Of a DNA stretch of 59,758 nucleotides, positions 1 through 59,758 are shown in pieces (position 1 is the stretch's first letter; each line of letters begins with the position of its first letter). A program made the translations under genes and the position numbers. This stretch comes from a virus. The DNA lies in the IMG/VR virus record IMGVR_UViG_3300025310_000004, positions 1-59,758 of that record. One strand, 5' to 3'. The notes under the pieces were generated by a model. The model saw nothing but the letters and a program-made list of their open reading frames with translations, made no database searches and had not been told where the DNA came from.

Positions 1-1
1 G

Positions 2-82
2 GCAGACCCCGAGGGCCTCGTGGTGATCTTCGCCCCGCCCCCCGCCGAGGTAGTCGAATCTGAGGATACGCCGTCAGACTGA
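2..82 (+). CDS. C-terminal end of an unidentified protein (partial)
   Basis: An open frame enters from the left edge and stops at TGA 80-82, giving 26 residues ending in an acidic tail (EVVESEDTPSD). No family can be assigned from so little. It is probably the first gene of the forward operon that continues to about 2919. Confidence 0.5.
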   Translation, partial: ADPEGLVVIFAPPPAEVVESEDTPSD

Positions 83-123
83 CGACGTATTGTCGAACCC
101 GGCTCCACAAGGGAGGGGAATCC

Positions 124-324
124 ATGGCTTCGGAGACAGACAACCTCATCAAGTGGGCAGTCGAGAGAGGCTGGGACTACCACCTCAGACGCGGCGGCCA
201 CCTCTGCTTCACCAAAGGCACCTACAAGGTGTTCACCGGCTCCACCCCCAGGAGTGGGCGTAGAGCCATAGAGAACGCCAAAGCCACCCTGCGACGCTAC
301 GACCGACTAGCCGAATCGGCCTAG
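124..324 (+). CDS. small HicA-like double-stranded-RNA-binding-fold protein
   Basis: 66 residues, ATG preceded by GGGAGGGGA. The pattern GWDYHLRRGGHLCF, then a basic TPRSGRRAI segment and a C-terminal helix, resembles the alpha-beta-beta-beta-alpha fold of HicA/YcfA toxins (mRNA interferases). The His in GGHLCF is where the HicA catalytic His usually sits. There is no HicB antitoxin next to it: the following gene is unrelated, so it may be a stand-alone RNA-binding phage protein. A similar protein is encoded at 54931-55146. Fold assignment is by eye. Confidence 0.75.
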   Translation: MASETDNLIKWAVERGWDYHLRRGGHLCFTKGTYKVFTGSTPRSGRRAIENAKATLRRYDRLAESA

Positions 325-346
325 TGTCGCACCCAGGTGTTATTGT
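325..346 (+). promoter_or_regulatory. P10-type promoter for the 374 gene
   Basis: TGTCGC (325-330), 10 bp, TATTGT (341-346), followed by AACGAAAGGAG before ATG 374. It matches the window-wide promoter pattern. Confidence 0.6.
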
Positions 347-373
347 GGGGCCACCCAACGAAAGGAGTGCCTC

Positions 374-535
374 ATGGACAACACCGAGAACCCGCAACCA
401 ACCCGCAACCCCGATGGCAGTGTCAGCCTGAACGACAAGTACGACACCATCGCTCGCATCGATGAGCGAGGCCACATCATCCTCTCTGCCACCTTCGATC
501 TGTCCAAGGACATCGGCGAGGTGGAAGATGACTGA
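374..535 (+). CDS. small acidic protein of unknown function
   Basis: 53 residues, ATG after AAAGGAGTGCCTC. The sequence starts MDNTENPQPT and ends DIGEVEDD; it is acidic, without cysteines or membrane segments. Its TGA overlaps the ATG of the next gene (528), so the two are probably translationally coupled. The P10 promoter at 325 serves it directly. Confidence 0.7.
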   Translation: MDNTENPQPTRNPDGSVSLNDKYDTIARIDERGHIILSATFDLSKDIGEVEDD

Positions 536-1118
536 CCAGGCCGACCTTCCCCGCGAGTCCTACCTGATCCAACGCCTGGAATCCCCCTACGGTGGGAGCC
601 TGCTGGGCAAGGACAACCCCTTCTCCTTCGGCGGAGGACTCCGCAACGGGGGCCTGAGCGATGACGCCATGGACCTGCTGCGCGACGTGTTCTCGTTCGA
701 CTACATGGGCGCAGCCGAGTTCGAGTTCGGCGCAGTCCCCAAGGCCCTGAGCGCCCTGGCCAACAAGGCCACTGAGGGATCGCTGGTCGCCTTCGACTTC
801 GACATCTTGCTTTCCAAGGTCCGCAAGCCCTGGGACGAGGAGGCCAACCCCCCGGCCCCGCGCGCCAAGGCCACGATCTACGTCATCTGCCCCGCTGGGT
901 GGACGGTCGCCGTCGAGGAGCGCATCAAGGCCCTGGCGGGCAACAAGCCGCCCCGCACCAAGGAGGCGGTCAACCTGCACTCGGTGCTGCGCCCCGGCCG
1001 CTACGAGTACCGCGTCCGTGGGTGGCTCGAACTCGACAACGGCTTCATGTTCTTCACCGACCGCCCCATGTGGGAGGCCACGGCCACCCTGTTCGGCATC
1101 GAGGTGAACGATGGCTGA
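528..1118 (+). CDS. conserved phage protein with YMGAAEFEFG motif
   Basis: 196 residues. The stretch FSFDYMGAAEFEFGAVPKAL recalls a family of uncharacterised tailed-phage proteins with a (Y/W)xGxAEFE(F/W)GA core. The rest is a mixed alpha/beta protein without obvious catalytic residues. The start was chosen at ATG 528, which overlaps the previous stop; upstream in-frame codons belong to the preceding gene region. Its 3' end overlaps the next gene by 8 bases. Function unknown. Confidence 0.85.
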   Translation: MTDQADLPRESYLIQRLESPYGGSLLGKDNPFSFGGGLRNGGLSDDAMDLLRDVFSFDYMGAAEFEFGAVPKALSALANKATEGSLVAFDFDILLSKVRKPWDEEANPPAPRAKATIYVICPAGWTVAVEERIKALAGNKPPRTKEAVNLHSVLRPGRYEYRVRGWLELDNGFMFFTDRPMWEATATLFGIEVNDG

Positions 1119-1329
1119 GCGCCGCGTCAAGGTCCGCCTGGTCATGGAGGCCACCTACACCATCGACCCCGAGTGGCCTGGCTACGGGGTAGTCGAGTTG
1201 GCCGATGCCGTCGAGATCGACCGCAAGGCCCTGTTCGGCGAGGACGGCCTGGACTCCCAACTCGCCATCGATGCCATCGACCTGCAGCCCGTGGACTTCT
1301 CCTGGGAGGAGGTCACCGATGGCTCTTGA
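1111..1329 (+). CDS. small acidic protein of unknown function
   Basis: 72 residues, starting MAERRVKVRLVMEATYTIDP and ending in an acidic tail. A beta-strand-rich N-terminus resembles the start of many small phage domains but gives no assignment. ATG overlaps the previous gene, and the next gene starts inside its last codons. Confidence 0.8.
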   Translation: MAERRVKVRLVMEATYTIDPEWPGYGVVELADAVEIDRKALFGEDGLDSQLAIDAIDLQPVDFSWEEVTDGS

Positions 1330-1630
1330 ACTCACCGAGACGGTCAAGGTCAACGCCCGGCTCACCGTGACGACCGAGCATGGCGTCACGCGCGACGCAA
1401 CCCACAACGACCTGAGAGAACTCGGCTGGCTGAGCCGCGAGGACATCTACGACCGCATCGTGGACTTCATGCACCGCGTGGGCCTCGATCCCGATGGCGA
1501 CCACTCCTTGCTTCGTTCGTTCGTAGAGGACGCCTGCGGGTCCAACGGCATCGTCGTGTGGACCTGCTCGGATTGGGAGTCGATCAGGAACTCCTACTAC
1601 GAGATGCTCAAGGGTGCGGTTGGTGAGTGA
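1319..1630 (+). CDS. unknown phage protein
   Basis: 103 residues, starting MALELTETVKVNARLTVTTE. Two beta strands are followed by a helical segment (LSREDIYDRIVDFMHRVG). ATG 1319 overlaps the upstream stop. No domain recognised; part of the coupled operon. Confidence 0.8.
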   Translation: MALELTETVKVNARLTVTTEHGVTRDATHNDLRELGWLSREDIYDRIVDFMHRVGLDPDGDHSLLRSFVEDACGSNGIVVWTCSDWESIRNSYYEMLKGAVGE

Positions 1631-1868
1631 CCGCACGGCTCGTCGGATTCGATGCCCCAACTGCGGGGAGAGCGATCTGGACGCCTTCATCGGCGAGTTG
1701 CCGACGGAGGGGACCTGGACCTTCCTCCTGGTGGCGCAAGATGACGACGGGACCCTGGTCGCCGAAGGTATGCAGCACGCCAGCGACCCGAAACTGACCA
1801 AGGTCGAGGTGTTCTGCACCACCTGCAAGCACTCTTGGCGCACTACCCACGATTGGAGGCTCCCATGA
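1623..1868 (+). CDS. zinc-ribbon-like small protein
   Basis: 81 residues from GTG 1623, chosen because it overlaps the previous stop (GTGAGTGA) and has AAGGG 10 bases upstream. CPNC near the N-terminus and CTTC near the C-terminus make a probable four-Cys zinc ribbon. Such ribbons in phage often contact nucleic acid or polymerase, but nothing here shows the partner. Confidence 0.75.
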   Translation: MSDRTARRIRCPNCGESDLDAFIGELPTEGTWTFLLVAQDDDGTLVAEGMQHASDPKLTKVEVFCTTCKHSWRTTHDWRLP

Positions 1869-2194
1869 CCGACCTCGTTGACCGCTGGTACTCGGCTGAG
1901 CGCGACGCCTCGTGGTTCTTCCCCTCCGACCGCCCCCGCCGCGATCGGCGTCCCCTCGGGGTGACCGACATGGTGGAGGTCGAGCGCGACCTCGCTGGAC
2001 GCTGCGGCTACCACACCCCGTGGGCCTCCCAGGTCTGCGGCGAGAAGGTCCCGTGCCCCGAGCACGATCAGCAGACCTGCTCGAACAAGGGTTGCACCAA
2101 CCGCGTCACCCACGGCTGTGACCACGCCGGGATGGTCGTGTGCGGCTACCCGGTGTGCGATGAGCACTACAACTGCGGGAGGCATGGTGGCTGA
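1865..2194 (+). CDS. Cys/His-rich, probably zinc-binding protein
   Basis: 109 residues. The second half holds nine cysteines and several histidines (CGYHTPW, CPEHDQQTC, CTNRVTHGCDH, CDEHYNCG), consistent with one or two zinc sites of a small treble-clef or UBP-like finger. ATG overlaps the previous stop. Function unknown. Confidence 0.8.
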   Translation: MTDLVDRWYSAERDASWFFPSDRPRRDRRPLGVTDMVEVERDLAGRCGYHTPWASQVCGEKVPCPEHDQQTCSNKGCTNRVTHGCDHAGMVVCGYPVCDEHYNCGRHGG

Positions 2195-2492
2195 TCTCGT
2201 CTGCCCCTGCGAAGATGGCCTGCCGGACCCCTGCACCCTGTGCGGGGAGCCAGCCGACGGCATCTGCCGCCTCGATCTCGTGCAGTCCGACGCCTACCGC
2301 CGCGGAGTCGAGGCGGAGCGCCAGCGCATCCTGGGACGCCTCGATGCCTGCGACGACGACTACGACGAGTTCCTGCGCCTCATCGTGGCCCAGAAGCCCG
2401 CTCTGGGCGGTGGGGCCATCGGCACGGCTGCAGCCGCTTTGGCGGAGTTGCGCCATATTGTCTCCCCGCCACAAGAGGGGACGGCAGGATGA
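2184..2492 (+). CDS. small protein with N-terminal CxC/CxxC motif
   Basis: 102 residues (GTG 2187 is an alternative start). CPCEDGLPDPCTLCG near the N-terminus could bind zinc, followed by a long helical segment (YRRGVEAERQRILGRLDAC). This architecture of a short Cys cluster and a helix is common in small actinophage proteins of unknown role. Confidence 0.75.
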   Translation: MVADLVCPCEDGLPDPCTLCGEPADGICRLDLVQSDAYRRGVEAERQRILGRLDACDDDYDEFLRLIVAQKPALGGGAIGTAAAALAELRHIVSPPQEGTAG

Positions 2493-2731
2493 TCCCGGTC
2501 AACGGCCCCACCTTCGTCGCGGACAACGGCATGGTCTACGAGGTACTCGGAGTCCTCGGGAACAACACCGCCACCGTGCGTGCCCTGTGGCCCGCTGAAC
2601 GGCGTCCCCCAACAGAGTGGTGGTGCGCCATCTGCTTCCAGAACAGGGGGGATGGCAAGCAGGTCCCCTGCGACCACTACGGCGGGATGAAGCCACCCAA
2701 ACGTCAAGACCTTAGTTCTTCTCAGGATTGA
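2489..2731 (+). CDS. small protein with WWC-x2-C motif
   Basis: 80 residues, ATG overlapping the previous stop. An SH3-like beta start (VYEVLGVLGNNTATVRALWP) is followed by WWCAICF and CDH, a possible zinc site. Function unknown. Confidence 0.75.
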   Translation: MIPVNGPTFVADNGMVYEVLGVLGNNTATVRALWPAERRPPTEWWCAICFQNRGDGKQVPCDHYGGMKPPKRQDLSSSQD

Positions 2732-2742
2732 GAATCGCTAAG

Positions 2743-2919
2743 ATGACTGACGAGATGCTGCTGATCCGCGAGATGGTCACCCGTGGCCTGATCTGGCTGC
2801 GCCCCGACGGCTGGTGGTTCGCTGGCTACGGGGAGGTACAGGACCCCGAGCCGGTACCCACGAGGTTCGTTCCCCTCATCGAGCGCTCCCTGGAAGCCAT
2901 CCCCGACGTGTCAGGTTGA
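2743..2919 (+). CDS. small unknown protein, last gene of the forward operon
   Basis: 58 residues from ATG 2743; an in-frame TTG lies at 2728. No domain recognised. It meets the reverse HNH gene tail to tail, overlapping by 9 bases. Confidence 0.65.
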   Translation: MTDEMLLIREMVTRGLIWLRPDGWWFAGYGEVQDPEPVPTRFVPLIERSLEAIPDVSG

Positions 2920-3444
2920 TTCCTGGGCGAGCATCATCTCTACGATCTCGCCCGTCAACTTGCGCTCCAAGACATCGATCTCCCTGCGCGTTGCGCCCTC
3001 GAACCCGACCATGCCCAGGAACATGGTGGTCATCTCCTCGACCTGGGTCGCCTTGTAGTCACGCACCCAAGCCAAGGCGGCTTCTTCATCTCCCGGCTTG
3101 AATGACGGCATCACGTCGTGGCACCGCCAACAGAGGGGGACGAGGTTCTGTACCCCGTCGAGGCCGCCGTGGCATCGATCGATCAGATGTGCCCTCTCAA
3201 GGTAGGAGCGCTTTGACGCTTCACCCCATGCTCCCTTGTCGGTCGCGAACCGGGAGTCATCGATGGGGACCAACCACCCGCATCGAGCGCAGAATGGCTC
3301 GCCGAATCCGATGGTGTTGGCGCGGTAGTGGGGCCAATCCTCACGGTCAACCCAGAACTCAGCCACCTCCAAGATGTGAGGGAGGTTGGGCCTCTTGCGC
3401 CCAGGGATGTCGGTCTTGGCGGTGATCTTCTCTCGTGTAGGCAT
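2911..3444 (-). CDS. HNH endonuclease
   Basis: 177 residues. CARCGW and the stretch AHLIDRCHGGLDGVQNLVPL followed by CWRCHDVM give the H-N-H pattern with two CxxC zinc-binding pairs, typical of phage-borne HNH DNA endonucleases. It could act in homing, packaging or DNA nicking; there is no terminase beside it, so a homing or free-standing role is more likely. ATG 3444 follows GGCGAAAGGAGATCACC, the standard site. GTGTCTCA at about 3490-3500 (reverse) resembles the P10 element. Confidence 0.9.
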   Translation of the reverse strand: MPTREKITAKTDIPGRKRPNLPHILEVAEFWVDREDWPHYRANTIGFGEPFCARCGWLVPIDDSRFATDKGAWGEASKRSYLERAHLIDRCHGGLDGVQNLVPLCWRCHDVMPSFKPGDEEAALAWVRDYKATQVEEMTTMFLGMVGFEGATRREIDVLERKLTGEIVEMMLAQEST

Positions 3445-3540
3445 GGTGATCTCCTTTCGCCGGGGAATACGACCATACCACGTCACTGAGACACTCTACT
3501 ATCAAGACGGCGCTCCAAAGAGGGCGGGCGCTACAGGCTC

Positions 3541-3858
3541 TTACGGATCGACTAGCGCGTCCACCACGTCTCCACCATCTAGGTAGAGACGAACAACATC
3601 TTCTAGGAGAGGTGACCACACCCCATCCCAAGGAGAGTCACACAGGGGGGACTCAACAGAACAGAACCCCCACCCCAGACACCCGGAGTCATGGACCAGG
3701 AGGTCCCCTACGGCTGCCAGGAACCCCAGGAGGTCGAGCAGATGCTCCTCTCCGGGTACGAAGGGGTCCCACGGGTCGGTGCTGTCGAGCAGACCCGACA
3801 TCCACTGTCGAGCGGTGCGTACCCAGAACGAACCCCATTCTCCCAGGTCAGGGGCCAT
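3541..3858 (-). CDS. acidic protein of unknown function
   Basis: 105 residues, starting MAPDLGEWGSFWVRTARQWM. Rich in Asp/Glu/Leu, with a central hydrophobic stretch (HLLDLLGFLAAVGDLLV) too acidic-flanked to be a convincing membrane helix. ATG 3858 has GAGGTGAG upstream; a TATTAT box at about 3877-3884 (reverse) would give a very short leader. Confidence 0.6.
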   Translation of the reverse strand: MAPDLGEWGSFWVRTARQWMSGLLDSTDPWDPFVPGEEHLLDLLGFLAAVGDLLVHDSGCLGWGFCSVESPLCDSPWDGVWSPLLEDVVRLYLDGGDVVDALVDP

Positions 3859-3889
3859 GTGTCTCACCTCTCGTGTATAATACTGGTAG

Positions 3890-3906
3890 TCTACGTTCCG
3901 TAGGTT
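3890..3906. promoter_or_regulatory. inverted repeat between divergent genes
   Basis: CTACG-TTC-CGTAG lies between the divergent genes starting at 3858 (reverse) and 3972 (forward), close to the likely -10 boxes of both. It may be an operator. Confidence 0.35.
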
Positions 3907-3971
3907 ATGTAATGCAGTATAAAAAGACCAGGGGTGACAACCTAGGGTAGAACCCCAGAAAGGAGGCCAAC

Positions 3972-4367
3972 ATGCGGTGGATCAACCCTTCTCCGGTTGG
4001 AGATCAAGTCTGGGGCCAAGGACTGCGGGACCTCTACATCGAGCACAGGGCAGCCAAGGTTGCTGCTCGTCGCCAAGATCGGGCTGCTCGTCGGGCCGAG
4101 TCCCCCAAGGGGCTGCTGGTTCCCCTCACCGAAGCCGAGGTCAACGCTGTGGCTCTGGTGATTCCCCCTGATGCTGAGGGTGGCTACGTCGTGCTCTACA
4201 TCGACCGGAGTACGGGTGCTTTGGCCGGTCAGTGGGCAAAGTCCCTGGTCAGAGGGTTGCGGACCAGCGCGGTGGTGCCGGGGAGGATGACCAGGATGGT
4301 CGCTCTGGGCCGTCGGGACATCGAGGCCATCTGGGATCGGCAGGGCGACATCGCCTCGGGGCTCTAG
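3972..4367 (+). CDS. unknown basic protein
   Basis: 131 residues, ATG preceded by GAAAGGAGGCCAAC. The first half is strongly basic (AAKVAARRQDRAARRAESPK); the second half looks like a compact alpha/beta domain (GGYVVLYIDRSTGALAGQWA). A nucleic-acid-binding role would fit the charge but is not shown. Confidence 0.8.
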   Translation: MRWINPSPVGDQVWGQGLRDLYIEHRAAKVAARRQDRAARRAESPKGLLVPLTEAEVNAVALVIPPDAEGGYVVLYIDRSTGALAGQWAKSLVRGLRTSAVVPGRMTRMVALGRRDIEAIWDRQGDIASGL

Positions 4368-4460
4368 GTATTATCGCTTTCGCGTAAGCCCAGGTCAGAG
4401 GCCCTAGAAGTGAGGGTGCTCCACCGGCCGGAGACGCTGACACTATGACAACGTATTGCC

Positions 4461-4489
4461 TTGACAGGTCCGCACCAGGGTGAGATAAT
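4461..4489 (+). promoter_or_regulatory. consensus sigma-70 promoter pointing into the methyltransferase 3' end
   Basis: TTGACA (4461-4466), 17 bp, GATAAT (4484-4489). It is one of the closest matches to the housekeeping consensus in the window, yet no forward gene follows. It would make RNA antisense to the reverse gene at 4497-5840. Confidence 0.55.
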
Positions 4490-4496
4490 ACGAATC

Positions 4497-5840
4497 TCAG
4501 CCGTCAAGGGAGTCTGCAGACAGCAGACGGGCCTTGCCCACGTCGAGCCAGCCCGGCTCGTGGTCGATGCCGATGAATGCACCGGCCAGTCGAACGGCAC
4601 TTAGGCCCCCCGAGCAGGTACCACTAAACGGGTCCAGCACCGCGCCCATAGGGGGGCACAGGAGCCTGGTGAGCCAATCGGTCACCGCCACGGGCTTGAC
4701 AGCCTTGTGTTTGTTGCCCTTGGCCCCCACCCCCAGGTCCTTCTCGCGCCGAGAGGACTTCGGGCAGTAGAAGAAGCGGCTCGGGGGCTGACGGCGATCT
4801 GGGTCCTGGGCGTCCAGCAGGCCCACAGGACACTCTGGATGACAGCCCGAGGTGTCACAGTCGTAGTGGTGCATGAACAGCGCATCGGCGGGCCAGCGCC
4901 CGAGAGTGGTTGAACCCACAACTGCCTGGTGCTTCTGCAGGCTCAGTCCGTGAGCAGCACCTTGGCCATCAGGGATGTGGGTGGCGATGGCATCTCGTTC
5001 GCCTGAGTCGATCCGGGTGGCGTCGATGTTCATGGCTCCCACTCCCCAGCGCAGGGAGTTGTCGGCCACAGAGCCCTCGGTGATGGGTCGGCGCATGATG
5101 ACGATGGGCTCCCAGGTGGGGCGAAGTTCGGTGCCCCACCCGTACCAGGGGTTGCCGGGCCTGGCTGCGATCCATGCCTCGCGCTCGGTGTCGGTCATCG
5201 ATCCGATGGTGCGGAAGTAGGGCTCGCCGTCGCCGCCCATCTTGCGGTCCACGGCTTGGCCGATGTCGAGGGCCATGGGCATACCCTTGGGGTACACCCA
5301 CATCACGGTGTCTCGCATCTCCCAGCCAGCGTCCTCAGCGTAGGTGACCACGCGATGGAAGGTGCGGCGGCCAGCGAAGATGGCCATGTGCGCGCCTGGC
5401 TTGGCGGCTCGGAGAATCGCTGACCAATACTGCGGGCCGGGTACCTGCTTCTGCCAGCCGTCGGTGTCGGCCAGGCTCCCCACCCCTGGGTCCGTGATAA
5501 TACAGTCGGCCCATGCCTCGGGTCCCGCCCTGAGAACGTCCCGGCAGTCACCGGGCACCAGCACCACGGGGGTCTGGCGGGTGGTGGCTGAGAACCGCAG
5601 GGCCTCGCCGGTCGCACCACGCACGACGCCCCTAGTGAACGGCAGGCCCTCGCTCGTCCCCTGAGAACGAATAGCCGCCTGCATACTGCCCCCGCCCCCG
5701 CCCCCCGCCGGGCGCGCCCGAGCCCCCCGGCCCGCCGCCGGGGCGCGACCCCCCGCCCCCTGGTCACCTGGGTGTGACGGGGCTGTATGGCCTCGGCTTG
5801 CGAGGAGGTTGGCTAGGCGTTGCTTGCCTTCATCGCTCAT
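4497..5840 (-). CDS. DNA (N4/N6) methyltransferase-like protein with altered catalytic motif
   Basis: 447 residues. The C-terminus has the SAM-binding motif I (LDPFSGTCSGG, about 402-412, followed by GAFIGID). Motif IV, which should read (D/S)PP(Y/W), reads TDPGVGS at about 116-122, so catalysis is doubtful or unusual. Residues 20-52 are a Gly/Ala/Arg/Pro low-complexity linker encoded by a C-rich tract. ATG 5840 follows GGAG and a P10 promoter. Alternatives are an active but divergent enzyme or a catalytically dead relative. A canonical SPPY enzyme lies at 41890-42651. Confidence 0.85.
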   Translation of the reverse strand: MSDEGKQRLANLLASRGHTAPSHPGDQGAGGRAPAAGRGARARPAGGGGGGSMQAAIRSQGTSEGLPFTRGVVRGATGEALRFSATTRQTPVVLVPGDCRDVLRAGPEAWADCIITDPGVGSLADTDGWQKQVPGPQYWSAILRAAKPGAHMAIFAGRRTFHRVVTYAEDAGWEMRDTVMWVYPKGMPMALDIGQAVDRKMGGDGEPYFRTIGSMTDTEREAWIAARPGNPWYGWGTELRPTWEPIVIMRRPITEGSVADNSLRWGVGAMNIDATRIDSGERDAIATHIPDGQGAAHGLSLQKHQAVVGSTTLGRWPADALFMHHYDCDTSGCHPECPVGLLDAQDPDRRQPPSRFFYCPKSSRREKDLGVGAKGNKHKAVKPVAVTDWLTRLLCPPMGAVLDPFSGTCSGGLSAVRLAGAFIGIDHEPGWLDVGKARLLSADSLDG

Positions 5841-5856
5841 GTCGATCTCCGTAGAC

Positions 5857-5878
5857 ACTCTAGCACACGGGTGAGACA
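5857..5878 (-). promoter_or_regulatory. P10-type promoter of the methyltransferase-like gene
   Basis: Reading the reverse strand: TGTCTC, 10 bp (ACCCGTGTGC), TAGAGT, then the start codon 17 bases on. Confidence 0.6.
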
Positions 5879-6015
5879 CCGGCCAGACCTTCTCGGGTGC
5901 CAGGGGGTCCCTACCGGCCAGTCGAACCAGGGGGAGCACCCGGCCAGTCGAACGCCTCGAACCGGCTTCTACCGGGACCATAGGGGCTCCCGGCTGGCGA
6001 ACTCCCCCAGGGGGG

Positions 6016-6037
6016 TGTCACACCTGTGTGGTACGAT
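6016..6037 (+). promoter_or_regulatory. P10-type promoter with full GGTGTCACACC palindrome
   Basis: TGTCAC (6016-6021), 10 bp, TACGAT (6032-6037), serving the 6070-6979 gene group. The upstream 5900-5960 spacer holds three GGCCAGTCGAAC copies. Confidence 0.65.
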
Positions 6038-6069
6038 ACACGGGATAGACGACGAAAGGAGCCATCCCC

Positions 6070-6306
6070 ATGACCACTGCAACCGCGACCGTCGATGCCG
6101 ACGAACTACGAGCCCGAGCGCACACCATCATGGCGCTCGTCACCGAAGCGCTGGTCGAACTCGACGGCCTTCCTCCTCATCCCCAGCGCACGCGCCTGGG
6201 CCGCCACCTCCTGACTGCCCACAGCGTCGCCAAGGCGTGGCGTGAGGACGGCAACATGGACACCTCGAAGGGCGCGTACCACGTCGAAGGTGCGTACCGT
6301 GGCTGA
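6070..6306 (+). CDS. small helical protein of unknown function
   Basis: 78 residues, ATG after GACGAAAGGAGCCATCCCC. A long N-terminal helix (ADELRARAHTIMALVTEALV) and a His-rich middle. First gene of a four-gene coupled set. Confidence 0.8.
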   Translation: MTTATATVDADELRARAHTIMALVTEALVELDGLPPHPQRTRLGRHLLTAHSVAKAWREDGNMDTSKGAYHVEGAYRG

Positions 6307-6583
6307 GGTCATCCGTGACGTGGTGTGGCCCGAAGCCCACCCGAACAACCCCAAGCCGCTCACCGAGGGCTTCTCGGTGCACGCTCAGCACAGCGTCGAT
6401 GACATCTGTGGCCGCCTGGTCGATGTCTACGTCGCCTACGTCTACCTGGGCGTGGAGATCATCTGGCACTTCACCGACGACAGCGGCATGGCCGTCGAGC
6501 ACTACGACAGCCTTGAGGACTTCGCCGCCTACTCGTTCCGGCGCTTCTCTCTGCGCTTGGCTGACCTGCTGGGGACGGAGTGA
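6299..6583 (+). CDS. unknown phage protein
   Basis: 94 residues from GTG 6299 (GAAGG 8 bases upstream), overlapping the preceding stop. Ends in a basic helix (SFRRFSLRLADLLGTE). No domain recognised. Confidence 0.75.
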   Translation: MAEVIRDVVWPEAHPNNPKPLTEGFSVHAQHSVDDICGRLVDVYVAYVYLGVEIIWHFTDDSGMAVEHYDSLEDFAAYSFRRFSLRLADLLGTE

Positions 6584-6831
6584 TGGGCTACCCCTACCTC
6601 GATCGAGAGGACGAGTACGAGGAGTGGCTTGGTTCCCAGGCCGAGCGCGAGGCCGACGCCTACTACGAGGCGTACCAGCGCTACTGCGACGACGAGGAGG
6701 CGAAGTTCTACGATCGCCTGATGCGCGAGGAGTACGAGGCCGAGATGGAGGCCGAGGCATCCTGGGCCGATCTGCTGGCTCGGGTCGAGCGCGGCGAGTA
6801 CGACGAGCACTTCGATGACGACGCAGCCTGA
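6583..6831 (+). CDS. highly charged coiled-coil-like acidic protein
   Basis: 82 residues, GGACGGAG upstream of ATG 6583. About a third of residues are Asp/Glu, with many Tyr (DEYEEWLGSQAEREADAYYE). It may form a single long helix; such acidic proteins sometimes mimic DNA, which is only a speculation here. Confidence 0.75.
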   Translation: MGYPYLDREDEYEEWLGSQAEREADAYYEAYQRYCDDEEAKFYDRLMREEYEAEMEAEASWADLLARVERGEYDEHFDDDAA

Positions 6832-6979
6832 GAACGACACCATCGTGCTGGTGATGCCCTCCCGGTGGCGGGCGGCTGTGTCGATGCTCGGGGAGCGCCG
6901 CCGCCTGCGCCGAGAACGACGGGCGTGGTCTTGGGCGCACCGCCAGCACGTCGATGCGCTGCTGCTGCCCCGCCCCTGA
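6815..6979 (+). CDS. very small Arg-rich protein
   Basis: 54 residues; ATG lies inside the end of the acidic gene. The middle is strongly basic (GERRRLRRERRAWSWAHRQH). The direct succession of an acidic and a basic peptide suggests that they could bind each other or nucleic acid. Confidence 0.65.
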   Translation: MTTQPENDTIVLVMPSRWRAAVSMLGERRRLRRERRAWSWAHRQHVDALLLPRP

Positions 6980-7101
6980 GAACGACTGAGGCCCTGCATA
7001 GGGTCCAATGTCCCCCGCCGCCCTGAGAACGCCTCGGCGTCCCTAAGAACACCTGGGGGCCTGCATACTCTAGGCCCGGCCCGTCCCCTCGACCGCCCCG
7101 A

Positions 7102-7124
7102 GTTATCCACAGCCTGTGGATAAC
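7102..7124. promoter_or_regulatory. palindromic pair of perfect DnaA boxes
   Basis: GTTATCCACA-GCC-TGTGGATAAC: two consensus DnaA boxes head to head, 3 bp apart. Two more in one orientation lie at 7157-7177. Confidence 0.7.
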
Positions 7125-7178
7125 ACCTGGGTCAAACGGCCCACGAACAGGCGTTCTGTGGATAACCCTGTGGACAAA

Positions 7179-7205
7179 CCCTCGACCTCTACCTGAGGTT
7201 GAGGG
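7179..7205. repeat. copy of the CCCTCAACCTC / GAGGTTGAGGG inverted repeat
   Basis: CCCTCGACCTC-TACCT-GAGGTTGAGGG. One of about a dozen copies in the window; this and the copy at 27122 each lie beside a DnaA-box pair. Confidence 0.7.
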
Positions 7206-7341
7206 TCGGACCTCACTCGCCCCAGCAGCATAGCACGCGGGTGTGACATCGCTCCGGGCGATAGGTTGAGGGGGCAGGCGGCCAGTGACGCGACTACATG
7301 TGATAATAGGCTGCGGATATGATCCAAACGGCCCATGTGGG

Positions 7342-7363
7342 TGTCACACCCGTCGTGTATGAT
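7342..7363 (+). promoter_or_regulatory. P10-type promoter
   Basis: TGTCAC, 10 bp, TATGAT; leader of about 28 bases with CCGACGAAAGGAG before ATG 7398. Confidence 0.65.
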
Positions 7364-7397
7364 GCTCTCAACAACCCCGACGAAAGGAGTCACCACC

Positions 7398-7856
7398 ATG
7401 ACGACCACCACCACTTCCCTACCGCTCCCCCGCCACCAGGACGCCACCTGCGGGCGCGGCATCAACCCCGTCGAGTCCGACGCGGCTCGCACGGCCATCG
7501 TGGAGTCCTACAAGGCTCTGCGCGTGCTGGACGAGGGGGGATTCCTCGACTTCATCGCGGAGATGGCCCACGACAGCAACGCTGCCGACCAGGCCCGTGA
7601 CGCGCTCGTCGCCATCGAGGACAACATGAGCCCGAACCTGCTGGTGACGGTGCTCCCCTCCTACTCCAAGGTGCGCTTCGCCACCGACCGATCCCGGCCG
7701 GGCGAGGTGTCCGAGGGCATCGTGCGTGACGGCGCATGGGGTCTGTACCCCGACCGCACCGGATCGACCGAGCGTCGAATCACGACGAACGGCTGGGAGT
7801 TCTTCGTGGACCGCGAGACGGTGTTCACCTTCTTCGAGGTGACCGAGCGCGGTTGA
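7398..7856 (+). CDS. unknown phage protein
   Basis: 152 residues with a Thr-rich N-terminus (MTTTTTSLPLP), a helical middle and a beta-rich C-terminal half. No catalytic motif recognised. The standard ribosome site defines the start. Confidence 0.85.
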   Translation: MTTTTTSLPLPRHQDATCGRGINPVESDAARTAIVESYKALRVLDEGGFLDFIAEMAHDSNAADQARDALVAIEDNMSPNLLVTVLPSYSKVRFATDRSRPGEVSEGIVRDGAWGLYPDRTGSTERRITTNGWEFFVDRETVFTFFEVTERG

Positions 7857-7875
7857 GCCAATCGGCCCATTGTGC

Positions 7876-7891
7876 GCCCCCTTCGGGGGGT
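7876..7891 (+). terminator. hairpin terminator after the 7398 gene
   Basis: CCCCCTTCGGGGG hairpin followed by TGCATAATAGGG; the latter serves as -10 for the next gene, so terminator and promoter overlap. Confidence 0.5.
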
Positions 7892-7928
7892 GCATAATAG
7901 GGTCCTACCCCGACGAGAGGGGAACAAC

Positions 7929-8324
7929 ATGACGGACACCCGAAACACCACCTGCGAGGAGCGCATCGACGCCAACCTCGCCAGCCGCATCGAGGACATC
8001 GAGGCGATCTACGACGCTCTCAACAACGACGGCGGCGAGATCGACGGCGAGTTCTGCGACTACGAGGCCGCCTACGAACGACTCCAAGAGTTCCCGTTGG
8101 CCGTCGAGATCAAGTCCACGCTGGTCGTCCAGATCGGCACCGGAGGTCCCGGCGATCAGTTCGAGATCGAGGTCGAGCGCGGCGCCCACGGTGGGTGGGT
8201 GCTGGCCGACAATGAGGCCACCTACCGCTTCCTCGATTGGTTCGACGGCGCAACCCGCCGGACCGACAACGAGGCCGTGATGGCGATGCTCTCCAACTTC
8301 GCGGAGATCATGTACGAGGAGTAG
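7929..8324 (+). CDS. acidic protein of unknown function
   Basis: 131 residues, ATG after GACGAGAGGGGAACAAC. Acidic, mostly helical with a central beta hairpin (STLVVQIGTGGPGDQFEIEVERG). Convergent with the following HTH gene. Confidence 0.8.
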   Translation: MTDTRNTTCEERIDANLASRIEDIEAIYDALNNDGGEIDGEFCDYEAAYERLQEFPLAVEIKSTLVVQIGTGGPGDQFEIEVERGAHGGWVLADNEATYRFLDWFDGATRRTDNEAVMAMLSNFAEIMYEE

Positions 8325-8606
8325 TCACTGAGCCGCGGCGATGCGTTGGCGGGCGTCTAGGAGCGTCTGCCACGCATCGTCGGGGTCGAGGTGGGGACCG
8401 GCCAGGTCCTCCCAGCGCCAGCCAAGCGCCAGCCCGAGCCGCTTCCACATGGCGGGGGCCGGGCGGCCTTCGCCGCGCTCCCACTGGCCGATGTTCTCCC
8501 AGGTGGTGCCGACGCGCTTGGCGAGCGTGCGGTGGGAGATGTCGCGGCACACTCGGACCACGGCCAGTGGTGTCACTAGACCTTCGGGAGTGCGTGGCAA
8601 CTCCAT
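8325..8606 (-). CDS. XRE-family helix-turn-helix regulator
   Basis: 93 residues. SHRTLAKRVGTTWENIGQWERG is a Cro/CI-type HTH with the usual W-E-x-G recognition region, followed by LGLALGWRWEDL. There is no clear ribosome site and a TACACT box lies about 10 bases before ATG 8606, so the mRNA is probably leaderless, as is common in actinobacteria. It is one candidate for the protein that reads the repeated operators, but no sequence link is visible. Confidence 0.85.
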   Translation of the reverse strand: MELPRTPEGLVTPLAVVRVCRDISHRTLAKRVGTTWENIGQWERGEGRPAPAMWKRLGLALGWRWEDLAGPHLDPDDAWQTLLDARQRIAAAQ

Positions 8607-8999
8607 GTCCCGAGTGTAGATCGGCTCACGGCGGGGGGGCTTAGGTGCCCGGCGAGAACGGGATGCCTTCCCGCCGGGGGCCTACGAACCCCCCGCTAGT
8701 CTCGCTGGCCTACCTTTCACGAGTCCGAGCGCCTACCCGATCGCTCCGGGCTCGCAGCCCCCCCTTCACCCCGAAAGGAGGAAAGGGGCTAGCCGTGGTG
8801 ACTCCACCATACACGAAGGGTCGAACGGCCCATGGCGATGCCGCACCCATCGTGTATTATGTCCGTCAGAGGGCGACGCACGAAAGCAGCGCCGACCAAA
8901 GCCCGGAGGCCGCTCGCTATAGAGCGCCGGGTGCCCCGAGAGAGACAAGCGTGCGTCACTCTCTCGGGGTCGCCACCCACCGACGAAAGGAGACACACC
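8607..8999. ncRNA. 393-bp gene-free stretch with a long structured leader
   Basis: No convincing gene. A P10-like promoter (TGCCGC 8839-8844, TATTAT 8855-8860) would start RNA near 8867, giving a leader of about 130 bases, far longer than usual here. It can fold CCCCGAGAGAG (8934-8944) with CTCTCTCGGGG (8959-8969), an 11-bp stem, and a smaller hairpin GCTCGCTATAGAGC just before it. It then reaches the standard site of the 9000 gene. Confidence 0.5.
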
Positions 9000-9260
9000 A
9001 TGCACGTCAACGAGATCGACAACCGGCTCCTCAAGGCTCAGCGGCTCTTGGCCCACATCGACGGGTCCATGCCGGGCGCATCGGCGGCCACGCTGTCGCT
9101 GCTGAGCGACGAGTCCTGGGCCTACCTCGCCACCGAGGCGGGAGAGAAGGCCGCCCCGTCGAAGTCCACGGTCATGACCATCATCGCCATGGTCCGCGGC
9201 CGGGAGATCGCGGTGGACGCCATCCGCGCTTCGCTCGCCACCCCCAAGGGTGTGCGATGA
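9000..9260 (+). CDS. small helical protein of unknown function
   Basis: 86 residues, ATG after CCGACGAAAGGAGACACACC. Almost entirely helical with no motif recognised. Its TGA overlaps ATG of the next gene. Confidence 0.8.
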   Translation: MHVNEIDNRLLKAQRLLAHIDGSMPGASAATLSLLSDESWAYLATEAGEKAAPSKSTVMTIIAMVRGREIAVDAIRASLATPKGVR

Positions 9261-9616
9261 GCGGGCGCACTATCTACTCGTTCGTGCCCACCGGGCGGCC
9301 CAACATCGAGGTCACCGCCATCGACTACCACCGCAACGGTGTGTCGGGGCGAGGCTTCCACGTCGTGCTGTTCACCGAGGTCATCGAGGGCAAGCCCCGC
9401 ACCTTCCTGGGCATCGTGCCGGGTCGGCCCGAGCCGGGTGAGTGCTTCGTGCTCGACGCCGACATGGTGGGCGAGCACAACATCGCCTTCGGGGAGAACT
9501 CCTGGCGAGGCGACCACTACGAGGAGGCGCTGATCGAGGCCATCAAGGCCCACCAGCGCGCCGAGTGGGAGCGCATCATCGGCAAGCCCTACCCCGGCGA
9601 CGACATCGAGGTCTAG
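9257..9616 (+). CDS. unknown phage protein
   Basis: 119 residues, starting MSGRTIYSFVPTGRPNIEVT. Beta-rich first half, a helical C-terminus (EALIEAIKAHQRAEWERIIG). Coupled to the 9000 gene; convergent with DUF1360 downstream. Confidence 0.8.
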   Translation: MSGRTIYSFVPTGRPNIEVTAIDYHRNGVSGRGFHVVLFTEVIEGKPRTFLGIVPGRPEPGECFVLDADMVGEHNIAFGENSWRGDHYEEALIEAIKAHQRAEWERIIGKPYPGDDIEV

Positions 9617-9957
9617 GCGTTCATGCGGGTGTTCAGGTACCCCTGGGCACCCGCAACGCCGAAGGTCGTCAGGACCCCCTCGGTGCCCAACTCCCAGGGC
9701 ACCGTCTGGGTCCAGGCGCAGACCACGGCCAGTGACACCCAGAACCCGAGACACCATGTGCAGGTGAGCAGGTCACCGATCTTGCCCCGCACCCACGAGC
9801 GGTCGTTGCCGTCGGAGTCGTAGGCGAAGTGGTCAACCCTCACCGACATCGCTGATCCTGAGTCCGGGCCGAAGCCCATGAGGGAGTCCTTCACGAAGAA
9901 CCGGGTGATGCGGTACGCAGCGAGTGCCAACACCACCAACTCGATCGGCTCAAGCAT
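9613..9957 (-). CDS. DUF1360-family small membrane protein
   Basis: 114 residues. An N-terminal hydrophobic helix (ELVVLALAAYRITRFFVKD), then RGKIGDLLTCTWCLGFWVSL matches the DUF1360 pattern of a Cys pair (CTWC) leading into a membrane helix. These proteins occur widely in phages and firmicute/actinobacterial genomes; function is unknown. ATG 9957 overlaps the upstream gene; TTG 9960 is an alternative. Confidence 0.9.
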   Translation of the reverse strand: MLEPIELVVLALAAYRITRFFVKDSLMGFGPDSGSAMSVRVDHFAYDSDGNDRSWVRGKIGDLLTCTWCLGFWVSLAVVCAWTQTVPWELGTEGVLTTFGVAGAQGYLNTRMNA

Positions 9958-10255
9958 CAAGCCCTCGCTCCTTCTGGATCATCGCCTTGGCCGCTCGGCC
10001 GCCGCGCTCGATGGGTAGAGGCCCATCCACGAGGTCAACGCCCTCTTGGGCCAACTCGACCGGCAGCCGTCCGGTGAGCGCAGCCCAGCGCACCACCGTG
10101 TCTCGGTTCCAGGCTCGGCCGCCGTTGACCGACGGATGGTCAGGGTCGGGCATGAGGCCGCGATAGACCCAGGCGTGAGGGGTCCGCTTGTCCACTCCAA
10201 GCAGGTCCGCAATCTCGACCAGCCCGAGCACTTGGTATCCGTGATCGACAACCAT
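9950..10255 (-). CDS. helix-turn-helix (MerR/AlpA-like) DNA-binding protein
   Basis: 101 residues. LGLVEIADLLGVDKRTPHAW is an HTH, followed by RAWNRDTVVRWAALTGRLP, the strand-loop and helix typical of short MerR/excisionase-like proteins. ATG 10255 was chosen; a TACTACT box lies about 12 bases upstream, so the leader is very short. Could be a transcription factor or a directionality-type factor. Confidence 0.85.
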   Translation of the reverse strand: MVVDHGYQVLGLVEIADLLGVDKRTPHAWVYRGLMPDPDHPSVNGGRAWNRDTVVRWAALTGRLPVELAQEGVDLVDGPLPIERGGRAAKAMIQKERGLDA

Positions 10256-10355
10256 GCCACAAGAGTAGTACCTGATCGACAGTTCATGGTGTGGATGGGA
10301 GCCGTTCACATCACCGCGTTATGGTGGGGTTGTCCCCCCTGCAAGTGAGAGAAAG

Positions 10356-10553
10356 ATGCTGAGCCGACTGCTGAACGAGTACGCCACCGACATCGAGCGC
10401 GCCCTTGATGCTGACGACGGACTGGCCGAGGCATACCTGCTGCTGACCGCTAACTCGCTCCGCAACCTCGCTGAGTCGTTGCGCGACGAAGCCCCCCAGC
10501 CCGTGGGCCAGGGGGCGTTCGTCGTGCTGGACTGCCCGGCCTGCGCCGCCTAG
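10356..10553 (+). CDS. small helical protein with C-terminal CPxC
   Basis: 65 residues, mostly one helical hairpin (DIERALDADDGLAEAYLLLT), ending in DCPACAA. GAGAGAAAG precedes ATG. Convergent with the 10550 gene. Confidence 0.7.
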   Translation: MLSRLLNEYATDIERALDADDGLAEAYLLLTANSLRNLAESLRDEAPQPVGQGAFVVLDCPACAA

Positions 10554-11005
10554 GCGTCCACGTCCTCGTTCTCGCTGGCCTCGGCCAGCGCCACGAACTC
10601 GGCGGGCGAACCCTCCGCGATCGGCGTGCCGAAGCACTTGACCTTGACGACGATGCCGCCCTCGGTGACGTTGGCACCCCAGCCCTCGGTCGGGGTGACC
10701 ACCACGTCGTAGTGGTAGTCCTCGTCGCCGGTCTGGTCGTGGGTCACGCAGTAGAGGCCGCCGGGGTCGTTCTCGCCGCCGTGGGCGTTCTTGATGGCCG
10801 TGAGCAGCCGGACGGCGAGGTCGCCGGGGCCGTTCACGATGGTCGAGCCATCGACGCCACCGGGGATGCCGTTCACGACGGTCTTGCCGATGAGGAAGTT
10901 GGCGAGGTCCTGGCCGTGGCCCGACGGGTAGCCGTCGAACTGCCGGTAGAAGGACAGGATGGGGGTGTCACCGTCGTAGACGGTCGTGGTGGATCGAGTG
11001 CCCAT
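10550..11005 (-). CDS. conserved phage protein (GTRSTTxVYDG family)
   Basis: 151 residues. The segments GTRSTTTVYDGDTPILSFYR, FDGYPSGHGQDLANFL and GDLAVRLLTAIKN are characteristic of a family found in many phages and bacteria and still uncharacterised. Standard ribosome site. A TGTACAATACGG box upstream of ATG 11005 is probably its -10. Confidence 0.85.
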   Translation of the reverse strand: MGTRSTTTVYDGDTPILSFYRQFDGYPSGHGQDLANFLIGKTVVNGIPGGVDGSTIVNGPGDLAVRLLTAIKNAHGGENDPGGLYCVTHDQTGDEDYHYDVVVTPTEGWGANVTEGGIVVKVKCFGTPIAEGSPAEFVALAEASENEDVDA

Positions 11006-11098
11006 AGGTGGACTCCTTTCGTCGGGGGTTTGCGCCCTTGTGTCTTGCTGTGACCGTATTGTACACCCCGGCCACGGGAGGGCAATGAGCCGTTTGGC

Positions 11099-11287
11099 TC
11101 AATCGCAGGCTTCCCACACCTTGGCGACGTACTCGGCGTCCTCGGTGTAGTAGTTGTCCCCGAGGTTGCCGACGACCTGGGCGATGCGGAGATCGCGCCC
11201 GGATCGGGCCTGGTCGTAGAGCAGCGTCCGCATGGCGGCGAGGAAGCCCTCGATGTGCTCGGGTTGGAGTCGTTCGGGTGTGGTCAT
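11099..11287 (-). CDS. small unknown protein
   Basis: 62 residues, ATG after CGACGAAAGGAGCACCC. Helical; ends DAEYVAKVWEACD. No family recognised. Confidence 0.8.
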   Translation of the reverse strand: MTTPERLQPEHIEGFLAAMRTLLYDQARSGRDLRIAQVVGNLGDNYYTEDAEYVAKVWEACD

Positions 11288-11421
11288 GGGTGCTCCTTTC
11301 GTCGGGTTGCCTCCCTACTACACACGACTGTCGAGACAGGATGACATAGGCCGATCGAACTATGAATGTGACGGTTTCGTTGCGGCGTGCCTCACTCCTC
11401 GGGTAAACTGTGTAATACAGC

Positions 11422-11458
11422 ACAACGGCGACCCCCCGGCCAGAAGGGTCGCCGTTGT
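11422..11458 (+). promoter_or_regulatory. 13-bp hairpin in the leader of the lysozyme-like gene
   Basis: ACAACGGCGACCC (11422-11434) pairs perfectly with GGGTCGCCGTTGT (11446-11458), 11-base loop. It begins about 10 bases after a TAATAC box (11413-11418), so it is at the very 5' end of the transcript. It could stabilise the mRNA or act as an attenuator. Confidence 0.55.
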
Positions 11459-11489
11459 CGGTTCCAGTCAGCAACCCAGGAGAGAAACC

Positions 11490-12029
11490 ATGAAGGCTCG
11501 ACTCGCTGTTGTCGCCGTACCCATCGTAGCGATGGTGGCGACGCTGTTCGTCATTGGCACCACGGAATCTGCGGGCGACGGTGTTGTCACCGAAGCGGCA
11601 GGGGCGGAACCCACCGTCGTGACCGAAGCGCCGACCACCACGACCACGGTGGACCCCGCAACCCTCGCTGCGTTCTACGAGGCCGTGGCGGCCAGTCAGA
11701 CCACCACGACGATTGCCCCCCCTCCGCCGTCGCCAACCACGCCACCGACGACGGCAGCGCCCGCACCAGCCCCGGCGCAGTACGGCAGCGGAGCCTGTGG
11801 TGGTGACCTCCCGCCTTGCTACGTCATGATGCGCGAGTCGGGCGGCAACATCACCGCCCAGAACCCGACCTCGACGGCCAGCGGCAAGTGGCAGTTCCTC
11901 GACTCGACGTGGGGCGGCTACGGCGGCTACGCCAAGGCTCGCTATGCCCCTGAGTGGGTTCAGGACGAGCGCGCTCGACAGTTGTGGGCCGGTGGCGCTG
12001 GGTGCTCACATTGGAGTGCTTGTTCTTGA
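11490..12029 (+). CDS. secreted Rpf-like transglycosylase (cell-wall lysozyme fold)
   Basis: 179 residues. Residues 1-26 form a signal peptide or membrane anchor (RLAVVAVPIVAMVATLFVIG). Residues 45-98 are a Thr/Pro/Ala-rich linker. Residues 104-179 resemble the resuscitation-promoting-factor domain: YVMMRESGGN places the catalytic Glu at 116, followed by GKWQFLDSTWGGYGG and a C-terminal WAGGAGCSHWSAC. Cys110 and Cys178 could form the disulphide. Such enzymes cleave peptidoglycan, here perhaps to help DNA entry, superinfection control or host resuscitation. Start follows CCAGGAGAGAAACC. Confidence 0.9.
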   Translation: MKARLAVVAVPIVAMVATLFVIGTTESAGDGVVTEAAGAEPTVVTEAPTTTTTVDPATLAAFYEAVAASQTTTTIAPPPPSPTTPPTTAAPAPAPAQYGSGACGGDLPPCYVMMRESGGNITAQNPTSTASGKWQFLDSTWGGYGGYAKARYAPEWVQDERARQLWAGGAGCSHWSACS

Positions 12030-12206
12030 GAAGATGTCGTTCCTCAATTGTTGAGCCAGCCAGCGTTCCAGGTCGGCGCACTCCCGTGAGGATTCGCTGA
12101 ACATCACAGCAGCAGTACGGTAGTCGCGGGGGGTCAAGAACCCCCCGCGCTCCGCGTAGCGGCGGCCCAGGTAGGCAAGTGCTGCTCGGTGCCGTGGGGC
12201 ACTCAC
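12006..12206 (-). CDS. small basic protein of unknown function
   Basis: 66 residues from GTG 12206, which overlaps the upstream stop (GAGTGAGTG). Basic and helical. Its 3' end overlaps the convergent lysozyme-like gene by 24 bases. Confidence 0.6.
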   Translation of the reverse strand: MSAPRHRAALAYLGRRYAERGGFLTPRDYRTAAVMFSESSRECADLERWLAQQLRNDIFSRTSTPM

Positions 12207-12415
12207 TCGTCGTCCAGCGGACCGAACACGATGCCGGGGTCGAGAACCTCGGCCGCTTGATCCTGGATGTCGTCGAGAAGGTGGATCAGCCCGTTCAGGT
12301 GTTCCACGATCAGGTCATCCATCTCGTCGTCGGCCATGTCGATCAGGCTGACGAGCGTCGCCTTCTGCGCCCGGAGTAGGTCCAGGTCCACGTTGATGTC
12401 GATGGCGAGGTTCAC
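12203..12415 (-). CDS. acidic helical protein of unknown function
   Basis: 70 residues from GTG 12415, starting VNLAIDINVDLDLLRAQKAT. A helical hairpin rich in Asp/Leu. It has no ribosome site of its own and its GTG overlaps the stop of the micro-ORF at 12412-12462, so its translation probably depends on that upstream peptide. Confidence 0.7.
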   Translation of the reverse strand: MNLAIDINVDLDLLRAQKATLVSLIDMADDEMDDLIVEHLNGLIHLLDDIQDQAAEVLDPGIVFGPLDDE

Positions 12416-12462
12416 TCGTCCTCCTCCTCAGCCTCGGCGTTGGCGTTGGCGATCTTGTCCAT
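12412..12462 (-). CDS. 16-residue micro-ORF / leader peptide
   Basis: The standard site CGACGAAAGGAGATTCAC precedes ATG 12462, and the frame encodes only MDKIANANAEAEEEDE before TGA overlapping GTG of the next gene. It is either a leader peptide that couples translation or the true N-terminal product of a compacted gene. Confidence 0.6.
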   Translation of the reverse strand: MDKIANANAEAEEEDE

Positions 12463-12489
12463 GTGAATCTCCTTTCGTCGGGGGTATGC

Positions 12490-12535
12490 CCTATTATCAC
12501 CCCCCGGCGAACCGGGGGGCAATAGGTCGAACGGC
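12490..12535 (-). promoter_or_regulatory. promoter with a hairpin inside the spacer
   Basis: Reading the reverse strand: CGACCTATTG, then CCCCCCGG-TTCG-CCGGGGGG, then TGATAATAGGG. TTGCCC could be -35 and GATAAT -10; the spacer itself is a perfect terminator-type hairpin, so the upstream gene's terminator is embedded in this promoter. The same design occurs at 20470-20505 (reverse). Confidence 0.5.
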
Positions 12536-12536
12536 T

Positions 12537-13127
12537 CTACTCGGTGATGACCTTGTAGTTCCGCCCGGCGGGCAGCACGCGCAGACCAGGGACCGGAGCG
12601 CCGTCGTGGGTGAGCACGGCGTCGGAGGTACCGGCCACCTTGAGGGCTTCGGCGGCCTCGGCCTTGAGCAACTTCTTGACCTCGGTCTTGACGACCTTGG
12701 GTGCAGGCGGCGGCGGGGGGTCCGCAATGACCTGGGGCATGTTCTCGACGGCCCAGGCGGTGAACGCCTCCTCGTCGTAGAACTCCCACGTCGGCTGGGT
12801 GGCGGTGGACTTGAGCGTCCCGGCCGGGGTCGGGATGGTCTTGGCCTCGGGGTCGCTGGCGAGGGTCACCCGGTGGTACATCGCCAGGGCCTCCTCGAAC
12901 CACGCCTCCTGCTCGGCCAGAGCGCCCAGGCGCTCGTTCAGCCGATCGTTCAGCCGCTTGATGGCCGCAGCGTGGGCAGCCAGGTACTCGTCGCGCAGAC
13001 GACGCACTCGGGCGACCTGGGCGACCCATTGGGTGGCCTGGTCGAGATCGAGAGCGGGGGTGGGCTCGGCGTCGAAGTCAGGGGCCTCCCCTGCCAGCGC
13101 CTCATCGAACTCGTCGGTGATAGTCAT
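12537..13127 (-). CDS. Mu Gam / Gp157-like protein (host-nuclease inhibitor family)
   Basis: 196 residues. A long coiled-coil (about 30-80, RLRDEYLAAHAAAIKRLNDR and on) is followed by TPAGTLKSTATQPTWEFYDE, then AWAVENMPQVI and a C-terminal APVPGLRVLPAG. This order of coiled-coil then a TGT(L/F)K strand and a P-G-(V/L) tail matches Gam-like and Siphovirus Gp157 proteins, which bind DNA ends and block RecBCD/AddAB-type nucleases. A Pro/Ala/Lys linker (PPPPPAPKVVKTEVKKLL) is an unusual insert. ATG 13127 is preceded by CGAGAGGAGAACACCT. Confidence 0.7.
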   Translation of the reverse strand: MTITDEFDEALAGEAPDFDAEPTPALDLDQATQWVAQVARVRRLRDEYLAAHAAAIKRLNDRLNERLGALAEQEAWFEEALAMYHRVTLASDPEAKTIPTPAGTLKSTATQPTWEFYDEEAFTAWAVENMPQVIADPPPPPAPKVVKTEVKKLLKAEAAEALKVAGTSDAVLTHDGAPVPGLRVLPAGRNYKVITE

Positions 13128-13160
13128 AGGTGTTCTCCTCTCGGTCGGGGTTACGAGAGT

Positions 13161-13182
13161 ATGATACACCCTAGGTGTGACA
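13161..13182 (-). promoter_or_regulatory. P10-type promoter of the Gam-like gene
   Basis: Reverse strand: TGTCAC, 10 bp, TATCAT. Confidence 0.6.
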
Positions 13183-13184
13183 AG

Positions 13185-13496
13185 TCAAGAGGAATCTCGA
13201 CGTGACTCCACGACGTAGCCGGAACGAGGGCCACCATGGCGACGCAGCATCTCCTGGGCCTCGGCCAAAGTGTTGTAGGCCTCCTCGGTCCCGTCCGGTG
13301 CCTTGACGTAGTAGCGCATCCGGTTGAACGGGCGAGGGCTGTTGGCCTCGGGCATCTCGCGGGCGGTCGAGCGCACCCTGGTCTTGACCGGCGTGCGCCG
13401 GGCCTCGGCCTGTCGTGGCACGCCACTGGCCGGGGCGGTCGCTGCGATGCGAGCGCCGGACGCCGCGTTGCGCTTGTTGCCGCAGTTGCATCCCAT
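13185..13496 (-). CDS. small basic protein with N-terminal CNCGNKR motif
   Basis: 103 residues. MGCNCGNKRN at the extreme N-terminus and a basic Ala-rich region recur in short phage proteins often near structural genes, then a YYVKAPDGTEEAYNTLAEAQ domain. GAGGAGACTCTC precedes ATG 13496. Function unknown. Confidence 0.8.
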   Translation of the reverse strand: MGCNCGNKRNAASGARIAATAPASGVPRQAEARRTPVKTRVRSTAREMPEANSPRPFNRMRYYVKAPDGTEEAYNTLAEAQEMLRRHGGPRSGYVVESRRDSS

Positions 13497-13541
13497 GAGA
13501 GTCTCCTCGGGTGGTGGGGGCCGTTTCCGACCCCCACCATC

Positions 13542-13949
13542 CTAAGCGTTGAGTGTGGCGATGAAGATGGAGTCCTCTCGGTGTCCATCGTCATCGTCTG
13601 CTGTGGCCGCGGCCCGCTGGGCGAGCACACGGTCGATCTGCTTCCAAGCCTCGGCCAACTCCTTGTCGGAGGCTTCCCTCAGTGCCATCCATCGCTCGGG
13701 CCACACCAGCATCGGGTGCAGTCCGAGTCGGACCGCAGCGACATCAGCCGAGTCCCAGGGGATGTAGCCGTTGGCGCGCCACCGTCCGATGGTGACGCCG
13801 GGCTTGCCGACCATCGCACCGAACGCTCGGTCCGACCATTCGCGGTCCTCGTCGGCAGGCTTCCACCGTTGGCGCGCAAGGGCTTCCAGGGGTGCAAGGG
13901 GGAACTTGTCGGGGGGCACGTCGGGGTACCCATCGTTGATCTGGTCCAT
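13542..13949 (-). CDS. HTH-domain DNA-binding protein
   Basis: 135 residues. AFGAMVGKPGVTIGRWRANG reads as a helix-turn-helix with the recognition helix VTIGRWRAN, followed by a second short motif (DVAAVRLGLHPMLVWPERW). The N-terminus is Pro-rich, the C-terminus acidic. Standard ribosome site before ATG 13949. Possible regulator. Confidence 0.75.
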   Translation of the reverse strand: MDQINDGYPDVPPDKFPLAPLEALARQRWKPADEDREWSDRAFGAMVGKPGVTIGRWRANGYIPWDSADVAAVRLGLHPMLVWPERWMALREASDKELAEAWKQIDRVLAQRAAATADDDDGHREDSIFIATLNA

Positions 13950-14031
13950 GTGATCTCCTTTCGTCGGGGTGGATTGCTCCGCCAGGGAACGTAGCACACG
14001 TCATACCCCCACACAATGATCCGAATAGACT

Positions 14032-14053
14032 ATTCCCCTGTCGTCCCCATGGT
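14032..14053 (+). promoter_or_regulatory. P10-type promoter with upstream CCGAAT element
   Basis: CCGAATAGACTATT precedes TGTCGT, 10 bp, TATGAT; then CCCGACGAAAGGAG. This is the leftmost clear instance combining the CCGAAT element and P10. Confidence 0.55.
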
Positions 14054-14089
14054 GTATGATCTTCTCGTACCCGACGAAAGGAGATACCC

Positions 14090-14716
14090 ATGGCAACGAT
14101 CGCAACGACCTACAAGATGCAGGTGCCCGACACGGACCTCTGGTTCGAGCCGAGCGGCCCGCTGCCCGAAGCCCACGACGAGGTGTGGGCGGCCACGCTG
14201 GACAACGATCCCGACGGCGACGCCTACCGCGTCGCGTGGCTCGTCCACGACCACTACCAGGACGACTACGAGTGGGACGACCCCACCACCGAGCCGACGC
14301 AGTGGGTCAACGGCGTGTTCCGTGACTTCCGCAACTCCTACCACGGTGGCGGCCAGGAGGCTCGTGACGCCTTCTACGCCGAGATGGTGGAACTCGTAGG
14401 CGAGGATCGGGTGTTCATCGTGGATGTCTACTCCCACGGCCTCGATCACTTCTCGGTGTCGCAGTCGCGGTGGTACCCCGACCGTCAGTGGGACGTGGCT
14501 CCCGCGTGCATCCTCGCGGTGCCGCCGGACGTGACCAACCCCATGGAGTGGGCCAACGGTGTGCTCGACACCTACTCGTCGTGGGCCAACGGCGACTGCT
14601 GGCTCATCGTGACCAACTACCTCGCTGCGGACGGCACCGTCACCAGCGACGACATCCTCGGTGGCTACATCGGCCGGGAGCAGGCTGAGGAGGCTGCTCG
14701 GACCGGCTGCTACTGA
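14090..14716 (+). CDS. acidic protein of unknown function
   Basis: 208 residues, Asp/Trp/Tyr-rich (HDHYQDDYEWDDPTTEPTQW). No motif recognised. The start is set by the standard site. Convergent with the 14710 gene, overlapping it by 7 bases. Confidence 0.85.
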   Translation: MATIATTYKMQVPDTDLWFEPSGPLPEAHDEVWAATLDNDPDGDAYRVAWLVHDHYQDDYEWDDPTTEPTQWVNGVFRDFRNSYHGGGQEARDAFYAEMVELVGEDRVFIVDVYSHGLDHFSVSQSRWYPDRQWDVAPACILAVPPDVTNPMEWANGVLDTYSSWANGDCWLIVTNYLAADGTVTSDDILGGYIGREQAEEAARTGCY

Positions 14717-14916
14717 GCCTGGGTGAAGTAGAGGGCGACCAGCCCGGAGTGCAGCGCGACGGCCATCGACTCCGCTGCCTCCGGGCTGAACCCTCGCTCG
14801 ATGGCGTTGGCTCGATGGGCGGCGGCGGTGTCGAGGAACAGGGAGAAGGCGACATCGGGGGCCAGTTCGACGGCCTCACCAACGATGTCCCCCAGGTCGA
14901 ACTCGATGCCATCCAT
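14710..14916 (-). CDS. small acidic helical protein
   Basis: 68 residues from ATG 14916, with AGGGTGG upstream; GTG 14925 would add three residues. Contains AESMAVALHSGLVALYFTQA. Function unknown. Confidence 0.7.
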   Translation of the reverse strand: MDGIEFDLGDIVGEAVELAPDVAFSLFLDTAAAHRANAIERGFSPEAAESMAVALHSGLVALYFTQAQ

Positions 14917-14926
14917 GGCGGCCACC

Positions 14927-15106
14927 CTAGCGCCGAAGCGCCAGGGCAGCGGCCCGGATGTCGAGGAGGTGGTCGGCCATCTCGTCGGCCGACACCAGGG
15001 ACCGGCTGGCGCACTCGGCCAGCGTCGAGTCGATGAGCGCGAGCAGAAGGACCAACTCCGGGTTCACCAGCGTCGCATCCTCTGCCGCCACATCCATGGA
15101 GCCCAT
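14927..15106 (-). CDS. small acidic helical protein
   Basis: 59 residues from ATG 15106; ATG 15097 is an alternative. Two helices (VLLLALIDSTLAECASRS and DEMADHLLDIRAAALALR). Belongs to the reverse unit 15495-14710. Confidence 0.65.
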   Translation of the reverse strand: MGSMDVAAEDATLVNPELVLLLALIDSTLAECASRSLVSADEMADHLLDIRAAALALRR

Positions 15107-15114
15107 GGTACCGC

Positions 15115-15495
15115 TCACGACAGAGCCGCCTGAGCGTCCATGGCCGCGTCGGTGCGGAAGGCCGCGACGTACAGGTAGCCGCCGGACCCCATGGGGTTCG
15201 CCACGATCTTGATGCCCAGGTCGTCCACCAGCACCGTGTCGAGCATGGAGGTGGTGTTGATGGTGCCGTCGAGGATGCGGTCGCGGATCAGCGCGAACAA
15301 CTCGGCCGGGGGGCACGCGTGTGCCATGCGGTCGAGCAGGTCGTCACGGTCGCCGTCACCAGCGCAGCCCTGTCGGTCGGGCGGGAGATCGACGTGGCCG
15401 TTCATGTTGATGATGAACCGAGCGCCCCAGGCGACATCGACATCGGCCGGGACGGCCTCGCTGAGTCCGAAGGGCAGGGTCAGGGTGTTGGTCAT
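15115..15495 (-). CDS. unknown phage protein
   Basis: 126 residues, standard ribosome site. Beta-rich N-terminus (TLPFGLSEAVPADVDVAWGA), helical middle. A P10 promoter (TATGAT at 15524-15529, TGTCGC at 15540-15545 on the reverse strand) precedes it. Confidence 0.8.
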   Translation of the reverse strand: MTNTLTLPFGLSEAVPADVDVAWGARFIINMNGHVDLPPDRQGCAGDGDRDDLLDRMAHACPPAELFALIRDRILDGTINTTSMLDTVLVDDLGIKIVANPMGSGGYLYVAAFRTDAAMDAQAALS

Positions 15496-15555
15496 GGTGT
15501 GCTCCTTTCGTTGTCGTGGTGACATCATACACCGTAGGTGCGACAAACCAATGGG

Positions 15556-15810
15556 TCATTCGGCCCTTCGCTTGGGGGGCTTGATCGAGGAGGTGTTGAT
15601 GCGCTCGGGGTAGAAGGCTCGGGACTGCTCCCGTTGGTGCGAACCACCGAAGCACTCGATCCAGACATCACCCTCGGCGTTAGTCACCGTCTTGATGTAG
15701 CGATAGGTCTTGCCCTTCTCGCCATGGCAGCGGAAGGTCCATCCAACCTCCAATCGCTTGCCGTCATCGAAGGTGTGCTCGTAGGTCGCGGTCCATGTCT
15801 CGGATGTCAT
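15556..15810 (-). CDS. small basic protein of unknown function
   Basis: 84 residues. Beta-rich with C-terminal basic tail PPKRRAE. No ribosome site; TAGACT box about 10 bases before ATG 15810 indicates a leaderless transcript. Confidence 0.75.
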   Translation of the reverse strand: MTSETWTATYEHTFDDGKRLEVGWTFRCHGEKGKTYRYIKTVTNAEGDVWIECFGGSHQREQSRAFYPERINTSSIKPPKRRAE

Positions 15811-15909
15811 AGTGGCACCAGTCTATCACATTGGTGCGAACGGACTATAGACCGTGAGTACGACATCTGGCATGATGTCTCCACCAACCACCGACGAAAG
15901 GAGTCCCCC

Positions 15910-16281
15910 ATGGACCTTGGAGACAGCACCGCAGCAGACCGAGCCAGGCTCGATCAGGTCGCTCGGGAGCGCCTACTCGGAGACATCTTCTCCCAGGGCA
16001 CCCCGGCCGCGATCAACACGACCGACTGCCTGAGCGTGTCGCTCGACACCATCATCGAGTCCCTTCGTGAGAACGAGTGGGGCGACGTGGTGCGGATCGA
16101 GACGCCCCTCGGCGTCCACGGCGTCACCTACGGCACCGACGAGTGCCAGGAGGAGTACGCCACGGTCGGCATGGTGCTCGGCGGGTCCAAGCCCGGTGTC
16201 GATGTCTACGTCGAGATCGAGGACGGCACCTACGGGCAGATGTGCGGCTTCCGCCTCTACCGCGAGGACGTGATGGCGTGA
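15910..16281 (+). CDS. unknown acidic protein
   Basis: 123 residues with the standard site. No recognised domain. First gene of a forward unit through 17777. Confidence 0.8.
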   Translation: MDLGDSTAADRARLDQVARERLLGDIFSQGTPAAINTTDCLSVSLDTIIESLRENEWGDVVRIETPLGVHGVTYGTDECQEEYATVGMVLGGSKPGVDVYVEIEDGTYGQMCGFRLYREDVMA

Positions 16282-16475
16282 GCGCCGTCGAGACGGAGTG
16301 GCGCGACTACATGGTCACCATGACCGTGCACGTCAACATCCCCATCCACGCAGCCAACCCCAACTTCACGGCCGACGACGCCAAGGAGGCTGCCATCGAC
16401 CATGTGGTGGGGGCGATCGAGTCCTACACCCACGGCGATGCCGAGGTGGCTTCCATCACGGCGGTGGAGGAGTGA
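16278..16475 (+). CDS. small protein, paralogue of the 16723 gene
   Basis: 65 residues from GTG 16278. The C-terminal part (IHAANPNFTADDAKEAAIDH and on to ITAVEE) is nearly identical to the 16723 protein, so the two arose by duplication. Function unknown. Confidence 0.75.
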   Translation: MSAVETEWRDYMVTMTVHVNIPIHAANPNFTADDAKEAAIDHVVGAIESYTHGDAEVASITAVEE

Positions 16476-16726
16476 TGATGCTCTCCATCGCCGTCACCCC
16501 CGACGATCTTCTCGCCTTCGGGTGGGATGACGACTCGGCCCAGCGCCCCGACGACTTCGTTCGGCCGCTGCTGTCGTGCGGTCACTACGACCGCCCGGTG
16601 TTCTTCGCCTCGTCGCAGTGGGACTTCCCCCACGAGGCCCACGTCTGCCCCGTCTGCGGGGAGACTCGTCAGTGGGACCTGCGGGTGCAGGCGGCCATCA
16701 TCGAGGGCTGGAAGGAGGAAGCATGA
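16475..16726 (+). CDS. small putative zinc-binding protein
   Basis: 83 residues, GGAGGAG upstream. CGHYDRP and CPVCGE provide Cys/His ligands. ATG overlaps the previous stop. Confidence 0.75.
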   Translation: MMLSIAVTPDDLLAFGWDDDSAQRPDDFVRPLLSCGHYDRPVFFASSQWDFPHEAHVCPVCGETRQWDLRVQAAIIEGWKEEA

Positions 16727-16899
16727 TCGAGGAACCAACCACCATCCGCGAGGGGCTGGTCAAGCGCATCCACGCAGCGAACCCGACCTTCACGGCCGAG
16801 GACGCCAAGGCCCATGCCGTCGAAGCGGTGGTAGGGGCCATCGAGTCCTACACCAACGGCGATGCCGAGGTTGCTGCGATCACGGCGGTGGAAGAATGA
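16723..16899 (+). CDS. small protein, paralogue of the 16278 gene
   Basis: 58 residues. N-terminus MIEEPTTIREGLVKRIH resembles the starts at 16896 and 17299; C-terminus resembles 16278. Thus at least four related gene starts lie within 1 kb, a local duplication cluster. Confidence 0.75.
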   Translation: MIEEPTTIREGLVKRIHAANPTFTAEDAKAHAVEAVVGAIESYTNGDAEVAAITAVEE

Positions 16900-16949
16900 T
16901 CGAAGAACCCACCGTCCTGCGGGCGGGACTCATTAAGCGCATTGCGTAG
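16896..16949 (+). pseudogene. truncated third paralogue interrupted before the homing endonuclease
   Basis: 17 residues (MIEEPTVLRAGLIKRIA) matching the first 17 residues of the 16723 protein, then a stop where the relative continues HAANPTFT. The homing endonuclease gene begins 20 bases later. This looks like a copy cut short by insertion. Confidence 0.65.
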
Positions 16950-16969
16950 CACTGTGATACGCTGAGCAC

Positions 16970-17302
16970 ATGGAAGAGGTTGCTTGGCTCGCAGGGCTGT
17001 TTGAGGGCGAGGGGTACATCTTCTACGCCAGCCGCAGTTGGCGCATGGGAATCACGATGACGGACGAGGACGTGATCCGTGAGGCCCATCGCGTCGCCGT
17101 CGTGGGGAAGGTCTATGGCCCCTACGAGGGGAAGGGGAATCGCAAGCCATCGTGGAGATGGCAGGTCAGCAACCGCCGAGAGGTCGAACAGGTCGCCATG
17201 ATGATTCGGCCATACCTGTTTGGCCGAAGGAAGCAGCAAGTGGATGAGTGTCTCGGGAACCCCGTACGTCATCCAACCCGACTGAAAGGAGATCAACCAT
17301 GA
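16970..17302 (+). CDS. LAGLIDADG homing endonuclease
   Basis: 110 residues. WLAGLFEGEGYIFYASRSWR is a single LAGLIDADG helix with the catalytic acidic residue, followed by beta strands GITMTDEDVI and WRWQVSNRREVEQV. One motif means the enzyme would work as a homodimer. It cuts specific DNA to promote its own spread. Its last codons are formed by the standard ribosome site of the next gene and its TGA overlaps that ATG. A GATACG box lies 14 bases before ATG 16970, giving a near-leaderless transcript. No intron signals fit in the short flanks. Confidence 0.9.
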   Translation: MEEVAWLAGLFEGEGYIFYASRSWRMGITMTDEDVIREAHRVAVVGKVYGPYEGKGNRKPSWRWQVSNRREVEQVAMMIRPYLFGRRKQQVDECLGNPVRHPTRLKGDQP

Positions 17303-17577
17303 TCGAACAAGCGACAACGCTCCGTGCGGGGCTTCTGAAACGAGTGCACGTCGATCAGCACCGGATCAAGTCCAACGCCAAGACGGGAGCCGATGAGCCG
17401 GTGCTCACCGTCCAGGCGGCTGGCGGACCCTACAAGGCCCACGAGGTCGAGGTCAACGGTCCGTCGAAGATCGTCTACGATGGGCGCACCCTCTCCTGCG
17501 GAGCCAAGTGCTGGATCGAGACGACCGCTGAGGTCACCACCGTGATCCGAGAGGGGGCGATCGAGGAGGTCGCATGA
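17299..17577 (+). CDS. unknown protein related at its N-terminus to the duplicated family
   Basis: 92 residues. MIEQATTLRAGLLKRVH matches the duplicated N-terminus upstream; the remainder is a beta-rich domain (DEPVLTVQAAGGPYKAHEVE). The ribosome site GACTGAAAGGAG lies inside the homing endonuclease ORF. Confidence 0.8.
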   Translation: MIEQATTLRAGLLKRVHVDQHRIKSNAKTGADEPVLTVQAAGGPYKAHEVEVNGPSKIVYDGRTLSCGAKCWIETTAEVTTVIREGAIEEVA

Positions 17578-17777
17578 GGTCTGTCCGGTGCGGGTGCTGT
17601 GGGCGAGAGTCGTTCCGCTCACTCACCTGCACCGGAACGCCGTGCATCTACGCCTGCGATCGCTGCGACTACGTTCAGCACTGGCCCACCTACCGCCCAG
17701 AGCCGTTCGATTGGAGCCACGTCGAGCAGCAGCCGTCGCGCTGGGAGCGGATCAAGCAGCGATGGCGACGCCGTTGA
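17574..17777 (+). CDS. Cys-rich zinc-ribbon protein
   Basis: 67 residues. CGCCGRES and CDRCDYVQHW give a four-Cys ribbon, with a strongly basic C-terminal tail (RWERIKQRWRRR). Could bind nucleic acid. Confidence 0.75.
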   Translation: MRSVRCGCCGRESFRSLTCTGTPCIYACDRCDYVQHWPTYRPEPFDWSHVEQQPSRWERIKQRWRRR

Positions 17778-17964
17778 TCTCGGTGATCTGGCTGAGGTAG
17801 CCCCAGCGCGTCTCGTCGGTGATCGAGTCGATGCAGACGAACCCTGGGAACCCGGCGTTGCAGCCAGACGCGTCAGGGACGTAGGCCGTGACGAGTCCGA
17901 TGCGCTCGATGGCGTCGAAGTCGAGGAAGGTGATGCGGTCACCTGGCTTTGGCGTTGCGATCAT
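17752..17964 (-). CDS. small beta-rich protein
   Basis: 70 residues, CGAAAGGAGACTTCC before ATG 17964, with a P10 promoter just upstream (TATCAT and TGTCGC, 10 bp apart, reverse strand). PKPGDRITFLDFDAIERIGLVT suggests an SH3-like barrel. Convergent with the zinc-ribbon gene. Confidence 0.75.
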   Translation of the reverse strand: MIATPKPGDRITFLDFDAIERIGLVTAYVPDASGCNAGFPGFVCIDSITDETRWGYLSQITEINGVAIAA

Positions 17965-18013
17965 GGAAGTCTCCTTTCGTCGTAAGGGGACATGATACAC
18001 GACGACTGCGACA

Positions 18014-19087
18014 TCAGCCCGTCTTGCGCCGTGCCATCCAATCCTCACCGCCATCAGGCTCGCTCACCTTGGGCTGGCGCTTACCAGCGTCGCGGCGTCG
18101 AGCGCCGATCAACTGATCCCACCGCTCCCTGAACTTGGCAGCGCAGAGCACGTTGGTGGACCAGAACTGATCGTGGAAGGTCCAGGCGATCAGGATGCGG
18201 ATGTGGCGCAGCGACTTCTCGTCGTTGGTGAGCAGCAGGCGGAAGGGCTTGACTTCCTTCTGGGTGTAGGGGTTGGGCCTCTTGTTGCCCGCCCCGTCGC
18301 AGGCGTCAGCGAACTCCACGGCCAGTCGAACGCTGTCCACCAGCACCTCGACGGGGAATGACTTGCCCCGGTGGGTGGTCCAATCAGCAGCCCCCTTACC
18401 GAAGCCCTCGTACTTGCTCAGCAGGACTGCCTGCACGCCCTTGGGATCGTGGCCCTCCTCGATGAGAATAGCCATCGCCTCAGACACCTCTGGCGTGATA
18501 GGAGATGGGTGTGACAGCGGGGCGTCACTGGTAGTAGATGCCGCCCCCGACTCTCCGTCCACCGACGCATCGGCATCGTCCACCGACTTGTCGTAGTCAT
18601 CCACTACTTCACCGTCGGTGATAATAGTGTCCCTCGGCTGCGAAGCAGACGAGGAAGAAGATGGTTCTTCTGGGTCTGGTTCTCCTGGGTATGGTTCGTC
18701 TGACACCCACGACAGACCCCCCGTGACGGATTCGTCAGACCCCCCTTGCAACTCCTGTCCACCCCCCGTGACATTCTTGTCACCCCTCTGGATGGAGCGG
18801 AGGTAGTAGTAGTTGGAGGTCTGGGAGCCGTCATCGCGCTGACGCCGGACCACATCAACGGCACCAATGGCCTCAAGTTCAGCCAGGTGGCGGATGATGG
18901 TGCGCTCGGATGCCTCAAGTTCTGCGGCGATCTTCGCGTGTGACGGCCAGCACTCACCCCGCTTGTCTGCCCACTTGGCCCACATCAGGGCGAAGGTGAC
19001 GATGGCTCCGGGGGAGATGCCCGACTTGATGAGCCAGAGGGGGACGATTGCGAAGGGTCCGATGTCGGACCGAGTGTTGTTGCTCAC
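18014..19087 (-). CDS. winged-helix replication-initiator-type protein
   Basis: 357 residues from GTG 19087 (GGGAGAAGAACCA upstream). Residues 1-110 are a winged helix: SPGAIVTFALMWAKWADKRG, CWPSHAKIAAELEASERTII, then the wing with RRQRDDG. This is the helix_turn_helix_36-type domain found in phage and plasmid replisome organisers. A long acidic Ser-rich linker follows (about 140-230), then a helical C-terminal domain (PEVSEAMAILIEEGHDPKGV). Together with the DnaB-type helicase at 53490 it could load the replisome; the role is inferred from family architecture. Confidence 0.8.
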   Translation of the reverse strand: MSNNTRSDIGPFAIVPLWLIKSGISPGAIVTFALMWAKWADKRGECWPSHAKIAAELEASERTIIRHLAELEAIGAVDVVRRQRDDGSQTSNYYYLRSIQRGDKNVTGGGQELQGGSDESVTGGLSWVSDEPYPGEPDPEEPSSSSSASQPRDTIITDGEVVDDYDKSVDDADASVDGESGAASTTSDAPLSHPSPITPEVSEAMAILIEEGHDPKGVQAVLLSKYEGFGKGAADWTTHRGKSFPVEVLVDSVRLAVEFADACDGAGNKRPNPYTQKEVKPFRLLLTNDEKSLRHIRILIAWTFHDQFWSTNVLCAAKFRERWDQLIGARRRDAGKRQPKVSEPDGGEDWMARRKTG

Positions 19088-19187
19088 TGGTTCTTCTCCC
19101 GGTGTTGACGGGAGTGCCGAGTGATCCGCTATGATCAGGGTTGCGCTGAGCGGACCGGGATGGCACAGGCTGGCACTCCCGAGGTCT

Positions 19188-19218
19188 ATGGAGCCGGGGG
19201 TGGATCGCCCCCGGCTCC
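19188..19218. terminator. 11-bp hairpin between the replication gene and sRNA promoter
   Basis: GGAGCCGGGGG pairs with CCCCCGGCTCC across a short loop, without a T tract. In the leader of the reverse replication gene it could attenuate it. Confidence 0.45.
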
Positions 19219-19254
19219 TCGCATTGTAGGCACAGGGTGACACCAGCGCCACAG

Positions 19255-19276
19255 TGTCGCACCCGTGTGGTATGGT
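19255..19276 (+). promoter_or_regulatory. P10-type promoter without a following gene
   Basis: TGTCGC (19255-19260), 10 bp, TATGGT (19271-19276). No ribosome site or gene follows; see the RNA at 19283. Confidence 0.6.
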
Positions 19277-19282
19277 GTCTGC

Positions 19283-19382
19283 GTCGGGCAACCGATGTGT
19301 TCATGGGAGGGGGGCAAGCCCCCCACTCTGAACTCCTTTCTGTCGGGTGAGGACCCCGCCTTCGGGCGGGGTTCTTGCTGTC
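19283..19382 (+). ncRNA. candidate small RNA carrying an anti-ribosome-site segment
   Basis: From the P10 promoter at 19255 to the terminator at 19353-19372 (ACCCCGCC-TTC-GGGCGGGGT then TCTTGCTG) is about 95 bases. It contains GGGGGGCAAGCCCCCC and then ACTCCTTTCTGTCGGG (19332-19347), which is complementary, apart from one extra base, to the standard leader CCCGACGAAAGGAGT. It could therefore pair with the ribosome sites of many genes here. Alternative: a relic of a reverse gene's leader. Confidence 0.5.
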
Positions 19383-19607
19383 TGGGCGGAGAACGATCCT
19401 GGGGCCTCTATGTGGGGCGGCGGCCCGAGAACGATCCTCGGGACTTCATGTGGGGCGGCGGTGGACGGCCAGTGGCTCGCCGGGGACTGGCCGCTGGGCG
19501 CGGGAATCGCCCCCGGCCCAGGGTCCCGAAACCCCCTGGGCCGGGGGAGCGCACCGCCACACCCTCCAAAGGAGGAAAGGTTGAGGTGGGCTTCCCTTGT
19601 AGTGCGC
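19383..19607. repeat. non-coding spacer with tandem repeat
   Basis: No gene seen. Two imperfect copies of a roughly 50-bp unit (GAGAACGATCCT ... ATGTGGGGCGGCGG) at about 19388-19465, then GGCCAGT ... ACTGGCC and two GC hairpins. Confidence 0.5.
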
Positions 19608-19730
19608 TTACGCTTGTCGTGCCTCGGCCAGCCTCGCCCGGATCGCCGCGATGATCGCAGCCACCCGCTCACGCTCCGCAGGAGTCGGGACGGGGCACGG
19701 CCCCCGGTGGTACCGGGGGTCGTTCCTCAT
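19608..19730 (-). CDS. 40-residue helical protein
   Basis: Encodes MRNDPRYHRGPCPVPTPAER followed by an Ala/Arg helix ending ARQA. ATG 19730 lies 4 bases downstream of the stop of the 19735 gene, so translation is likely coupled. Small size keeps confidence moderate. Confidence 0.6.
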   Translation of the reverse strand: MRNDPRYHRGPCPVPTPAERERVAAIIAAIRARLAEARQA

Positions 19731-19734
19731 CGGC

Positions 19735-20028
19735 TCAGCCACGGCGGGCCTTCCTCATGGCCTCTCGGTTGGCGGCCTCCCCGAGCACGTTCTCGGACAG
19801 GCCGTTGTCGAGCACCATCAAGGCGAACCGCTCGGCCTCTGCCGCGACTGCTCGCCAGCCGCCCTCGTCGGTCTTGGGATCGGTGGCGTCCACGTCGTCG
19901 TACCAGTCCCAGGGGGGACGGCCCGCGTGGAGCCTCGCCAGGTCCTCGGGGGTCATCTTGGCGATGGTGCTCAGGGCGTCGATGATGACGTGGAACACGT
20001 CGTCGGGGTGGATGGTCGGGGCGCTCAT
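19735..20028 (-). CDS. unknown helical protein
   Basis: 97 residues; ATG overlaps the stop of the upstream gene (ATGA). Contains DDVFHVIIDALSTIAKMTPE. No family recognised. Confidence 0.8.
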   Translation of the reverse strand: MSAPTIHPDDVFHVIIDALSTIAKMTPEDLARLHAGRPPWDWYDDVDATDPKTDEGGWRAVAAEAERFALMVLDNGLSENVLGEAANREAMRKARRG

Positions 20029-20438
20029 CGGCCCATCTCCGACAGCAGGGCGTCGATGGCGTCGAGCAGGTCGTCCACCGTGGGGTCCTCGTCGGCCTCG
20101 TTGCCGCGCCGTTCGCGCAGGTCGGCGCTCAGGGCGGCGATGCGCTGGATGGGGGAGTCGTGCAGGGTCCCCAGGATCACCGAGCGGTTGATCGGGTCGA
20201 GGTCGTGGATCGTCCCGATGAACTCCTCGTAGGTCTGCCCGAAGGTGGCAGCCGGGGGTCCGTCGCTGGCGAAGTAGTCCACGATGATGCCCTCACCCGT
20301 GAAGGCGACCTGGATCGTCAGGTCGTCCTCGGTGCTCGGCTCCTCGTTGGGGATCGACACCTGCACGGTGGGGGTGGGTCCCTCCCACAGCACGGTCGGG
20401 GTGTGGTAGCCCAGCGGGCTTCGGTACGGATCGGTCAT
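20025..20438 (-). CDS. acidic protein of unknown function
   Basis: 137 residues, CCGACGAAAGGAGATCACC before ATG 20438. Beta-rich first half, acidic helical second half (DPTVDDLLDAIDALLSEMGR). The promoter upstream carries a CCCCCCGGC-TTCG-GCCGGGGG hairpin in its spacer and a GATAAT box. Confidence 0.8.
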   Translation of the reverse strand: MTDPYRSPLGYHTPTVLWEGPTPTVQVSIPNEEPSTEDDLTIQVAFTGEGIIVDYFASDGPPAATFGQTYEEFIGTIHDLDPINRSVILGTLHDSPIQRIAALSADLRERRGNEADEDPTVDDLLDAIDALLSEMGR

Positions 20439-20510
20439 GGTGATCTCCTTTCGTCGGTGTGCCAACCTATTATCCCCCGGCCGAAGCCGGGGGGCAATAG
20501 GTCGTCTGGC

Positions 20511-21038
20511 TCAGGCTTGCGGGCAGGCGTTGCAGTCGCAGTCCGACAGATGGGACCGGGCATCCATGCGGGCGAAGATGGGAGCCATGGTGTTGCGCGA
20601 CTCCGCATCCTTGCGAGCAGCCTCGGGGTCGGTGTGCACCGCCATGATGATCTGCGCCTGCTCGGGGTCGCTGATCTGATCGACCACCGCCCACAGCGTG
20701 ACCTCTATGTCGGAGAACATCGTGTCGTTCCCGGCCATGAGCGTCTGCACGCCGTAGCGCGGCTTCGGGCGGTACTCGTCGGGGTCGTCGCAGTAGGACG
20801 TGGACAGCCCCGCCCCGGCGTAGCCACCGGGCAGCCTGCCCTCATGGGGGTGGACGTACCGCTCGGTCACCCGGAAGTGACCAGCGACTCCACCGCAGTC
20901 CCACGCCTCTTGCAACTCGCGGGTCAACTGCTCCACAGCAGCAGCCCCCGAGCCGTCGTGGTAGACCCCCGTGCCGTCGCAGTCGTCGGTCAGGTAGCGG
21001 TCGATGATGACGGTGTAGCGAGCGACGGGCGTGGTCAT
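20511..21038 (-). CDS. unknown protein with C-terminal CxCxxC
   Basis: 175 residues. A beta-rich N-terminal part (ARYTVIIDRYLTDDCDGTGV), a helix (AAVEQLTRELQEAW) and ending SDCDCNACPQA, possibly metal-binding. Start overlaps the upstream gene. Confidence 0.8.
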   Translation of the reverse strand: MTTPVARYTVIIDRYLTDDCDGTGVYHDGSGAAAVEQLTRELQEAWDCGGVAGHFRVTERYVHPHEGRLPGGYAGAGLSTSYCDDPDEYRPKPRYGVQTLMAGNDTMFSDIEVTLWAVVDQISDPEQAQIIMAVHTDPEAARKDAESRNTMAPIFARMDARSHLSDCDCNACPQA

Positions 21039-21184
21039 GCCGCGCTCCGGTCCCGAGCAGCCGACTCGTCGGCCTTCCTCGCCGCATCGGCAGCGTTGCG
21101 CGCCGCCACGTTGTAGGTGCGGACCTCGCCGTTCACCATGCGCTGCACGGAGAAGATGCGGAGGCCGTTGGGAAGTTCGGTCAT
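21035..21184 (-). CDS. small helical protein
   Basis: 49 residues, AGAAGGGAGCACATC before ATG 21184; starts MTELPNGLRIFSVQRM, then an Ala-rich helix. Promoter upstream on the reverse strand: CCGAATGGCCTATTGTC with TGACAATATGG further on. Confidence 0.7.
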   Translation of the reverse strand: MTELPNGLRIFSVQRMVNGEVRTYNVAARNAADAARKADESAARDRSAA

Positions 21185-21267
21185 GATGTGCTCCCTTCTG
21201 TCGGTGTGCCACCATATTGTCACCACGCCACAGGAGAGACAATAGGCCATTCGGTTCATTGACCCGG

Positions 21268-21289
21268 TGTCTCACCCGTCTGCTATGGT
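21268..21289 (+). promoter_or_regulatory. P10-type promoter without a following gene
   Basis: TGTCTC (21268-21273), 10 bp, TATGGT (21284-21289); it fires into a terminated gene-free unit. Confidence 0.6.
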
Positions 21290-21295
21290 GACGCC

Positions 21296-21426
21296 ACCGG
21301 CTAGGGAGTCGCTATGTGGAGGCCAGGTCGGTGCCACCCCGTTCCATGCGACTGAGGCCAGACCTCGATCCCGCCACTGAGGCCCACCGCGAAAGGTTCC
21401 CTTTCACCTGCGGTGGGCTTCTTTGG
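21296..21426 (+). ncRNA. second candidate small RNA
   Basis: About 130 bases from the P10 promoter to a textbook terminator: GCCCACCGC (21382-21390), nested GAAAGG-TTC-CCTTTC, GCGGTGGGC (21410-21418), then TTCTTT. Only a 13-codon frame without a ribosome site lies inside. The segment GTTCCCTTTC is complementary to leaders of the GAAAGGGGAAC type. Confidence 0.55.
21382..21424 (+). terminator. strong intrinsic terminator with T tract
   Basis: 9-bp GC stem with a nested 6-bp stem and TTCTTT tail; one of the few T-tailed terminators in this window. Confidence 0.75.
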
Positions 21427-21524
21427 TTCCCAGGGGCCAGTCGAGAACCCTTGGGGGCCAGTCGAACGCCCTCGGGAAAGAACCCCGGCACCCGCCCATC
21501 GAGCGCCGGGGTCCCCGCCCTAGA
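21427..21524. other. spacer with two GGCCAGTCGA motifs
   Basis: No gene; two copies of GGCCAGTCGA(G/A) at about 21435 and 21456 and the 3' end of the reverse 21525 gene. Confidence 0.5.
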
Positions 21525-22016
21525 TCAGCAGCCCACCCAGGGTGCCTCGTCGGACAACTCCATGAACGGTGGCGCGTGCGGCGGTCGGTCGGCGTCGCCC
21601 ACCCCCCACCAATCGCTGCGGCAGTCGTCGCAGATCGGCACGAACTGGTAGGTCCACGGCCGCTCGGGATGGTCCGGCGTCGGGCAGCAAGCCACCTGTG
21701 GTGCGAGCACGGTTGCCGCGGGCGGAGAGATGGGGAACCGCTCGATGCACTGGCAGCAGCGCGTCGTGCGATCTTCCTCGCCTCCGTAGGGCAGGAACTC
21801 CGGGGTCCACCCGGACTTCATCATCTCGCCGTAGGCGCTCATCGCCAGGAAGGCGATGGCCTCGTACAGCGACCCGTGGTAGGTGTTGCCGTAGACGCCC
21901 AGGTCGCTCTCGCCGTCGGTGTCTCGGTGCTCGGGCTTCGATGCCGGAATCCAGGTTCGCCAGGTTCCGTCACCCATCTGCTCGATGCGGATGGCGTTGA
22001 GGTCGGTGTCGGTCAT
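21525..22016 (-). CDS. Cys-rich protein of unknown function
   Basis: 163 residues, standard site before ATG 22016. CCQCIERFP, ACCPTP and CDDCRSDWW are three Cys pairs probably binding zinc; the N-terminus resembles a small TudA/SH3 fold only vaguely. Confidence 0.8.
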   Translation of the reverse strand: MTDTDLNAIRIEQMGDGTWRTWIPASKPEHRDTDGESDLGVYGNTYHGSLYEAIAFLAMSAYGEMMKSGWTPEFLPYGGEEDRTTRCCQCIERFPISPPAATVLAPQVACCPTPDHPERPWTYQFVPICDDCRSDWWGVGDADRPPHAPPFMELSDEAPWVGC

Positions 22017-22155
22017 GTGGAACTCCTTTCGTCGTGGTGCCACCATATTGTCAGGTCGCTACGGAGAAGGCAATGAGCAATACGGCCCATGTACGCCACA
22101 CGTCGATGGTGTATAGTACGTCTTGTCAACGACACCCGACGAAAGGGGACACACC

Positions 22156-22482
22156 ATGACCACCGCTCAGCCCGGCTCCATCTCCCACGGCACCATGCGT
22201 GAGTGCGATCTGATCCCGACCTTCATGGCCGAACTCACCGAGTGCGACCCCAAGGCGGCGGCCCAGATCACCGACGAGTACGGCCAAGCCTTCATCGACC
22301 GCTGCTCGGACCCCAACGGTCTGGACTACAGCCTCACGAACGAGATGGACCGTCAGTCCTGGCTGATGGAGGCTCTGTTCGATGCGCTCGACGCGTGCTC
22401 GCCCGAGGGTCACTACTTCGGGGCGCACCCCGGCGACGGGGCCGACTACGGCTGGTGGGAGTCCGACGCCGACGAGTGGTGA
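22156..22482 (+). CDS. acidic protein of unknown function
   Basis: 108 residues, standard site CCCGACGAAAGGGGA. Helical, ending in an acidic Trp-rich tail (YGWWESDADEW). First of the single-gene cassettes. Confidence 0.8.
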   Translation: MTTAQPGSISHGTMRECDLIPTFMAELTECDPKAAAQITDEYGQAFIDRCSDPNGLDYSLTNEMDRQSWLMEALFDALDACSPEGHYFGAHPGDGADYGWWESDADEW

Positions 22483-22517
22483 GTGCTGGGGGCTTCGGCC
22501 CCCACTCCACCCGCCAC

Positions 22518-22588
22518 CCTGAGAACGCCTCGCGCTCGCGCTGACGCGTGTGGCTCCTGAGAACGCCTCGCGCTCGCGCTGACGCGTG
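22518..22588. repeat. tandem 33-bp direct repeat
   Basis: Two identical 33-base units (22518-22550 and 22556-22588) starting CCTGAGAACGCCTCGCGC and ending TGACGCGTG. Each contains the CTGAGAACG motif and an internal palindromic GCGC-rich segment. Related single copies lie at about 27032 and 29340. Confidence 0.75.
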
Positions 22589-22682
22589 GGAGGTGGGGGT
22601 GCTGCGGCCAGTGGGCCTCCCACAACTGGCCGCCCCGGCCCGGCGAGGCCGGTGGCCGGGGGTCGCCCCCCGGCCCGGCCCC

Positions 22683-22883
22683 TCAGTACCGGAGTCGGCC
22701 CCCGTCGTAGTACCCCTCGCGGCGCTCGGGCACCTGACGCTCGTAGGCCCGGCTGATCCACTCGTCGTCCATCGGGCCGTCGTCCCAGCCGCCATCCTCG
22801 GCGCGCCAGCAGTAGTCGCTGCACCAGTAGAGGCCGTTCTCGCAGACCTCGCCGCACCCCTTGCAGTACCGAACCTTGTCCAT
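22683..22883 (-). CDS. small Cys-rich protein
   Basis: 66 residues, CGAAAGGGGATCACC before ATG 22883. CKGCGEVCENGLYWCSDYCW resembles a small zinc finger (MYND/FCS-like spacing), then an Arg/Tyr-rich tail. Function unknown. Confidence 0.75.
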   Translation of the reverse strand: MDKVRYCKGCGEVCENGLYWCSDYCWRAEDGGWDDGPMDDEWISRAYERQVPERREGYYDGGRLRY

Positions 22884-22984
22884 GGTGATCCCCTTTCGGT
22901 CGGGCCGCCCCGTGCGGCCTTACAAGAGACAGGGTACACCATGGGCGACCGATTACCATAGGTCATTCGGCACATCCTAGGGTT

Positions 22985-23081
22985 GACTACGATGATCCAA
23001 ACGACCTATGGTCAGTGTCGCACCCGGCATGTACGATGCTCTCAGCAAGTCGCCACGGGGGCGGCTGCGGAAAGGGGAACA
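22985..23081 (+). promoter_or_regulatory. cassette promoter and leader
   Basis: Element CCAAACGACCTATGG, then TGTCGC-10 bp-TACGAT, then the leader hairpin GTCGCC-ACGG-GGGCGGC and GGAAAGGGGAAC before ATG 23084. This layout recurs upstream of about a dozen genes to the right. Confidence 0.6.
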
Positions 23082-23083
23082 CC

Positions 23084-23395
23084 ATGCTCACCATCCTCGC
23101 CAGGATCGCCACCGTCGCCTACGTCGGGGCGCTCGACTCCCAGGCGCTCACCACGACGTGCGCCATGCACAAGGGTGCCGATCCGGTGCTCGCCGCCACG
23201 GTGCGCTCGGCGCACGCCGCGACGGGAGCCGCGCTCGCGGTGGCGCTCGCCCCGTTCGGGGTGCAGCCGGGCGACAAGGTGCCGGGGTCGGAGTCGTCCT
23301 ACACCACGGCCGACGGTCGCACGGTGGTCCACTCGATGGACTACGCCACGGGTGCCCGCGTGTACGGGTCGCAGTTGATCGGCGGAGCCTCGTAG
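23084..23395 (+). CDS. unknown Ala-rich protein
   Basis: 103 residues. Helical Ala-rich first half and a beta-rich C-terminus (TTADGRTVVHSMDYATGARV). No signal peptide is evident. Function unknown. Confidence 0.75.
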   Translation: MLTILARIATVAYVGALDSQALTTTCAMHKGADPVLAATVRSAHAATGAALAVALAPFGVQPGDKVPGSESSYTTADGRTVVHSMDYATGARVYGSQLIGGAS

Positions 23396-23403
23396 GCCAC
23401 CGG

Positions 23404-23430
23404 CCCGGTCCCCTCCGGGGGGCCGGGCCT
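23404..23430 (+). terminator. GC hairpin after the 23084 gene
   Basis: GGCCCGG with CCGGGCC around TCCCCTCCGGGGG; no T tract. Confidence 0.45.
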
Positions 23431-23492
23431 GCCGACGGCCCACAGGCGGCCAGTTGCCCCACGGTCACTGGCCGTCCCCTGGCTCGAATGAG

Positions 23493-23519
23493 CCGAATGA
23501 CCTATGGACCCCGTATTAT
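23493..23519 (+). promoter_or_regulatory. cassette promoter, TATTAT-spacer variant
   Basis: CCGAATGACCTATGG (23493-23507) then CCCCGTATTATCA in place of the TGTCNC operator. Other copies of this variant: 25084, 26592 and 32891. Confidence 0.55.
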
Positions 23520-23582
23520 CATCGGGTGTACCTTGGTCACATCGAGAGGGCGCACGGGGCGTCACCGAGAAGGGAGAACATC

Positions 23583-23897
23583 ATGGACACCATCTGGGCA
23601 GCCACCATCAACACCGAGGGCACCATCGAGTTCCTCACCGAGAAGCCGACCTACGAGGTCCTGCGCGACGCGGTGGGCGGCTACATCGCTCCGGTCACCT
23701 GCCCGCACGGCGACACCGTGTACGTCCACGACGAGGGCCTGCTCATGGGCCTGGACCCCAACATGGGGGCCATGCTCGTGTCGCAGTACCCGCTGCTCGT
23801 GGGCGACGCCATCGTCTGCGGCCCGCTGGACGACGAGGGCGACCACCTGCCCCTCACCGCTCCGGTGGTGCAGTTCCTCCGACGCCTGTCGGAGTGA
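23583..23897 (+). CDS. DUF3846-like protein
   Basis: 104 residues. The layout EFLTEKPTYEVLRDAVGGYI, then DTVYVHDEGLLMGLDPN, MGAMLV and a C-terminal GDAIVCGPLDDEG follows DUF3846, a family of uncharacterised proteins in phages and mobile elements of Gram-positive bacteria. ATG follows GAGAAGGGAGAACATC. Confidence 0.8.
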   Translation: MDTIWAATINTEGTIEFLTEKPTYEVLRDAVGGYIAPVTCPHGDTVYVHDEGLLMGLDPNMGAMLVSQYPLLVGDAIVCGPLDDEGDHLPLTAPVVQFLRRLSE

Positions 23898-24025
23898 GCC
23901 GACCGGCCCGGCCCCTCCGGGGGTCGGGCTTCGGCCCGCCACCACTGGCCGCCCCCTGCCCTGGGAGCCACTGGCCGGGGTGGGGCCGACAGCATCTCGT
24001 GACGAGAAACTGTCGAGCGAATGAG

Positions 24026-24075
24026 CCGAATGACCTATGGTCACGGTGGCGCACGTCCGGCATACTATCCACATC
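24026..24075 (+). promoter_or_regulatory. cassette promoter
   Basis: CCGAATGACCTATGG (24026-24040), TGGCGC-10 bp-TACTAT. Confidence 0.55.
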
Positions 24076-24112
24076 GGCACCACGGGGGTGCCCGACGAAA
24101 GGGGAATCCAAC

Positions 24113-24961
24113 ATGAGCGACACCGACACCCTGACCATGAGCACCGACGACGTGCTCGCCGCCATGCTCACCGAGAACACCGGGCGTCACATGCTCGACA
24201 GCGGTGGGGCCTACGGGCGCAACTTCGAGAGGAACGCGGGCAAGACCACCGCGGACTTCCTCGCCGCCCCGGAGGTGCACGTCGAAACGTGGGAGCGCGA
24301 CGGCGCGACCGTCGTGGAGTACGTCGTGCTCGACGTGTTCCACTTCCTGCGGCAGCGGTGTGAGTTCGACGCCGACCTCGACGCGCAGTTCCGCGAGTTC
24401 GCCATGAGCGACGAGTACCGCGACGAGTCGTGGTTCGCCTGCCTCGACGCGTGGCTCGACGCCATCGGTGCCCGCCTGGGGAACGATCGGCCCATGGTGG
24501 TGAACACCTACAACGGCGAGGACAACTTGTCACAGGTGATTCAGTACGCCGTGTTCGATCACCCGGAGACGGGCGATGCCATGGCGGCCATCGCGATCCA
24601 CGGGGGATGCGATGTCCGGGGCGGCTACACCGCGCCGCGCATGTTCGCCATCGGGGACCACTACGCGCTGTTCGACAACGCGGACCTTGAGGTCTACATG
24701 CGGGAGCCGGAGCCGGTCGTCGTGCCCGGTCAGGACCCGCTGTTCACCCTGCCCGCCCGGCCCGACCGATCGGTCAGCATCTCCATCCGCGGCGGCTACG
24801 GGGACCGCTACGCCGAACCCTACGATGACAAGTCGCTCGACGCGATCGACTTCGAGTTCGGGGCGACGCCGGTCACCGTGGAGGGCGACACCTACACCGT
24901 GGCCGATGGCCCGGCCAAGGGGTGGACCGTCCACTTCGATCCCCCGTTCCCCTGCGGCTGA
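24113..24961 (+). CDS. acidic protein of unknown function, one of the larger cassette genes
   Basis: 282 residues, GACGAAAGGGGAATCCAAC before ATG. A helical N-terminal half (VLDVFHFLRQRCEFDADLDA) is followed by a region with AIAIHGGCDVRGGYTAPRMF and a C-terminal beta-rich domain. No known motif. Confidence 0.85.
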   Translation: MSDTDTLTMSTDDVLAAMLTENTGRHMLDSGGAYGRNFERNAGKTTADFLAAPEVHVETWERDGATVVEYVVLDVFHFLRQRCEFDADLDAQFREFAMSDEYRDESWFACLDAWLDAIGARLGNDRPMVVNTYNGEDNLSQVIQYAVFDHPETGDAMAAIAIHGGCDVRGGYTAPRMFAIGDHYALFDNADLEVYMREPEPVVVPGQDPLFTLPARPDRSVSISIRGGYGDRYAEPYDDKSLDAIDFEFGATPVTVEGDTYTVADGPAKGWTVHFDPPFPCG

Positions 24962-24980
24962 TCTTCCCCCCACCCCCGGC

Positions 24981-25019
24981 CCGGAACCCTCAACCTCAAC
25001 TAGAGGTTGAGGGTTCCGG
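24981..25019. repeat. longest copy of the GAGGTTGAGGG inverted repeat
   Basis: A perfect 17-bp stem (CCGGAACCCTCAACCTC with its complement) around AACTA. Located downstream of the 24113 gene; it may terminate transcription in both directions or bind a protein. Confidence 0.75.
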
Positions 25020-25083
25020 CGCGCCCGGCCCCTGGACGGCCAGTACCCCCTGGGCTACTGGCCGGGTGCTGGCCTAGGATGAT

Positions 25084-25110
25084 CCGAATGACCTATGGAT
25101 CGCCTATTAT
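25084..25110 (+). promoter_or_regulatory. cassette promoter, TATTAT-spacer variant
   Basis: CCGAATGACCTATGG, TATTAT at 25105-25110 and a second TAAGGT box 10 bases on. Confidence 0.5.
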
Positions 25111-25155
25111 CACTCCGGTAAGGTGGGGGCATCCCAACGACGAAAGGAGTTCACC

Positions 25156-25869
25156 ATGACCACCATCGAGATGTTCGAGGTCGGCGGCTGCGTCCGCGAC
25201 GAGTTCATGGGCAAGCGGTCCAAGGACGTGGACTTCGTGGTGCTCGCTCCTTCCTTCGACGCCATGCGCGCCGAGTTGGTCCGGCGGGGCTTCACGATCC
25301 ACGTCGAGAAGCCCGAGTTCGTCACCATCCGCGCGGGTGTGCCCAAGGGCGACCCCCTGCGGGAGCGCACCAAGGACGCGGACTTCGTGCTCGCTCGCAA
25401 GGATGGCCCCACGGCCGACGGCCGACGGCCCGAGTTCGTGGAGCCTGGCGACCTCATGGACGACCTCGCTCGCCGCGACTTCACGGTGAACGCGATCGCC
25501 CGAGCGGTGGACGGCCGGATCATCGACCCCTTCGGTGGTCGGGCTGACATCGAGTTCAGGCGGCTGCGCTTCGTGGGCGACCCCGTGGAGCGCATCACCG
25601 AGGATGGCCTGCGGGTACTGCGGGGCTTCCGCTTCATGGTGACCAAGGGACTCACCCCCACGGGTGAAACCCTGGAAGCCCTGACGCGGCCCCTGGCGAC
25701 CGAGATGCTGGCGAGGGTCAGCACCGAGCGCATCCGCGAGGAGGTGGAGCGCATGCTCGCCTTCGACACGCTCGCCACGCTGGACATCCTGAGCCACACC
25801 ATGCCCGTCGAGATGCGGGACGTGGTGTTCTCCGGTGGCCTGCGCCTGAGCGCCACCATGAAGGGGTGA
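25156..25869 (+). CDS. minimal tRNA nucleotidyltransferase / poly(A) polymerase-like protein
   Basis: 237 residues. Hallmarks of class II nucleotidyltransferases: VGGCVRD (9-15), KDVDFVV with the catalytic DxD (24-26), RRDFTVNA, a DPFGG turn, and RFVGDPVERITEDGLRVLRGF (neck-domain motif). Bacterial CCA enzymes have about 400 residues; here the body and tail domains that bind tRNA are absent. It may add CCA or A tails, or modify another RNA. Coordinates rest on the standard site GACGAAAGGAG. Confidence 0.9.
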   Translation: MTTIEMFEVGGCVRDEFMGKRSKDVDFVVLAPSFDAMRAELVRRGFTIHVEKPEFVTIRAGVPKGDPLRERTKDADFVLARKDGPTADGRRPEFVEPGDLMDDLARRDFTVNAIARAVDGRIIDPFGGRADIEFRRLRFVGDPVERITEDGLRVLRGFRFMVTKGLTPTGETLEALTRPLATEMLARVSTERIREEVERMLAFDTLATLDILSHTMPVEMRDVVFSGGLRLSATMKG

Positions 25870-26049
25870 GGGCTTCGGCCCCCACCCCTTCGGGGCGTGG
25901 AGCGGCCAGTCGAACCCTGGGGCGGCCAGTCGTGCTGGTGTGTGTCGCACTCGGACCGAATGATCCGAATGGCCCATACCCCCGGTGTCGCACCTATGCC
26001 ATACTCTCCTTGTCGGCACGGGGCCGACGACGACGAAAGGAGCACCACC

Positions 26050-26292
26050 ATGGCGAACACCGTCAAGACTCGCTACGGGACCATCGACTACCGGCAGGAC
26101 TACCTGTTCGAGCCGGTCGGTCTGGACCTGTTCGATCCCAAGCCGCACCAACCGGAGCCGGGCACCGAGGTCACGCCGATCCGCCCGCCGCACGGGTGCC
26201 CCAACCCCATCCCCATGGGGATGATCTACGTCAACGACGCCGAGACGGGCGAGTTCCGTGGGCTGGTGCTGATCGCCAGCCTCATGGGGTGA
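26050..26292 (+). CDS. small unknown protein
   Basis: 80 residues, GACGAAAGGAGCACCACC before ATG. Pro-rich middle (PKPHQPEPGTEVTPIRPPHG). P10 promoter upstream with a CCGAATGGCCCATA element. Confidence 0.8.
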   Translation: MANTVKTRYGTIDYRQDYLFEPVGLDLFDPKPHQPEPGTEVTPIRPPHGCPNPIPMGMIYVNDAETGEFRGLVLIASLMG

Positions 26293-26297
26293 CCGCC

Positions 26298-26495
26298 ATG
26301 GCAGCGATGACCTACAACGAGTGGTACGGCGAGGTGACCGTGGCACTCAACCGGGCACTCAAGCGGTACAACGTCTCCCCCTACGACTACCAGGAGTTGG
26401 AGCACGAGTTCGGGGAAGGGAACTACGACGCCATCCTCGCCGCGGTGAAGCAGCGGAGCACCGACGGCTACTACCGCCCCGCACTCCGCTGGTAG
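26298..26495 (+). CDS. small helical protein
   Basis: 65 residues from ATG 26298, right after the 26050 gene and probably co-translated. Contains NEWYGEVTVALNRALKRYNV. Function unknown. Confidence 0.7.
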   Translation: MAAMTYNEWYGEVTVALNRALKRYNVSPYDYQELEHEFGEGNYDAILAAVKQRSTDGYYRPALRW

Positions 26496-26500
26496 CCGAC

Positions 26501-26534
26501 GCCCCGCCCCGTCCCCCCTTCCGGGGCGGGGCTT
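26501..26534 (+). terminator. GC-rich hairpin after the 26298 gene
   Basis: GCCCCGCCCCG pairs with CGGGGCGGGGC, followed by TTCGGCC. Confidence 0.5.
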
Positions 26535-26591
26535 CGGCCCCCACGACTGGCCGGGTGCGAGGTTCTCGGTAGGCATCGTTCGACAGTAGGG

Positions 26592-26618
26592 CCGAATGAC
26601 CTATGGACCCCGTACTAT
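26592..26618 (+). promoter_or_regulatory. cassette promoter, TACTAT-spacer variant
   Basis: CCGAATGACCTATGG then CGTACTATCAC, with a second box CATACTGG downstream. Confidence 0.5.
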
Positions 26619-26678
26619 CACCCTGCCATACTGGTACTTGCAAGGCACCACGGGGGTGCCAGCAGAAAGGGGATCACC

Positions 26679-26996
26679 ATGATCTATGCACTCTGGTTCG
26701 GCGGGGTGGGCTACGCCCCCGGCGACATGGTGGAGGACCTTGAGTCCTTCCCGTCCCTCGCCGCCGCCAAGGCCGCCCTGTCCGAGCGCTACGCCCGCGG
26801 CTACTCCTTCCGGCAGGACTTCGAGTTCGTCAACCGGGAGCCCGAGTCGGTCTACTGCCCCTGCGTGGAGGACGACTCCCGTATGTGGGTATGGCTCGCC
26901 GCCGACGAGGTGGACGGGGTGACCTACGTCCCCGAGTACCCGGACCGGATCATCGAGTTCGGCCCACGGGGCGGCGTGAACGTCACCGCCGCCTGA
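26679..26996 (+). CDS. unknown protein
   Basis: 105 residues; AGAAAGGGGATCACC before ATG. Tyr/Asp/Glu-rich mixed alpha/beta (YALWFGGVGYAPGDMVEDLE). No family recognised. Confidence 0.8.
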   Translation: MIYALWFGGVGYAPGDMVEDLESFPSLAAAKAALSERYARGYSFRQDFEFVNREPESVYCPCVEDDSRMWVWLAADEVDGVTYVPEYPDRIIEFGPRGGVNVTAA

Positions 26997-27003
26997 CAAC
27001 GTT

Positions 27004-27031
27004 CCGGGGGTGCCCTCGCGAGGGGGCACCC
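27004..27031 (+). terminator. hairpin terminator
   Basis: GGGGGTGCCCTC-GCGA-GGGGGCACCCCT after the 26679 gene. Confidence 0.5.
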
Positions 27032-27320
27032 CTAAGAACGCCTCGCGCGTGCGCTATCGCGTGAGATGTAGGCCCCACACGGCCAGTAGCCCCTACCACC
27101 ACTGGCCGCCACCCCCCCCTCAACCCTCAACCTCTACTTGAGGTCGAGGGTTCGCCCGCGTCACTGGCCGCCCCCGGCCCTTGTCCACAGGCTGTGGACA
27201 AACCTGGGGATGACGCACCCCCACCGAATGATCCGAATGACCTATGGACCATGGCGCACCCCACCCCTACTATGTACCCCATGAGGTCGCCACGGGGGCG
27301 GCCCTAGAAAGGGGAACACC
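27032..27320. other. repeat-rich spacer with a second DnaA-box pair
   Basis: No gene. Contains CTAAGAACGCCTCGCG, GGCCAGT ... ACTGGCC at 27079-27106, the GAGGTCGAGGG inverted repeat at 27122-27152, the DnaA-type palindrome TTGTCCACA-GGC-TGTGGACAA at 27181-27201, and the 27233 promoter with leader hairpin. Confidence 0.6.
27181..27201. promoter_or_regulatory. inverted pair of DnaA-like boxes
   Basis: TTGTCCACA and TGTGGACAA, 3 bp apart, same geometry as the 7102 pair but with the one-base variant box. Confidence 0.55.
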
Positions 27321-28184
27321 ATGAGCACCGATGAGGCACGGCAGGCACTCGACACGCTGCACGCGAGCATCGCGAAGATCACCGACTCCGACGCCTGGCG
27401 CGAGCACCTGGCGGTGCAGGCCCGGTTCCACGACTACAGCCCGCTCAACATCATGTGGATGTGGTGCCAGTGGGAGGCCCGCCGCGCCGAGAACCCCGAC
27501 CTGCCGGAGTTCTCCCAGCCCGCAGCGTTCTCCGCCTGGAAGGACCTGGGTCGCCACGTCCGCAAGGGCGAGAAGGCCCTGAGCGTTCTCGCTCCCATCA
27601 TCGTCACCGACCGCGAGAACCTGGGTCCCGACGGCAAGCCGCGGACCAAGTGCGTCGGGTTCCGCGTGAAGCGGCGCACGTTCGATGTGGCGCAGACTGA
27701 GGGCGACCCCCTCCCCGAGAACCCCGCCATGCCGTCGCTGCTGACGGGCGAGGGCGACCCCGCCACCTGGGAGGCCCTGGTGGCGCACGCCGCGACCCTG
27801 GGGTGCACGGTGCAGGTCACCGACGCCTGCCAGCCCGCGAACGGGGACTACAGCCGGGCGACGGGGCTGATCCGCGTGGCCGAGAGCCTGGACCACGCGC
27901 AGCAGGTCAAGACCCTGCTGCACGAGGTGGCGCACGCCACGCTGCACAGTGGCGACACCGACCTGAGCCGGGCCGAGAAAGAGGTCGAGGCCGAGAGCAC
28001 CGCTTTCGTGGTCGCCGCCCTGCTGGGGTTCGACACCGCGGCCTACAGCGTCGGCTACGTCGCCACCTGGGCGAGCCGGGACGACCATGGCGAGTGCCTG
28101 CGGCGCACGACTGAGCGAGTCGTGAAGGCCGCCCGCACCATCGCCGCAGCCCTGGCGCAGCACCCCGCCACGCTGGCAGCCTGA
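27321..28184 (+). CDS. ArdC-like antirestriction protein with zinc peptidase domain
   Basis: 287 residues. Residues 1-120 follow the ArdC N-terminal ssDNA-binding domain (YSPLNIMWMWCQ, then FSAWKDLGRHVRKGEKALSV, PIIV). The C-terminal half is a zincin: LLHEVAHATLH (HExxH at 201-205) and a downstream EVEAES that supplies the third ligand. ArdC proteins protect incoming plasmid DNA from restriction. Length is close to plasmid homologues. Cassette promoter at 27233 and leader hairpin upstream. Confidence 0.9.
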   Translation: MSTDEARQALDTLHASIAKITDSDAWREHLAVQARFHDYSPLNIMWMWCQWEARRAENPDLPEFSQPAAFSAWKDLGRHVRKGEKALSVLAPIIVTDRENLGPDGKPRTKCVGFRVKRRTFDVAQTEGDPLPENPAMPSLLTGEGDPATWEALVAHAATLGCTVQVTDACQPANGDYSRATGLIRVAESLDHAQQVKTLLHEVAHATLHSGDTDLSRAEKEVEAESTAFVVAALLGFDTAAYSVGYVATWASRDDHGECLRRTTERVVKAARTIAAALAQHPATLAA

Positions 28185-28186
28185 GG

Positions 28187-28220
28187 GCGAGGGGCGGTCC
28201 GAACCTGGGCCGCCCCTCAA
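28187..28220 (+). terminator. hairpin after the ArdC-like gene
   Basis: GGGGCGGTCC ... GGGCCGCCCC; an inverted repeat of the GAGGTTGAGGG family (28228-28254) follows. Confidence 0.45.
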
Positions 28221-28465
28221 CCCTCAACCCTCAACCTCAAGTAGAGGTCGAGGGTTTGGGGCCTGGGTGGGCCAGTCGAGCCCTGCGCCGGGCCAGTCAG
28301 ACCTGGGGGATGGTGAACCCGGCGGTCGCCCCCTGGTCGAGCGGGACGCCCCCAGGGGATCGCCTCGGAGAACGGGCCATACGACCCACTTGACGGGTAG
28401 GTTGTATCATAGGCTACGATGGCGACACGCCAACAGGGGCGAGCAACCCGAAGGGGGTGACCAAC

Positions 28466-28660
28466 ATGAGCAAGCGCAAGCGCAAGCCACAGAAGGCAGG
28501 CACCGTGGCCGAGACGGTCACCTTCATGCGCCGCCAGAACCGCGAGGCCATCGTGGCCGACATGCGGGAGGGGCGGGTGCAGAAGGCTCACACCTTCACC
28601 GATCGCAAGCGCGAGGCACGCCGCACGGCCTGCCGGGGGAAGTTCTCCCCGGCAGACTGA
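28466..28660 (+). CDS. small very basic protein
   Basis: 64 residues, GAAGGGGGTGACCAAC before ATG. Lys/Arg-rich (MSKRKRKPQKAGTVAETVTF); related in style to the basic proteins at 30705 and 32175. Nucleic-acid binding is likely from charge alone. Confidence 0.75.
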   Translation: MSKRKRKPQKAGTVAETVTFMRRQNREAIVADMREGRVQKAHTFTDRKREARRTACRGKFSPAD

Positions 28661-28768
28661 GCGCAAGACCGAGGGCGGTCCACGTTCCGCCCAGGGGGAA
28701 CCCTCCTGATGGCCGCACCGCTTCGGCGGGGGGCAAGTGTAGGGAGGGAGGTCGAGCAACCCCGAAGC

Positions 28769-28796
28769 CCCCGGAGGGTCGCGAACCTCCGGGGGT
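28769..28796 (+). terminator. 10-bp GC hairpin
   Basis: CCCCCGGAGG-GTCGCGAA-CCTCCGGGGG in the gene-free stretch 28661-28940. Confidence 0.55.
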
Positions 28797-28940
28797 GAAC
28801 GTGGCCGACGTGACTGGCCGCCCGCCCCGGCGCACGGTCCGAAGATGGTCCGAACGGCCTATAGTACGGGATGGCGTAGACGTGCCATACTGTCACCACG
28901 GCAACGCACGGGGCGGGGCCACCGACGAAAGGGGAACTAC

Positions 28941-29228
28941 ATGAGCATGATCGTCACCGGGGGAATCATCGACACCTCCCGGCTCCGGGCACTCGCTGCC
29001 GCATGGCACTCGGGCATGTCCTCGCCGCTCTACGCGCTGGCGTCCTCCGGGGCCATCGTGGACGGCATCGAACGCGAGGTGGAGGAAGCCATCGCGGACG
29101 CCGAGCGGTTCGGCACCACCGACCCGGACTACGCCGCCGACGTGGTGCCCCTGCGCCACCTGCTGACCTACGTCCGACACCACGGCCCGCGCGGCCCGGT
29201 GGAGGGGTGGAGCGACATCCGCTTCTGA
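28941..29228 (+). CDS. unknown helical protein
   Basis: 95 residues, GACGAAAGGGGAACTAC before ATG. Helical (TSRLRALAAAWHSGMSSPLY). The promoter upstream has CCGAACGGCCTATAG and TGGCGT-10 bp-TACTGT. Confidence 0.8.
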   Translation: MSMIVTGGIIDTSRLRALAAAWHSGMSSPLYALASSGAIVDGIEREVEEAIADAERFGTTDPDYAADVVPLRHLLTYVRHHGPRGPVEGWSDIRF

Positions 29229-29603
29229 GAACGTGGGCGGGAGCAATACCGGGGGTCGCTCCCTCGGGGCGAGGGTCGCCACCTCGCCGGGGCCGTGAGC
29301 GCCCCGCAACCTCCCGCCCTCGCTCGCCGCCTCGCCGCCCTGAGAACGCCTCGGGCGCGTCTGACGCGGGGCACCCTGAGAACGCCTCGGGCGCGGCTGC
29401 CGCGCATATGGCGGGACGCCCCCTGCGGCCAGTGGCCGCCCTACTACTGGCCGCACCCCGCCCCCGGAGGCCGAACGGGTGTTCGTGAGTCTGTCGGCCC
29501 CCCACCGAATGATCCATCTGGCCTATGGTCAGTGTCGCACCCGTCCTGTATCGTTCTCCCCATCGGTGCCACGGGGGCACCGCCGACGAAAGGGGGCCAC
29601 CCT
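29229..29603. other. repeat-rich spacer
   Basis: No gene. Two copies of CCTGAGAACGCCTCGGGCGCG at about 29339 and 29376, a GGCCAGTGGCC / ACTGGCC pair near 29428-29451, the SOS-like palindrome at 29472-29485, a P10 promoter (TGTCGC-10 bp-TATCGT) and the leader hairpin GTGCCACGGGGGCAC. Confidence 0.6.
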
Positions 29604-29867
29604 ATGGCCGAATCCGAGAGCCGATCCGAGCGGGCGATGTTCGCCGCCGTCTGGGTACTGATCGCGTTCGCCCTGTTCTACTTCGGGGCGCACGTCGTGA
29701 TCGCCGTGCACCGCGGGACCTTCCCGCCCGAGCCGCGCCCGGTGCCCGAGTGCACCGTCTGGGAGGATGGCTCCGCCCGGTGCACCCTGCCGCCCTCGCA
29801 ATGGGTCCCGGCAGGCACCACCCTGAGCGGGTGCAGCGACGACCCTGCCGCCCTCTGCCACGACTGA
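29604..29867 (+). CDS. single-pass membrane protein
   Basis: 87 residues. One membrane helix (about 12-36, FAAVWVLIAFALFYFGAHVV) after a charged N-terminus, then a Pro/Cys-rich outside segment with four Cys (CTVW, CTLP, CSDD, CHD). The AGGGGG upstream fits ATG 29604. Possible superinfection or envelope role, unproven. Confidence 0.8.
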   Translation: MAESESRSERAMFAAVWVLIAFALFYFGAHVVIAVHRGTFPPEPRPVPECTVWEDGSARCTLPPSQWVPAGTTLSGCSDDPAALCHD

Positions 29868-29946
29868 GGCCCGCCCGCCCTCCCCACCAGGGGGGCGGGT
29901 GCGCCCCTGCACTGGCCGCTCCCTCGCCTCGCCGGACGAGGAAGGG

Positions 29947-29993
29947 CCGAATGGCCTATGGAGTTCCTGTCACACCTGACCGATACTATACCT
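29947..29993 (+). promoter_or_regulatory. cassette promoter with palindromic operator
   Basis: CCGAATGGCCTATGG, TGTCAC-10 bp-TACTAT, then leader hairpin GGGCCGC-ACGG-GGCGGCCC. Confidence 0.6.
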
Positions 29994-30045
29994 ATGAGCG
30001 GGCCGCACGGGGCGGCCCACCGGCACCACCTGAGAGGGGGTGAGC

Positions 30046-30228
30046 ATGGTCAGCACCACCGCAGTCGTCACGCTGTCGGACGGTACCCAGGTCGGGATCA
30101 CCGTCACCGATGGCGAGGTGACCTGGGTGGCGGAGCGCCCGACGCCGGGCGCATCCTGGGGACCGCCTCTGCGGCGTCAGGATGAGGAGTGGCGTCACGA
30201 GCGCGACACCTTCGCCATCCGCGACTGA
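30046..30228 (+). CDS. small unknown protein
   Basis: 60 residues, GAGAGGGGGTGAGC before ATG. Beta-rich N-terminus (STTAVVTLSDGTQVGITVTD), charged tail. GTG 30040 in frame is less likely. Confidence 0.75.
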   Translation: MVSTTAVVTLSDGTQVGITVTDGEVTWVAERPTPGASWGPPLRRQDEEWRHERDTFAIRD

Positions 30229-30704
30229 ATCGGATTCGGCCCCCGCCGGGGGGGTGGCAACAGAAACCCCGGCCCCCTCAGGGGGGATCATCTCCTCAGC
30301 GTTGCGCGACGCGATCCGGCACCGCGCACCCTGAATCACACAGTGAGGCGGTTCGACTCCGCCGCCCGAGGGGGACCCGGTTGGTCACTGTGCAGGGGCC
30401 GGGGTAGGGAGGTGGTCCCCCCTGAGGGGTGCGGTCGGCCAGTGCGGCCCTGGGAACTGGCCGCCCTGGGCCTGGGGTGGACGGGGGAGAGGTCGCCCCC
30501 TCCCCCGTCGCCCTCTGTTGCGGCGGTGCCGCTAGTGGGTAGCACCCTCTCTCCGGGCGGGGCCAGCCGCCCACGTCCTGGCCGACGTGAGTGCTCGTCT
30601 GTTGCACCGAGGCTCCTACTTGAGAGTGATACCGCCCACTAGGGGCACCCCCTGAGGGGTGGGGGAGTTCTGTTGCCGCGCCTCCCCCGTGCGCCGAGTC
30701 TGAG
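30229..30704. other. 476-bp gene-free stretch with nested stem structures
   Basis: No convincing gene. Contains a tRNA T-arm-like hairpin (30347-30363) enclosed by CACAGTGA/TCACTGTG (30339-30346, 30385-30392), GGCCAGT ... ACTGGCC at 30433-30465, and many GC hairpins. It ends at the convergent stop of the 30705 gene. Confidence 0.5.
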
Positions 30705-30872
30705 TCAGTCCTGAGCCTGAGCGGCTACGGCGGCCCGCCGCGCCTTCGCCGCGGCCCGCTGCGCCCCCCGACGCTCCTGCCGACGCTTGTCGGCCGCAGC
30801 GTTCCGCTCGTCCCGCTTGTCGCGGAAGTCGGTGCGGGTGGCTCGCTCCATGTTGAGCGATCCCTGTGCCAT
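30705..30872 (-). CDS. small Arg/Ala-rich basic protein
   Basis: 55 residues, CGAAGGGGGTGAACAG before ATG 30872. One long basic helix (ADKRRQERRGAQRAAAKARR). Reverse cassette with promoter CCGAATGACCTATTC and GATAAT. Similar in kind to 28466 and 32175. Confidence 0.7.
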   Translation of the reverse strand: MAQGSLNMERATRTDFRDKRDERNAAADKRRQERRGAQRAAAKARRAAVAAQAQD

Positions 30873-31183
30873 CTGTTCACCCCCTTCGGGTGTCCCTTCC
30901 CCGGCGGCCCCGTGCCGTCGTGGTATGTATGTATTATCGGCCCTGCCACCGAGGAAGTGAATAGGTCATTCGGATCATATCTCGGGGGGCCGACACCGAA
31001 CGGGTGTTCGAGGGCGTGCCCCCGGCCAGTTCGCCCCCCAGCACTGGCCGACCTGGGCCTCTGCGGGCCGAACACGCGTTCGCCCGGCAAGGTAGGGCCG
31101 AATGGCCTATGGTACTGTCGTACCCGTTTGATACTATGTCCCTGTCGGGCCGCACGGGGCGGCCGACAGAAGGGAGACTCACC
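30873..31183. other. divergent regulatory spacer
   Basis: No gene. Reverse promoter for 30705, two SOS-like palindromes (30997, 31069), GGCCAGT ... ACTGGCC between them, and the forward cassette promoter at 31098 (CCGAATGGCCTATGG, TGTCGT-10 bp-TACTAT) with leader hairpin. Confidence 0.6.
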
Positions 31184-31369
31184 ATGGCAACGCTCACCGC
31201 AGACGAGAAGCGCGAGGCCATCGCCCACGCTCGGGGCTTCGAGATCGAGGACCTTGAGGAAGCGATGATGGACGGAGGGATCGAGACGGCAGACGGCTGC
31301 TGGGTCGAGCCGGACGGGCGGTGCGCCCACGGGTACCCCTCCCCCCTCCGCATCCTCGGCTACATCTGA
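31184..31369 (+). CDS. small acidic protein
   Basis: 61 residues, GACAGAAGGGAGACTCACC before ATG. Helical (DEKREAIAHARGFEIEDLEE), with two Cys. Function unknown. Confidence 0.75.
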   Translation: MATLTADEKREAIAHARGFEIEDLEEAMMDGGIETADGCWVEPDGRCAHGYPSPLRILGYI

Positions 31370-31714
31370 GCCGCACGGGGTCGGCCCTACGGGGTCGGCC
31401 CCATCGGCGCGCCCGCCGACGCCCTGGGCGGCCAATTCCCCCGCCACCACTGGCCGCAGCCCGGCCCTGCGGCGGCCGAACGCCTGTTCGATCGTCGGCC
31501 CCGTCGGATATGATCCGAATGGCCTACTTGACGTACCGGCCCCGTACTATAGGATTGGCTCATACCCGCTGGGAAGCGGCACCGGCCCTAGATGCAGCGT
31601 GGCGGTTTGGCACCGCAGACCAAAGGCCAGCAATCGCAACATGCGACCATGAGGCGGCCCCACGGGGGGGCGGCCCTGAGTGCACCGAAAGGGGGTGAAC
31701 ATAAGGGGATCAAC
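31370..31714. other. spacer and unusually long leader
   Basis: No gene. An SOS-like palindrome at 31477, promoter element CCGAATGGCCTACTT, TACTAT at 31545-31550, then a leader of about 160 bases (others have about 45) before ATG 31715. The leader holds the usual GGCGGCCCCACGGGGGGGCGGCC-type hairpin preceded by an extra foldable segment. Confidence 0.5.
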
Positions 31715-31918
31715 ATGGACTTCACGGTCTGGGCACTCAAGGGCGACGGCACCGCCGAGGTGGTGGCCGAAGGGGTGGACGGCGAGCGCGCCGAGTCCAT
31801 CGCTCGACACCCGTCGCTGAGCGGTTGTCGGGTGGCGGTGCTGCCGACCTGGGCGGCGGGGCCGGTCCCCACGTCCCCGGCGGTGCTGGCCGCCATGGCG
31901 GCCGAGCGGGGCAACTGA
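31715..31918 (+). CDS. small protein of unknown function
   Basis: 67 residues, AAGGGGATCAAC before ATG. Starts MDFTVWALKGDGTAEVVAEG; layout resembles DUF-type small phage alpha/beta proteins. No assignment. Confidence 0.75.
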   Translation: MDFTVWALKGDGTAEVVAEGVDGERAESIARHPSLSGCRVAVLPTWAAGPVPTSPAVLAAMAAERGN

Positions 31919-31980
31919 GCCCCGCCGAGGTCCCGCCCCTCACGGGGGGCGGGGCTTCGCCGCGCCCGCACTGGCCGAAC

Positions 31981-32041
31981 CCTCAACCTCAACCTGAGGT
32001 TGAGACTCGCAACCCTCAACCTCAACTAGACGTTGAGGGTT
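31981..32041. repeat. two adjacent GAGGTTGAGGG inverted repeats
   Basis: CTCAACCTCAACCTGAGGTTGAG at 31982-32004 and a 31-bp copy at 32011-32041 (one mismatch), directly followed by GGCCAGT and an SOS-like palindrome at 32060. Confidence 0.65.
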
Positions 32042-32174
32042 GGCCAGTTACCCCTGGACCGAACGGGTGTTCGGCCCGAAAGTTGGGCCGAATGACCTAT
32101 TCACTTCCTGTCACGGGTGACCGATACTATACATGTGAGGCCGCCACGGGGGTGGCCCACCGAAAGGGGAAGTC

Positions 32175-32387
32175 ATGCACGGGAGCATCACCACCGAGCC
32201 GATGGGCGAGGCGCACAAGGTCGAGAAGTTCGACCACCGCCCCGACCGGACCGAGCGGGAGCGGGCGAGCAAGGCCCGCCGACAGGGCCGACGGGCCGAC
32301 CGCCGGACCGCCGCCCGCCGCCGCTACGAGGATGAGCAGCGGGGGGCCGACCTCATGGCTCGCCGCCACGGGGTCACCGCCGACTGA
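32175..32387 (+). CDS. small basic protein
   Basis: 70 residues, CGAAAGGGGAAGTC before ATG. The Arg-rich middle (SKARRQGRRADRRTAARRRY) suggests nucleic-acid or RNA binding. Promoter CCGAATGACCTATTC, TGTCAC-10 bp-TACTAT. Confidence 0.75.
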   Translation: MHGSITTEPMGEAHKVEKFDHRPDRTERERASKARRQGRRADRRTAARRRYEDEQRGADLMARRHGVTAD

Positions 32388-32398
32388 GGCCCGCCACC

Positions 32399-32425
32399 GG
32401 GGGCACCCCACGGGGTGCCCCTTCG
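32399..32425 (+). terminator. hairpin terminator with TTCGGCGCGCC tail
   Basis: GGGGCACC-CCAC-GGTGCCCC then TTCGGCGCGCC. The same tail follows hairpins at 32764, 33229 and 34288, suggesting a common, T-poor terminator type. Confidence 0.5.
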
Positions 32426-32575
32426 GCGCGCCCGCCCACGGCACTGGCCGCCCGCCCCGCCCGCCCGAGCGGCCCGCCGAACTTAGGGCCGAATGGCCTA
32501 TGTACCTGTCGCACCGTTCCTGTATGATCTACTCAAGAGGTCGCCACGGGGGCGGCCGCCACGAAAGGGGTCACC

Positions 32576-32752
32576 ATGACTCGCAAGGACTTCACCGCCA
32601 TCGCCCAGATCATCGCCGAGGTGCCCGAGCAGGGCGCAGGGCCGGAGTGGCTGGCGAGCGCCTTCGCCGCCTTCCTCGCCGGGACGAACCCCCGGTTCGA
32701 CCGGGACCGCTTCATGCGGGCCTGTGGCGTCGGCCACCTCGCGGACAACTGA
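32576..32752 (+). CDS. small unknown protein
   Basis: 58 residues, ACGAAAGGGGTCACC before ATG. Starts MTRKDFTAIAQIIAEVP and ends FMRACGVGHLADN, a pattern of a family of very short phage proteins that begin with a similar helix (FxxIAxII). Leader hairpin GGTCGCC-ACGG-GGGCGGCC and cassette promoter at 32489. Confidence 0.75.
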   Translation: MTRKDFTAIAQIIAEVPEQGAGPEWLASAFAAFLAGTNPRFDRDRFMRACGVGHLADN

Positions 32753-32890
32753 GCCGCCCGCCACGGGGCCGCCCTTCGGGGCGGCCCTTCGGCGCGCCCC
32801 GCCCCCGGCACTGGCCGAACCCTCACCCTCCACCCGAGGTTGAGGGTTGCGTTCTCACTGGCCGCCCGCCCGACCTTGGGGCAGGTAGGG

Positions 32891-32917
32891 CCGAATGACC
32901 TATGGACCCCCTACTAT
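32891..32917 (+). promoter_or_regulatory. cassette promoter, TACTAT-spacer variant
   Basis: CCGAATGACCTATGG, then CCCCTACTATCAC and a CATGAT box 10 bases later. Confidence 0.5.
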
Positions 32918-32982
32918 CACTCGTGCCATGATGAGGGCACGAGGTCGCCACGGGGGCGGCCCGCAACCCGAAGGGGACCACC

Positions 32983-33216
32983 ATGACCACCTACGCCTAC
33001 GACGTGGCCGAGATTTCGGCCGCCTGCCGCCTCTGCGGCGACGTGCACTTCGCCATCGTGGCCGAGGCCGATTTCGTCCGGTTCTACTGCGAGGGCGAAC
33101 TCGTGCAGGTCGCCTTCCCCGAGGCCACGCCCGAGGTGCGCGAGATCGCCATGGCCTACCGGCCGAACGGCTACTACGTCTGCCCCGCCTGCTGGGAGGC
33201 CATGGGCGACGAGTGA
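32983..33216 (+). CDS. small zinc-ribbon-like protein
   Basis: 77 residues. CRLCGD in the N-terminal part and CPACWE near the end make a four-Cys site. CCGAAGGGGACCACC before ATG. Function unknown. Confidence 0.8.
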   Translation: MTTYAYDVAEISAACRLCGDVHFAIVAEADFVRFYCEGELVQVAFPEATPEVREIAMAYRPNGYYVCPACWEAMGDE

Positions 33217-33459
33217 CCGCCCGCCACGGGGGCACCCCACGGGGTGCCCCTTCGGCGCGCCTACCACCCTCAACCCTCAACCCTCACCCTCAACCTCAGG
33301 TCGAGGGTCGGAGGCCCCCGGCGGCCAGTCCATAGGGTCTAGAGGCATGGCACCGGCCAGTCGAACTAGGCCCCGGCCAGTCGAATGCCCCTCTCCTCTC
33401 GCAACGCGTGACGCGTGTAGGGGCAGGGGGTCGAACCCCCCGCCCCCCTCGCGCTCGCC

Positions 33460-33678
33460 TCAGTCGTAGAGGCTCACGCTCAGTTCCCACGCCCGGAGCC
33501 ACGACTCCATCGTGGGGCACAGGTCCTTCGCCTCCCACCACAGGACCTCCATGGCGGCGGTGTCCTCGGCGTCATCGCCGTAGGTGTCGAGCACCCAGGA
33601 CGACGCGAGAGCGTGGAGGGCGAGCAGGCTCGCCGCCCCGAGCAGGTTGTCCAGGGTGGTGGGCTGGGTGGTGTCCAT
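33460..33678 (-). CDS. small acidic helical protein
   Basis: 72 residues, CGAAAGGGGACCACG before ATG 33678. Trp-rich helix (AAMEVLWWEAKDLCPTMESW). Its reverse promoter (TGTCAC-10 bp-TACTAT) is at about 33728-33749. Confidence 0.75.
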   Translation of the reverse strand: MDTTQPTTLDNLLGAASLLALHALASSWVLDTYGDDAEDTAAMEVLWWEAKDLCPTMESWLRAWELSVSLYD

Positions 33679-34086
33679 CGTGGTCCCCTTTCGGTCGAGC
33701 ACCCCCGTGGTGCTCGCTTACAGACATAGTATCGGCAGGGTGTGACAGGAACTTGAGCCATCCGCCGAAGATGTGCCGAACGGCCTACGAACATCCGTTC
33801 GCCCCCTCCGACCGAACGGGTGTTCGGTCGCCGCCCGACGGTACTGGCCGCAACCCTCAACCTGGGGTCGAGGGTTGGTCGAACCCTCACCCTCAACTAG
33901 AGGTTGAGAGTTTGCGGCGAACTGGCCGCCGCCCCCCTCCGGTGGCGCAGACCGAACGGCTGTTCGCCGAACGGCTGTTCGTGGTCCGAACGGATCATTC
34001 GCACCGGATCGCTCAAGTTCCTGTCACACCGGGCCGATACTATGACTGTGAGGCCGCCACGGGGGTGGCCGACGAAGGGAGACACC
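33679..34086. other. divergent spacer rich in palindromes
   Basis: No gene. Four SOS-like palindromes (33788, 33813, 33953, 33968), two GAGGTTGAGGG-family repeats (about 33850-33912), ACTGGCC motifs, and the forward P10 promoter (TGTCAC-10 bp-TACTAT, about 34023-34044) with leader hairpin GGCCGCC-ACGG-GGGTGGCC. Confidence 0.65.
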
Positions 34087-34272
34087 ATGGACCCGAACGC
34101 TGCACTCCGCAACATGCGCGAGGCCATCTCGCGCACCTGGGAGGCCGAGGGCGAGGCCGACCGCCTCGCTGCGGCCGAGGACCTCGCCGTTGCGGCCGAG
34201 GCCCTGGACTCGTGGCTCAGCACCGGGGGCTTCCTCCCCTCCGGCTGGGCTGCGGCCGAACCGGCCGCCTGA
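34087..34272 (+). CDS. small helical Ala/Glu-rich protein
   Basis: 61 residues, GACGAAGGGAGACACC before ATG. Amphipathic helix (ALRNMREAISRTWEAEGEAD). Last standard cassette before the alien island. Confidence 0.7.
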   Translation: MDPNAALRNMREAISRTWEAEGEADRLAAAEDLAVAAEALDSWLSTGGFLPSGWAAAEPAA

Positions 34273-34796
34273 GTCCAACCCTCAACCGGGGCGCCCCCCT
34301 CAACCGGGGGCGCTTCGGCGCGCCCGCCCTAAGAACGAACCCTCGACCTCAACTTGAGGTTGAGGGTTGGGCCGCGGCTAGTACCTCCTTGGCGCTGGGC
34401 GCTGAGAACGACTGCGGCCCGGCATACGGCCCCCCGCCCCCCCAGGAAGGACGCACGGGGGGCATACCCGACTGGCCGAGGCCCGGCCTCTGCTTAGGCG
34501 GCCCGGCCCGGCTCCGCCGCCGCCCGCCTCCCGACCGAACACGCGTTCGGGCCGAACAAGCGTTCGGGCCAAACACGCGTTCGGCGAACGGCCGTTCGTG
34601 GGCCGATCGGCCCACCACGCCCGACGGGGCGCGGCGAGCGCCACCACGGGCGCCGACGACGACCACACCCGACGGGCGCGCCGACGCCGACGGCGTAGCG
34701 GGCGCAACCACTACCACGACCACGGCGCCGCGGTCAACCACCACGCCGACGACGACCACGCCGACGACGCCGACGACGCCGGGCACGGGAGGGTAC
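34273..34796. other. 524-bp non-coding stretch: repeats, SOS-like cluster and island border
   Basis: A terminator hairpin at 34287, the inverted repeat at 34339-34368, CTGAGAACG at 34402, an SOS-like cluster at 34536-34598 (three exact, one near), then from about 34620 an abrupt change to repetitive GACGACG/GGCGCC-rich sequence. No gene seen. Confidence 0.55.
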
Positions 34797-34850
34797 TTGA
34801 CCACGCCGACGGGATCGCCTAAGGTAACGACGACCAACCACCACGGCGCC
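34781..34850 (+). repeat. 70-bp direct repeat carrying a consensus promoter, copy 1
   Basis: Contains TTGACC (34797-34802), 17 bp, TAAGGT (34820-34825). Identical second copy at 35397-35466. The promoter lacks both P10 and CCGAAT elements, so these genes are wired differently from the rest. Confidence 0.8.
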
Positions 34851-34881
34851 ACCACGGCGCCGCCCGACCACGGGAGACACC

Positions 34882-35319
34882 ATGACCACCACGACCGACA
34901 CCATGACCACCACGACGGGCGGGCGCATCGTGCGCGCCTACGCGGTGAGCGTGAGCATGGCAGGGTACCTGCCGAACGACGGCGCCGTGGCGCTCTACGC
35001 CGATGCCTACGACGCCGTGCGCGACGCCGTGGACACGTTGCGCCGTGACGCCGACGACGTTTGGTCACTCCACGACGACGACGCCGACATGGCGCGCGAT
35101 GCCGCGGCACCCTACGACGACGCGGCAAGCGCGCTCGCCGCGTCGGCCGACGCCGTGGCCGCGCACCTACTCACGGCGCCGATGGACTACGGGCACGACG
35201 TCATCGTGCGATCGGTCTACGGTCCAACCATGGTCTACCGCGTCGCGGTCGTCGCGGCGTGCTGCCCGTCGGTCGTGGACGGGCGCGGCCACGACGGCGC
35301 GCCGTGGTCGTGCGATTGA
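34882..35319 (+). CDS. island gene 1, unknown acidic/Ala-rich protein
   Basis: 145 residues, GGGAGACACC before ATG. Thr-rich start (MTTTTDTMTTTTGG), then SVSMAGYLPNDGAVALYADA, an Asp/Ala-rich helical region and a C-terminal CC pair. Codon choice is skewed to GAC, GCC/GCG, ACG. Function unknown. Confidence 0.7.
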   Translation: MTTTTDTMTTTTGGRIVRAYAVSVSMAGYLPNDGAVALYADAYDAVRDAVDTLRRDADDVWSLHDDDADMARDAAAPYDDAASALAASADAVAAHLLTAPMDYGHDVIVRSVYGPTMVYRVAVVAACCPSVVDGRGHDGAPWSCD

Positions 35320-35396
35320 CCACGACGACCACCACGACGACCACGGGCGCCCGCTCACGACGGGCGCCCGTGGCGCGTCACGACGCCGACGACGAC

Positions 35397-35466
35397 GGGC
35401 ACGGGAGGGTACTTGACCACGCCGACGGGATCGCCTAAGGTAACGACGACCAACCACCACGGCGCC
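35397..35466 (+). repeat. 70-bp direct repeat with promoter, copy 2
   Basis: TTGACC (35413-35418), 17 bp, TAAGGT (35436-35441), upstream of the 35494 gene. Confidence 0.8.
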
Positions 35467-35493
35467 GACGGCGCCACGACCACGGGAGACACC

Positions 35494-35880
35494 ATGACCA
35501 CTCTCACGCCCGCCACCACGCCCGACGCGCCGACCACGCCCGACACCTACGCACGGCGCCTAGTGGCCGCGGGATTCACGCTCCACGACGCCCGACGCAT
35601 CGCACGCGACGCCGACGCCCGCGGCGCGTTCACGCCGACCACGGCGCCCGCCTACGACGACGCCGACACCGCGGCGGGCGCGGGATGGTCGGTCGTGGCG
35701 CTCCACGCCGACGGGCGCGGAGAGATTCTGACCACCACGCCGACGCACGGCGCCGCGGCCACGCTCGCCGCGGGCTACGACCGCGCCGCGACCATCGGCG
35801 CCGCCACGGGCGCCCGTCGGCGCTCGCGCATCGTGGTCGTGCCCGCCTACGACGCCGACGCCGTGGCGGGCGCGCGATGA
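35494..35880 (+). CDS. island gene 2, unknown protein
   Basis: 128 residues, CACGGGAGACACC before ATG. AARRLVAAGFTLHDARRIAR-like segment (actual YARRLVAAGFTLHDARRIAR) reads as an HTH-like or small helical domain; a beta-rich middle (GWSVVALHADGRGEILTTTP) follows. Function unknown. Confidence 0.7.
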   Translation: MTTLTPATTPDAPTTPDTYARRLVAAGFTLHDARRIARDADARGAFTPTTAPAYDDADTAAGAGWSVVALHADGRGEILTTTPTHGAAATLAAGYDRAATIGAATGARRRSRIVVVPAYDADAVAGAR

Positions 35881-35960
35881 CCACCGCGCCGACGGGCGGG
35901 CGCACCACGGCGCCCGCCCACCACGACCGACCGACCACCACGACCACCACGGGAGACACC

Positions 35961-36539
35961 ATGACCACGCTCACGCTCACGCCCGCCACGACCGACGCCG
36001 TGCGATTCACCACGGCGCCCGCTACGCCGTTCACGCCGACGCCCGTGGTGCTCACCGCGGGAACGGTCGTCGCGATTCGTTGGGCAGGGTACAACGGCGT
36101 GCGCGGCGCCACGGCGTTGCACAAGACCGAAACGGTCGTGAGCGTGGCCACGACCGACGGCGTGCGCGGCGTGCTCACGCTCACGGGCGGCGCTTACAAG
36201 AACGGCGCCACCACGCGCACGCTCAACACTCACCGCGCCGATGGGCGCCCGTCGTCGCAGATTCTCGGCGCCTACCCTGTCGGCGCCGTGGTGGCGGCGC
36301 TCGCCGCGGTCATGGGCGCCACGCCCGCCACGACCGACGCCGACGACCACGCCGACGCCGACGGCGCCACGACCGACGACCACGACCACGACGGCGACGG
36401 CGTGCCCGTGGTGGGCGGGCGCAGCGTGGCGGCGCGGCGAGGGTACGCGCGGGCTAAGCGGGCGGCGCGTCGCACGCTACGACGCGTGGAGCGCCGCGAC
36501 GCGATCCGCGCAGCGTGGCACGACCACGCCGACGCGTGA
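35961..36539 (+). CDS. island gene 3, unknown protein with basic C-terminus
   Basis: 192 residues. Starts MTTLTLTPATTDAVRFTTAP like island gene 2. The core VVLTAGTVVAIRWAGYNGVR is beta-rich; an Asp/His low-complexity stretch and a strongly basic tail (YARAKRAARRTLRRVERRDA) follow. Same ribosome site CACGGGAGACACC as its neighbours. Confidence 0.7.
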   Translation: MTTLTLTPATTDAVRFTTAPATPFTPTPVVLTAGTVVAIRWAGYNGVRGATALHKTETVVSVATTDGVRGVLTLTGGAYKNGATTRTLNTHRADGRPSSQILGAYPVGAVVAALAAVMGATPATTDADDHADADGATTDDHDHDGDGVPVVGGRSVAARRGYARAKRAARRTLRRVERRDAIRAAWHDHADA

Positions 36540-37030
36540 CCGCGGGCGCCGACGGGCGCCGACCACGACCACGGGCGCCCACCACGGGCGCCCGTGGCGC
36601 GTCCACGCCGACGCCCGCTCACGGGCACGCGTGGCACTCACGGGCACCACGACGCCCGACGGCGCGCCACGGGCGGCGCTCACGGGCGCCTAGGCGGCGC
36701 TCACGGGCGCCTAGGCGGCGCCCGTGCCCGTGCCCGTTGTGCCCGACCACGGGAGACACCACGACGAACGACGCGACGACGAACGACGCGACGAAACGAC
36801 GCGACGAAACGACGACCGACGACGACGCCCGACCACGGGCGCCACGCCGACGCCCGCTCACGGGCACGCGTGGCACTCACGGGCACCACGACGCCCGACG
36901 GCGACGACCGACGACGACGACCGGCGACGACGACGAACGACGCGACGAAACGACGCGACGAAACGACGCGACGAAACGACGCGACGACCGACGACCGACG
37001 ACCGACGACGACGCCCGACCACGGGCGCCA
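36540..37030. repeat. non-coding simple-repeat tail of the island
   Basis: Two 62-bp direct repeats (36603-36664, 36842-36903), tandem GGCGCTCACGGGCGCCTAGGC units (about 36672-36720), and two arrays of ACGACGCGACGAA-type repeats (about 36764-36830, 36926-37015). No gene is supported although several long frames are open by composition. Confidence 0.7.
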
Positions 37031-37040
37031 CGCTCACGCC

Positions 37041-37145
37041 CGAACGCGTGTTCGGCCGAACGCGTGTTCGTGGGCCGAACGACCTACGAACGTCTGTTCG
37101 CCCGAACGCGTGTTCGGCGCGTCGCGAGTACCGAACGCGTGTTCG
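37041..37145. repeat. tight cluster of five SOS-box-like palindromes
   Basis: CGAAC-N4-GTTCG at 37041-37054, 37057-37070, 37087-37100, 37103-37116 and 37132-37145. Four share the spacer GCGT. This is the densest array of the motif in the window. Confidence 0.85.
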
Positions 37146-37420
37146 AGCGCCCCACCCCCCCTCCCCCACACCCCCACACATGGACGCCGGATAATAGCAC
37201 CTACCCCGACATTTCAATCCGCTACCTAGAAGTTGGGATAATAGGGTAGAACTCCGACTCCCTCCCTCCATCTCGGTGTGGATCGACGTGCGTTGTGATC
37301 CCTCCCCCCCTGATGCAGTGGACCAACGGGTCGATGGGTCGTCGGCGGACTCGGGGTCCTCGGACAACTCACGACATCCGGCGGCCTGATAATAGGGTGT
37401 AGGTATGCCCACTATTATCG

Positions 37421-37440
37421 TTGTGACCGATGGGTCACAA
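37421..37440. promoter_or_regulatory. perfect 8-bp inverted repeat
   Basis: TTGTGACC-GATG-GGTCACAA right after ACTATTATCG; probable protein-binding site. Confidence 0.5.
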
Positions 37441-37732
37441 TCGTGCACATCTCCCCAATGTGACTGATCGTGCACACCGGCTTTCCATTCGCTGTCGGAA
37501 CCGCACCGCAACCTACGAGTGGGTGTGAGGTTCCACCCCGGAATCGACAATCGGAAAGCGCTACTGAGCAACTCAGTGCGCGCCCAGATGGAAAGCAAAG
37601 TTGCACTTAGGGGGCCTAAGGGTAAGCAGAGTTTCCATTCGGGGGGCTAAGGGTGCATGGAGACAACCTTGGGCCGACAAAGGCGAAGGCCCCCGACCGG
37701 AGTCGAGGGCCTTGCCCGAAAGGAGTGACACC

Positions 37733-37768
37733 ATGGTGACCAAACCACGGAGTCGGCGTCTGCCATAG
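37733..37768 (+). CDS. 11-residue micro-ORF with strong ribosome site
   Basis: GAAAGGAGTGACACC precedes ATG; the frame encodes MVTKPRSRRLP and stops. A hairpin (37686-37713) lies just upstream. Either a leader peptide, a relic of a deleted cassette gene, or an RNA-level control element. Confidence 0.4.
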   Translation: MVTKPRSRRLP

Positions 37769-37848
37769 GGACCAACCACCGGCAGACACCTGATGGCCAC
37801 GGGAGTGACCGAGACGCACTCTACCAGGCGAGTGCGACACTGAGATGC

Positions 37849-38280
37849 TCAGTCTGACGCCTTGGCGGCGGCAGCCTTCTTGCGGGCCTTGCGGCGGTCA
37901 CGCAGGTACGCCGACCATGCCGTGCGGCACTCCTCGCAGCGGCAGTCCCAATTGGAGTAGCCGCTCACACCATGCTGGCGAGGCTCGCGCTCGCCCTTGC
38001 GGAACCGACTGACCCGACGGTCCTTGATCTGGCGCTGGACCTCACGGTTGGCTGCCTTGCAGCCGTCGCAGCGACACCCACGGGTGTAGGCGGCTGCCGA
38101 TGGACACGGGCGGGTGATCTCGGGCTCGTACCCGCTCAAGATGCCCTCGGACCCTGCCCAGCGCTGTACGGTGCGCTTGGACACCCCAGCCAACTCCGCT
38201 GCTGCGGTTGCCCCCTGCTCGGCGTAGACCTTGAGCACCTTCTCACGGGGGACGGTGGTGGTTTCGGTTGCAGTCGCCAT
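37849..38280 (-). CDS. HTH protein with paired CRC-x2-C motifs
   Basis: 143 residues. ATAAAELAGVSKRTVQRWAG is a helix-turn-helix; then two copies of a zinc-type motif, GCRCDGCKAANREVQRQIKD and CRCEECRTAWSAYLRDRRKA, and a Lys/Ala tail. Such proteins occur in actinobacterial mobile elements and probably bind DNA or mark host WhiB/HNH-like associated functions; the role is unknown. ATG 38280, with AAGGAGAACGCCA upstream. Confidence 0.85.
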   Translation of the reverse strand: MATATETTTVPREKVLKVYAEQGATAAAELAGVSKRTVQRWAGSEGILSGYEPEITRPCPSAAAYTRGCRCDGCKAANREVQRQIKDRRVSRFRKGEREPRQHGVSGYSNWDCRCEECRTAWSAYLRDRRKARKKAAAAKASD

Positions 38281-38410
38281 TGGCGTTCTCCTTATCTCGT
38301 GCGAACCTGGCGTGAGCATAGCGGCGTCGGACGACTACCGCAATATCGCCAAAGAGGGCGAGGGCGCAAGGCCCCCGCCCCCCGTTGGCGGATGTTCGGT
38401 TGTGGGGCGA

Positions 38411-39544
38411 TCAGGCGGTGGCGGCCAACTGCAGGGCAGCCAGACCAGCCTCCTCCAACTCACCAGCGCGGTCGGGATCGAGCACCGTCTGGGCGAAGGA
38501 GGTGACCGCCTGCATCACGCCTCCGGCGGTGGTGTCGCCACCGGAGATGAAGTGACCCAGGATGCCCTCGGCCTCGTCCTTGGTGAACGACAGCGCCTTG
38601 GACACCTTCTCGATGACCTTGGTGGGCTGGGCGACCTGCACGCCAGCGGCCTCGCTGATCTCGGCGATCTTGGCCTCGACGTAGGAGGTGTTGCAGAACG
38701 TGGCGACCGCATCGCGGGCCTGGGCGGTCACCAACTCGACGTTCTTGCGGTTGGTGTCGTCGCTCCACTGGATCACGCCCTCGTCCATGCGGGACCCCAG
38801 GTGGACCTTGCGGAGCGCGTCCTTGGTGATGGTCATGCCGTTGCGGCACACCTGCACCACCAGCCGCGGGGTGATGGTGAACGCACCGCCGCCCGTCTCG
38901 GAGTTCGAGATGACGAACCCGGCGAACACCACGGGGTTCTCGGCCCCGGTCTGGCCGGTGAAGGGGCTGCGGTAGTTGGCCAGCAGCGCCGGGGCAAGCG
39001 CCTGCACCGCGGGGGCCTGGACCCGCACGCTCATGCGCCGCTCGCTCAGGTCACAACCGACGACCTCGACCTCGGCCCCGGCATCCTTGATGCCAGCGAG
39101 CGCGGCGAGCAGCACGTCGTAGTTGTCGTAGCAGTTGAAGCGGTCGGACAGGAACGCCCGGCCGATGCCGCAGTCCTCGCCGTCACCCTTGAAGCCCCGC
39201 ACGAACCACTGCTTGGACGACGCGGCGAGCCAGTGGTTGACGTTGGCGTCGAGCAGATAGGCGGAGTCGGCGGCGGCGCGCATCTTGCGGATGTAGCGCA
39301 CCGGGATGTCGAGGCGGCTGGCGAGGCCGTCATCGAAGATGTCGGTGGGGGTGAGGCAGACCTCGACGGGCGTGACGCCCTCGTCGGTGATGATGGCCTC
39401 GGCACCCGACACGATCAGGTTGCCGCCCTCGAAGCGCAGCGAGTCGGAGTGCGCCACCACGTCGAAGCGAGCGTCGGCCTGGGTCTTGAGGACCTCGGCG
39501 ATCTCGGACAGCGTGGCGTTGCGGAGCAGAGTCGGTGTGGTCAT
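38411..39544 (-). CDS. DUF932 phage/plasmid-like protein
   Basis: 377 residues. VCLTPTDIFDDGLASRLDIP, YIRKM, LLDANVNHWLAASSKQWFVR, then ARFDVVAHSDSLRFEGG and a C-terminal helical half with VVQVCRNGMTITKDALRKVH match the DUF932 (TIGR03299-like) family, common on phages and conjugative plasmids and often near antirestriction or replication genes. Molecular role unknown. ATG 39544 after AAAGGAGATCATCC and a P10 promoter at 39594-39615. Confidence 0.9.
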   Translation of the reverse strand: MTTPTLLRNATLSEIAEVLKTQADARFDVVAHSDSLRFEGGNLIVSGAEAIITDEGVTPVEVCLTPTDIFDDGLASRLDIPVRYIRKMRAAADSAYLLDANVNHWLAASSKQWFVRGFKGDGEDCGIGRAFLSDRFNCYDNYDVLLAALAGIKDAGAEVEVVGCDLSERRMSVRVQAPAVQALAPALLANYRSPFTGQTGAENPVVFAGFVISNSETGGGAFTITPRLVVQVCRNGMTITKDALRKVHLGSRMDEGVIQWSDDTNRKNVELVTAQARDAVATFCNTSYVEAKIAEISEAAGVQVAQPTKVIEKVSKALSFTKDEAEGILGHFISGGDTTAGGVMQAVTSFAQTVLDPDRAGELEEAGLAALQLAATA

Positions 39545-39593
39545 GGATGATCTCCTTTCGTTGGTGGCCGCCCTCTGGCGACCCGATGAGGAG

Positions 39594-39615
39594 ACTATAG
39601 CAGGTGGGTGCGACA
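39594..39615 (-). promoter_or_regulatory. P10-type promoter of the DUF932 gene
   Basis: Reverse strand: TGTCGC, 10 bp, TATAGT. Confidence 0.65.
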
Positions 39616-39619
39616 CCGA

Positions 39620-39820
39620 CTATGGGTCGGGCGGATCATTCGTCTCGATGCCCTCGATGGGGAACCCGCAGAGGAACTTGATCAGCGCCGTCTCGCAGTT
39701 CACGCAGACGTGCCACTTCTTCACGGTGCCCGCCTTGCGGTACAGCGGAGAGGAGAACACCAGCGCGCCGGGGGCTTCCAACTCGCGCTTGCAGCGCACG
39801 CAGTTGATGTGCAGCGCCAT
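39620..39820 (-). CDS. zinc-ribbon protein
   Basis: 66 residues. CVRCKREL and CVNCET are the ligand pairs. ATG 39820 overlaps the upstream stop (TGATG). Last gene of the 42651-39620 reverse operon. Confidence 0.8.
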   Translation of the reverse strand: MALHINCVRCKRELEAPGALVFSSPLYRKAGTVKKWHVCVNCETALIKFLCGFPIEGIETNDPPDP

Positions 39821-39996
39821 CAGAACGGCACGTCGTCGTGCTCGCCGATCACATCGTTGATCCAAGCCAAGATGCGCTGGCGCTCACCCTTGGTGACGGT
39901 GTGGTCGAGCAGCAGGCGGTGGATGGCCACCATGACCTGCAACTCCGATGGGATGGCGTCGGGCACCGCGATGTGCCAGATGAGTGGTTCGGTCAC
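39820..39996 (-). CDS. 58-residue helical protein
   Basis: From GTG 39996, preceded by CAGGAGGGGTC. Starts VTEPLIWHIAVPDAIPSELQ. Overlaps both neighbours by a few bases, typical of a coupled gene. Function unknown. Confidence 0.7.
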   Translation of the reverse strand: MTEPLIWHIAVPDAIPSELQVMVAIHRLLLDHTVTKGERQRILAWINDVIGEHDDVPF

Positions 39997-40313
39997 GACC
40001 CCTCCTGGGCGATGAGGGCAAGCAGGTGCTTGCGGATGAACTCATGGGGCTGGCAGCGGCCCTCGTGCTCGTAGGGCAGACGACATGCCGAGACTCCGCC
40101 CTCGATCACCACCGACTCGGGGCACTCGTTGATCTCGCGGCTGAACTTCTGGCTGCAGGTCTTGCACAAGGTGTGCTTGGCGAGGTTCAGTCTCTTGTCG
40201 GCCAACTCGGGAAAGTCCCGAACGGCTACCTGTCGCTCCTTGCCACACCTACAGGTGACCCACGCGAAGGTGTGGATCGACTCCGGGTGATACAGACGCC
40301 TGTCGTCGCTCAC
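39993..40313 (-). CDS. Cys-rich, probably zinc-binding protein
   Basis: 106 residues from GTG 40313, GGAGGTACGGATC upstream. CRCGKER, CKTCSQ, CPES and CRLP provide the Cys residues. Function unknown. Confidence 0.75.
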   Translation of the reverse strand: MSDDRRLYHPESIHTFAWVTCRCGKERQVAVRDFPELADKRLNLAKHTLCKTCSQKFSREINECPESVVIEGGVSACRLPYEHEGRCQPHEFIRKHLLALIAQEGS

Positions 40314-40489
40314 GATCCGTACCTCCGTTCCACGGGCTTGTCGGCCTCGTTCGCCAACTCCATCAGCGTCGCCAGGTTCCTGCAGTCCGGCCGACATAGC
40401 GAGACGCGCAACTCCTTGCGGCCGTTGATCACCGTGGGCAACAAGAAGCAGCCACACGGCAGCGTCGTCGGTGCGGGAGTGTCACTCAT
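40310..40489 (-). CDS. small Cys-containing protein
   Basis: 59 residues from ATG 40489. CGCF and CRPDCRN may bind a metal. Stop overlaps the next start. Confidence 0.7.
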   Translation of the reverse strand: MSDTPAPTTLPCGCFLLPTVINGRKELRVSLCRPDCRNLATLMELANEADKPVERRYGS

Positions 40490-40695
40490 TGGTCCCACCA
40501 GTTGATTCCACCCTCGCGGTAGATGACGAGATCGCAGAACTCATGCTCGATCAAGAAGTGCTCCCAAGCCTCCTTGGCGTCTGACCACCCATCGGAACGT
40601 GGGTAGCCAAGCAGACCGACCCCTCCTGTTGAACGGCGAATCTCGGGTCCCTCTGCGCCGTGAGTGGCGCAGTAGGCGGTGAAGTGGGTGCTCAT
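40486..40695 (-). CDS. small unknown protein
   Basis: 69 residues from ATG 40695, starting MSTHFTAYCATHGAEGPEIR. CATHG with a later C may form a partial metal site. Coupled in the operon. Confidence 0.7.
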   Translation of the reverse strand: MSTHFTAYCATHGAEGPEIRRSTGGVGLLGYPRSDGWSDAKEAWEHFLIEHEFCDLVIYREGGINWWDQ

Positions 40696-40874
40696 TGTCC
40701 TTGTCCTGGGTAGGGCTTCCATCCGTCGGTGGTGTCGATGCAGACCTCGTGTGCCGCCACACACGCGTTGCGATCATCCTCGCTCTCCACAAGCACCGAG
40801 ACGCCCCAGATCAGCAGGCCGCCCGCAACACCCATCACGATGACGAACGCAGCGACCATGAGTCGATCCATCAT
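40692..40874 (-). CDS. small membrane protein
   Basis: 60 residues. A membrane helix at about 4-28 (RLMVAAFVIVMGVAGGLLIW), then a periplasmic-side segment with two Cys. Overlaps both neighbours. Confidence 0.75.
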   Translation of the reverse strand: MMDRLMVAAFVIVMGVAGGLLIWGVSVLVESEDDRNACVAAHEVCIDTTDGWKPYPGQGQ

Positions 40875-41065
40875 TGATGCCTCGATGCTTCGAGTTGAGC
40901 CTTGGCCCGAGCCTGGAACTCGATGGCGTCATCAACACGGTCGGTGGAGAAGAAGCGACCGAAGTCGGTGACGATGCCTCCGTCGATGCCAGCGCAGCCA
41001 ACCCATCCGCCGCAGTTCTGGCACTCGGTGGGGTCGCCATAATAGAGGCAGATCATGTCAGGCAT
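40871..41065 (-). CDS. small protein with ECQNCGGW motif
   Basis: 64 residues. ECQNCGGWVGCAG gives three Cys, then a helix. Function unknown. Confidence 0.7.
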   Translation of the reverse strand: MPDMICLYYGDPTECQNCGGWVGCAGIDGGIVTDFGRFFSTDRVDDAIEFQARAKAQLEASRHQ

Positions 41066-41495
41066 CGAGGGCCTGCCTCAGTCGGCTGATCACGAACATC
41101 CGAGTCTCCTGAGCGCCGTAGTTGATGTTGCGGTCGTCCCAATCGGACAGGTCGCGCCAGTACGTCTCCACCGAGTCGAACTCGCGCACCAGATCACCGA
41201 GCAGCACCGTGATCTGCTGGCGCAGGTCGCCCCGGATGGCAGCCATGGCTTCATCGAGATCGTCGTAGACGGCGACATGGGTGGCGTCCTCGATCACGAG
41301 GTGGCGATAACCCTCGTCCGTCTCGTAGGTGACGATCGGCTTGATGCGGTCATGGCCACAGCACGATGCGAGCGTGCGGAAGCCGTACTGGTTGAGGGCG
41401 CGCACCCATGGGGCGATGCACGGGTCGCAGAACACCGTGGGGCGTCCGTTGGCGTCGCGCTCGATCACCTCGTCGGGCAGGTCGTAGTCACACAT
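41058..41495 (-). CDS. unknown Cys-containing protein
   Basis: 145 residues from ATG 41495, which overlaps the upstream stop. CDPCIAPW, SCCGHDR and a C-terminal helical half (RGDLRQQITVLLGDLVREFD). The CCGH segment resembles a cluster seen in phage-borne small proteins of unknown role. Confidence 0.8.
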   Translation of the reverse strand: MCDYDLPDEVIERDANGRPTVFCDPCIAPWVRALNQYGFRTLASCCGHDRIKPIVTYETDEGYRHLVIEDATHVAVYDDLDEAMAAIRGDLRQQITVLLGDLVREFDSVETYWRDLSDWDDRNINYGAQETRMFVISRLRQALDA

Positions 41496-41716
41496 CAGCC
41501 GCAGAAGTGGGGGTTGGGTGCGCCGTTCCACAGGGGACGGCGGTCGGACTCAGGGCAACGTGGAACCTGCTCGGAGCCTGGGCACGGGATGCTGTACGGA
41601 AGGTCACCGGGACCATCGAGCGAAGCGTGGAACGGGATGAGGCGCGTCAGGCTGGTGTTGGTGAACAGGTGCCCGCAGTGGGGGCACATCACCTTGTGCG
41701 CCAGGTCAGTCGTCAT
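41495..41716 (-). CDS. zinc-ribbon protein
   Basis: 73 residues. CPHCGHLF at the N-terminus and CPGSEQVPRC plus C-terminal FCG as further ligands. Confidence 0.75.
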   Translation of the reverse strand: MTTDLAHKVMCPHCGHLFTNTSLTRLIPFHASLDGPGDLPYSIPCPGSEQVPRCPESDRRPLWNGAPNPHFCG

Positions 41717-41897
41717 CGCCGACCACCACCGTGTCGCTGCCCGTGAGGAAGGTCAGGAACTTCTCGGCGCGCCCGATGAGGTCGTCGGTGCGGTAGTTCA
41801 CCCCGAGGGTGGCGGGGGAATCGCCGAACGACTCAATGGCGAGTCGCATGGCGCGCTCGCGTCTGACGAACTCCCGATCCAAGGACTGCTCACGCAT
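41706..41897 (-). CDS. small helical protein
   Basis: 63 residues from ATG 41897, starting MREQSLDREFVRRERAMRLA. Overlaps the methyltransferase stop. Function unknown. Confidence 0.7.
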   Translation of the reverse strand: MREQSLDREFVRRERAMRLAIESFGDSPATLGVNYRTDDLIGRAEKFLTFLTGSDTVVVGDDD

Positions 41898-42651
41898 CGT
41901 CGTCCTCTGGCTGGTAGAGGTCGAAGCCGATGGCGGTGGCACCGAAGAACTCCTCGGCCACCACCAAGGTGGTGCCGGACCCGGCGAAGGGGTCCACCAC
42001 CACATCTCCCCGCTGGATGCCCGAGGGACGCAGACACCGCTCGACCAACTCGTAGGGGAACGGAGCAGGTCCGCGGCCCTTGGCTGACGACGGGGCGAAG
42101 TGCCAGACGGTCCCCGTTTCGGCGAGCGCCTCGTGGTCCCAGCGGTAGCCCTTGTCCTTGGCGAAGCAGTAGATCATCTCGTGCGCTGGGCGCACGCGAC
42201 GGACGTGCTTGAGGTCCTCGCGCCGCTCCAACTTCTTGTCCCAGATGATCTCGGCCCGCAGCAGCCAGCCGTCGGCCAGCATCCGGTTGACCAGGCGGCC
42301 GTGCACGTTGCACCACGTCATGTTGGGCAGGCCCGTCTCACCCTGCTTCCACTTGCGACGGCCCTCCTTGGTGCCCCCGGCGTTGTAGTCGCCACCAGCA
42401 CCACCCGATCCCGAGGCGGTGTCCCAGATGTTGAGCCACAGCAACCCGGTGGGCTTGAGGATGCGCTGGCACTCGCGCATCGTCTCCTGCAGCGAGTAGA
42501 GGTAGTCCTCCATCGAGTCGCCTCGGCCGATCTCGTTGGGGTCCTCCCCGTAGGCCCGCTGGCCGAAGTAGGGCGGGCTGGTCACGATGGCATCCACCGA
42601 GTTGTCCTCAAGGGGGATGCCGCTGCTTACGTCGTGGATACGAATGTCCAT
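41890..42651 (-). CDS. DNA methyltransferase with TSPPY motif (N4-cytosine or N6-adenine, beta class)
   Basis: 253 residues. Catalytic motif IV TSPPYFG at 24-30 comes before the SAM motif DPFAGSGTT at 220-228 (followed by GFDLYQP), the order of beta-class enzymes. A basic target-recognition region lies between (KEGRRKWKQGETGL). No cognate restriction enzyme is adjacent, so it probably protects phage DNA from host restriction. The -10 box TATGGT of a P10 promoter overlaps the upstream in-frame ATG, so ATG 42651 is the start. Confidence 0.93.
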   Translation of the reverse strand: MDIRIHDVSSGIPLEDNSVDAIVTSPPYFGQRAYGEDPNEIGRGDSMEDYLYSLQETMRECQRILKPTGLLWLNIWDTASGSGGAGGDYNAGGTKEGRRKWKQGETGLPNMTWCNVHGRLVNRMLADGWLLRAEIIWDKKLERREDLKHVRRVRPAHEMIYCFAKDKGYRWDHEALAETGTVWHFAPSSAKGRGPAPFPYELVERCLRPSGIQRGDVVVDPFAGSGTTLVVAEEFFGATAIGFDLYQPEDDDA

Positions 42652-42658
42652 GGCGGTC

Positions 42659-42680
42659 ACCATAGCGCCTGGGTGCGACG
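42659..42680 (-). promoter_or_regulatory. P10-type promoter of the methyltransferase operon
   Basis: Reverse strand: CGTCGC, 10 bp, TATGGT, with a leader of about 5 bases. A forward P10 promoter begins 16 bp away (42696), making a divergent pair. Confidence 0.6.
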
Positions 42681-42695
42681 TTGCTGTCTACAAGG

Positions 42696-42717
42696 TGTCA
42701 CACCTGGCTGGTAAGGT
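42696..42717 (+). promoter_or_regulatory. P10-type promoter of the 42755-48797 operon
   Basis: TGTCAC within the palindrome GGTGTCACACC, 10 bp, TAAGGT. No other promoter of this type is seen until 47032. Confidence 0.6.
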
Positions 42718-42754
42718 CGTCGCCGTGACCACGAGCCGATGAAAGGAGGCCACC

Positions 42755-42937
42755 ATGTCAGCGACAGCAAGTTGGCACGTCTCCTGCGATGTCTGCGGAG
42801 ACGATGATGGCCTCAACCAAGCAGCAGGGACGGCCGCTGAGGCCCGTGACCGGGTGCGTTCTTTCGGCTGGCACGTTGGTCGCACCAGCGGACGACGCGA
42901 CATCTGCGACCTGTGCTGGGATCAGGGGGAGCGATGA
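42755..42937 (+). CDS. small zinc-ribbon-like protein
   Basis: 60 residues, ATGAAAGGAGGCCACC before ATG. CDVCGDD and CDLCWD form the metal site. Related to the 43212 protein in layout (Cys pair, helix with AxEAR, GW, Cys pair). Confidence 0.8.
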   Translation: MSATASWHVSCDVCGDDDGLNQAAGTAAEARDRVRSFGWHVGRTSGRRDICDLCWDQGER

Positions 42938-43215
42938 CCGATCCACGCGTTGAACTCATCGATCGCTTCACTGCGGCCACCCACTTCATCGCCGACGATG
43001 GTTACCCCGCCATCCGGGTGCTCACCTCCGAGGAGTCGGCCGACCTCGCCCTCACCGTGATCGAGCAGTTGCTCTCCGATGCTAAGGAGGTCGCCATGAC
43101 CCAGATCATCGAGCGCGATTGGGCCGACTACCGCCCCCGCCACGCCGCTGAGGCTGCCGCCTACCACATGGCCGACACCATCGCCTCGGCCGTCACCAGG
43201 GAGCCGTTGGGATGA
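42934..43215 (+). CDS. unknown helical protein
   Basis: 93 residues; overlaps previous stop. Contains EESADLALTVIEQLLSDAKE. Function unknown. Confidence 0.8.
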   Translation: MTDPRVELIDRFTAATHFIADDGYPAIRVLTSEESADLALTVIEQLLSDAKEVAMTQIIERDWADYRPRHAAEAAAYHMADTIASAVTREPLG

Positions 43216-43424
43216 TCGTCACCACGATGGACGTGTTCTGCGACGGCCTCGACCCCGACGTGCCGGACTGCCCTCAGTGGGTTGGTGGAGCCATCAACAG
43301 CACAGCGACGGCCGCACGTCGTGCTGCTGCAGCAGAGGGCTGGGTTCGCAAGTCGGTGCATGGGTCCACGCGTGACCTCTGCCCCGAGTGTCAGGTCAAG
43401 TTGGAGGGGAACCGTGGCCGTTGA
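43212..43424 (+). CDS. small zinc-ribbon-like protein
   Basis: 70 residues. CDGLDPDVPDC and CPECQ supply ligands; same layout as 42755, probable paralogue. Confidence 0.8.
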   Translation: MIVTTMDVFCDGLDPDVPDCPQWVGGAINSTATAARRAAAAEGWVRKSVHGSTRDLCPECQVKLEGNRGR

Positions 43425-43617
43425 TGGCATCCGCATCGAACTGACTATCACTCTTGCTGTCGATGAGGTCGATGTCCTCAAGGCGTTCGCCGAGAAGGTT
43501 CTCAGTGACCAACATTGGGGACGCCACGACCATCAGCCCGTTACGGCAGCAGAAGCAAGGTTGGCTCGCAAGTTGACTTCGATCTTGTCTCCACCGGAGG
43601 AGGGTTCCAGTGAGTGA
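43414..43617 (+). CDS. small helical protein
   Basis: 67 residues from GTG 43414 with GGAGGGGAACC upstream. Helical, His-rich middle (DQHWGRHDHQP). Function unknown. Confidence 0.7.
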   Translation: MAVDGIRIELTITLAVDEVDVLKAFAEKVLSDQHWGRHDHQPVTAAEARLARKLTSILSPPEEGSSE

Positions 43618-43786
43618 ACCCATCAAGGTGACCGTCTCCGACCCCAACACCGGGGAGGTGTTGGGAGAGAAGGTCGTGTCCAATGACTACATCTTGATCT
43701 GCGCTGGTGACGTGTACCTCGACCGCACCGACGCGCACGCCAACGGCACGCACGTCCTAACCGTGAAGGGATGCCGCAATGGCTAG
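43610..43786 (+). CDS. conserved actinophage-type small protein (VSNDYILICAGDVYL)
   Basis: 58 residues from GTG 43610. IKVTVSDPNTGEVLGEKVV, then NDYILICAGDVYLD and THVLTVKG are a compact beta barrel pattern seen in many short actinophage proteins of unknown function. Confidence 0.75.
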   Translation: MSEPIKVTVSDPNTGEVLGEKVVSNDYILICAGDVYLDRTDAHANGTHVLTVKGCRNG

Positions 43787-44063
43787 TGGAGTGGAGATCA
43801 TCACCTTCGAGCGCCAGCGCCAGATCGACCAGGAGGGTTGGACGGCTGAGCACGACGACGAACACGTCCATGGCGAGTTGGCCGCTGCTGCAGTCTGCTA
43901 CGCCATGTACGCCGATCCCGATGGAGCGGGTGAATGCGCCGACGACTTCTGGCCATGGGACTCCTCATGGTGGGAGCCGAGCGACGATCCGATCCGCAAC
44001 CTGGCTCGTGCTGGTGCTCTCATCGCCGCCGAGATCGACCGACGGGTGAGGGCAGAGTCGTGA
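43779..44063 (+). CDS. conserved phage protein (RQRQIDQEGW family)
   Basis: 94 residues. ERQRQIDQEGWTAEHDDEHV, GELAAAAVCYAM, WPWDSSWWEP and RAGALIAAEIDR are signatures of a widespread phage/prophage family without known function. Confidence 0.85.
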   Translation: MASGVEIITFERQRQIDQEGWTAEHDDEHVHGELAAAAVCYAMYADPDGAGECADDFWPWDSSWWEPSDDPIRNLARAGALIAAEIDRRVRAES

Positions 44064-44341
44064 GCGTCCCTGGTCTGCTCACCATCGAGGGTCCTCGCCT
44101 CAACGACGGTCCATCACCAGAGGCGTTCCTGATCGCCCAGGACATGGACATCGGTTCCCACATCCTCATCATCCGCAAGGGTCCGCTCTGCCTGTTCCGC
44201 TACGACGCCTGCGAGTACGAGGTGCAGGAGATTCACGGGTGCCGGGTTCCCTGGCTCAAGTGGGTGACCTTCGGATTCACCAAGCGCAGCGTGCTCCGCA
44301 AGTTGTGCCACGCCAAGCAGAGGAACCCCAATGGCCACTGA
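44060..44341 (+). CDS. unknown protein
   Basis: 93 residues from GTG 44060, coupled to the previous stop. Beta-rich (GSHILIIRKGPLCLFRYDAC), basic C-terminus (FTKRSVLRKLCHAKQRNP). Confidence 0.75.
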   Translation: MSVPGLLTIEGPRLNDGPSPEAFLIAQDMDIGSHILIIRKGPLCLFRYDACEYEVQEIHGCRVPWLKWVTFGFTKRSVLRKLCHAKQRNPNGH

Positions 44342-44591
44342 CCTCACCGACGAAGAACTCGCCATCATCGAGCACGCCATCCACGCGCACGAAGGTGCCG
44401 AGGACCGCAACCCCATCAGCGACATGCTGGCCCTGATCGCCGAGGTCAGGCGTACTCGCCCCCTGCTGCGTGAACTCAAGATCGCTCTCGATTGGATGGT
44501 GGCGGAGTCGGGGTGCGACGAGAACGGCGAGTACGACACAGAAGCAGCCCGCAGCGCAGAAGCGCTGCTCGATCGAATGGACAAGATGTGA
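44331..44591 (+). CDS. unknown helical acidic protein
   Basis: 86 residues. LTDEELAIIEHAIHAHEGAE and LLRELKIALDWMV; probably all-helical. Function unknown. Confidence 0.8.
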   Translation: MATDLTDEELAIIEHAIHAHEGAEDRNPISDMLALIAEVRRTRPLLRELKIALDWMVAESGCDENGEYDTEAARSAEALLDRMDKM

Positions 44592-44782
44592 GCCGCAAGA
44601 ACACCGACACCTACAAGCAGGTCGCTGAGCAGATCGACGCCCACGGCATCGAGTTCGGCAAGCGCTACTGCGATCCGGCTTCGGAGTTCGAGGGTGAAGT
44701 CACCGCCCTCTACTTCTTCAAGCACGGCTGCATGCGCGTGTCGCTGGCAACGGAGAGGTCTGGTCATGACCTGCGAGCGTAA
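44588..44782 (+). CDS. small unknown protein
   Basis: 64 residues from GTG 44588. No motif recognised beyond CDPASEFEGEVTALYFF. Confidence 0.7.
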   Translation: MSRKNTDTYKQVAEQIDAHGIEFGKRYCDPASEFEGEVTALYFFKHGCMRVSLATERSGHDLRA

Positions 44783-44975
44783 GGACGCCTGCCCGCGCCC
44801 ACGAGCCAGGCGCAAGTGGCGCAATCGTCTCTGGGTGTGCCCAGGCTGCGGTCAGGGCTGGGTCTGCTACGACATCGGCTCTTGGGGTGGTATCGCATGG
44901 GTCTGGGGCAAGTGGCCCCGTGAGAAGGAAGAAGGGCCGCTCGCCGAGCGAGCCGAGTGGGAGGACATGTCGTGA
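44766..44975 (+). CDS. small zinc-ribbon protein, basic and Trp-rich
   Basis: 69 residues. CPGCGQGWVC forms half a zinc site with the N-terminal C residues; RPRARRKWRNRLWV is basic. Confidence 0.7.
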   Translation: MTCERKDACPRPRARRKWRNRLWVCPGCGQGWVCYDIGSWGGIAWVWGKWPREKEEGPLAERAEWEDMS

Positions 44976-45292
44976 GTGTCTTTGAGAATCGAGAGTTCAT
45001 CAAGATGAACACCAAGGCGCACTTTGAGGAGTGGCCCTCTGGTGACATCGCGGTTCAGCCGCTCAGTGAGCCGTACTTCGCCTTTCGGTGGATCGCGGAG
45101 GATTGCGCCCCATCCCAGAGTGATGTGCTGAGGTCTATTGCCGAGTTCTTGGAAGCCAACTCAAACATCTACCTGCTGATGCTCAAGGAGTCGGGCGGCG
45201 AGGACTACAACTCCATTGAGGCGATCTTCTACTCCACCGAGTCTGCTGATGAAGTCGTCATCCATCGGAGCCCCCGTGCGTCCGACGAGTGA
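44972..45292 (+). CDS. unknown protein
   Basis: 106 residues from GTG 44972; ATG 45005 is possible. Alpha/beta with DVLRSIAEFLEANSNIYLLM. No family recognised. Confidence 0.75.
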   Translation: MSVFENREFIKMNTKAHFEEWPSGDIAVQPLSEPYFAFRWIAEDCAPSQSDVLRSIAEFLEANSNIYLLMLKESGGEDYNSIEAIFYSTESADEVVIHRSPRASDE

Positions 45293-45479
45293 TCTACCCC
45301 ATCCCGACCGTTGTGAGTGGTGCGCCGCCCGCGCCGAGGAGACGGGGGGCGTCGTGAGCCTGTGCCTCAACCATCAGTTCGAGGCCGACCAGCGACGTGC
45401 CGCCAAGTGCTTCTACGCCTCCGCCGCCGCCGCTCTTGATGAGGTGGACAACCACCGGATTGGACCAGCACCATGGTGA
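45276..45479 (+). CDS. small Cys-containing protein
   Basis: 67 residues from GTG 45276 (GGAG upstream). CEWCAAR and a later CLNH form a probable zinc site. Confidence 0.7.
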   Translation: MRPTSDLPHPDRCEWCAARAEETGGVVSLCLNHQFEADQRRAAKCFYASAAAALDEVDNHRIGPAPW

Positions 45480-45712
45480 ACGACGCAGAAGCCCTCCCCC
45501 GCCCCTTCCGCCTTGTCCGCTCTGAGGACGTGACCGGGTTGTCCGGCACTGGCATCGTCGCGTGGGGATGCCTGTTCCCCGACGGCAAGGCCGTCACGCG
45601 CTGGTGTGTGAGTGAGACACGCCAGACCTGCGTGTGGGACTCGCTCTCCGACATCATGGCTGTCCATGGCCACGACGGTCGCACCACGATCGAGTTCCCT
45701 GGCGATGAGTGA
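45473..45712 (+). CDS. unknown protein
   Basis: 79 residues. RLVRSEDVTGLSGTGIVAWG and AVTRWCVSETRQTCVW resemble a small beta barrel described in several actinophage proteins, without known role. Confidence 0.75.
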   Translation: MVNDAEALPRPFRLVRSEDVTGLSGTGIVAWGCLFPDGKAVTRWCVSETRQTCVWDSLSDIMAVHGHDGRTTIEFPGDE

Positions 45713-45842
45713 TCCACGTCCCACCGCAGAGGACTACGACCGCTGGGCCGAAGAAGCCGCCTTCGAGGCGGAGTTGGAGGCCGACCAGCGCTGGGAAGAA
45801 GATCAGATCATGGCGGACTGGCAGGAGGACCAGGAATGGTGA
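45705..45842 (+). CDS. 45-residue acidic protein
   Basis: Starts MSDPRPTAEDYDRWAEEAAF; highly acidic and helical, ending QEDQEW. Overlaps both neighbours. Confidence 0.65.
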   Translation: MSDPRPTAEDYDRWAEEAAFEAELEADQRWEEDQIMADWQEDQEW

Positions 45843-46171
45843 CGACCTGCCCCGGATGCGGACGAACCTGTGGAAGCGGTGACGGCGCATTGAACCCGTG
45901 CCCGTACTGCCGCGGCACCTTCGATCGGTTCCCTGGTTCCGATGCCTCGGTGTTCATCCAGTGGAAGGGCACCGACCTGTGCATGGACTTCCACTGCGAG
46001 TGCGGCTACCACAGCCACATCCACGGGATGTTCGGCTACACGATCGAGTGCGTCGGCTGCGAGGCGCTCTACGAGATGGGCACCCAGGTGCGGGCGCGCC
46101 GGATGAGTGACGAGGAAGCCAAGCGGTGGCGAGATCGTGACCTCGCCATCTTGAGAGATGGAGACGAATGA
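45836..46171 (+). CDS. Cys-rich protein with several zinc-ribbon pairs
   Basis: 111 residues. CPGCGRTC, CPYCRGTF, CECGYHSHIH and CVGCEALYE suggest two zinc ribbons, then a charged helical tail. Confidence 0.8.
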   Translation: MVTTCPGCGRTCGSGDGALNPCPYCRGTFDRFPGSDASVFIQWKGTDLCMDFHCECGYHSHIHGMFGYTIECVGCEALYEMGTQVRARRMSDEEAKRWRDRDLAILRDGDE

Positions 46172-46353
46172 TGCAGAGCCTCTACTGCGCCATCTGCTGG
46201 TACCTGCCCGCCAAGGCCGAGTCCGATGCTGTTGTGGCTGTTTCGATTGCCAACGGCTACGCGCTGTGCGAGGACCACATGGACATCGAGCCGGTCCCGG
46301 CTGCGATCCACCAACTGATCTCCAACGCCTGGAAGGAACAGCGTGATGACTGA
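46168..46353 (+). CDS. small protein with CAICWY motif
   Basis: 61 residues. CAIC and CEDH fit a single zinc site. Function unknown. Confidence 0.75.
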   Translation: MMQSLYCAICWYLPAKAESDAVVAVSIANGYALCEDHMDIEPVPAAIHQLISNAWKEQRDD

Positions 46354-46591
46354 GCGCAACTACTGGAAGCCAGAGATCGGCGATGAGGTCTGGATGAACT
46401 ACCCGGACCACACCGAACCTCTTGGCGTGGTGGTCGGGTTCAACCCTGATGACGCCGATCATCGGCCTGGCCAGCCCGTCATCAAGAAGGCAGATGGAAG
46501 CCACATCAACTGCCATCCCTTCTTCCTGTTGCCGTTCCAACTCGGTGGCCCCGAGTGGCAACTTGCTGAGGCTGAGGGCCGTGTCGGCTGA
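46346..46591 (+). CDS. unknown protein, probably an SH3-like barrel
   Basis: 81 residues from ATG 46346. WKPEIGDEVWMNYPDH and LGVVVGFNPDD fit a barrel with a GDxV turn. Function unknown. Confidence 0.75.
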   Translation: MTERNYWKPEIGDEVWMNYPDHTEPLGVVVGFNPDDADHRPGQPVIKKADGSHINCHPFFLLPFQLGGPEWQLAEAEGRVG

Positions 46592-46766
46592 TCCGCTGGC
46601 GGCCTATCGCTGCAGCCATGGACATCTGTTCTTGGGCTGCCCCCATGACGACTGCCCCGAGCAGAACGCCTATCTGGCGCGCCAGACGCACCTGATGGAC
46701 CAATGGGAAGCCGGGATGCTCGACAACGCCCGGCGCGCCGTGCGGGAGGCCCTCGGCCTTGAGTGA
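46581..46766 (+). CDS. small Cys/His protein
   Basis: 61 residues from GTG 46581. CSHGHLFLGCPHDDC is a compact metal-binding cluster followed by a helix. Confidence 0.65.
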   Translation: MSADPLAAYRCSHGHLFLGCPHDDCPEQNAYLARQTHLMDQWEAGMLDNARRAVREALGLE

Positions 46767-47031
46767 CGAGTTCCCCGCCCCCTGGGTGCTCCACAACGAC
46801 TACTGCATCTGCAAGTCGCTGTACGGCAACCCGACGTGCTGGCGCGCTCTGTGCAAGGAGTGCGGCAACTACCTCGCCTACCACATGGCGACCCAAGACG
46901 CAGCCGCCCTGCAGGCTCAGGGGCTCATCGACAACGGCCATCGCTGCGGTCGGTTCATGCGGGATGACGAGGTGCATCGCTACGCCACCAAGGTGGCCGA
47001 GGCCGAGGTTCGCGCTCGTGGTGGCTGGTGA
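46759..47031 (+). CDS. Cys-rich small protein
   Basis: 90 residues from TTG 46759 with GGGAGG 9 bases upstream. CICKS, CWRALCKECGNY and HRCGRF give about six Cys. Function unknown. Confidence 0.7.
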   Translation: MSDEFPAPWVLHNDYCICKSLYGNPTCWRALCKECGNYLAYHMATQDAAALQAQGLIDNGHRCGRFMRDDEVHRYATKVAEAEVRARGGW

Positions 47032-47053
47032 TGTCGCACCCGTGATGTAGAGT
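47032..47053 (+). promoter_or_regulatory. internal P10-type promoter
   Basis: TGTCGC, 10 bp, TAGAGT; ATG 47061 follows 7 bases later, so this mRNA is leaderless or nearly so. Confidence 0.65.
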
Positions 47054-47060
47054 CACACCC

Positions 47061-47342
47061 ATGTCTACCGACAGCGACACCCTGGTCCCGCCTCCGGTCA
47101 GCGAATGGCCGACGGTACGTCCGAACGGCGAGAAGATCATGTGTCCCCTGTGTATCGATGCCAACGGGTGGCCTCCGCCATCTGATCCGGCCCCCCACTA
47201 CTGGTGGACCCGTAGGCACATGTGCGAGCACGTTCGCTGCGAGTGCGGAGTCGTTCGCACCCCAAACGCCTTGCCCGCCCATCGTCGCTCCAAGCGTCAC
47301 CTGCAGTGGGAGCACGACTACGAGGATGACCGTGAGTTCTGA
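47061..47342 (+). CDS. zinc-finger-like protein
   Basis: 93 residues. CPLC, CEHVRCECG and a following H-x3-H region (PAHRRSKRHLQW) suggest zinc finger folds and possible nucleic-acid contact. Confidence 0.8.
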   Translation: MSTDSDTLVPPPVSEWPTVRPNGEKIMCPLCIDANGWPPPSDPAPHYWWTRRHMCEHVRCECGVVRTPNALPAHRRSKRHLQWEHDYEDDREF

Positions 47343-47517
47343 TCGCTCCATCGAGCGCCCCACCATCGAGTCCATCGAGCAGGCCGAGATGTGGATTGGC
47401 GTACATCATGCCTGGGGCATCAAGGACGCTGAGCGGATGAACCGGATCGAGGATCGCCTCGCTCGCCTTGAGCAGCCATGGTGGCGACGCCTGCTGTTCG
47501 GGAGGCGACCATGGTGA
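47332..47517 (+). CDS. small helical basic protein
   Basis: 61 residues from GTG 47332; ATG 47326 is equally possible. C-terminal RLEQPWWRRLLFGRRPW is amphipathic and basic, possibly membrane-seeking. Confidence 0.7.
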   Translation: MSSDRSIERPTIESIEQAEMWIGVHHAWGIKDAERMNRIEDRLARLEQPWWRRLLFGRRPW

Positions 47518-47858
47518 ACATCCCTCGTGAGGAGATCGTCAGGGAGTTCGTCCTGGCGGCAGACAGCACCCGCATCGAGCGCGTGTTCACTATCACCGAA
47601 GCGGCCGATGTGGCTGAGAGGCTTGTCAGTCGAGCCATCGAGATCGATCGCGACCCCAATGCCGAAGGGACGGCGGCCTTCGGCTGGTCGAACGAGATGA
47701 CGACGTATCTCTATCTCATTGCCAAGTTGGCCAAGTTGCTCCCCGACCCCCGCGAGCGCGAGGTCATGCTGACCCCAGAGGAGAGTGCCGTACTCACCTA
47801 CGCCGTCTCCTACGTCGAGGCAGCCCAAGACCCAAGGACCTGGAAGCGCCATGGATGA
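47511..47858 (+). CDS. unknown helical protein
   Basis: 115 residues, GGGAGGCGACC before ATG. Mostly helical. Function unknown. Confidence 0.8.
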   Translation: MVNIPREEIVREFVLAADSTRIERVFTITEAADVAERLVSRAIEIDRDPNAEGTAAFGWSNEMTTYLYLIAKLAKLLPDPREREVMLTPEESAVLTYAVSYVEAAQDPRTWKRHG

Positions 47859-48129
47859 GGCAGAGAAGGCCAAGTATCGCGAGGCGCGCACCGCCCTGCG
47901 TCGCTGGTTCTACTTCGATCACGTCGAGAACTTCGACTTCGCCGACGAGAACGACATGAGCGACGAGGACTACGAGGCCCTTGAGGATGCCTACAAGAAG
48001 ATCATGGGCATCTTGTGCAAGTACGCAGGCCATGTGGTCGAGAACGACATGTGCGGCAGGCCCGAGCACCGCTACTGCGTGGAGTGCCTTACCCTGCAGC
48101 CCAACGCGGAGGTCACTCCCCGTGGATGA
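47851..48129 (+). CDS. acidic protein with C-terminal Cys pair
   Basis: 92 residues. Acidic helix (FDFADENDMSDEDYEALEDA), then CKYAGHVVENDMCGRPEHRY and CVECLT: four Cys/His ligands. Confidence 0.75.
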   Translation: MDEAEKAKYREARTALRRWFYFDHVENFDFADENDMSDEDYEALEDAYKKIMGILCKYAGHVVENDMCGRPEHRYCVECLTLQPNAEVTPRG

Positions 48130-48382
48130 CGACGAGTTCTGGCACGAGGTGCTCGAAGAACGCCACCACTGGTACGTCTACGACCGGATGGACTCCTTCC
48201 TTACCGGAGTGACGGCTGGCATCCTCTACTTCGGGTGCTCGCTTGCCCTTTCGATCTTCATTTCTGGCCTGATCGCCATTGTCATCTGCCTGGTTGGCAT
48301 CGTCGCATTTGCCAAGTACCACGAGAACAAGATCATCGAGGACAACCGCGACCTCTGGCACTTCGAGGAGGATGACGAGTGA
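48122..48382 (+). CDS. membrane protein with two close membrane helices
   Basis: 86 residues from GTG 48122. GILYFGCSLALSIFISGLIA and AIVICLVGIVAFAKY are adjacent hydrophobic segments with charged flanks, a hairpin shape reminiscent of small phage membrane proteins. Confidence 0.75.
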   Translation: MDDDEFWHEVLEERHHWYVYDRMDSFLTGVTAGILYFGCSLALSIFISGLIAIVICLVGIVAFAKYHENKIIEDNRDLWHFEEDDE

Positions 48383-48543
48383 CGATCTGCTACGAGTACG
48401 AGTGCCGCACCTGTGGCATGACCCACTTCCATCGTGAGCGTGGCCTCGAAGGCCAGGCTTGCCAGCGAGAGGGTTGTGCCGGAACCATCAAGCGCGTCTG
48501 GCGCGCCAATGTGATGTGGCCCATGCACGAGAGGGGCCACTGA
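48379..48543 (+). CDS. FmdB-type zinc-ribbon protein
   Basis: 54 residues from GTG 48379. YEYECRTCGMTHFHRER followed by ACQREGCAGTIKRVW matches the FmdB zinc-ribbon spacing. These ribbons are often regulatory; the role here is unknown. Confidence 0.8.
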   Translation: MTICYEYECRTCGMTHFHRERGLEGQACQREGCAGTIKRVWRANVMWPMHERGH

Positions 48544-48797
48544 TGGCCGAACTCAACGCCGCCATCCCCCGCAACATCTGGCATCTCACTGACATCCAGA
48601 CCAGGGTGCTGCTCGCCGTCCTCGCAGGCCATCGATTCGGTGGTCGCATCGCTGAGGCAACCGGGATCAACCGGACGAGCGTCTGGGGAGCGCTACGTCG
48701 AATGAGCGAGTACGGGCTGGTCACCTGGGACGAGGGACGCCACGGCACCATTCGCGCCACGGTGAAGATGGTCAACCCTCACAGTTCGAGGCCATAG
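48543..48797 (+). CDS. winged-helix DNA-binding protein
   Basis: 84 residues. LLAVLAGHRFGGRIAEATGI and NRTSVWGALRRMSEYGLVTW read as a MarR/ArsR-like winged helix with a following wing (DEGRHGTIRATVK). Last gene of the operon; convergent with the metallopeptidase. Confidence 0.85.
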   Translation: MAELNAAIPRNIWHLTDIQTRVLLAVLAGHRFGGRIAEATGINRTSVWGALRRMSEYGLVTWDEGRHGTIRATVKMVNPHSSRP

Positions 48798-49192
48798 GCC
48801 AAGCAGGCGTGGCGGTAGCACCGCGCCGCCTCTGGTGACATGAACCTGCCGATCAAGGCGTGGTGGGCCTGACGGAACATCAGCCCGTGCATCTGCTTGC
48901 GCTCGCGTGCCGAGCAGAAGTGCGCCATCTCGTGCAGCAGGGTGAAGTCGGTTTGGCTCCATGGCGGCAGGTAGATCACGTTGTTGGTGAAGTCGGCATA
49001 CGCGTGGGCGTGCCTGGACGCCTTGACCACCACCTTGCGTCTGATCACCGCAGGCCAGCGGTTGATGAACCACTGTGTCGAGATGACACGCTCGAAGTAG
49101 GCCGCGGCTGATTCCCCATCGGGGAACCGAGTCGGATACCTCATGAGGTATACCGCCCGCTCTGCCTCGTACAGCGTGTCGTCGGGGGTCAT
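48779..49192 (-). CDS. TIGR04338-type phage metallopeptidase-like protein
   Basis: 137 residues from ATG 49192. LLHEMAHFCSARERKQMHGL supplies HExxH (His87, Glu88, His91) with a third His at about 102. The pattern and the RxAHAYADF and IYLPPWSQ segments fit the TIGR04338 family of mycobacteriophage-associated metallohydrolases. A TTG 12 bases upstream is an alternative start. Substrate unknown. Confidence 0.85.
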   Translation of the reverse strand: MTPDDTLYEAERAVYLMRYPTRFPDGESAAAYFERVISTQWFINRWPAVIRRKVVVKASRHAHAYADFTNNVIYLPPWSQTDFTLLHEMAHFCSARERKQMHGLMFRQAHHALIGRFMSPEAARCYRHACLAYGLEL

Positions 49193-49299
49193 GACCCCAT
49201 GCAACCACGAGTTGCGCCGTCAGTGGGTTGGTTGTGGTGCAACTAGGCTTGAGTCGTCGCGCGTGCTGTGATCTGCGTCAGCCCTTGAGGAGCGTTGAT

Positions 49300-49632
49300 A
49301 TGGCCACTCTCCGCATCGGAGGCGCTGAGGGCCTCTACCCAGAGTTGGCGGCGTTGGCGGCTCTGGCCTCTAGCGGTCCCATCACGGTCAACTGCTACGT
49401 CACTGACCCCAACTCCAAGGGCCTCGTGGCCCATCGCGATCCCTACGACATCGTGGTGGTCCAGATTGCCGGGACTAAGCAATAGTTCGTGGAGAATGAT
49501 GAGCCGTTCTGGCTACATCGAGGCGAGACGTTCTATCTGCCAGCCAACAGGCTGTATTATACGGTGGCTGGGTCAGAGGGCAGCATCTCGCTTGCTGTCG
49601 GGCTGCAGTGGACGAACCTCCTGAGAAAGTAG
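49300..49632 (+). pseudogene. JmjC/cupin-like hydroxylase fragment interrupted by an in-frame amber codon
   Basis: ATG 49300 follows GAGGAGCG. The frame stops at TAG 49483-49485, then continues in frame to TAG 49630-49632. Joined, it reads ITVNCYVTDPNSKGLVAHRD ... VVVQIAGTKQ(stop)FVENDEP ... FYLPANRLYYTV ... LAVGLQWTNLL, which follows the JmjC ribosomal-oxygenase layout; the stop sits where that family has Trp (GxKxW). One change, TGG to TAG, explains it. HRD supplies the first two iron ligands; the last His appears replaced by Tyr. Confidence 0.75.
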
Positions 49633-49661
49633 TTGTCATACCGGGTATTACCCGGTATGAT
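49633..49661 (+). promoter_or_regulatory. promoter whose spacer is a 21-bp palindromic operator
   Basis: TTGTCA (49633-49638), 17 bp, TATGAT (49656-49661). The palindrome ATACCGGGT-ATT-ACCCGGTAT occupies 49638-49658, i.e. the whole spacer and the first -10 bases. ATG 49668 gives a leaderless mRNA. Confidence 0.8.
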
Positions 49662-49667
49662 TAGTTC

Positions 49668-49931
49668 ATGTCCACAGCAGAGGAGAGGCGAGAGATGGCC
49701 CGGCGTCGCATCACGGTGTCGTCGCTCGCCCCCAAGTCAACCGAACCGATGGTGCGGTCCTACACCGGCCTCGGGGACACCTACTCCACCTTGTCGGTCA
49801 AGGTGCCTCAGAGCATGGCAACTGACCTTGCGGTCTTTGCCGCTGATAGGGGGATGTCGGTGTCGGAGGCCGTGCGGACATGTATCCAGACCACCCTCGA
49901 TGCGACCCGAGAGGAGACTCCTCATGAGTGA
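49668..49931 (+). CDS. ribbon-helix-helix regulator, probably self-repressing
   Basis: 87 residues. TLSVKVPQSMATDLAVFAAD (strand and first helix) then GMSVSEAVRTCIQTTLD (second helix) is a CopG/Arc-type ribbon-helix-helix. Upstream 40 residues are a flexible basic arm. Its promoter contains the 21-bp palindrome, so it likely represses itself and the VWA gene downstream, which starts inside its last codons. Confidence 0.85.
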   Translation: MSTAEERREMARRRITVSSLAPKSTEPMVRSYTGLGDTYSTLSVKVPQSMATDLAVFAADRGMSVSEAVRTCIQTTLDATREETPHE

Positions 49932-50604
49932 TGCAATCCCCGTCCACATCTACTTCGTGCTCGACCGCTCTGGATCGATGTCCTCGATCCAGGCCGACGT
50001 GATCGGCGGCTTCAACCGCTTCATCGCCGAGCAGAAGGCCCAGCCCGGCAAGTGCCGCCTCACCCTGGTGCAGTTCGACAGCCAGGGTCCGCACGAGATC
50101 ATCCACGACGCCGTGAAGATCGCAGACGTGCCCGACCTCACCACCGTCACCTTCCAGCCTCGTGGTGGCACCCCGCTGCTCGACGCCGAGGGCTGGACGA
50201 TCAACCGGGCCATCGATCGCGAGAAGGCCCGCGCCGAGGAGGGCAAGAAGGCCGAGGCCATCTTGTTCGTGACCTACACCGACGGCCAGGAGAACCAGTC
50301 CCGTGAGTGGACCAAGGAGGCGCTCAGCGCCGCCAAGGCTTCCGCTGAGGAGCGTGGCTGGACCTTCACCTACCTGGGGTGCGGCCACGACGGCTACGGC
50401 CAGGCTTCCTCGATCGGCACCCACGCTGCAGCCACCCAGATGTTCGCTGGTGACACTCAGGGCGTGAGGGCTTCCTACGGCTCGCTGTCGAGCGCCACCA
50501 AGAGCCTGCGCTCCCGTGCGGCCAACGGCCAGCGCGTGGCGTCGGTCAACCTCTATGCCGAGGTGGGCAAGGCTGCCGAGGAGGACCTCCTCAGCCGCAC
50601 CTGA
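49924..50604 (+). CDS. von Willebrand factor A domain protein
   Basis: 226 residues. IYFVLDRSGSMSS has the MIDAS DxSxS at 14-18; TFQPRGGTPLLDA supplies the MIDAS Thr and FVTYTDGQENQS the Asp. The domain covers nearly the whole protein with a C-terminal helical tail (SLSSATKSLRSRAANGQRV). Cytosolic stand-alone VWA proteins bind partner proteins through Mg2+; the partner is unknown. It overlaps the ribbon-helix-helix gene by 8 bases. Confidence 0.9.
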   Translation: MSDAIPVHIYFVLDRSGSMSSIQADVIGGFNRFIAEQKAQPGKCRLTLVQFDSQGPHEIIHDAVKIADVPDLTTVTFQPRGGTPLLDAEGWTINRAIDREKARAEEGKKAEAILFVTYTDGQENQSREWTKEALSAAKASAEERGWTFTYLGCGHDGYGQASSIGTHAAATQMFAGDTQGVRASYGSLSSATKSLRSRAANGQRVASVNLYAEVGKAAEEDLLSRT

Positions 50605-50611
50605 TCTGGCG

Positions 50612-50706
50612 TGCAGAATTCTGCATTGCGTGCGAAATACCACAGCAGCGGCGGCCCGAAGGGTGCCCGCCGCTGCTGTGGTGTCTACGGCGTTCGACAG
50701 AACGCC
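50612..50706. terminator. palindrome cluster between convergent genes
   Basis: TGCAGAATTCTGCA (50612-50625, perfect palindrome), a perfect 16-bp stem ACCACAGCAGCGGCGG / complement at 50639-50654 and 50667-50682, and GGCGTTC-GACA-GAACGCC (50689-50706). The 16-bp stem probably terminates both convergent genes. Confidence 0.7.
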
Positions 50707-50734
50707 GCTGCGCGAAATTGCGCTTTGCGCTTGG

Positions 50735-51373
50735 CTAGGGAGCCTCGCGGGGATCGATCTCATCGACACGCTGTGCCCCCAACACGGTGTCGATGGCCTC
50801 GATGGCATCGAACCACGACCAGCCGGGAGTGGCGGGAAGCACGGCCTCACCGACGTACTCGTGGGTGAGGCGCAGGGCCTCGCGAGCGTTGTAGAGGCAG
50901 GCCACCATCTGCTCGCGCTCCTGGGTGGAGTCGAGCGACTCACCCTGGGGACCATCGGCCCAGCGCACCTCGCGCATCTTGGCCATCGTCTCGGGCGAGA
51001 CGTGGATCACCTGGGGGATGTAGTTGCGGACCAGCGACATGGGCCGCACCCCGCAGATGTCGGTCCAGACCTCGCGCGCTCCGGCGGCTTCGAGTTGGTG
51101 AGCCACGGTGTCCCGCAGGTCCTCGGCCGCCTCATCGCAGCCCTCGGTGGCTGGCAGCGAGAAGTGCAACTGCAGCAAGTAGGGCAGCCCGCACGACCCT
51201 GCTTCGTCGCTGGTGGTCCAATCCACCCGACGGGCCGCCTGGCCGTCGAGGTAGACCCCGATCGCCTGCTGGATCAGCCACGATCGAGGGCGATCCAGTT
51301 CATCTGCCTGGGCAGCCAGGCGCTCCGCTACGTCCTTCGGGAGCCTCACGCTCACCACGGTGTCCTCGGCCAT
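50735..51373 (-). CDS. ribbon-helix-helix protein with a large C-terminal domain
   Basis: 212 residues from ATG 51373 (AAGGAGG just upstream; ATG 51376 is possible). The N-terminus VVSV-RLPKDVAERLAAQADEL and PRSWLIQQAIGVYL is a ribbon-helix-helix; the 160-residue remainder is unassigned (LPYLLQLHFSLPATEGCDEA, and so on). A regulator acting on the direct repeats upstream (51508, 51546) is plausible. Confidence 0.85.
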   Translation of the reverse strand: MAEDTVVSVRLPKDVAERLAAQADELDRPRSWLIQQAIGVYLDGQAARRVDWTTSDEAGSCGLPYLLQLHFSLPATEGCDEAAEDLRDTVAHQLEAAGAREVWTDICGVRPMSLVRNYIPQVIHVSPETMAKMREVRWADGPQGESLDSTQEREQMVACLYNAREALRLTHEYVGEAVLPATPGWSWFDAIEAIDTVLGAQRVDEIDPREAP

Positions 51374-51507
51374 CATGCCTCCTTGTAGTGTGATGTGTAC
51401 GCCGTAGTGGAAAGTATACGCCCGAGAGTGCAGAAAGTGGAAGTTCTTGCCAGATAAGAGGCAGGAAGTTGCACTTTGGCTGCCATAGCGGGCAGTAACA
51501 GGCAGAA

Positions 51508-51568
51508 ATGTGCAGATTTCCCCACATCTGCCGCCCATGGCCCCGATGTGCGGATTTCCCAACATCTG
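51508..51568. promoter_or_regulatory. two 23-bp operator-like direct repeats
   Basis: ATGTGCAGATTTCCCCACATCTG (split: ATGTGCAGATTTC, CCCACATCTG) at 51508-51530 and a copy with two changes at 51546-51568. Each has inner inverted halves CAGAT/ATCTG. They lie between the divergent ribbon-helix-helix gene and the sigma-like gene. Confidence 0.65.
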
Positions 51569-51587
51569 AGAACACCCCCCGGCTTGG

Positions 51588-51609
51588 TGTCTCACCCGTG
51601 ATGTAGGGT
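51588..51609 (+). promoter_or_regulatory. P10-type promoter of the sigma-like gene
   Basis: TGTCTC, 10 bp, TAGGGT; ATG 51619 lies 9 bases on (leaderless). Confidence 0.65.
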
Positions 51610-51618
51610 GTGCCCACT

Positions 51619-52563
51619 ATGGACACGATCGACAAGACCAGTGATGAGTACGCGATCGTGGAACTCAAGGGCCTGATCGAGCGCACGCTCGCCAGTGCCC
51701 GTGTGCCACGGGAAACCCGCAGCCGCATCAGCACCACCTTGGAGGTGGCGATGCGCGAGAACCTCGGGTTGTTGCGTCGCTATGTCCGCGCCCTTGCCTA
51801 CGACGGCCGGGCGGCCGAGATGATGGAGATGTACGGCCAGGGGTACACGCTCGATGAGATCGGCTCTCACTTCGAGGTGACGCGCGAACGGGTACGCCAG
51901 ATTCTCACCTCCACCTTCGGTGACTACCGCTCTGCGGCTCCTCAGGAGTTGCTCCATGAGCGCAGCCTCCGTCGCCTCGCTGAGCGCACCGCTGAGTGGG
52001 ATGAGACTTACGGCGAGAGCGTCACCAAGATGTTCCACGAGGGGAAGTCCGACGCTGCCATCGCCAGGGAGTTGGATGTGCCGCGCACCAAGGTGGTGGA
52101 CTTCCGGTCGCGCAAGGGCCTTCGTCACACGCGCAGTCAGGATTGGTCGGACGACGATCTGCTCAACGCCCTGAGGACGGCGAGTGCCGAGTCTGGCGAG
52201 GGCCTGACCATCGCTCGCTACAACGCGTGGCGCGAGGAGGCTGGGGCGGAGTCCTACCCCTCCTACCTCACCATGCTGATCCGTTTCGACTCGTTCGAGG
52301 AAGCGTGCAAGGCGGCGGCAGTTGAGTACGTCGGTCGCACCAACGCTGAGCGCCGCAGCGACTACATCTCGCCCGATCAGGCTCGTGAACACCTCGCCGC
52401 CTTCTTGGATTGGGCAACATCCAACAACAAGCGACCTACCAGTGGATCGTTCGCTGAGTATCGCAAGGTCGAGAAGGGTGTTCCATCGATGGCCGTGATG
52501 AGTCGTCGTCTTGGTGGCTTCCGCACCGCCCTTGACGAACTCATTGCTCACCGCGCACAGTAG
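51619..52563 (+). CDS. sigma-region-4-like protein fused to HNH-associated repeats
   Basis: 314 residues. YTLDEIGSHFEVTRERVRQI (76-95) is a near-consensus sigma-70 region 4.2 HTH (the part that reads -35 boxes). A second HTH follows (SDAAIARELDVPRTKVVDFR, 144-163). The C-terminal half has two copies resembling the homing-endonuclease-associated repeat PF18780 (YNAWREEAGAESYPSYLTML then FDSFEEACKAA; and SFAEYRKVEKGVPSMAVMSR then LGGFRTALDEL). There are no sigma regions 2-3 and no HNH active site. It could be a promoter-specificity factor for the P10 promoters. Confidence 0.85.
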   Translation: MDTIDKTSDEYAIVELKGLIERTLASARVPRETRSRISTTLEVAMRENLGLLRRYVRALAYDGRAAEMMEMYGQGYTLDEIGSHFEVTRERVRQILTSTFGDYRSAAPQELLHERSLRRLAERTAEWDETYGESVTKMFHEGKSDAAIARELDVPRTKVVDFRSRKGLRHTRSQDWSDDDLLNALRTASAESGEGLTIARYNAWREEAGAESYPSYLTMLIRFDSFEEACKAAAVEYVGRTNAERRSDYISPDQAREHLAAFLDWATSNNKRPTSGSFAEYRKVEKGVPSMAVMSRRLGGFRTALDELIAHRAQ

Positions 52564-52570
52564 GCCGCCC

Positions 52571-53476
52571 ATGGAAGGCCAGCGTGTCGAGATCACCCGC
52601 CGGATGCGGACCCGCGGGCAGCGCGTCGGACAGGCGCGGCAGGACTTCCACGACAAGCGTGACACCCCAAACGCCTATGACCTCAAGGGGGATTACGACC
52701 ACTGGCTCAAGATCAACGTTCAGGGGGCGTTGGCCGAGTTGGTCGTAGCAACCACCCTGGGCGTCGAGGATCGTTGGGTGGAGTGCGTCGAGGACTACAA
52801 GTCCCTCAAGGGTGACGTGGTTGACCACCTGCAGGTCCGTTCAACGGACAACCCGAGCAACGGACTCATCCTCCACCCCAGAGATTCCAATGACGACTGC
52901 TTCGTGCTGGTCTACGTCGATCCGTCCCATGAGTTCGCGGTTCTGCGCGGATGGATGTGGGCAGTTGATGGCAAGGACGAGCACTTCTGGCCGGGCAAGA
53001 ATCCCGACCGCCCATGCTTCATGGTGCCGCCCAGCAGGCTTCACCCCATGCCTCTCCCGGTGTGGCACGGCCATGTGATGCGGCCCAGGTCGAACGAGGA
53101 TCGCGTCGAGCGCAAGCGCGCCAAGACCAAGTGCGCTCAGCGGAAGTTGAACGACAAGTTCAGACTGACGTGCCCCAAGTGCGGGTGGGCGGCCAAGCAC
53201 CTCGTGATGCCCCACTACGACTCGCCATGGCGGCTCTTTGGTGGCCTGTGTAGCGAGTGTTGCTACGAAGCGTGCAAGCGCTTCGATGAAGTTGGGTGGC
53301 CTGACCCTTTGGATGATGGCTCACCCGAGGTGAGCCTGAACGACCTTGAGATCATGGTCAAGCGCACCTTCGGGCTGTTGCCGCCAGAGAAGCCCAAGCG
53401 CAGAGATCGCAACGAGGTGGACCCCAACCAGACCGACATGGGCTTCGGGCCGTCGGGTGTCTCACCCGGAGAGTAG
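52571..53476 (+). CDS. putative PD-(D/E)XK-like nuclease with zinc finger
   Basis: 301 residues. VQGALAELVVATTLGVEDRW and GDVVDHLQVRSTDN resemble the Glu helix and D...(E/Q)xK strands of restriction-like nucleases, with Q-V-R in place of E-x-K, so activity is uncertain. A CPKC ... CSEC zinc finger follows (about 225-260). ATG follows the sigma-like gene after 7 bases. Confidence 0.7.
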   Translation: MEGQRVEITRRMRTRGQRVGQARQDFHDKRDTPNAYDLKGDYDHWLKINVQGALAELVVATTLGVEDRWVECVEDYKSLKGDVVDHLQVRSTDNPSNGLILHPRDSNDDCFVLVYVDPSHEFAVLRGWMWAVDGKDEHFWPGKNPDRPCFMVPPSRLHPMPLPVWHGHVMRPRSNEDRVERKRAKTKCAQRKLNDKFRLTCPKCGWAAKHLVMPHYDSPWRLFGGLCSECCYEACKRFDEVGWPDPLDDGSPEVSLNDLEIMVKRTFGLLPPEKPKRRDRNEVDPNQTDMGFGPSGVSPGE

Positions 53477-53479
53477 AGT
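53458..53479 (+). promoter_or_regulatory. P10-type promoter of the helicase gene
   Basis: TGTCTC, 10 bp, TAGAGT, inside the end of the nuclease-like gene; ATG 53490 is 11 bases on. Confidence 0.6.
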
Positions 53480-53489
53480 CCCAGGTCCC

Positions 53490-54902
53490 ATGGCACGCAG
53501 AGGGCAGGAACCAAGGATTCCTTACGACGAGAAGGCAGAGGTAGCCCTGCTGGGCAACCTGATCCTGCGTCCGTCCAACATGGATGAGATTTCGCGGATC
53601 ATCACCCCAGCCGACTTCTACAAGCCGTCGCACGCCCACATCTACTCAGCCATCTCCGAGTTGTGGCATCGCGGAGCCGAGAAGATCGATGCGGTCATCG
53701 TGGCCGACACACTCAAGACCCACGGCCTGCTCGAAGCCATCGGCGGTCCTGCCACCTTGGTGCACCTGCAGGCCGAAGCGCCATCGACTGCTCTCACTTC
53801 GGCCCAGCGCTACTCCGAGATCATCCTCAGGATGTCTACCTATCGGTCGGCGCTGCGCGTTGCTGAGGAGTTGAGGATCGCCGCCTACGACATGCGGGAT
53901 GACCCCAACGACATCATCGACTCAGCAAAGGCGGAGTTGGAGGCCATCGGTATCCACCTTGGTGAGATGCCCCCTGACACCTACATCCTCGATGAGTACC
54001 TGTCTCGCCCCCAACATGAGCGTCCTGGCTGGGTGATCCCTGGGTTGCTCCGCTCGGGATGGCGCGTGATGGTCGTCGCCGCCGAGGGTGTCGGTAAGAC
54101 GGTGCTGTTTCGTCAGATGGCGATTCTCGCCGCCCAAGGGCTCCACCCCCTGCACTTCGGCACCATCGATCCGGTTCGCACCTTGATCGTTGACCTTGAG
54201 AACCCCGAGGACTCGGTGATGGACGTGTGCATCCCCATCAACGAGAAGGTCAAGGCGCGAGTGCGGGAGTCCTACACCCCCGATCGTGCGTGGTTGTGGC
54301 ATCGGCCCGCTGGCATCAACCTCCGCAGTCGTCCTGATCGCATCGCTTTGGAGACGGTGATCTCTCGCACCCAGCCACAGTTGGTGTGCCTCGGGCCGCT
54401 CTACAAGGCATACGAGGTCAACGCTCACGAGAACGACGAGTTGGCCGCTCGCGAGATCATGGCAGTGTTCGATGATCTGCGAACGCGGTACGGCTTCGGA
54501 TTGATGCTTGAGCACCACGCCCCCAAGGAGACGGCGGGCACCAAGCGGAAGTTGATGCCCTATGGCTCATCGCTGTGGCTGCGCTGGCCGGAAATCGGCA
54601 TCAACATGTACCCAGGGGAGAGCGGCATCAACACCCTTACCTTGGGGCGCTGGCGTGGGGACCGCTTGGAGAACGAGTGGCCCATCTCGATCAGCCGCAG
54701 CGAGGGCTTCCCCTGGACGGGCACCTGGGAGACGGGGTACTTCTCTAACAACTCGGAGTCGTCCGGGGTGCTGCGTCGCGATGCCATCACCGAGCCGGTG
54801 GACGAGAGCCTCACCCCCCTGGCCCCCGAGGACAGGGACGAGCCTCAACCACAGGAACCCGACGACCCCTGGGACGACGTGGACCCCTACGACCAGTTCT
54901 AG
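53490..54902 (+). CDS. DnaB-type replicative helicase / RecA-like ATPase
   Basis: 470 residues. Residues 10-110 are the DnaB N-terminal domain (IPYDEKAEVALLGNLILRPS, FYKPSHAHIYSAISELW). The ATPase has Walker A AEGVGKT (198-204), a Walker B region RTLIVDLENP and a later HH-containing segment (LMLEHHAPKETAG). The C-terminal core looks closer to RepA/AAA_25 ATPases than to full DnaB, so it is a hybrid. The tail is acidic (PQPQEPDDPWDDVDPYDQF). It likely unwinds DNA at the phage fork with the 18014 protein. Confidence 0.92.
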   Translation: MARRGQEPRIPYDEKAEVALLGNLILRPSNMDEISRIITPADFYKPSHAHIYSAISELWHRGAEKIDAVIVADTLKTHGLLEAIGGPATLVHLQAEAPSTALTSAQRYSEIILRMSTYRSALRVAEELRIAAYDMRDDPNDIIDSAKAELEAIGIHLGEMPPDTYILDEYLSRPQHERPGWVIPGLLRSGWRVMVVAAEGVGKTVLFRQMAILAAQGLHPLHFGTIDPVRTLIVDLENPEDSVMDVCIPINEKVKARVRESYTPDRAWLWHRPAGINLRSRPDRIALETVISRTQPQLVCLGPLYKAYEVNAHENDELAAREIMAVFDDLRTRYGFGLMLEHHAPKETAGTKRKLMPYGSSLWLRWPEIGINMYPGESGINTLTLGRWRGDRLENEWPISISRSEGFPWTGTWETGYFSNNSESSGVLRRDAITEPVDESLTPLAPEDRDEPQPQEPDDPWDDVDPYDQF

Positions 54903-54924
54903 TGTCACACCCACATGCTATAGT
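54903..54924 (+). promoter_or_regulatory. P10-type promoter
   Basis: TGTCAC, 10 bp, TATAGT; ATG 54931 gives a leaderless transcript. Confidence 0.65.
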
Positions 54925-54930
54925 TTCGGC

Positions 54931-55146
54931 ATGCAAACCAAGGACCGAAAGCGGCTATTCGCCGAACTAGAAGCATCAGGGTGGCGCATCGAGCGCTCGA
55001 AGAACGGGTGGAAGTGCTACAGCCCCGACGGGCGGCACATCGTCACCATGCACGCGACGCCATCGGAGTACCGTGGCGCTCGCAACATCATGTCGGAGTT
55101 CCGAAAGGCCGGGTTCCAAAGTGGGCAACGGAAGAAGTCTGCGTAG
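54931..55146 (+). CDS. second HicA-like small protein
   Basis: 71 residues. ELEASGWRIERSKNGWKCYS and HIVTMHATPSEYRGARNIMS follow the HicA-like fold, as in the 124 gene, but the catalytic His position reads W (NGWKCY) instead of H. No antitoxin adjacent. Possibly an inactive RNA-binding form. Confidence 0.75.
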   Translation: MQTKDRKRLFAELEASGWRIERSKNGWKCYSPDGRHIVTMHATPSEYRGARNIMSEFRKAGFQSGQRKKSA

Positions 55147-55150
55147 GAAG

Positions 55151-55375
55151 ATGACCGGGAAGGCTGGGCGCAGCCCCGCCAAGTCCCGGCGTCGCGCTCA
55201 GCAGCGTCAACGCAAGGCCGCGGAGTTCCGCGCTGCGCTCAACAACATGTCCACCATGGCAAGCGACCTGTTGAAGAACGTTGAGCCGATGGCCAACATG
55301 GCGAAGGAGAAGATGGGTGAATCAACTCAGGGGGATGTACCCCCCGAAGAAGAACCAGAAGGAAGTGGTGGGTGA
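55151..55375 (+). CDS. small protein with basic N-terminus and acidic tail
   Basis: 74 residues from ATG 55151 (AGGAAG upstream; GTG 55121 also in frame). Starts MTGKAGRSPAKSRRRAQQRQ, ends VPPEEEPEGSGG. Function unknown. Confidence 0.65.
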   Translation: MTGKAGRSPAKSRRRAQQRQRKAAEFRAALNNMSTMASDLLKNVEPMANMAKEKMGESTQGDVPPEEEPEGSGG

Positions 55376-55487
55376 GGTCTACGGGACCGTGCTGCTGGTC
55401 GTGATCATGACCTTCTTCGCACTCCTGTTCGCCGCTCCCATGATCTGGGTGCTCCGACACGTCTACTCCTGGGCACTCGGGCTCTGA
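55317..55487 (+). CDS. single-pass membrane protein
   Basis: 56 residues from GTG 55317 (AAGGAG 8 bases upstream). A Lys/Pro-rich N-terminus, then one membrane helix (YGTVLLVVIMTFFALLFAAP). Function unknown. Confidence 0.65.
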   Translation: MNQLRGMYPPKKNQKEVVGEVYGTVLLVVIMTFFALLFAAPMIWVLRHVYSWALGL

Positions 55488-55501
55488 CCTAGAATGGAGC
55501 C

Positions 55502-56164
55502 ATGAGGCCCCTCGGCAGGTTGGTGAACTTCGATGAGCGCAGCCGTGGCTACGCGATTCGCCACCTAGTCGAAGCGAAGAAGCCTCGCTCCTACACCTGG
55601 CGGTGCACGACCTATCTCGATCAGGGCCAAGAGGGCGCTTGCGTCGGGTTCGCCTGTGCTCACGAGTTGGCAGCGCGCCCCGTTGAGGTCAAGACCGACG
55701 CCACCCTTGCTCGATCGATCTACCTCGACGCCCAGCGCATCGATCCGTGGCCCGGTGGGGCGTACCCCGGTGCCAAGCCGTACTACGAGGGGTCCAGTGT
55801 TCTGGCTGGGGCGAAGGTCCTGCAGAACAGGGGCTTCATCCCTCAGTACCGATGGGCCTTTGGCCTACAGGACTTGATCCTGTCGGTGGGCTACATGGGT
55901 CCAGCCATCATCGGCGTCAACTGGTACGAGGGCATGTTCGACACCGGCTCGGATCACTACGTCAGGATCAAGGGCGACCTGGCTGGCGGTCACGCCATCA
56001 TGGTGCGAGGGGTCAGCGTCTCGAAGCAAGCCTTCGTGCTCCACAACTCCTGGGGCACTGGCTGGGGTCGCTACGGCCAGGCGTACCTATCGTGGGCAGA
56101 CATGGAACGCCTGCTGCACGAGGATGGCGAGGCTGTCGTTCCCCTCAGGCGGGCCTACGCGTAA
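55502..56164 (+). CDS. papain-like (C1) cysteine protease
   Basis: 220 residues. DQGQEGACVGFACAHELA gives the oxyanion Gln (41) and catalytic Cys (47); GGHAIMVRGV gives His164; LHNSWGTGWGRYGQ gives Asn182. This is the full C1-type triad without the usual propeptide, so it would fold active. Phage papain-like proteases could process a virion or host protein. No signal peptide, so cytosolic or virion-borne. Confidence 0.92.
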   Translation: MRPLGRLVNFDERSRGYAIRHLVEAKKPRSYTWRCTTYLDQGQEGACVGFACAHELAARPVEVKTDATLARSIYLDAQRIDPWPGGAYPGAKPYYEGSSVLAGAKVLQNRGFIPQYRWAFGLQDLILSVGYMGPAIIGVNWYEGMFDTGSDHYVRIKGDLAGGHAIMVRGVSVSKQAFVLHNSWGTGWGRYGQAYLSWADMERLLHEDGEAVVPLRRAYA

Positions 56165-56522
56165 GCGTGGGCATGATGATCGAGTCCCAATCGCTGGGGC
56201 GCACCACTCGGGCCTCCATGCCGCACGCCTGCAGGGTGGCAATCCACTCATCCTGCTCGGGCGTGGTCTTGCCCAACTCCTTCTTCATCTCCCAGAAGAT
56301 GAGCCGGGGTGCCTTGGCCAGAACGAGGTCGGGGAAACCCTTGGCGTCCTTGTCTCCGATGAAGAACCGCTGGCCGTCGGCTCGCGTGACTTGCTTGCGC
56401 GAATCGTGAAAGTGGGCCACCAGCCATCCACTCATGCGGGCCAACTCGATCACCTGAGTCTGGAACTGCTTCTCGGATAGGGCGCGCCAGGCGCGCTCTT
56501 GGTCGGTGAGTCGCTTACCCAT
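56145..56522 (-). CDS. VRR-NUC type nuclease
   Basis: 125 residues. SEKQFQTQVIELARMSGWLV (Glu17-containing helix), GFPDLVLAKAPRLIFWEMKK (Asp65, then ExK at 78-80) and Q90 match the stand-alone VRR-NUC family of structure-specific nucleases, related to FAN1 and phage Holliday-junction-type resolvases. Likely works in replication or recombination. Its 3' end overlaps the protease gene by 20 bases. Confidence 0.9.
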   Translation of the reverse strand: MGKRLTDQERAWRALSEKQFQTQVIELARMSGWLVAHFHDSRKQVTRADGQRFFIGDKDAKGFPDLVLAKAPRLIFWEMKKELGKTTPEQDEWIATLQACGMEARVVRPSDWDSIIMPTLTRRPA

Positions 56523-56538
56523 CCCACCACCCTAGCGA

Positions 56539-56560
56539 TGTCACACCCCCCTGCTAGGGT
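56539..56560 (+). promoter_or_regulatory. P10-type promoter
   Basis: TGTCAC, 10 bp, TAGGGT; leader of about 3-9 bases before ATG 56569. Confidence 0.65.
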
Positions 56561-56568
56561 ATGCCCCT

Positions 56569-56784
56569 ATGCAGGTCGAGTTCAGCGTGTGGGGCACCGA
56601 TTCGAGCGACATCAGGATCAGGGCACACGCCATGCTCGATGAGTTCTGCACGGGCGACGACCACGTTGAGTCATTCACCATCGCGGTGCGCCCGACGCTC
56701 AAGACCGGCATTGGTGAAGTGTGCATGTGGGAGGGTGACGTGGTTGCTCAGATCAGCGACAAGCGAGACGACGGCTTCCGATGA
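56569..56784 (+). CDS. small unknown protein
   Basis: 71 residues. Ferredoxin-like alpha/beta rhythm (EFSVWGTDSSDIRIRAHAML). Function unknown. Confidence 0.8.
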   Translation: MQVEFSVWGTDSSDIRIRAHAMLDEFCTGDDHVESFTIAVRPTLKTGIGEVCMWEGDVVAQISDKRDDGFR

Positions 56785-57155
56785 CGGCTCCGATGCGACC
56801 AACCCCTCCACTGCCACCACCGACGGGGTTGACCAACAGCCAGGAGGGATGCGCTGCTGCCGTCATCTCCTTGATGATGTTCCCCTTCATCATCGTCCTC
56901 GATGGCTGGGCGCTCAGCCTGATGTGGGAGTGGTTCGTGGTTGGCCCCACTGGATGGCAGGCCATCGGCATCTGGGAAGCGGCGGGCCTCATGGCGATCA
57001 AGCCGATCGTGTCCTACCGTCGTTCTGCTGCTGACGAGAAGATCGAGCAGGAGGAGGGACGCTTGAGGGCTTTGGTGAACAGGGCCGTCTCCGCCGTCCT
57101 TGCCACCTTGTTCGCTCTCAGCGTTGGCTGGGTGCTCCACCTCCTCGCGACGTGA
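56781..57155 (+). CDS. membrane protein with three hydrophobic segments
   Basis: 124 residues. Pro-rich N-terminus; hydrophobic stretches AAAVISLMMFPFIIVLDGWA, WQAIGIWEAAGLMAIKPIV and AVLATLFALSVGWVLHLLA. Overlaps both neighbours. Function unknown. Confidence 0.8.
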   Translation: MTAPMRPTPPLPPPTGLTNSQEGCAAAVISLMMFPFIIVLDGWALSLMWEWFVVGPTGWQAIGIWEAAGLMAIKPIVSYRRSAADEKIEQEEGRLRALVNRAVSAVLATLFALSVGWVLHLLAT

Positions 57156-57889
57156 TCCTGTATTGGGCGTGGCCCCCGGATGGGGCGGGGCATGCGGTAC
57201 GGGCGGCAGCGATCTGTCGCCATCTCCGCAATGACGTGTTGGTCCTGCGCGGCACGGACAACCCATCGATCAACCGCGCCCTCGACCACTTTGGCATCCC
57301 CTACGTCGTTCATAAGCGCAAGATCGATGCGGCCAGATGGGTGGTGGAGAACCACCTGCACGACTTCATCGTGTACGACGACTATCCGGGTGCTCACGGA
57401 ACGCTCGACAAGGCGATCAACCTGTACCTGTGGCGCATGAACCGAGTGCAGCGCCCGAAGTACCCGACCCCGACCATCGCCATTGAAGGTCCTGGGGCGA
57501 TGTGGCCCGTGTTGATGTTGGAGGACCACGAGATTCTCAGCCGAGAGGATGCTCGTGATGAACTCGGGATTCCCCAGGATCGCTTCACGATCATCGGTGT
57601 CACCTCCACCTCGCGTCCTGGGGTGGTGGAGGCGGCTGAGCCCGACTTCATGATCGACCCCGATCGGTGGTGGCCAGCCCTTCGGTGGCTGCGCGCCGCC
57701 GACCACATCGTTGGCTGCATCGGTGCCAACATGTTCGGCGAGGTGGCCTACCTCGACATCCCCGTGACCTGGATCAAGGCACCCAACACGCCAGACCAGG
57801 CCGTCAGGATCAGGGATCAGGGTGGCTGGGGAGTGCAGCACAATGCCGCTCGGCGTCTGGCCGAGGTCATCGATCAGATGCACGGCTGA
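57152..57889 (+). CDS. glycosyltransferase-like protein (GT-B type)
   Basis: 245 residues from GTG 57152. The start VILYWAWPPDGAGHAVRAAA resembles the N-terminal Rossmann turn of GT-B sugar transferases (GxGH), followed by NDVLVLRGTDNPSINRALDH. A later HIVGCIGANMFGEVAYLDIP resembles the donor-binding C-terminal motif (G...E). Family assignment is approximate. It could modify phage DNA, virion protein or host wall polymers. Confidence 0.75.
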   Translation: MILYWAWPPDGAGHAVRAAAICRHLRNDVLVLRGTDNPSINRALDHFGIPYVVHKRKIDAARWVVENHLHDFIVYDDYPGAHGTLDKAINLYLWRMNRVQRPKYPTPTIAIEGPGAMWPVLMLEDHEILSREDARDELGIPQDRFTIIGVTSTSRPGVVEAAEPDFMIDPDRWWPALRWLRAADHIVGCIGANMFGEVAYLDIPVTWIKAPNTPDQAVRIRDQGGWGVQHNAARRLAEVIDQMHG

Positions 57890-57890
57890 G

Positions 57891-57912
57891 CGTCACACCC
57901 TCGTGGTAGTGT
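57891..57912 (+). promoter_or_regulatory. P10-type promoter flanked by a 9-bp inverted repeat
   Basis: CGTCAC, 10 bp, TAGTGT; CCCTCGTGG (about 57898) pairs with CCACGAGGG (about 57927) across the start site. Confidence 0.6.
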
Positions 57913-57943
57913 TGCGGCCGTTCGACACCACGAGGGAGTCACC

Positions 57944-58204
57944 ATGACCAAGAGCGACGGAGAGCGTCTGGCCGAGATGGGCACCGACGCTCAGAAGTGG
58001 GCTGATGAGTTCGTCCAGATGTTCGATGGCAGGGTCATCGGCTTTGGCCACGCAGGGACCGGCGTTGACGTTGGCACCATGATCGGCTGGTTCGCCAACG
58101 CCATCATGGCCGGTCACGACGAGGGCTACCGCAAGGGCTTGAGAGATGGTTCTGAGCCGATCATCCTTGCTGGTGATGACGGAGCGCGCCTTGGAACGCC
58201 CTGA
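57944..58204 (+). CDS. unknown protein
   Basis: 86 residues, GGGAGTCACC before ATG. Helical with a Gly-rich middle (IGFGHAGTGVDVGTMIGWFA). Function unknown. Confidence 0.8.
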   Translation: MTKSDGERLAEMGTDAQKWADEFVQMFDGRVIGFGHAGTGVDVGTMIGWFANAIMAGHDEGYRKGLRDGSEPIILAGDDGARLGTP

Positions 58205-58604
58205 CGAGACTCCTGAACTCACCGAGAAGCGCAAGATGTACGTCGTCGTGCGCGGCGACCTGCCTCCTGGTCTGCGTGCCGCCCAGGCTGGCCATGCCGT
58301 TGCCGAGGTGTGCCTCTACCACGCCAACACTGCATACGGATGGAACTCCGACCCGGATGGCAACTACCTCATCATCTTGGAGGTGGCCGATGAGAAGGAA
58401 CTTCTCAACGCCCACGCCTTTGTCCGGTGTCACGGAATCCCGCAGCAGGCATTTCGCGAGCCGGACCTCAACAACGAGATGACGGCCTTCGCCGCCCTCC
58501 CGTCACCCGAGTTGAACTACGTCTTTGCACACCTTCCGCTCGCCTACACCAAGCGTCGCTGGGGCGCTCGGTTCCGGCGGTGGATCGGATTGGAGCCAGC
58601 ATGA
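58176..58604 (+). CDS. peptidyl-tRNA hydrolase 2-like protein
   Basis: 142 residues from ATG 58176 (ATG 58236 possible). MYVVVRGDLPPGLRAAQAGH then AVAEVCLYH matches the PTH2 N-terminal strand-loop-helix (RxDLxxGxxAAQxxHA), and the order of secondary structure fits. PTH2 releases stalled peptidyl-tRNA, mainly in archaea and eukaryotes; small phage relatives may act differently. The stop overlaps the next ATG. Confidence 0.8.
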   Translation: MTERALERPDETPELTEKRKMYVVVRGDLPPGLRAAQAGHAVAEVCLYHANTAYGWNSDPDGNYLIILEVADEKELLNAHAFVRCHGIPQQAFREPDLNNEMTAFAALPSPELNYVFAHLPLAYTKRRWGARFRRWIGLEPA

Positions 58605-59203
58605 ACCCCGACGCCAGCCTCGCTGGGACGATCATCACGACGCTTCTGGACGATGCTGAGGAAGCCAACGAGATGGAGGACTTCTCTCTCGTTGCTGGCG
58701 ACATCATGCAGACGCTCGCCGACAACCCCGATGCGTTGATCGAGTTGCTGGTGGCTGCTGGGGAGGAGGGCGTCGCCAAGGTCTTGGGTGCTCGACCTAA
58801 GTACGACCCCAAGGACCACTTCATGGCTGGGGCCTACGCCGAGTGGGGTCGCCTCTGCAACGTCTTGAGCGGCAAGGTCAAGCGTGGCGGCCCGGAGTTC
58901 GAGGTGAAGGTCGAGCGCATCGAGGTCACCGATCTCGACGGCGACGATGGCCCGCTCACCATGGAGGAGCACACGCTGGTGGAGTTGCTCGGTCGCTGCG
59001 CCGACTACTACGCCCGTCAGGTGTGTTCGACCGGACGTAGCCGCGAGCACGACATCAACGAGTTCTGCGCCCACATCCACGACCTGCAGGCCCGAGTGCT
59101 GATGCAGGCTGCAGCCCGCTCCTACCCGGATCGCTACCGCCTGGCTGGTGGATCGCTCAAGGTCGAGAAGCCCGAGGAGGCGGAGGACGCTGGCGATGCC
59201 TGA
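58601..59203 (+). CDS. unknown acidic helical protein
   Basis: 200 residues. Helical with DNPDALIELLVAAGEEGVAK and a C-terminal acidic tail. No domain recognised. Coupled to its neighbours. Confidence 0.8.
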   Translation: MNPDASLAGTIITTLLDDAEEANEMEDFSLVAGDIMQTLADNPDALIELLVAAGEEGVAKVLGARPKYDPKDHFMAGAYAEWGRLCNVLSGKVKRGGPEFEVKVERIEVTDLDGDDGPLTMEEHTLVELLGRCADYYARQVCSTGRSREHDINEFCAHIHDLQARVLMQAAARSYPDRYRLAGGSLKVEKPEEAEDAGDA

Positions 59204-59447
59204 GGACTGCCCATGCGGTGGCTTCTGCACGGGAGCCAAGAACACCTTGGACTACTGCCCGAGGTGCGGTGACTTCAAGTCCCCAGACCGCCGCAAGGCC
59301 ATGGAGGTCTGTTGGCCCTGTGACACCTGGATGACTCTGGACTGGATCATCACTGAGGCAGAGGATCGCGACCTTGGACCCATGGCCATCTTGGGCCTTC
59401 TTCTCGATGCGCGAGATCGTCTGTTTCCCCTCAAGGAGTCAGCATGA
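59196..59447 (+). CDS. Cys-rich zinc-binding-like protein
   Basis: 83 residues. CPCGGFC, CPRCGD and CWPCDT give seven Cys; then a helical C-terminus (GPMAILGLLLDARDRLF). Confidence 0.8.
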   Translation: MPEDCPCGGFCTGAKNTLDYCPRCGDFKSPDRRKAMEVCWPCDTWMTLDWIITEAEDRDLGPMAILGLLLDARDRLFPLKESA

Positions 59448-59692
59448 AGATCATCATGGAGCCAAGCGATCTCGGCACGCTGATGCACGCTGCGGCAGAT
59501 GAGGTCCTCTGCGATCTTGGCGAATGGGACGATGACAACAACTTCGTCATCGCCGCCCGCACCCTCACCGACAAGCAGTGGGGTGAGTTGATCAAGGGGG
59601 CAATCCACCGTGCCGCCCGCGAGGAGATGTATGGCTTCTCCTCGCTGCTGGGGGCCAAGAACGATCCGCCCGAGGTAGCGAGGTTCGACTGA
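59444..59692 (+). CDS. unknown helical protein
   Basis: 82 residues, coupled to the previous gene. Contains DKQWGELIKGAIHRAAREEM. Function unknown. Confidence 0.8.
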   Translation: MKIIMEPSDLGTLMHAAADEVLCDLGEWDDDNNFVIAARTLTDKQWGELIKGAIHRAAREEMYGFSSLLGAKNDPPEVARFD

Positions 59693-59758
59693 TGACCGAT
59701 GAAGTGATGGACGGCTACAACGACCTCTACGACCAACTGGTGGACACCAACCCTCTGC
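59692..59758 (+). CDS. start of an unknown protein (cut by the window edge)
   Basis: ATG 59692 overlaps the previous TGA; 22 residues visible (MTDEVMDGYNDLYDQLVDTN). Confidence 0.55.
   Translation, partial: MTDEVMDGYNDLYDQLVDTNPL

Follow-up and report, generated by a model that had tools for sequence, protein, structure and literature searches.

What does an exact palindrome do when it recurs 17 times in one block of a viral genome? The window analysed here is a 59,758-nt stretch of a 171,330-bp virus record. A pattern search finds CGAAC-N4-GTTCG in 17 exact copies between 29472 and 37145, and the remainder of the record holds no exact box outside this interval.

Conservation of the palindrome array

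Dinucleotide-shuffled versions of the window contain a mean of 0.10 exact boxes (maximum 1), and shuffling the 8.6-kb region locally in 50-bp blocks leaves a mean of 0.008 (maximum 1 in 2000). The runner-up palindrome of the same design, a 5-mer and its inverse around four nucleotides, reaches 5 copies in the window versus 17 for CGAAC-N4-GTTCG. An earlier sequence-only reading had listed these 17 copies with a chance count well below one and had named an equal count in shuffled sequence as evidence against the array; its count and coordinates hold, and shuffling yields nothing comparable. Its placement of every box between genes is likewise borne out, as all 17 are intergenic in our independent gene calls. 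Allowing one mismatch adds boxes at 7144, 34570 and 55418. The first agrees with a near copy reported previously, and the second, which lies within the array, was absent from the earlier list. The copy at 55418 was rejected as a genuine box, as it breaks the spacer rule described below and such copies occur at chance frequency.

A matrix scan gives all array sites and the 7144 site scores of at least 17.8, while the next-best site anywhere reaches 13.6, so there is no graded series of degenerate copies. The box arms are 100% identical, and the flanks at 16–60 bp fall to about 0.27 identity, which is background. Invariant arms within background-level flanks indicate maintained sites and not duplicated DNA, and the same flank identity rules out the boxes as a by-product of duplication of a larger unit. 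The spacer is also constrained, with all 17 boxes following CGAAC-RNNY-GTTCG (4e-6 by chance when each of the 9 distinct spacers is counted once) and 16 of 17 having G..T spacer ends or the reverse. As for T..A flanks (TCGAAC...GTTCGA), no phage box has the T on its left, and only 3 of 18 have the A on the right. Integron-type attC sites were ruled out by inspection, with the wrong core letters and sites that are too short.

Comparison with bacterial lexA promoters

The core had been equated with the LexA/SOS box, and comparison with bacterial promoters strongly supports this at the sequence level. In bacteria, tandem CGAACGNNTGTTCG adjoins lexA, identified by its LexA helix-turn-helix coding sequence, in 89 of 118 stretches, chiefly from Actinomycetota MAGs and many of them from Acidimicrobiia. 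In a sample of lexA promoters drawn by protein family alone, with box presence no criterion, boxes with up to one mismatch lie upstream of lexA in 58 of 59 cases (29/29 Acidimicrobiia and 29/30 Actinomycetes). The RNNY spacer recurs in 40 of the 41 exact boxes of Acidimicrobiia lexA promoters. The T..A flanks are prevalent in Actinomycetes lexA boxes and not in those of Acidimicrobiia. Under an Acidimicrobiia LexA matrix the phage boxes score 18.3–21.6, against a native median of 19.7 and upper quartile of 20.8; with an Actinomycetes matrix, 15 of the 18 score lower than the 10th percentile of native boxes. As judged by these scores, the boxes of the phage match the Acidimicrobiia type, at about its upper quartile, and lie mostly outside the Actinomycetes type.

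WhiB genes, together with capsid, portal and terminase relatives, indicate an actinobacterial host, which probably belongs to the Acidimicrobiia or related Actinomycetota. The flank difference between the Acidimicrobiia and Actinomycetes types could be used to predict the hosts of metagenomic viruses in a simple and testable way.

Box placement and the small-gene cassettes

The boxes overlap a block of small-gene cassettes at 22950–34060. Each cassette runs from a promoter motif and a -10 through a G-rich leader hairpin, a GAAAGGGGA-type RBS, a small ORF and a hairpin to ACTGGCCGC repeats. The promoter motif CCGAAYGRCCTAYG is placed 34–38 bp before a TAYTAT-like -10, and at the seven box-bearing cassette promoters it forms a second motif at about -47 to -33. 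LexA-type boxes occur only in cassettes from 29.4 kb onward; those at 22–29 kb share the promoter motif and have none, and some cassettes between 29.9 and 32.9 kb are without a box immediately upstream.

At the seven best-defined promoters, the nearest box is centred at about -69 to -83 relative to the predicted start. On the plus strand, the box CGAACGGGTGTTCG at 29472–29485 lies at about -82 in the g62 cassette (ORF 29637–29867), that at 31477–31490 at about -79 for g66, and that at 32060–32073 at about -71 for g67. Two boxes separate the divergent cassettes g64 (minus) and g65 (plus), one at 30997–31010 on the plus strand, about -80 for the minus-strand promoter, and one at 31069–31082 in reverse orientation, reading CGAACGCGTGTTCG on the minus strand, about -69 for g65. 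A pair spanning 33788–33826 (boxes at 33788 and 33813) lies upstream of the minus-strand cassette g70, and tandem plus-strand boxes 15 bp apart (33953–33981) lie upstream of g71, the nearer box being at about -77 in both cases as counted by eye. The box at 33788 is part of a fused CCGAACGGCCTA-CGAAC..GTTCG element (33776–33801). Box placement is non-random, most boxes preceding a recognisable promoter by a fixed distance. The previous statement that the boxes are not placed over obvious promoters is correct in that none overlaps a -35 or -10, but it misleads, as promoters of one repeated type have boxes at about -69 to -83.

The remaining array boxes form two dense groups. A minus-strand cluster of four at 34536–34598 (34536, 34553, the one-mismatch copy at 34570 and a symmetric copy at 34585; 15–17 bp apart) marks the left edge of a low-T segment, and a plus-strand cluster of five at 37041–37145 (37041, 37057, 37087, 37103 and 37132) marks its right edge. 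No clear promoter was found at the usual distance from these nine boxes. The lone one-mismatch box, 7144–7157 on the minus strand, lies in the intergenic region 6832–7397, surrounded by DnaA-type boxes TTATCCACA / TGTGGATAA at 7103–7178.

This geometry bears on two structural explanations. A single box can fold (-7 to -12 kcal/mol), as expected of RNA hairpins or terminators in intergenic spacers, but no T-run follows the boxes, which lie upstream of the predicted starts, and gene ends are already occupied by a stronger hairpin (AACCCTCAACC...GAGGGTT, -22 kcal/mol) and GC hairpins. A hairpin would also require neither fixed arm letters nor R/Y spacer ends, and we give this explanation almost no weight. 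No Rfam family matches in the window. A centromere-like or partition array, proposed earlier, or a set of replication-control sites would account for clustered repeated palindromes and for the copy between DnaA-type boxes at 7.1 kb, and ParB-like family matches are present in the record. These matches, however, are of the phage type associated with nucleases and methyltransferases, no ParA-type family is among those listed (best 25 per scan), the sites track promoters over 7.7 kb, and their sequence is that of a LexA operator and not of parS. The partition proposal is therefore unsupported, and we consider such a role very improbable.

Proposed LexA gating, its alternatives and known systems

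We favour, with moderate confidence, a reading in which the boxes are host-LexA operators gating a block of small genes, probably early ones, and perhaps also titrating LexA. The basis is the identity to LexA operators, the conservation of the sites, their fixed geometry and the lack of any LexA recognisable in the phage. What counts against gating is that LexA operators usually lie over the promoter and that RNA polymerase is not blocked by a box at -70 to -80 alone. As long as the host is undamaged, LexA would sit on the boxes at about -70 to -80 and gate the cassette promoters jointly with whatever factor reads CCGAAYGRCCTAYG at -47 to -33. Release would follow when RecA drives LexA cleavage or when multiplying phage genomes dilute LexA. 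LexA probably binds the boxes, the small genes are probably early, and repression appears more likely than activation.

The 18 high-scoring operators might instead act mainly as a decoy that sequesters host LexA as genomes multiply, leaving neighbouring genes unregulated and raising an SOS state (RecA, repair polymerases, nucleotide supply) that serves phage replication. Many near-consensus sites without promoter overlap or degenerate members would suit such a sponge, as would the dense 34.5- and 37.1-kb clusters without an obvious promoter at the usual distance and the site in the DnaA-box region; SOS induction during lytic infection is reported for some hosts, as with Rhodococcus phage WC1. 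Registration with promoters is not required of a pure decoy, whereas seven promoters have their nearest box at -69 to -83. Similarly, in an unrelated actinophage-like contig (L339), boxes directly abut that contig's own repeated promoter motif, 130–156 bp before start codons, a layout that is the same as in this virus and that a pure decoy would not need. A decoy function alone is thus unlikely. Gating and draining might also be combined, the array controlling takeover-gene cassettes through LexA and, at rising copy number, draining LexA and forcing SOS, which would make it a copy-number timer in a phage without recognisable lysogeny genes; we regard this extension as doubtful. Either way, the fixed box distance at seven promoters suggests a virus that senses or depletes the host SOS alarm.

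A phage DNA-binding protein not homologous to LexA, acting as an activator at about -75 or as a repressor, could also bind the boxes, their likeness to LexA operators being convergent. Lying upstream, the boxes are placed like class I activator sites, and the directional G..T preference (16/17) exceeds the LexA rule, native lexA boxes mixing G..T, A..T and G..C spacer ends. Small HTH proteins are encoded in the window (8325–8552, 37849–38280 and 9950–10255), but none is LexA-like or has been matched to the boxes. The RNNY rule and arms identical to native lexA promoters, with scores near the native upper quartile, argue against convergence, and this alternative seems rather improbable. The phage-encoded binder suggested earlier accordingly survives only as some other kind of DNA-binding protein, as neither LexA_DNA_bind (PF01726) nor Peptidase_S24 (PF00717) matches in six frames of the record, itself possibly incomplete. 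No tyrosine integrase was found in this possibly incomplete record, nor is one among the families listed in the scans; a lysogenic state outside the chromosome would be compatible with this.

The sequence-only reading had suggested comparing relatives for the array. Relatives of the 38.4–39.5 kb protein (37–53% identity, L012–L021) do not carry it, with one chance-type box in a single record, and the capsid relative (74%) lies on a 27.5-kb fragment with no boxes. No relative of the ArdC-like protein was found, the window DNA had no match in phage and plasmid collections, and the promoter-motif pattern gave one unrelated chance match in IMG/VR and none in the other search. The known large actinophages Racecar, Pumpernickel, A3Wally, Big4, GodonK, DSL-LC01, Satis, Sixama, Cece and pSt2308 carry 0–2 boxes each. 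Clustered boxes (at least 3) are found in 69 viral stretches, which could be used to examine how commonly lytic phages sense or titrate LexA. If gating and draining are indeed combined, such clusters in dozens of metagenomic viral contigs would suggest a widespread, overlooked actinophage strategy; in the literature searched, with most subscription journals outside its coverage, no actinophage was found described as carrying an array of LexA operators. If host LexA binds, a phage of an uncultured, environmentally abundant actinobacterial group would time small unknown genes by DNA-damage state, giving a handle on their role and timing.

Host LexA also controls phage 186, CTX and others. Several groups of LexA-controlled phages are cited in PMC9437464. 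Such control is established for the temperate Bacillus tectivirus GIL01, with dinBox1/1b/2/3, the LexA homologue gp6 and the co-repressor gp7; at its P3 promoter, LexA sites lie downstream of the -35 and the site of gp6, there an activator, overlaps the -35 (PMC4551915, PMC6182141). GIL01 and this virus share host LexA operators at phage promoters and tandem boxes, and the gp6 site over the -35 resembles our second motif at -47 to -33. In contrast, GIL01 boxes overlap promoters, while the nearest boxes here are at -69 to -83, and GIL01 combines few sites with gp6/gp7, while this large actinophage has 17–18 sites and no recognisable LexA homologue or integrase. In B. thuringiensis, the host's LexA binds in vitro to an operator on the jumbo prophage pBtic235 (PMC9700832). 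This is likewise a large phage, but its one operator precedes one operon, versus about 18 over 7.7 kb here. Some lytic phages respond to a master regulator of the host: phi29 with multiple promoter-associated Spo0A sites and phages of Alphaproteobacteria with CtrA sites, linked to 'lytic deferment' (PMC9437464), similarly have multiple binding sites for a host transcription factor ahead of promoters driving uncharacterised genes. There the regulator and host group differ, and the signal is sporulation or cell cycle, whereas here it would be DNA damage. The stoperators of cluster A mycobacteriophages are asymmetric, genome-wide and bound by a phage-encoded immunity repressor. They likewise spread many short repressor-site copies across intergenic regions of an actinophage, whereas in the present array the repeated site is the palindrome of host LexA and is limited to a single 7.7-kb block, with no recognised phage repressor.

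Palindromic boxes between genes

The palindrome CGAACNNNNGTTCG (CGAAC-N4-GTTCG, here the box) occurs 17 times in the window, the initial 59,758 bases of a virus record of 171,330 bases, and every exact copy lies within 29472-37145. The sequence-only reading had put the chance count of such exact palindromes well below one and placed all of them between genes; dinucleotide shuffles give 0.10 against the 17 observed, local 50-bp shuffles of the array region give 0.008, and gene calls make 17 of 17 intergenic. The identity of the ten arm letters across boxes is given by the definition of the pattern. The spacer follows RNNY in all 17 copies, with nine distinct spacers (chance about 4e-6), and 16 of the 17 read CGAACGNNTGTTCG on either strand, the remaining one being symmetric. 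The left flank is C in most and T in none. One-mismatch boxes are found within the array at 34570 and outside it at 7144 and at 55418, the last violating the spacer rule. No comparable boxes were found in the remaining 111 kb by pattern and matrix scan, and the matrix scan yielded no graded tail of weaker copies. Past about 15 bp the box flanks are no more alike than unrelated sequence, so each box is a site maintained in its own right and the set did not arise as duplicated DNA.

Registration with small-gene promoters

Between about 7.3 and 34 kb the phage has a recurring promoter cassette. In it, the motif CCGAAYGRCCTAYG is followed at a distance of 34-38 bp by a TAYTAT-like -10; next come a leader hairpin rich in G, a ribosome site of the GAAAGGGGA type and a small ORF. 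From 29.4 kb onward, CCGAAYGRCCTAYG or its counterpart is preceded, 18-38 bp away, by a LexA-type box. Relative to predicted starts, the box centres of five promoters fall at -68.5, -70.5, -78.5, -79.5 and -82.5; for g70 (minus strand) and g71, cassettes with two boxes each upstream, the nearer box sits at about -77, counted by eye on the promoter sequence. The earlier view that boxes are not placed over promoters is thus correct in that none is covered, but the boxes are registered to promoters at a fixed upstream offset. Promoter motif and box are fused at 7132, 33776 and 37075, the first of these between DnaA-type boxes. At 7100-7180, a putative origin, DnaA-type boxes (TTATCCACA and its reverse) surround the single box at 7144, and a second DnaA-like pair lies at about 27182-27202.

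Two dense clusters, of four boxes mostly in reverse orientation (34536-34598) and five in forward orientation (37041-37145), bracket a segment of very low T content. Within this oppositely flanked segment (34600-37040; AT skew about 0.2-0.3, GC about 0.7), genes g72-g74 are rich in ACC/ACG/GAC and have no PHROG match, and a repeated promoter, TTGACCACGCCGACGGGATCGCCTAAGGT, precedes g72 and g73. Intergenic spacers at 22000-34400 are mosaics of further repeats, including 19 copies of ACTGGCCGC, AACCCTCAACCTCAAC..GTTGAGGGTT hairpins (-22 kcal/mol) and GGGGCACCCC..GGGGTGCCCC hairpins. The arrangement recalls cassettes of small genes that can be exchanged. The tRNA-Met that ARAGORN calls at 29186-29274 is probably spurious; it shares sequence with the end of the ORF predicted at 28941-29228. 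The virus record also has an RNA-repair set, made up of a Ro-like (TROVE) RNA-binding protein (L006:14555-16162) and the families RlaP, RNA ligase and PNKP phosphatase.

Operator identity and the likely binder

Tandem CGAACGNNTGTTCG pairs, sought in 84,980 bacterial and archaeal genomes, occur in at least 118 stretches, chiefly of Actinomycetota and many of Acidimicrobiia. Among the 118 matches listed, 89 code a LexA helix-turn-helix beside the boxes and 3 more have a recA-type motif nearby. Sampling lexA genes by family model, without the box query and hence without its bias, places boxes (at most one mismatch) upstream of lexA in 29/29 Acidimicrobiia and 29/30 Actinomycetes, the class of a Nocardioides genome. 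The array palindrome thus has the sequence of a LexA operator; the sequence-only reading had noted that its core equals the SOS box of Bacillus and mycobacteria. T..A flanks mark most Actinomycetes lexA boxes but not those of Acidimicrobiia, where 40 of 41 exact boxes carry the RNNY spacer. With matrices built from native boxes having RNNY and up to one arm mismatch, phage boxes score 18.3-21.6 on the Acidimicrobiia matrix (native median 19.7, upper quartile 20.8), and 15 of 18 fall under the native 10th percentile on that of Actinomycetes. An actinobacterial host fits both the WhiB genes of the virus record and its families for capsid, portal and terminase; the class of that host, perhaps Acidimicrobiia, is inferred.

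Six-frame searches of the virus record found no LexA_DNA_bind, Peptidase_S24 or tyrosine-integrase family; host LexA is therefore the most likely protein to bind the boxes. On the best reading, LexA would sit on the boxes in an undamaged host and, jointly with a factor reading CCGAAYGRCCTAYG, gate the small-gene promoters, which would be released by SOS induction or by LexA dilution through phage replication. Since the box position (-69 to -83) is unusual, either sign of regulation is possible, and there is room for titration of LexA by the dense clusters.

Box clusters in other viruses and known LexA control

The nearest protein relatives found are without an array, and known large actinophages have 0-2 boxes each. 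Among viral contigs, box pairs occur in more than 120 stretches and three or more clustered boxes in 69, several of which code WhiB-like proteins; none has a clear LexA, with one weak match only. Fifty records with clustered boxes hold 3-8 each; the highest count seen is the 17 of the present record, followed by 14. Four contigs of low GC (35-38%; L055, L047, L053, L074) belong to another group of viruses, in which LexA-type sites, mostly CGAACATACGTTCG / CGAACATATGTTCG, are pervasive: about one per 700-1000 bp and 8-14 per record.

A 20-kb contig (L171/L339; G156:C128) has 10 exact boxes within its first 8 kb. Its place in a Flavobacteriales MAG is probably mis-binning; it looks like an actinophage fragment from its matches to PHROGs and actinophage proteins and from one short protein match to a gene of the cassette block. 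Where small genes have their promoters on this contig, the box stands immediately next to a repeated motif, TTCCRYATNGYGGAACNGTTCC, different from CCGAAYGRCCTAYG, at 130-156 bp from the start codon on its upstream side (distances by eye); the repeated promoter element that boxes adjoin here reads GGAACNGTTCC. LexA-type boxes are thus paired with a phage's own promoter motif in two phages that are largely unrelated.

That phages can be controlled by the LexA of their host is already known. In the literature searched, however, we found no description of a large actinophage that lacks both a LexA homologue and an integrase and carries 17-18 LexA-type sites at a constant distance upstream. Lytic phages with many sites for a host regulator are known, the regulators being Spo0A (phi29) and CtrA (PMC9437464). 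The nearest precedent is the Bacillus tectivirus GIL01, whose promoters are repressed by the LexA of its host, with an activator encoded by the phage bound over the -35 of P3 (PMC6182141, PMC4551915). There, phage promoters are under host LexA, as proposed here, but the LexA sites overlap the promoter, whereas the present boxes lie upstream, at -69 to -83 of predicted starts.
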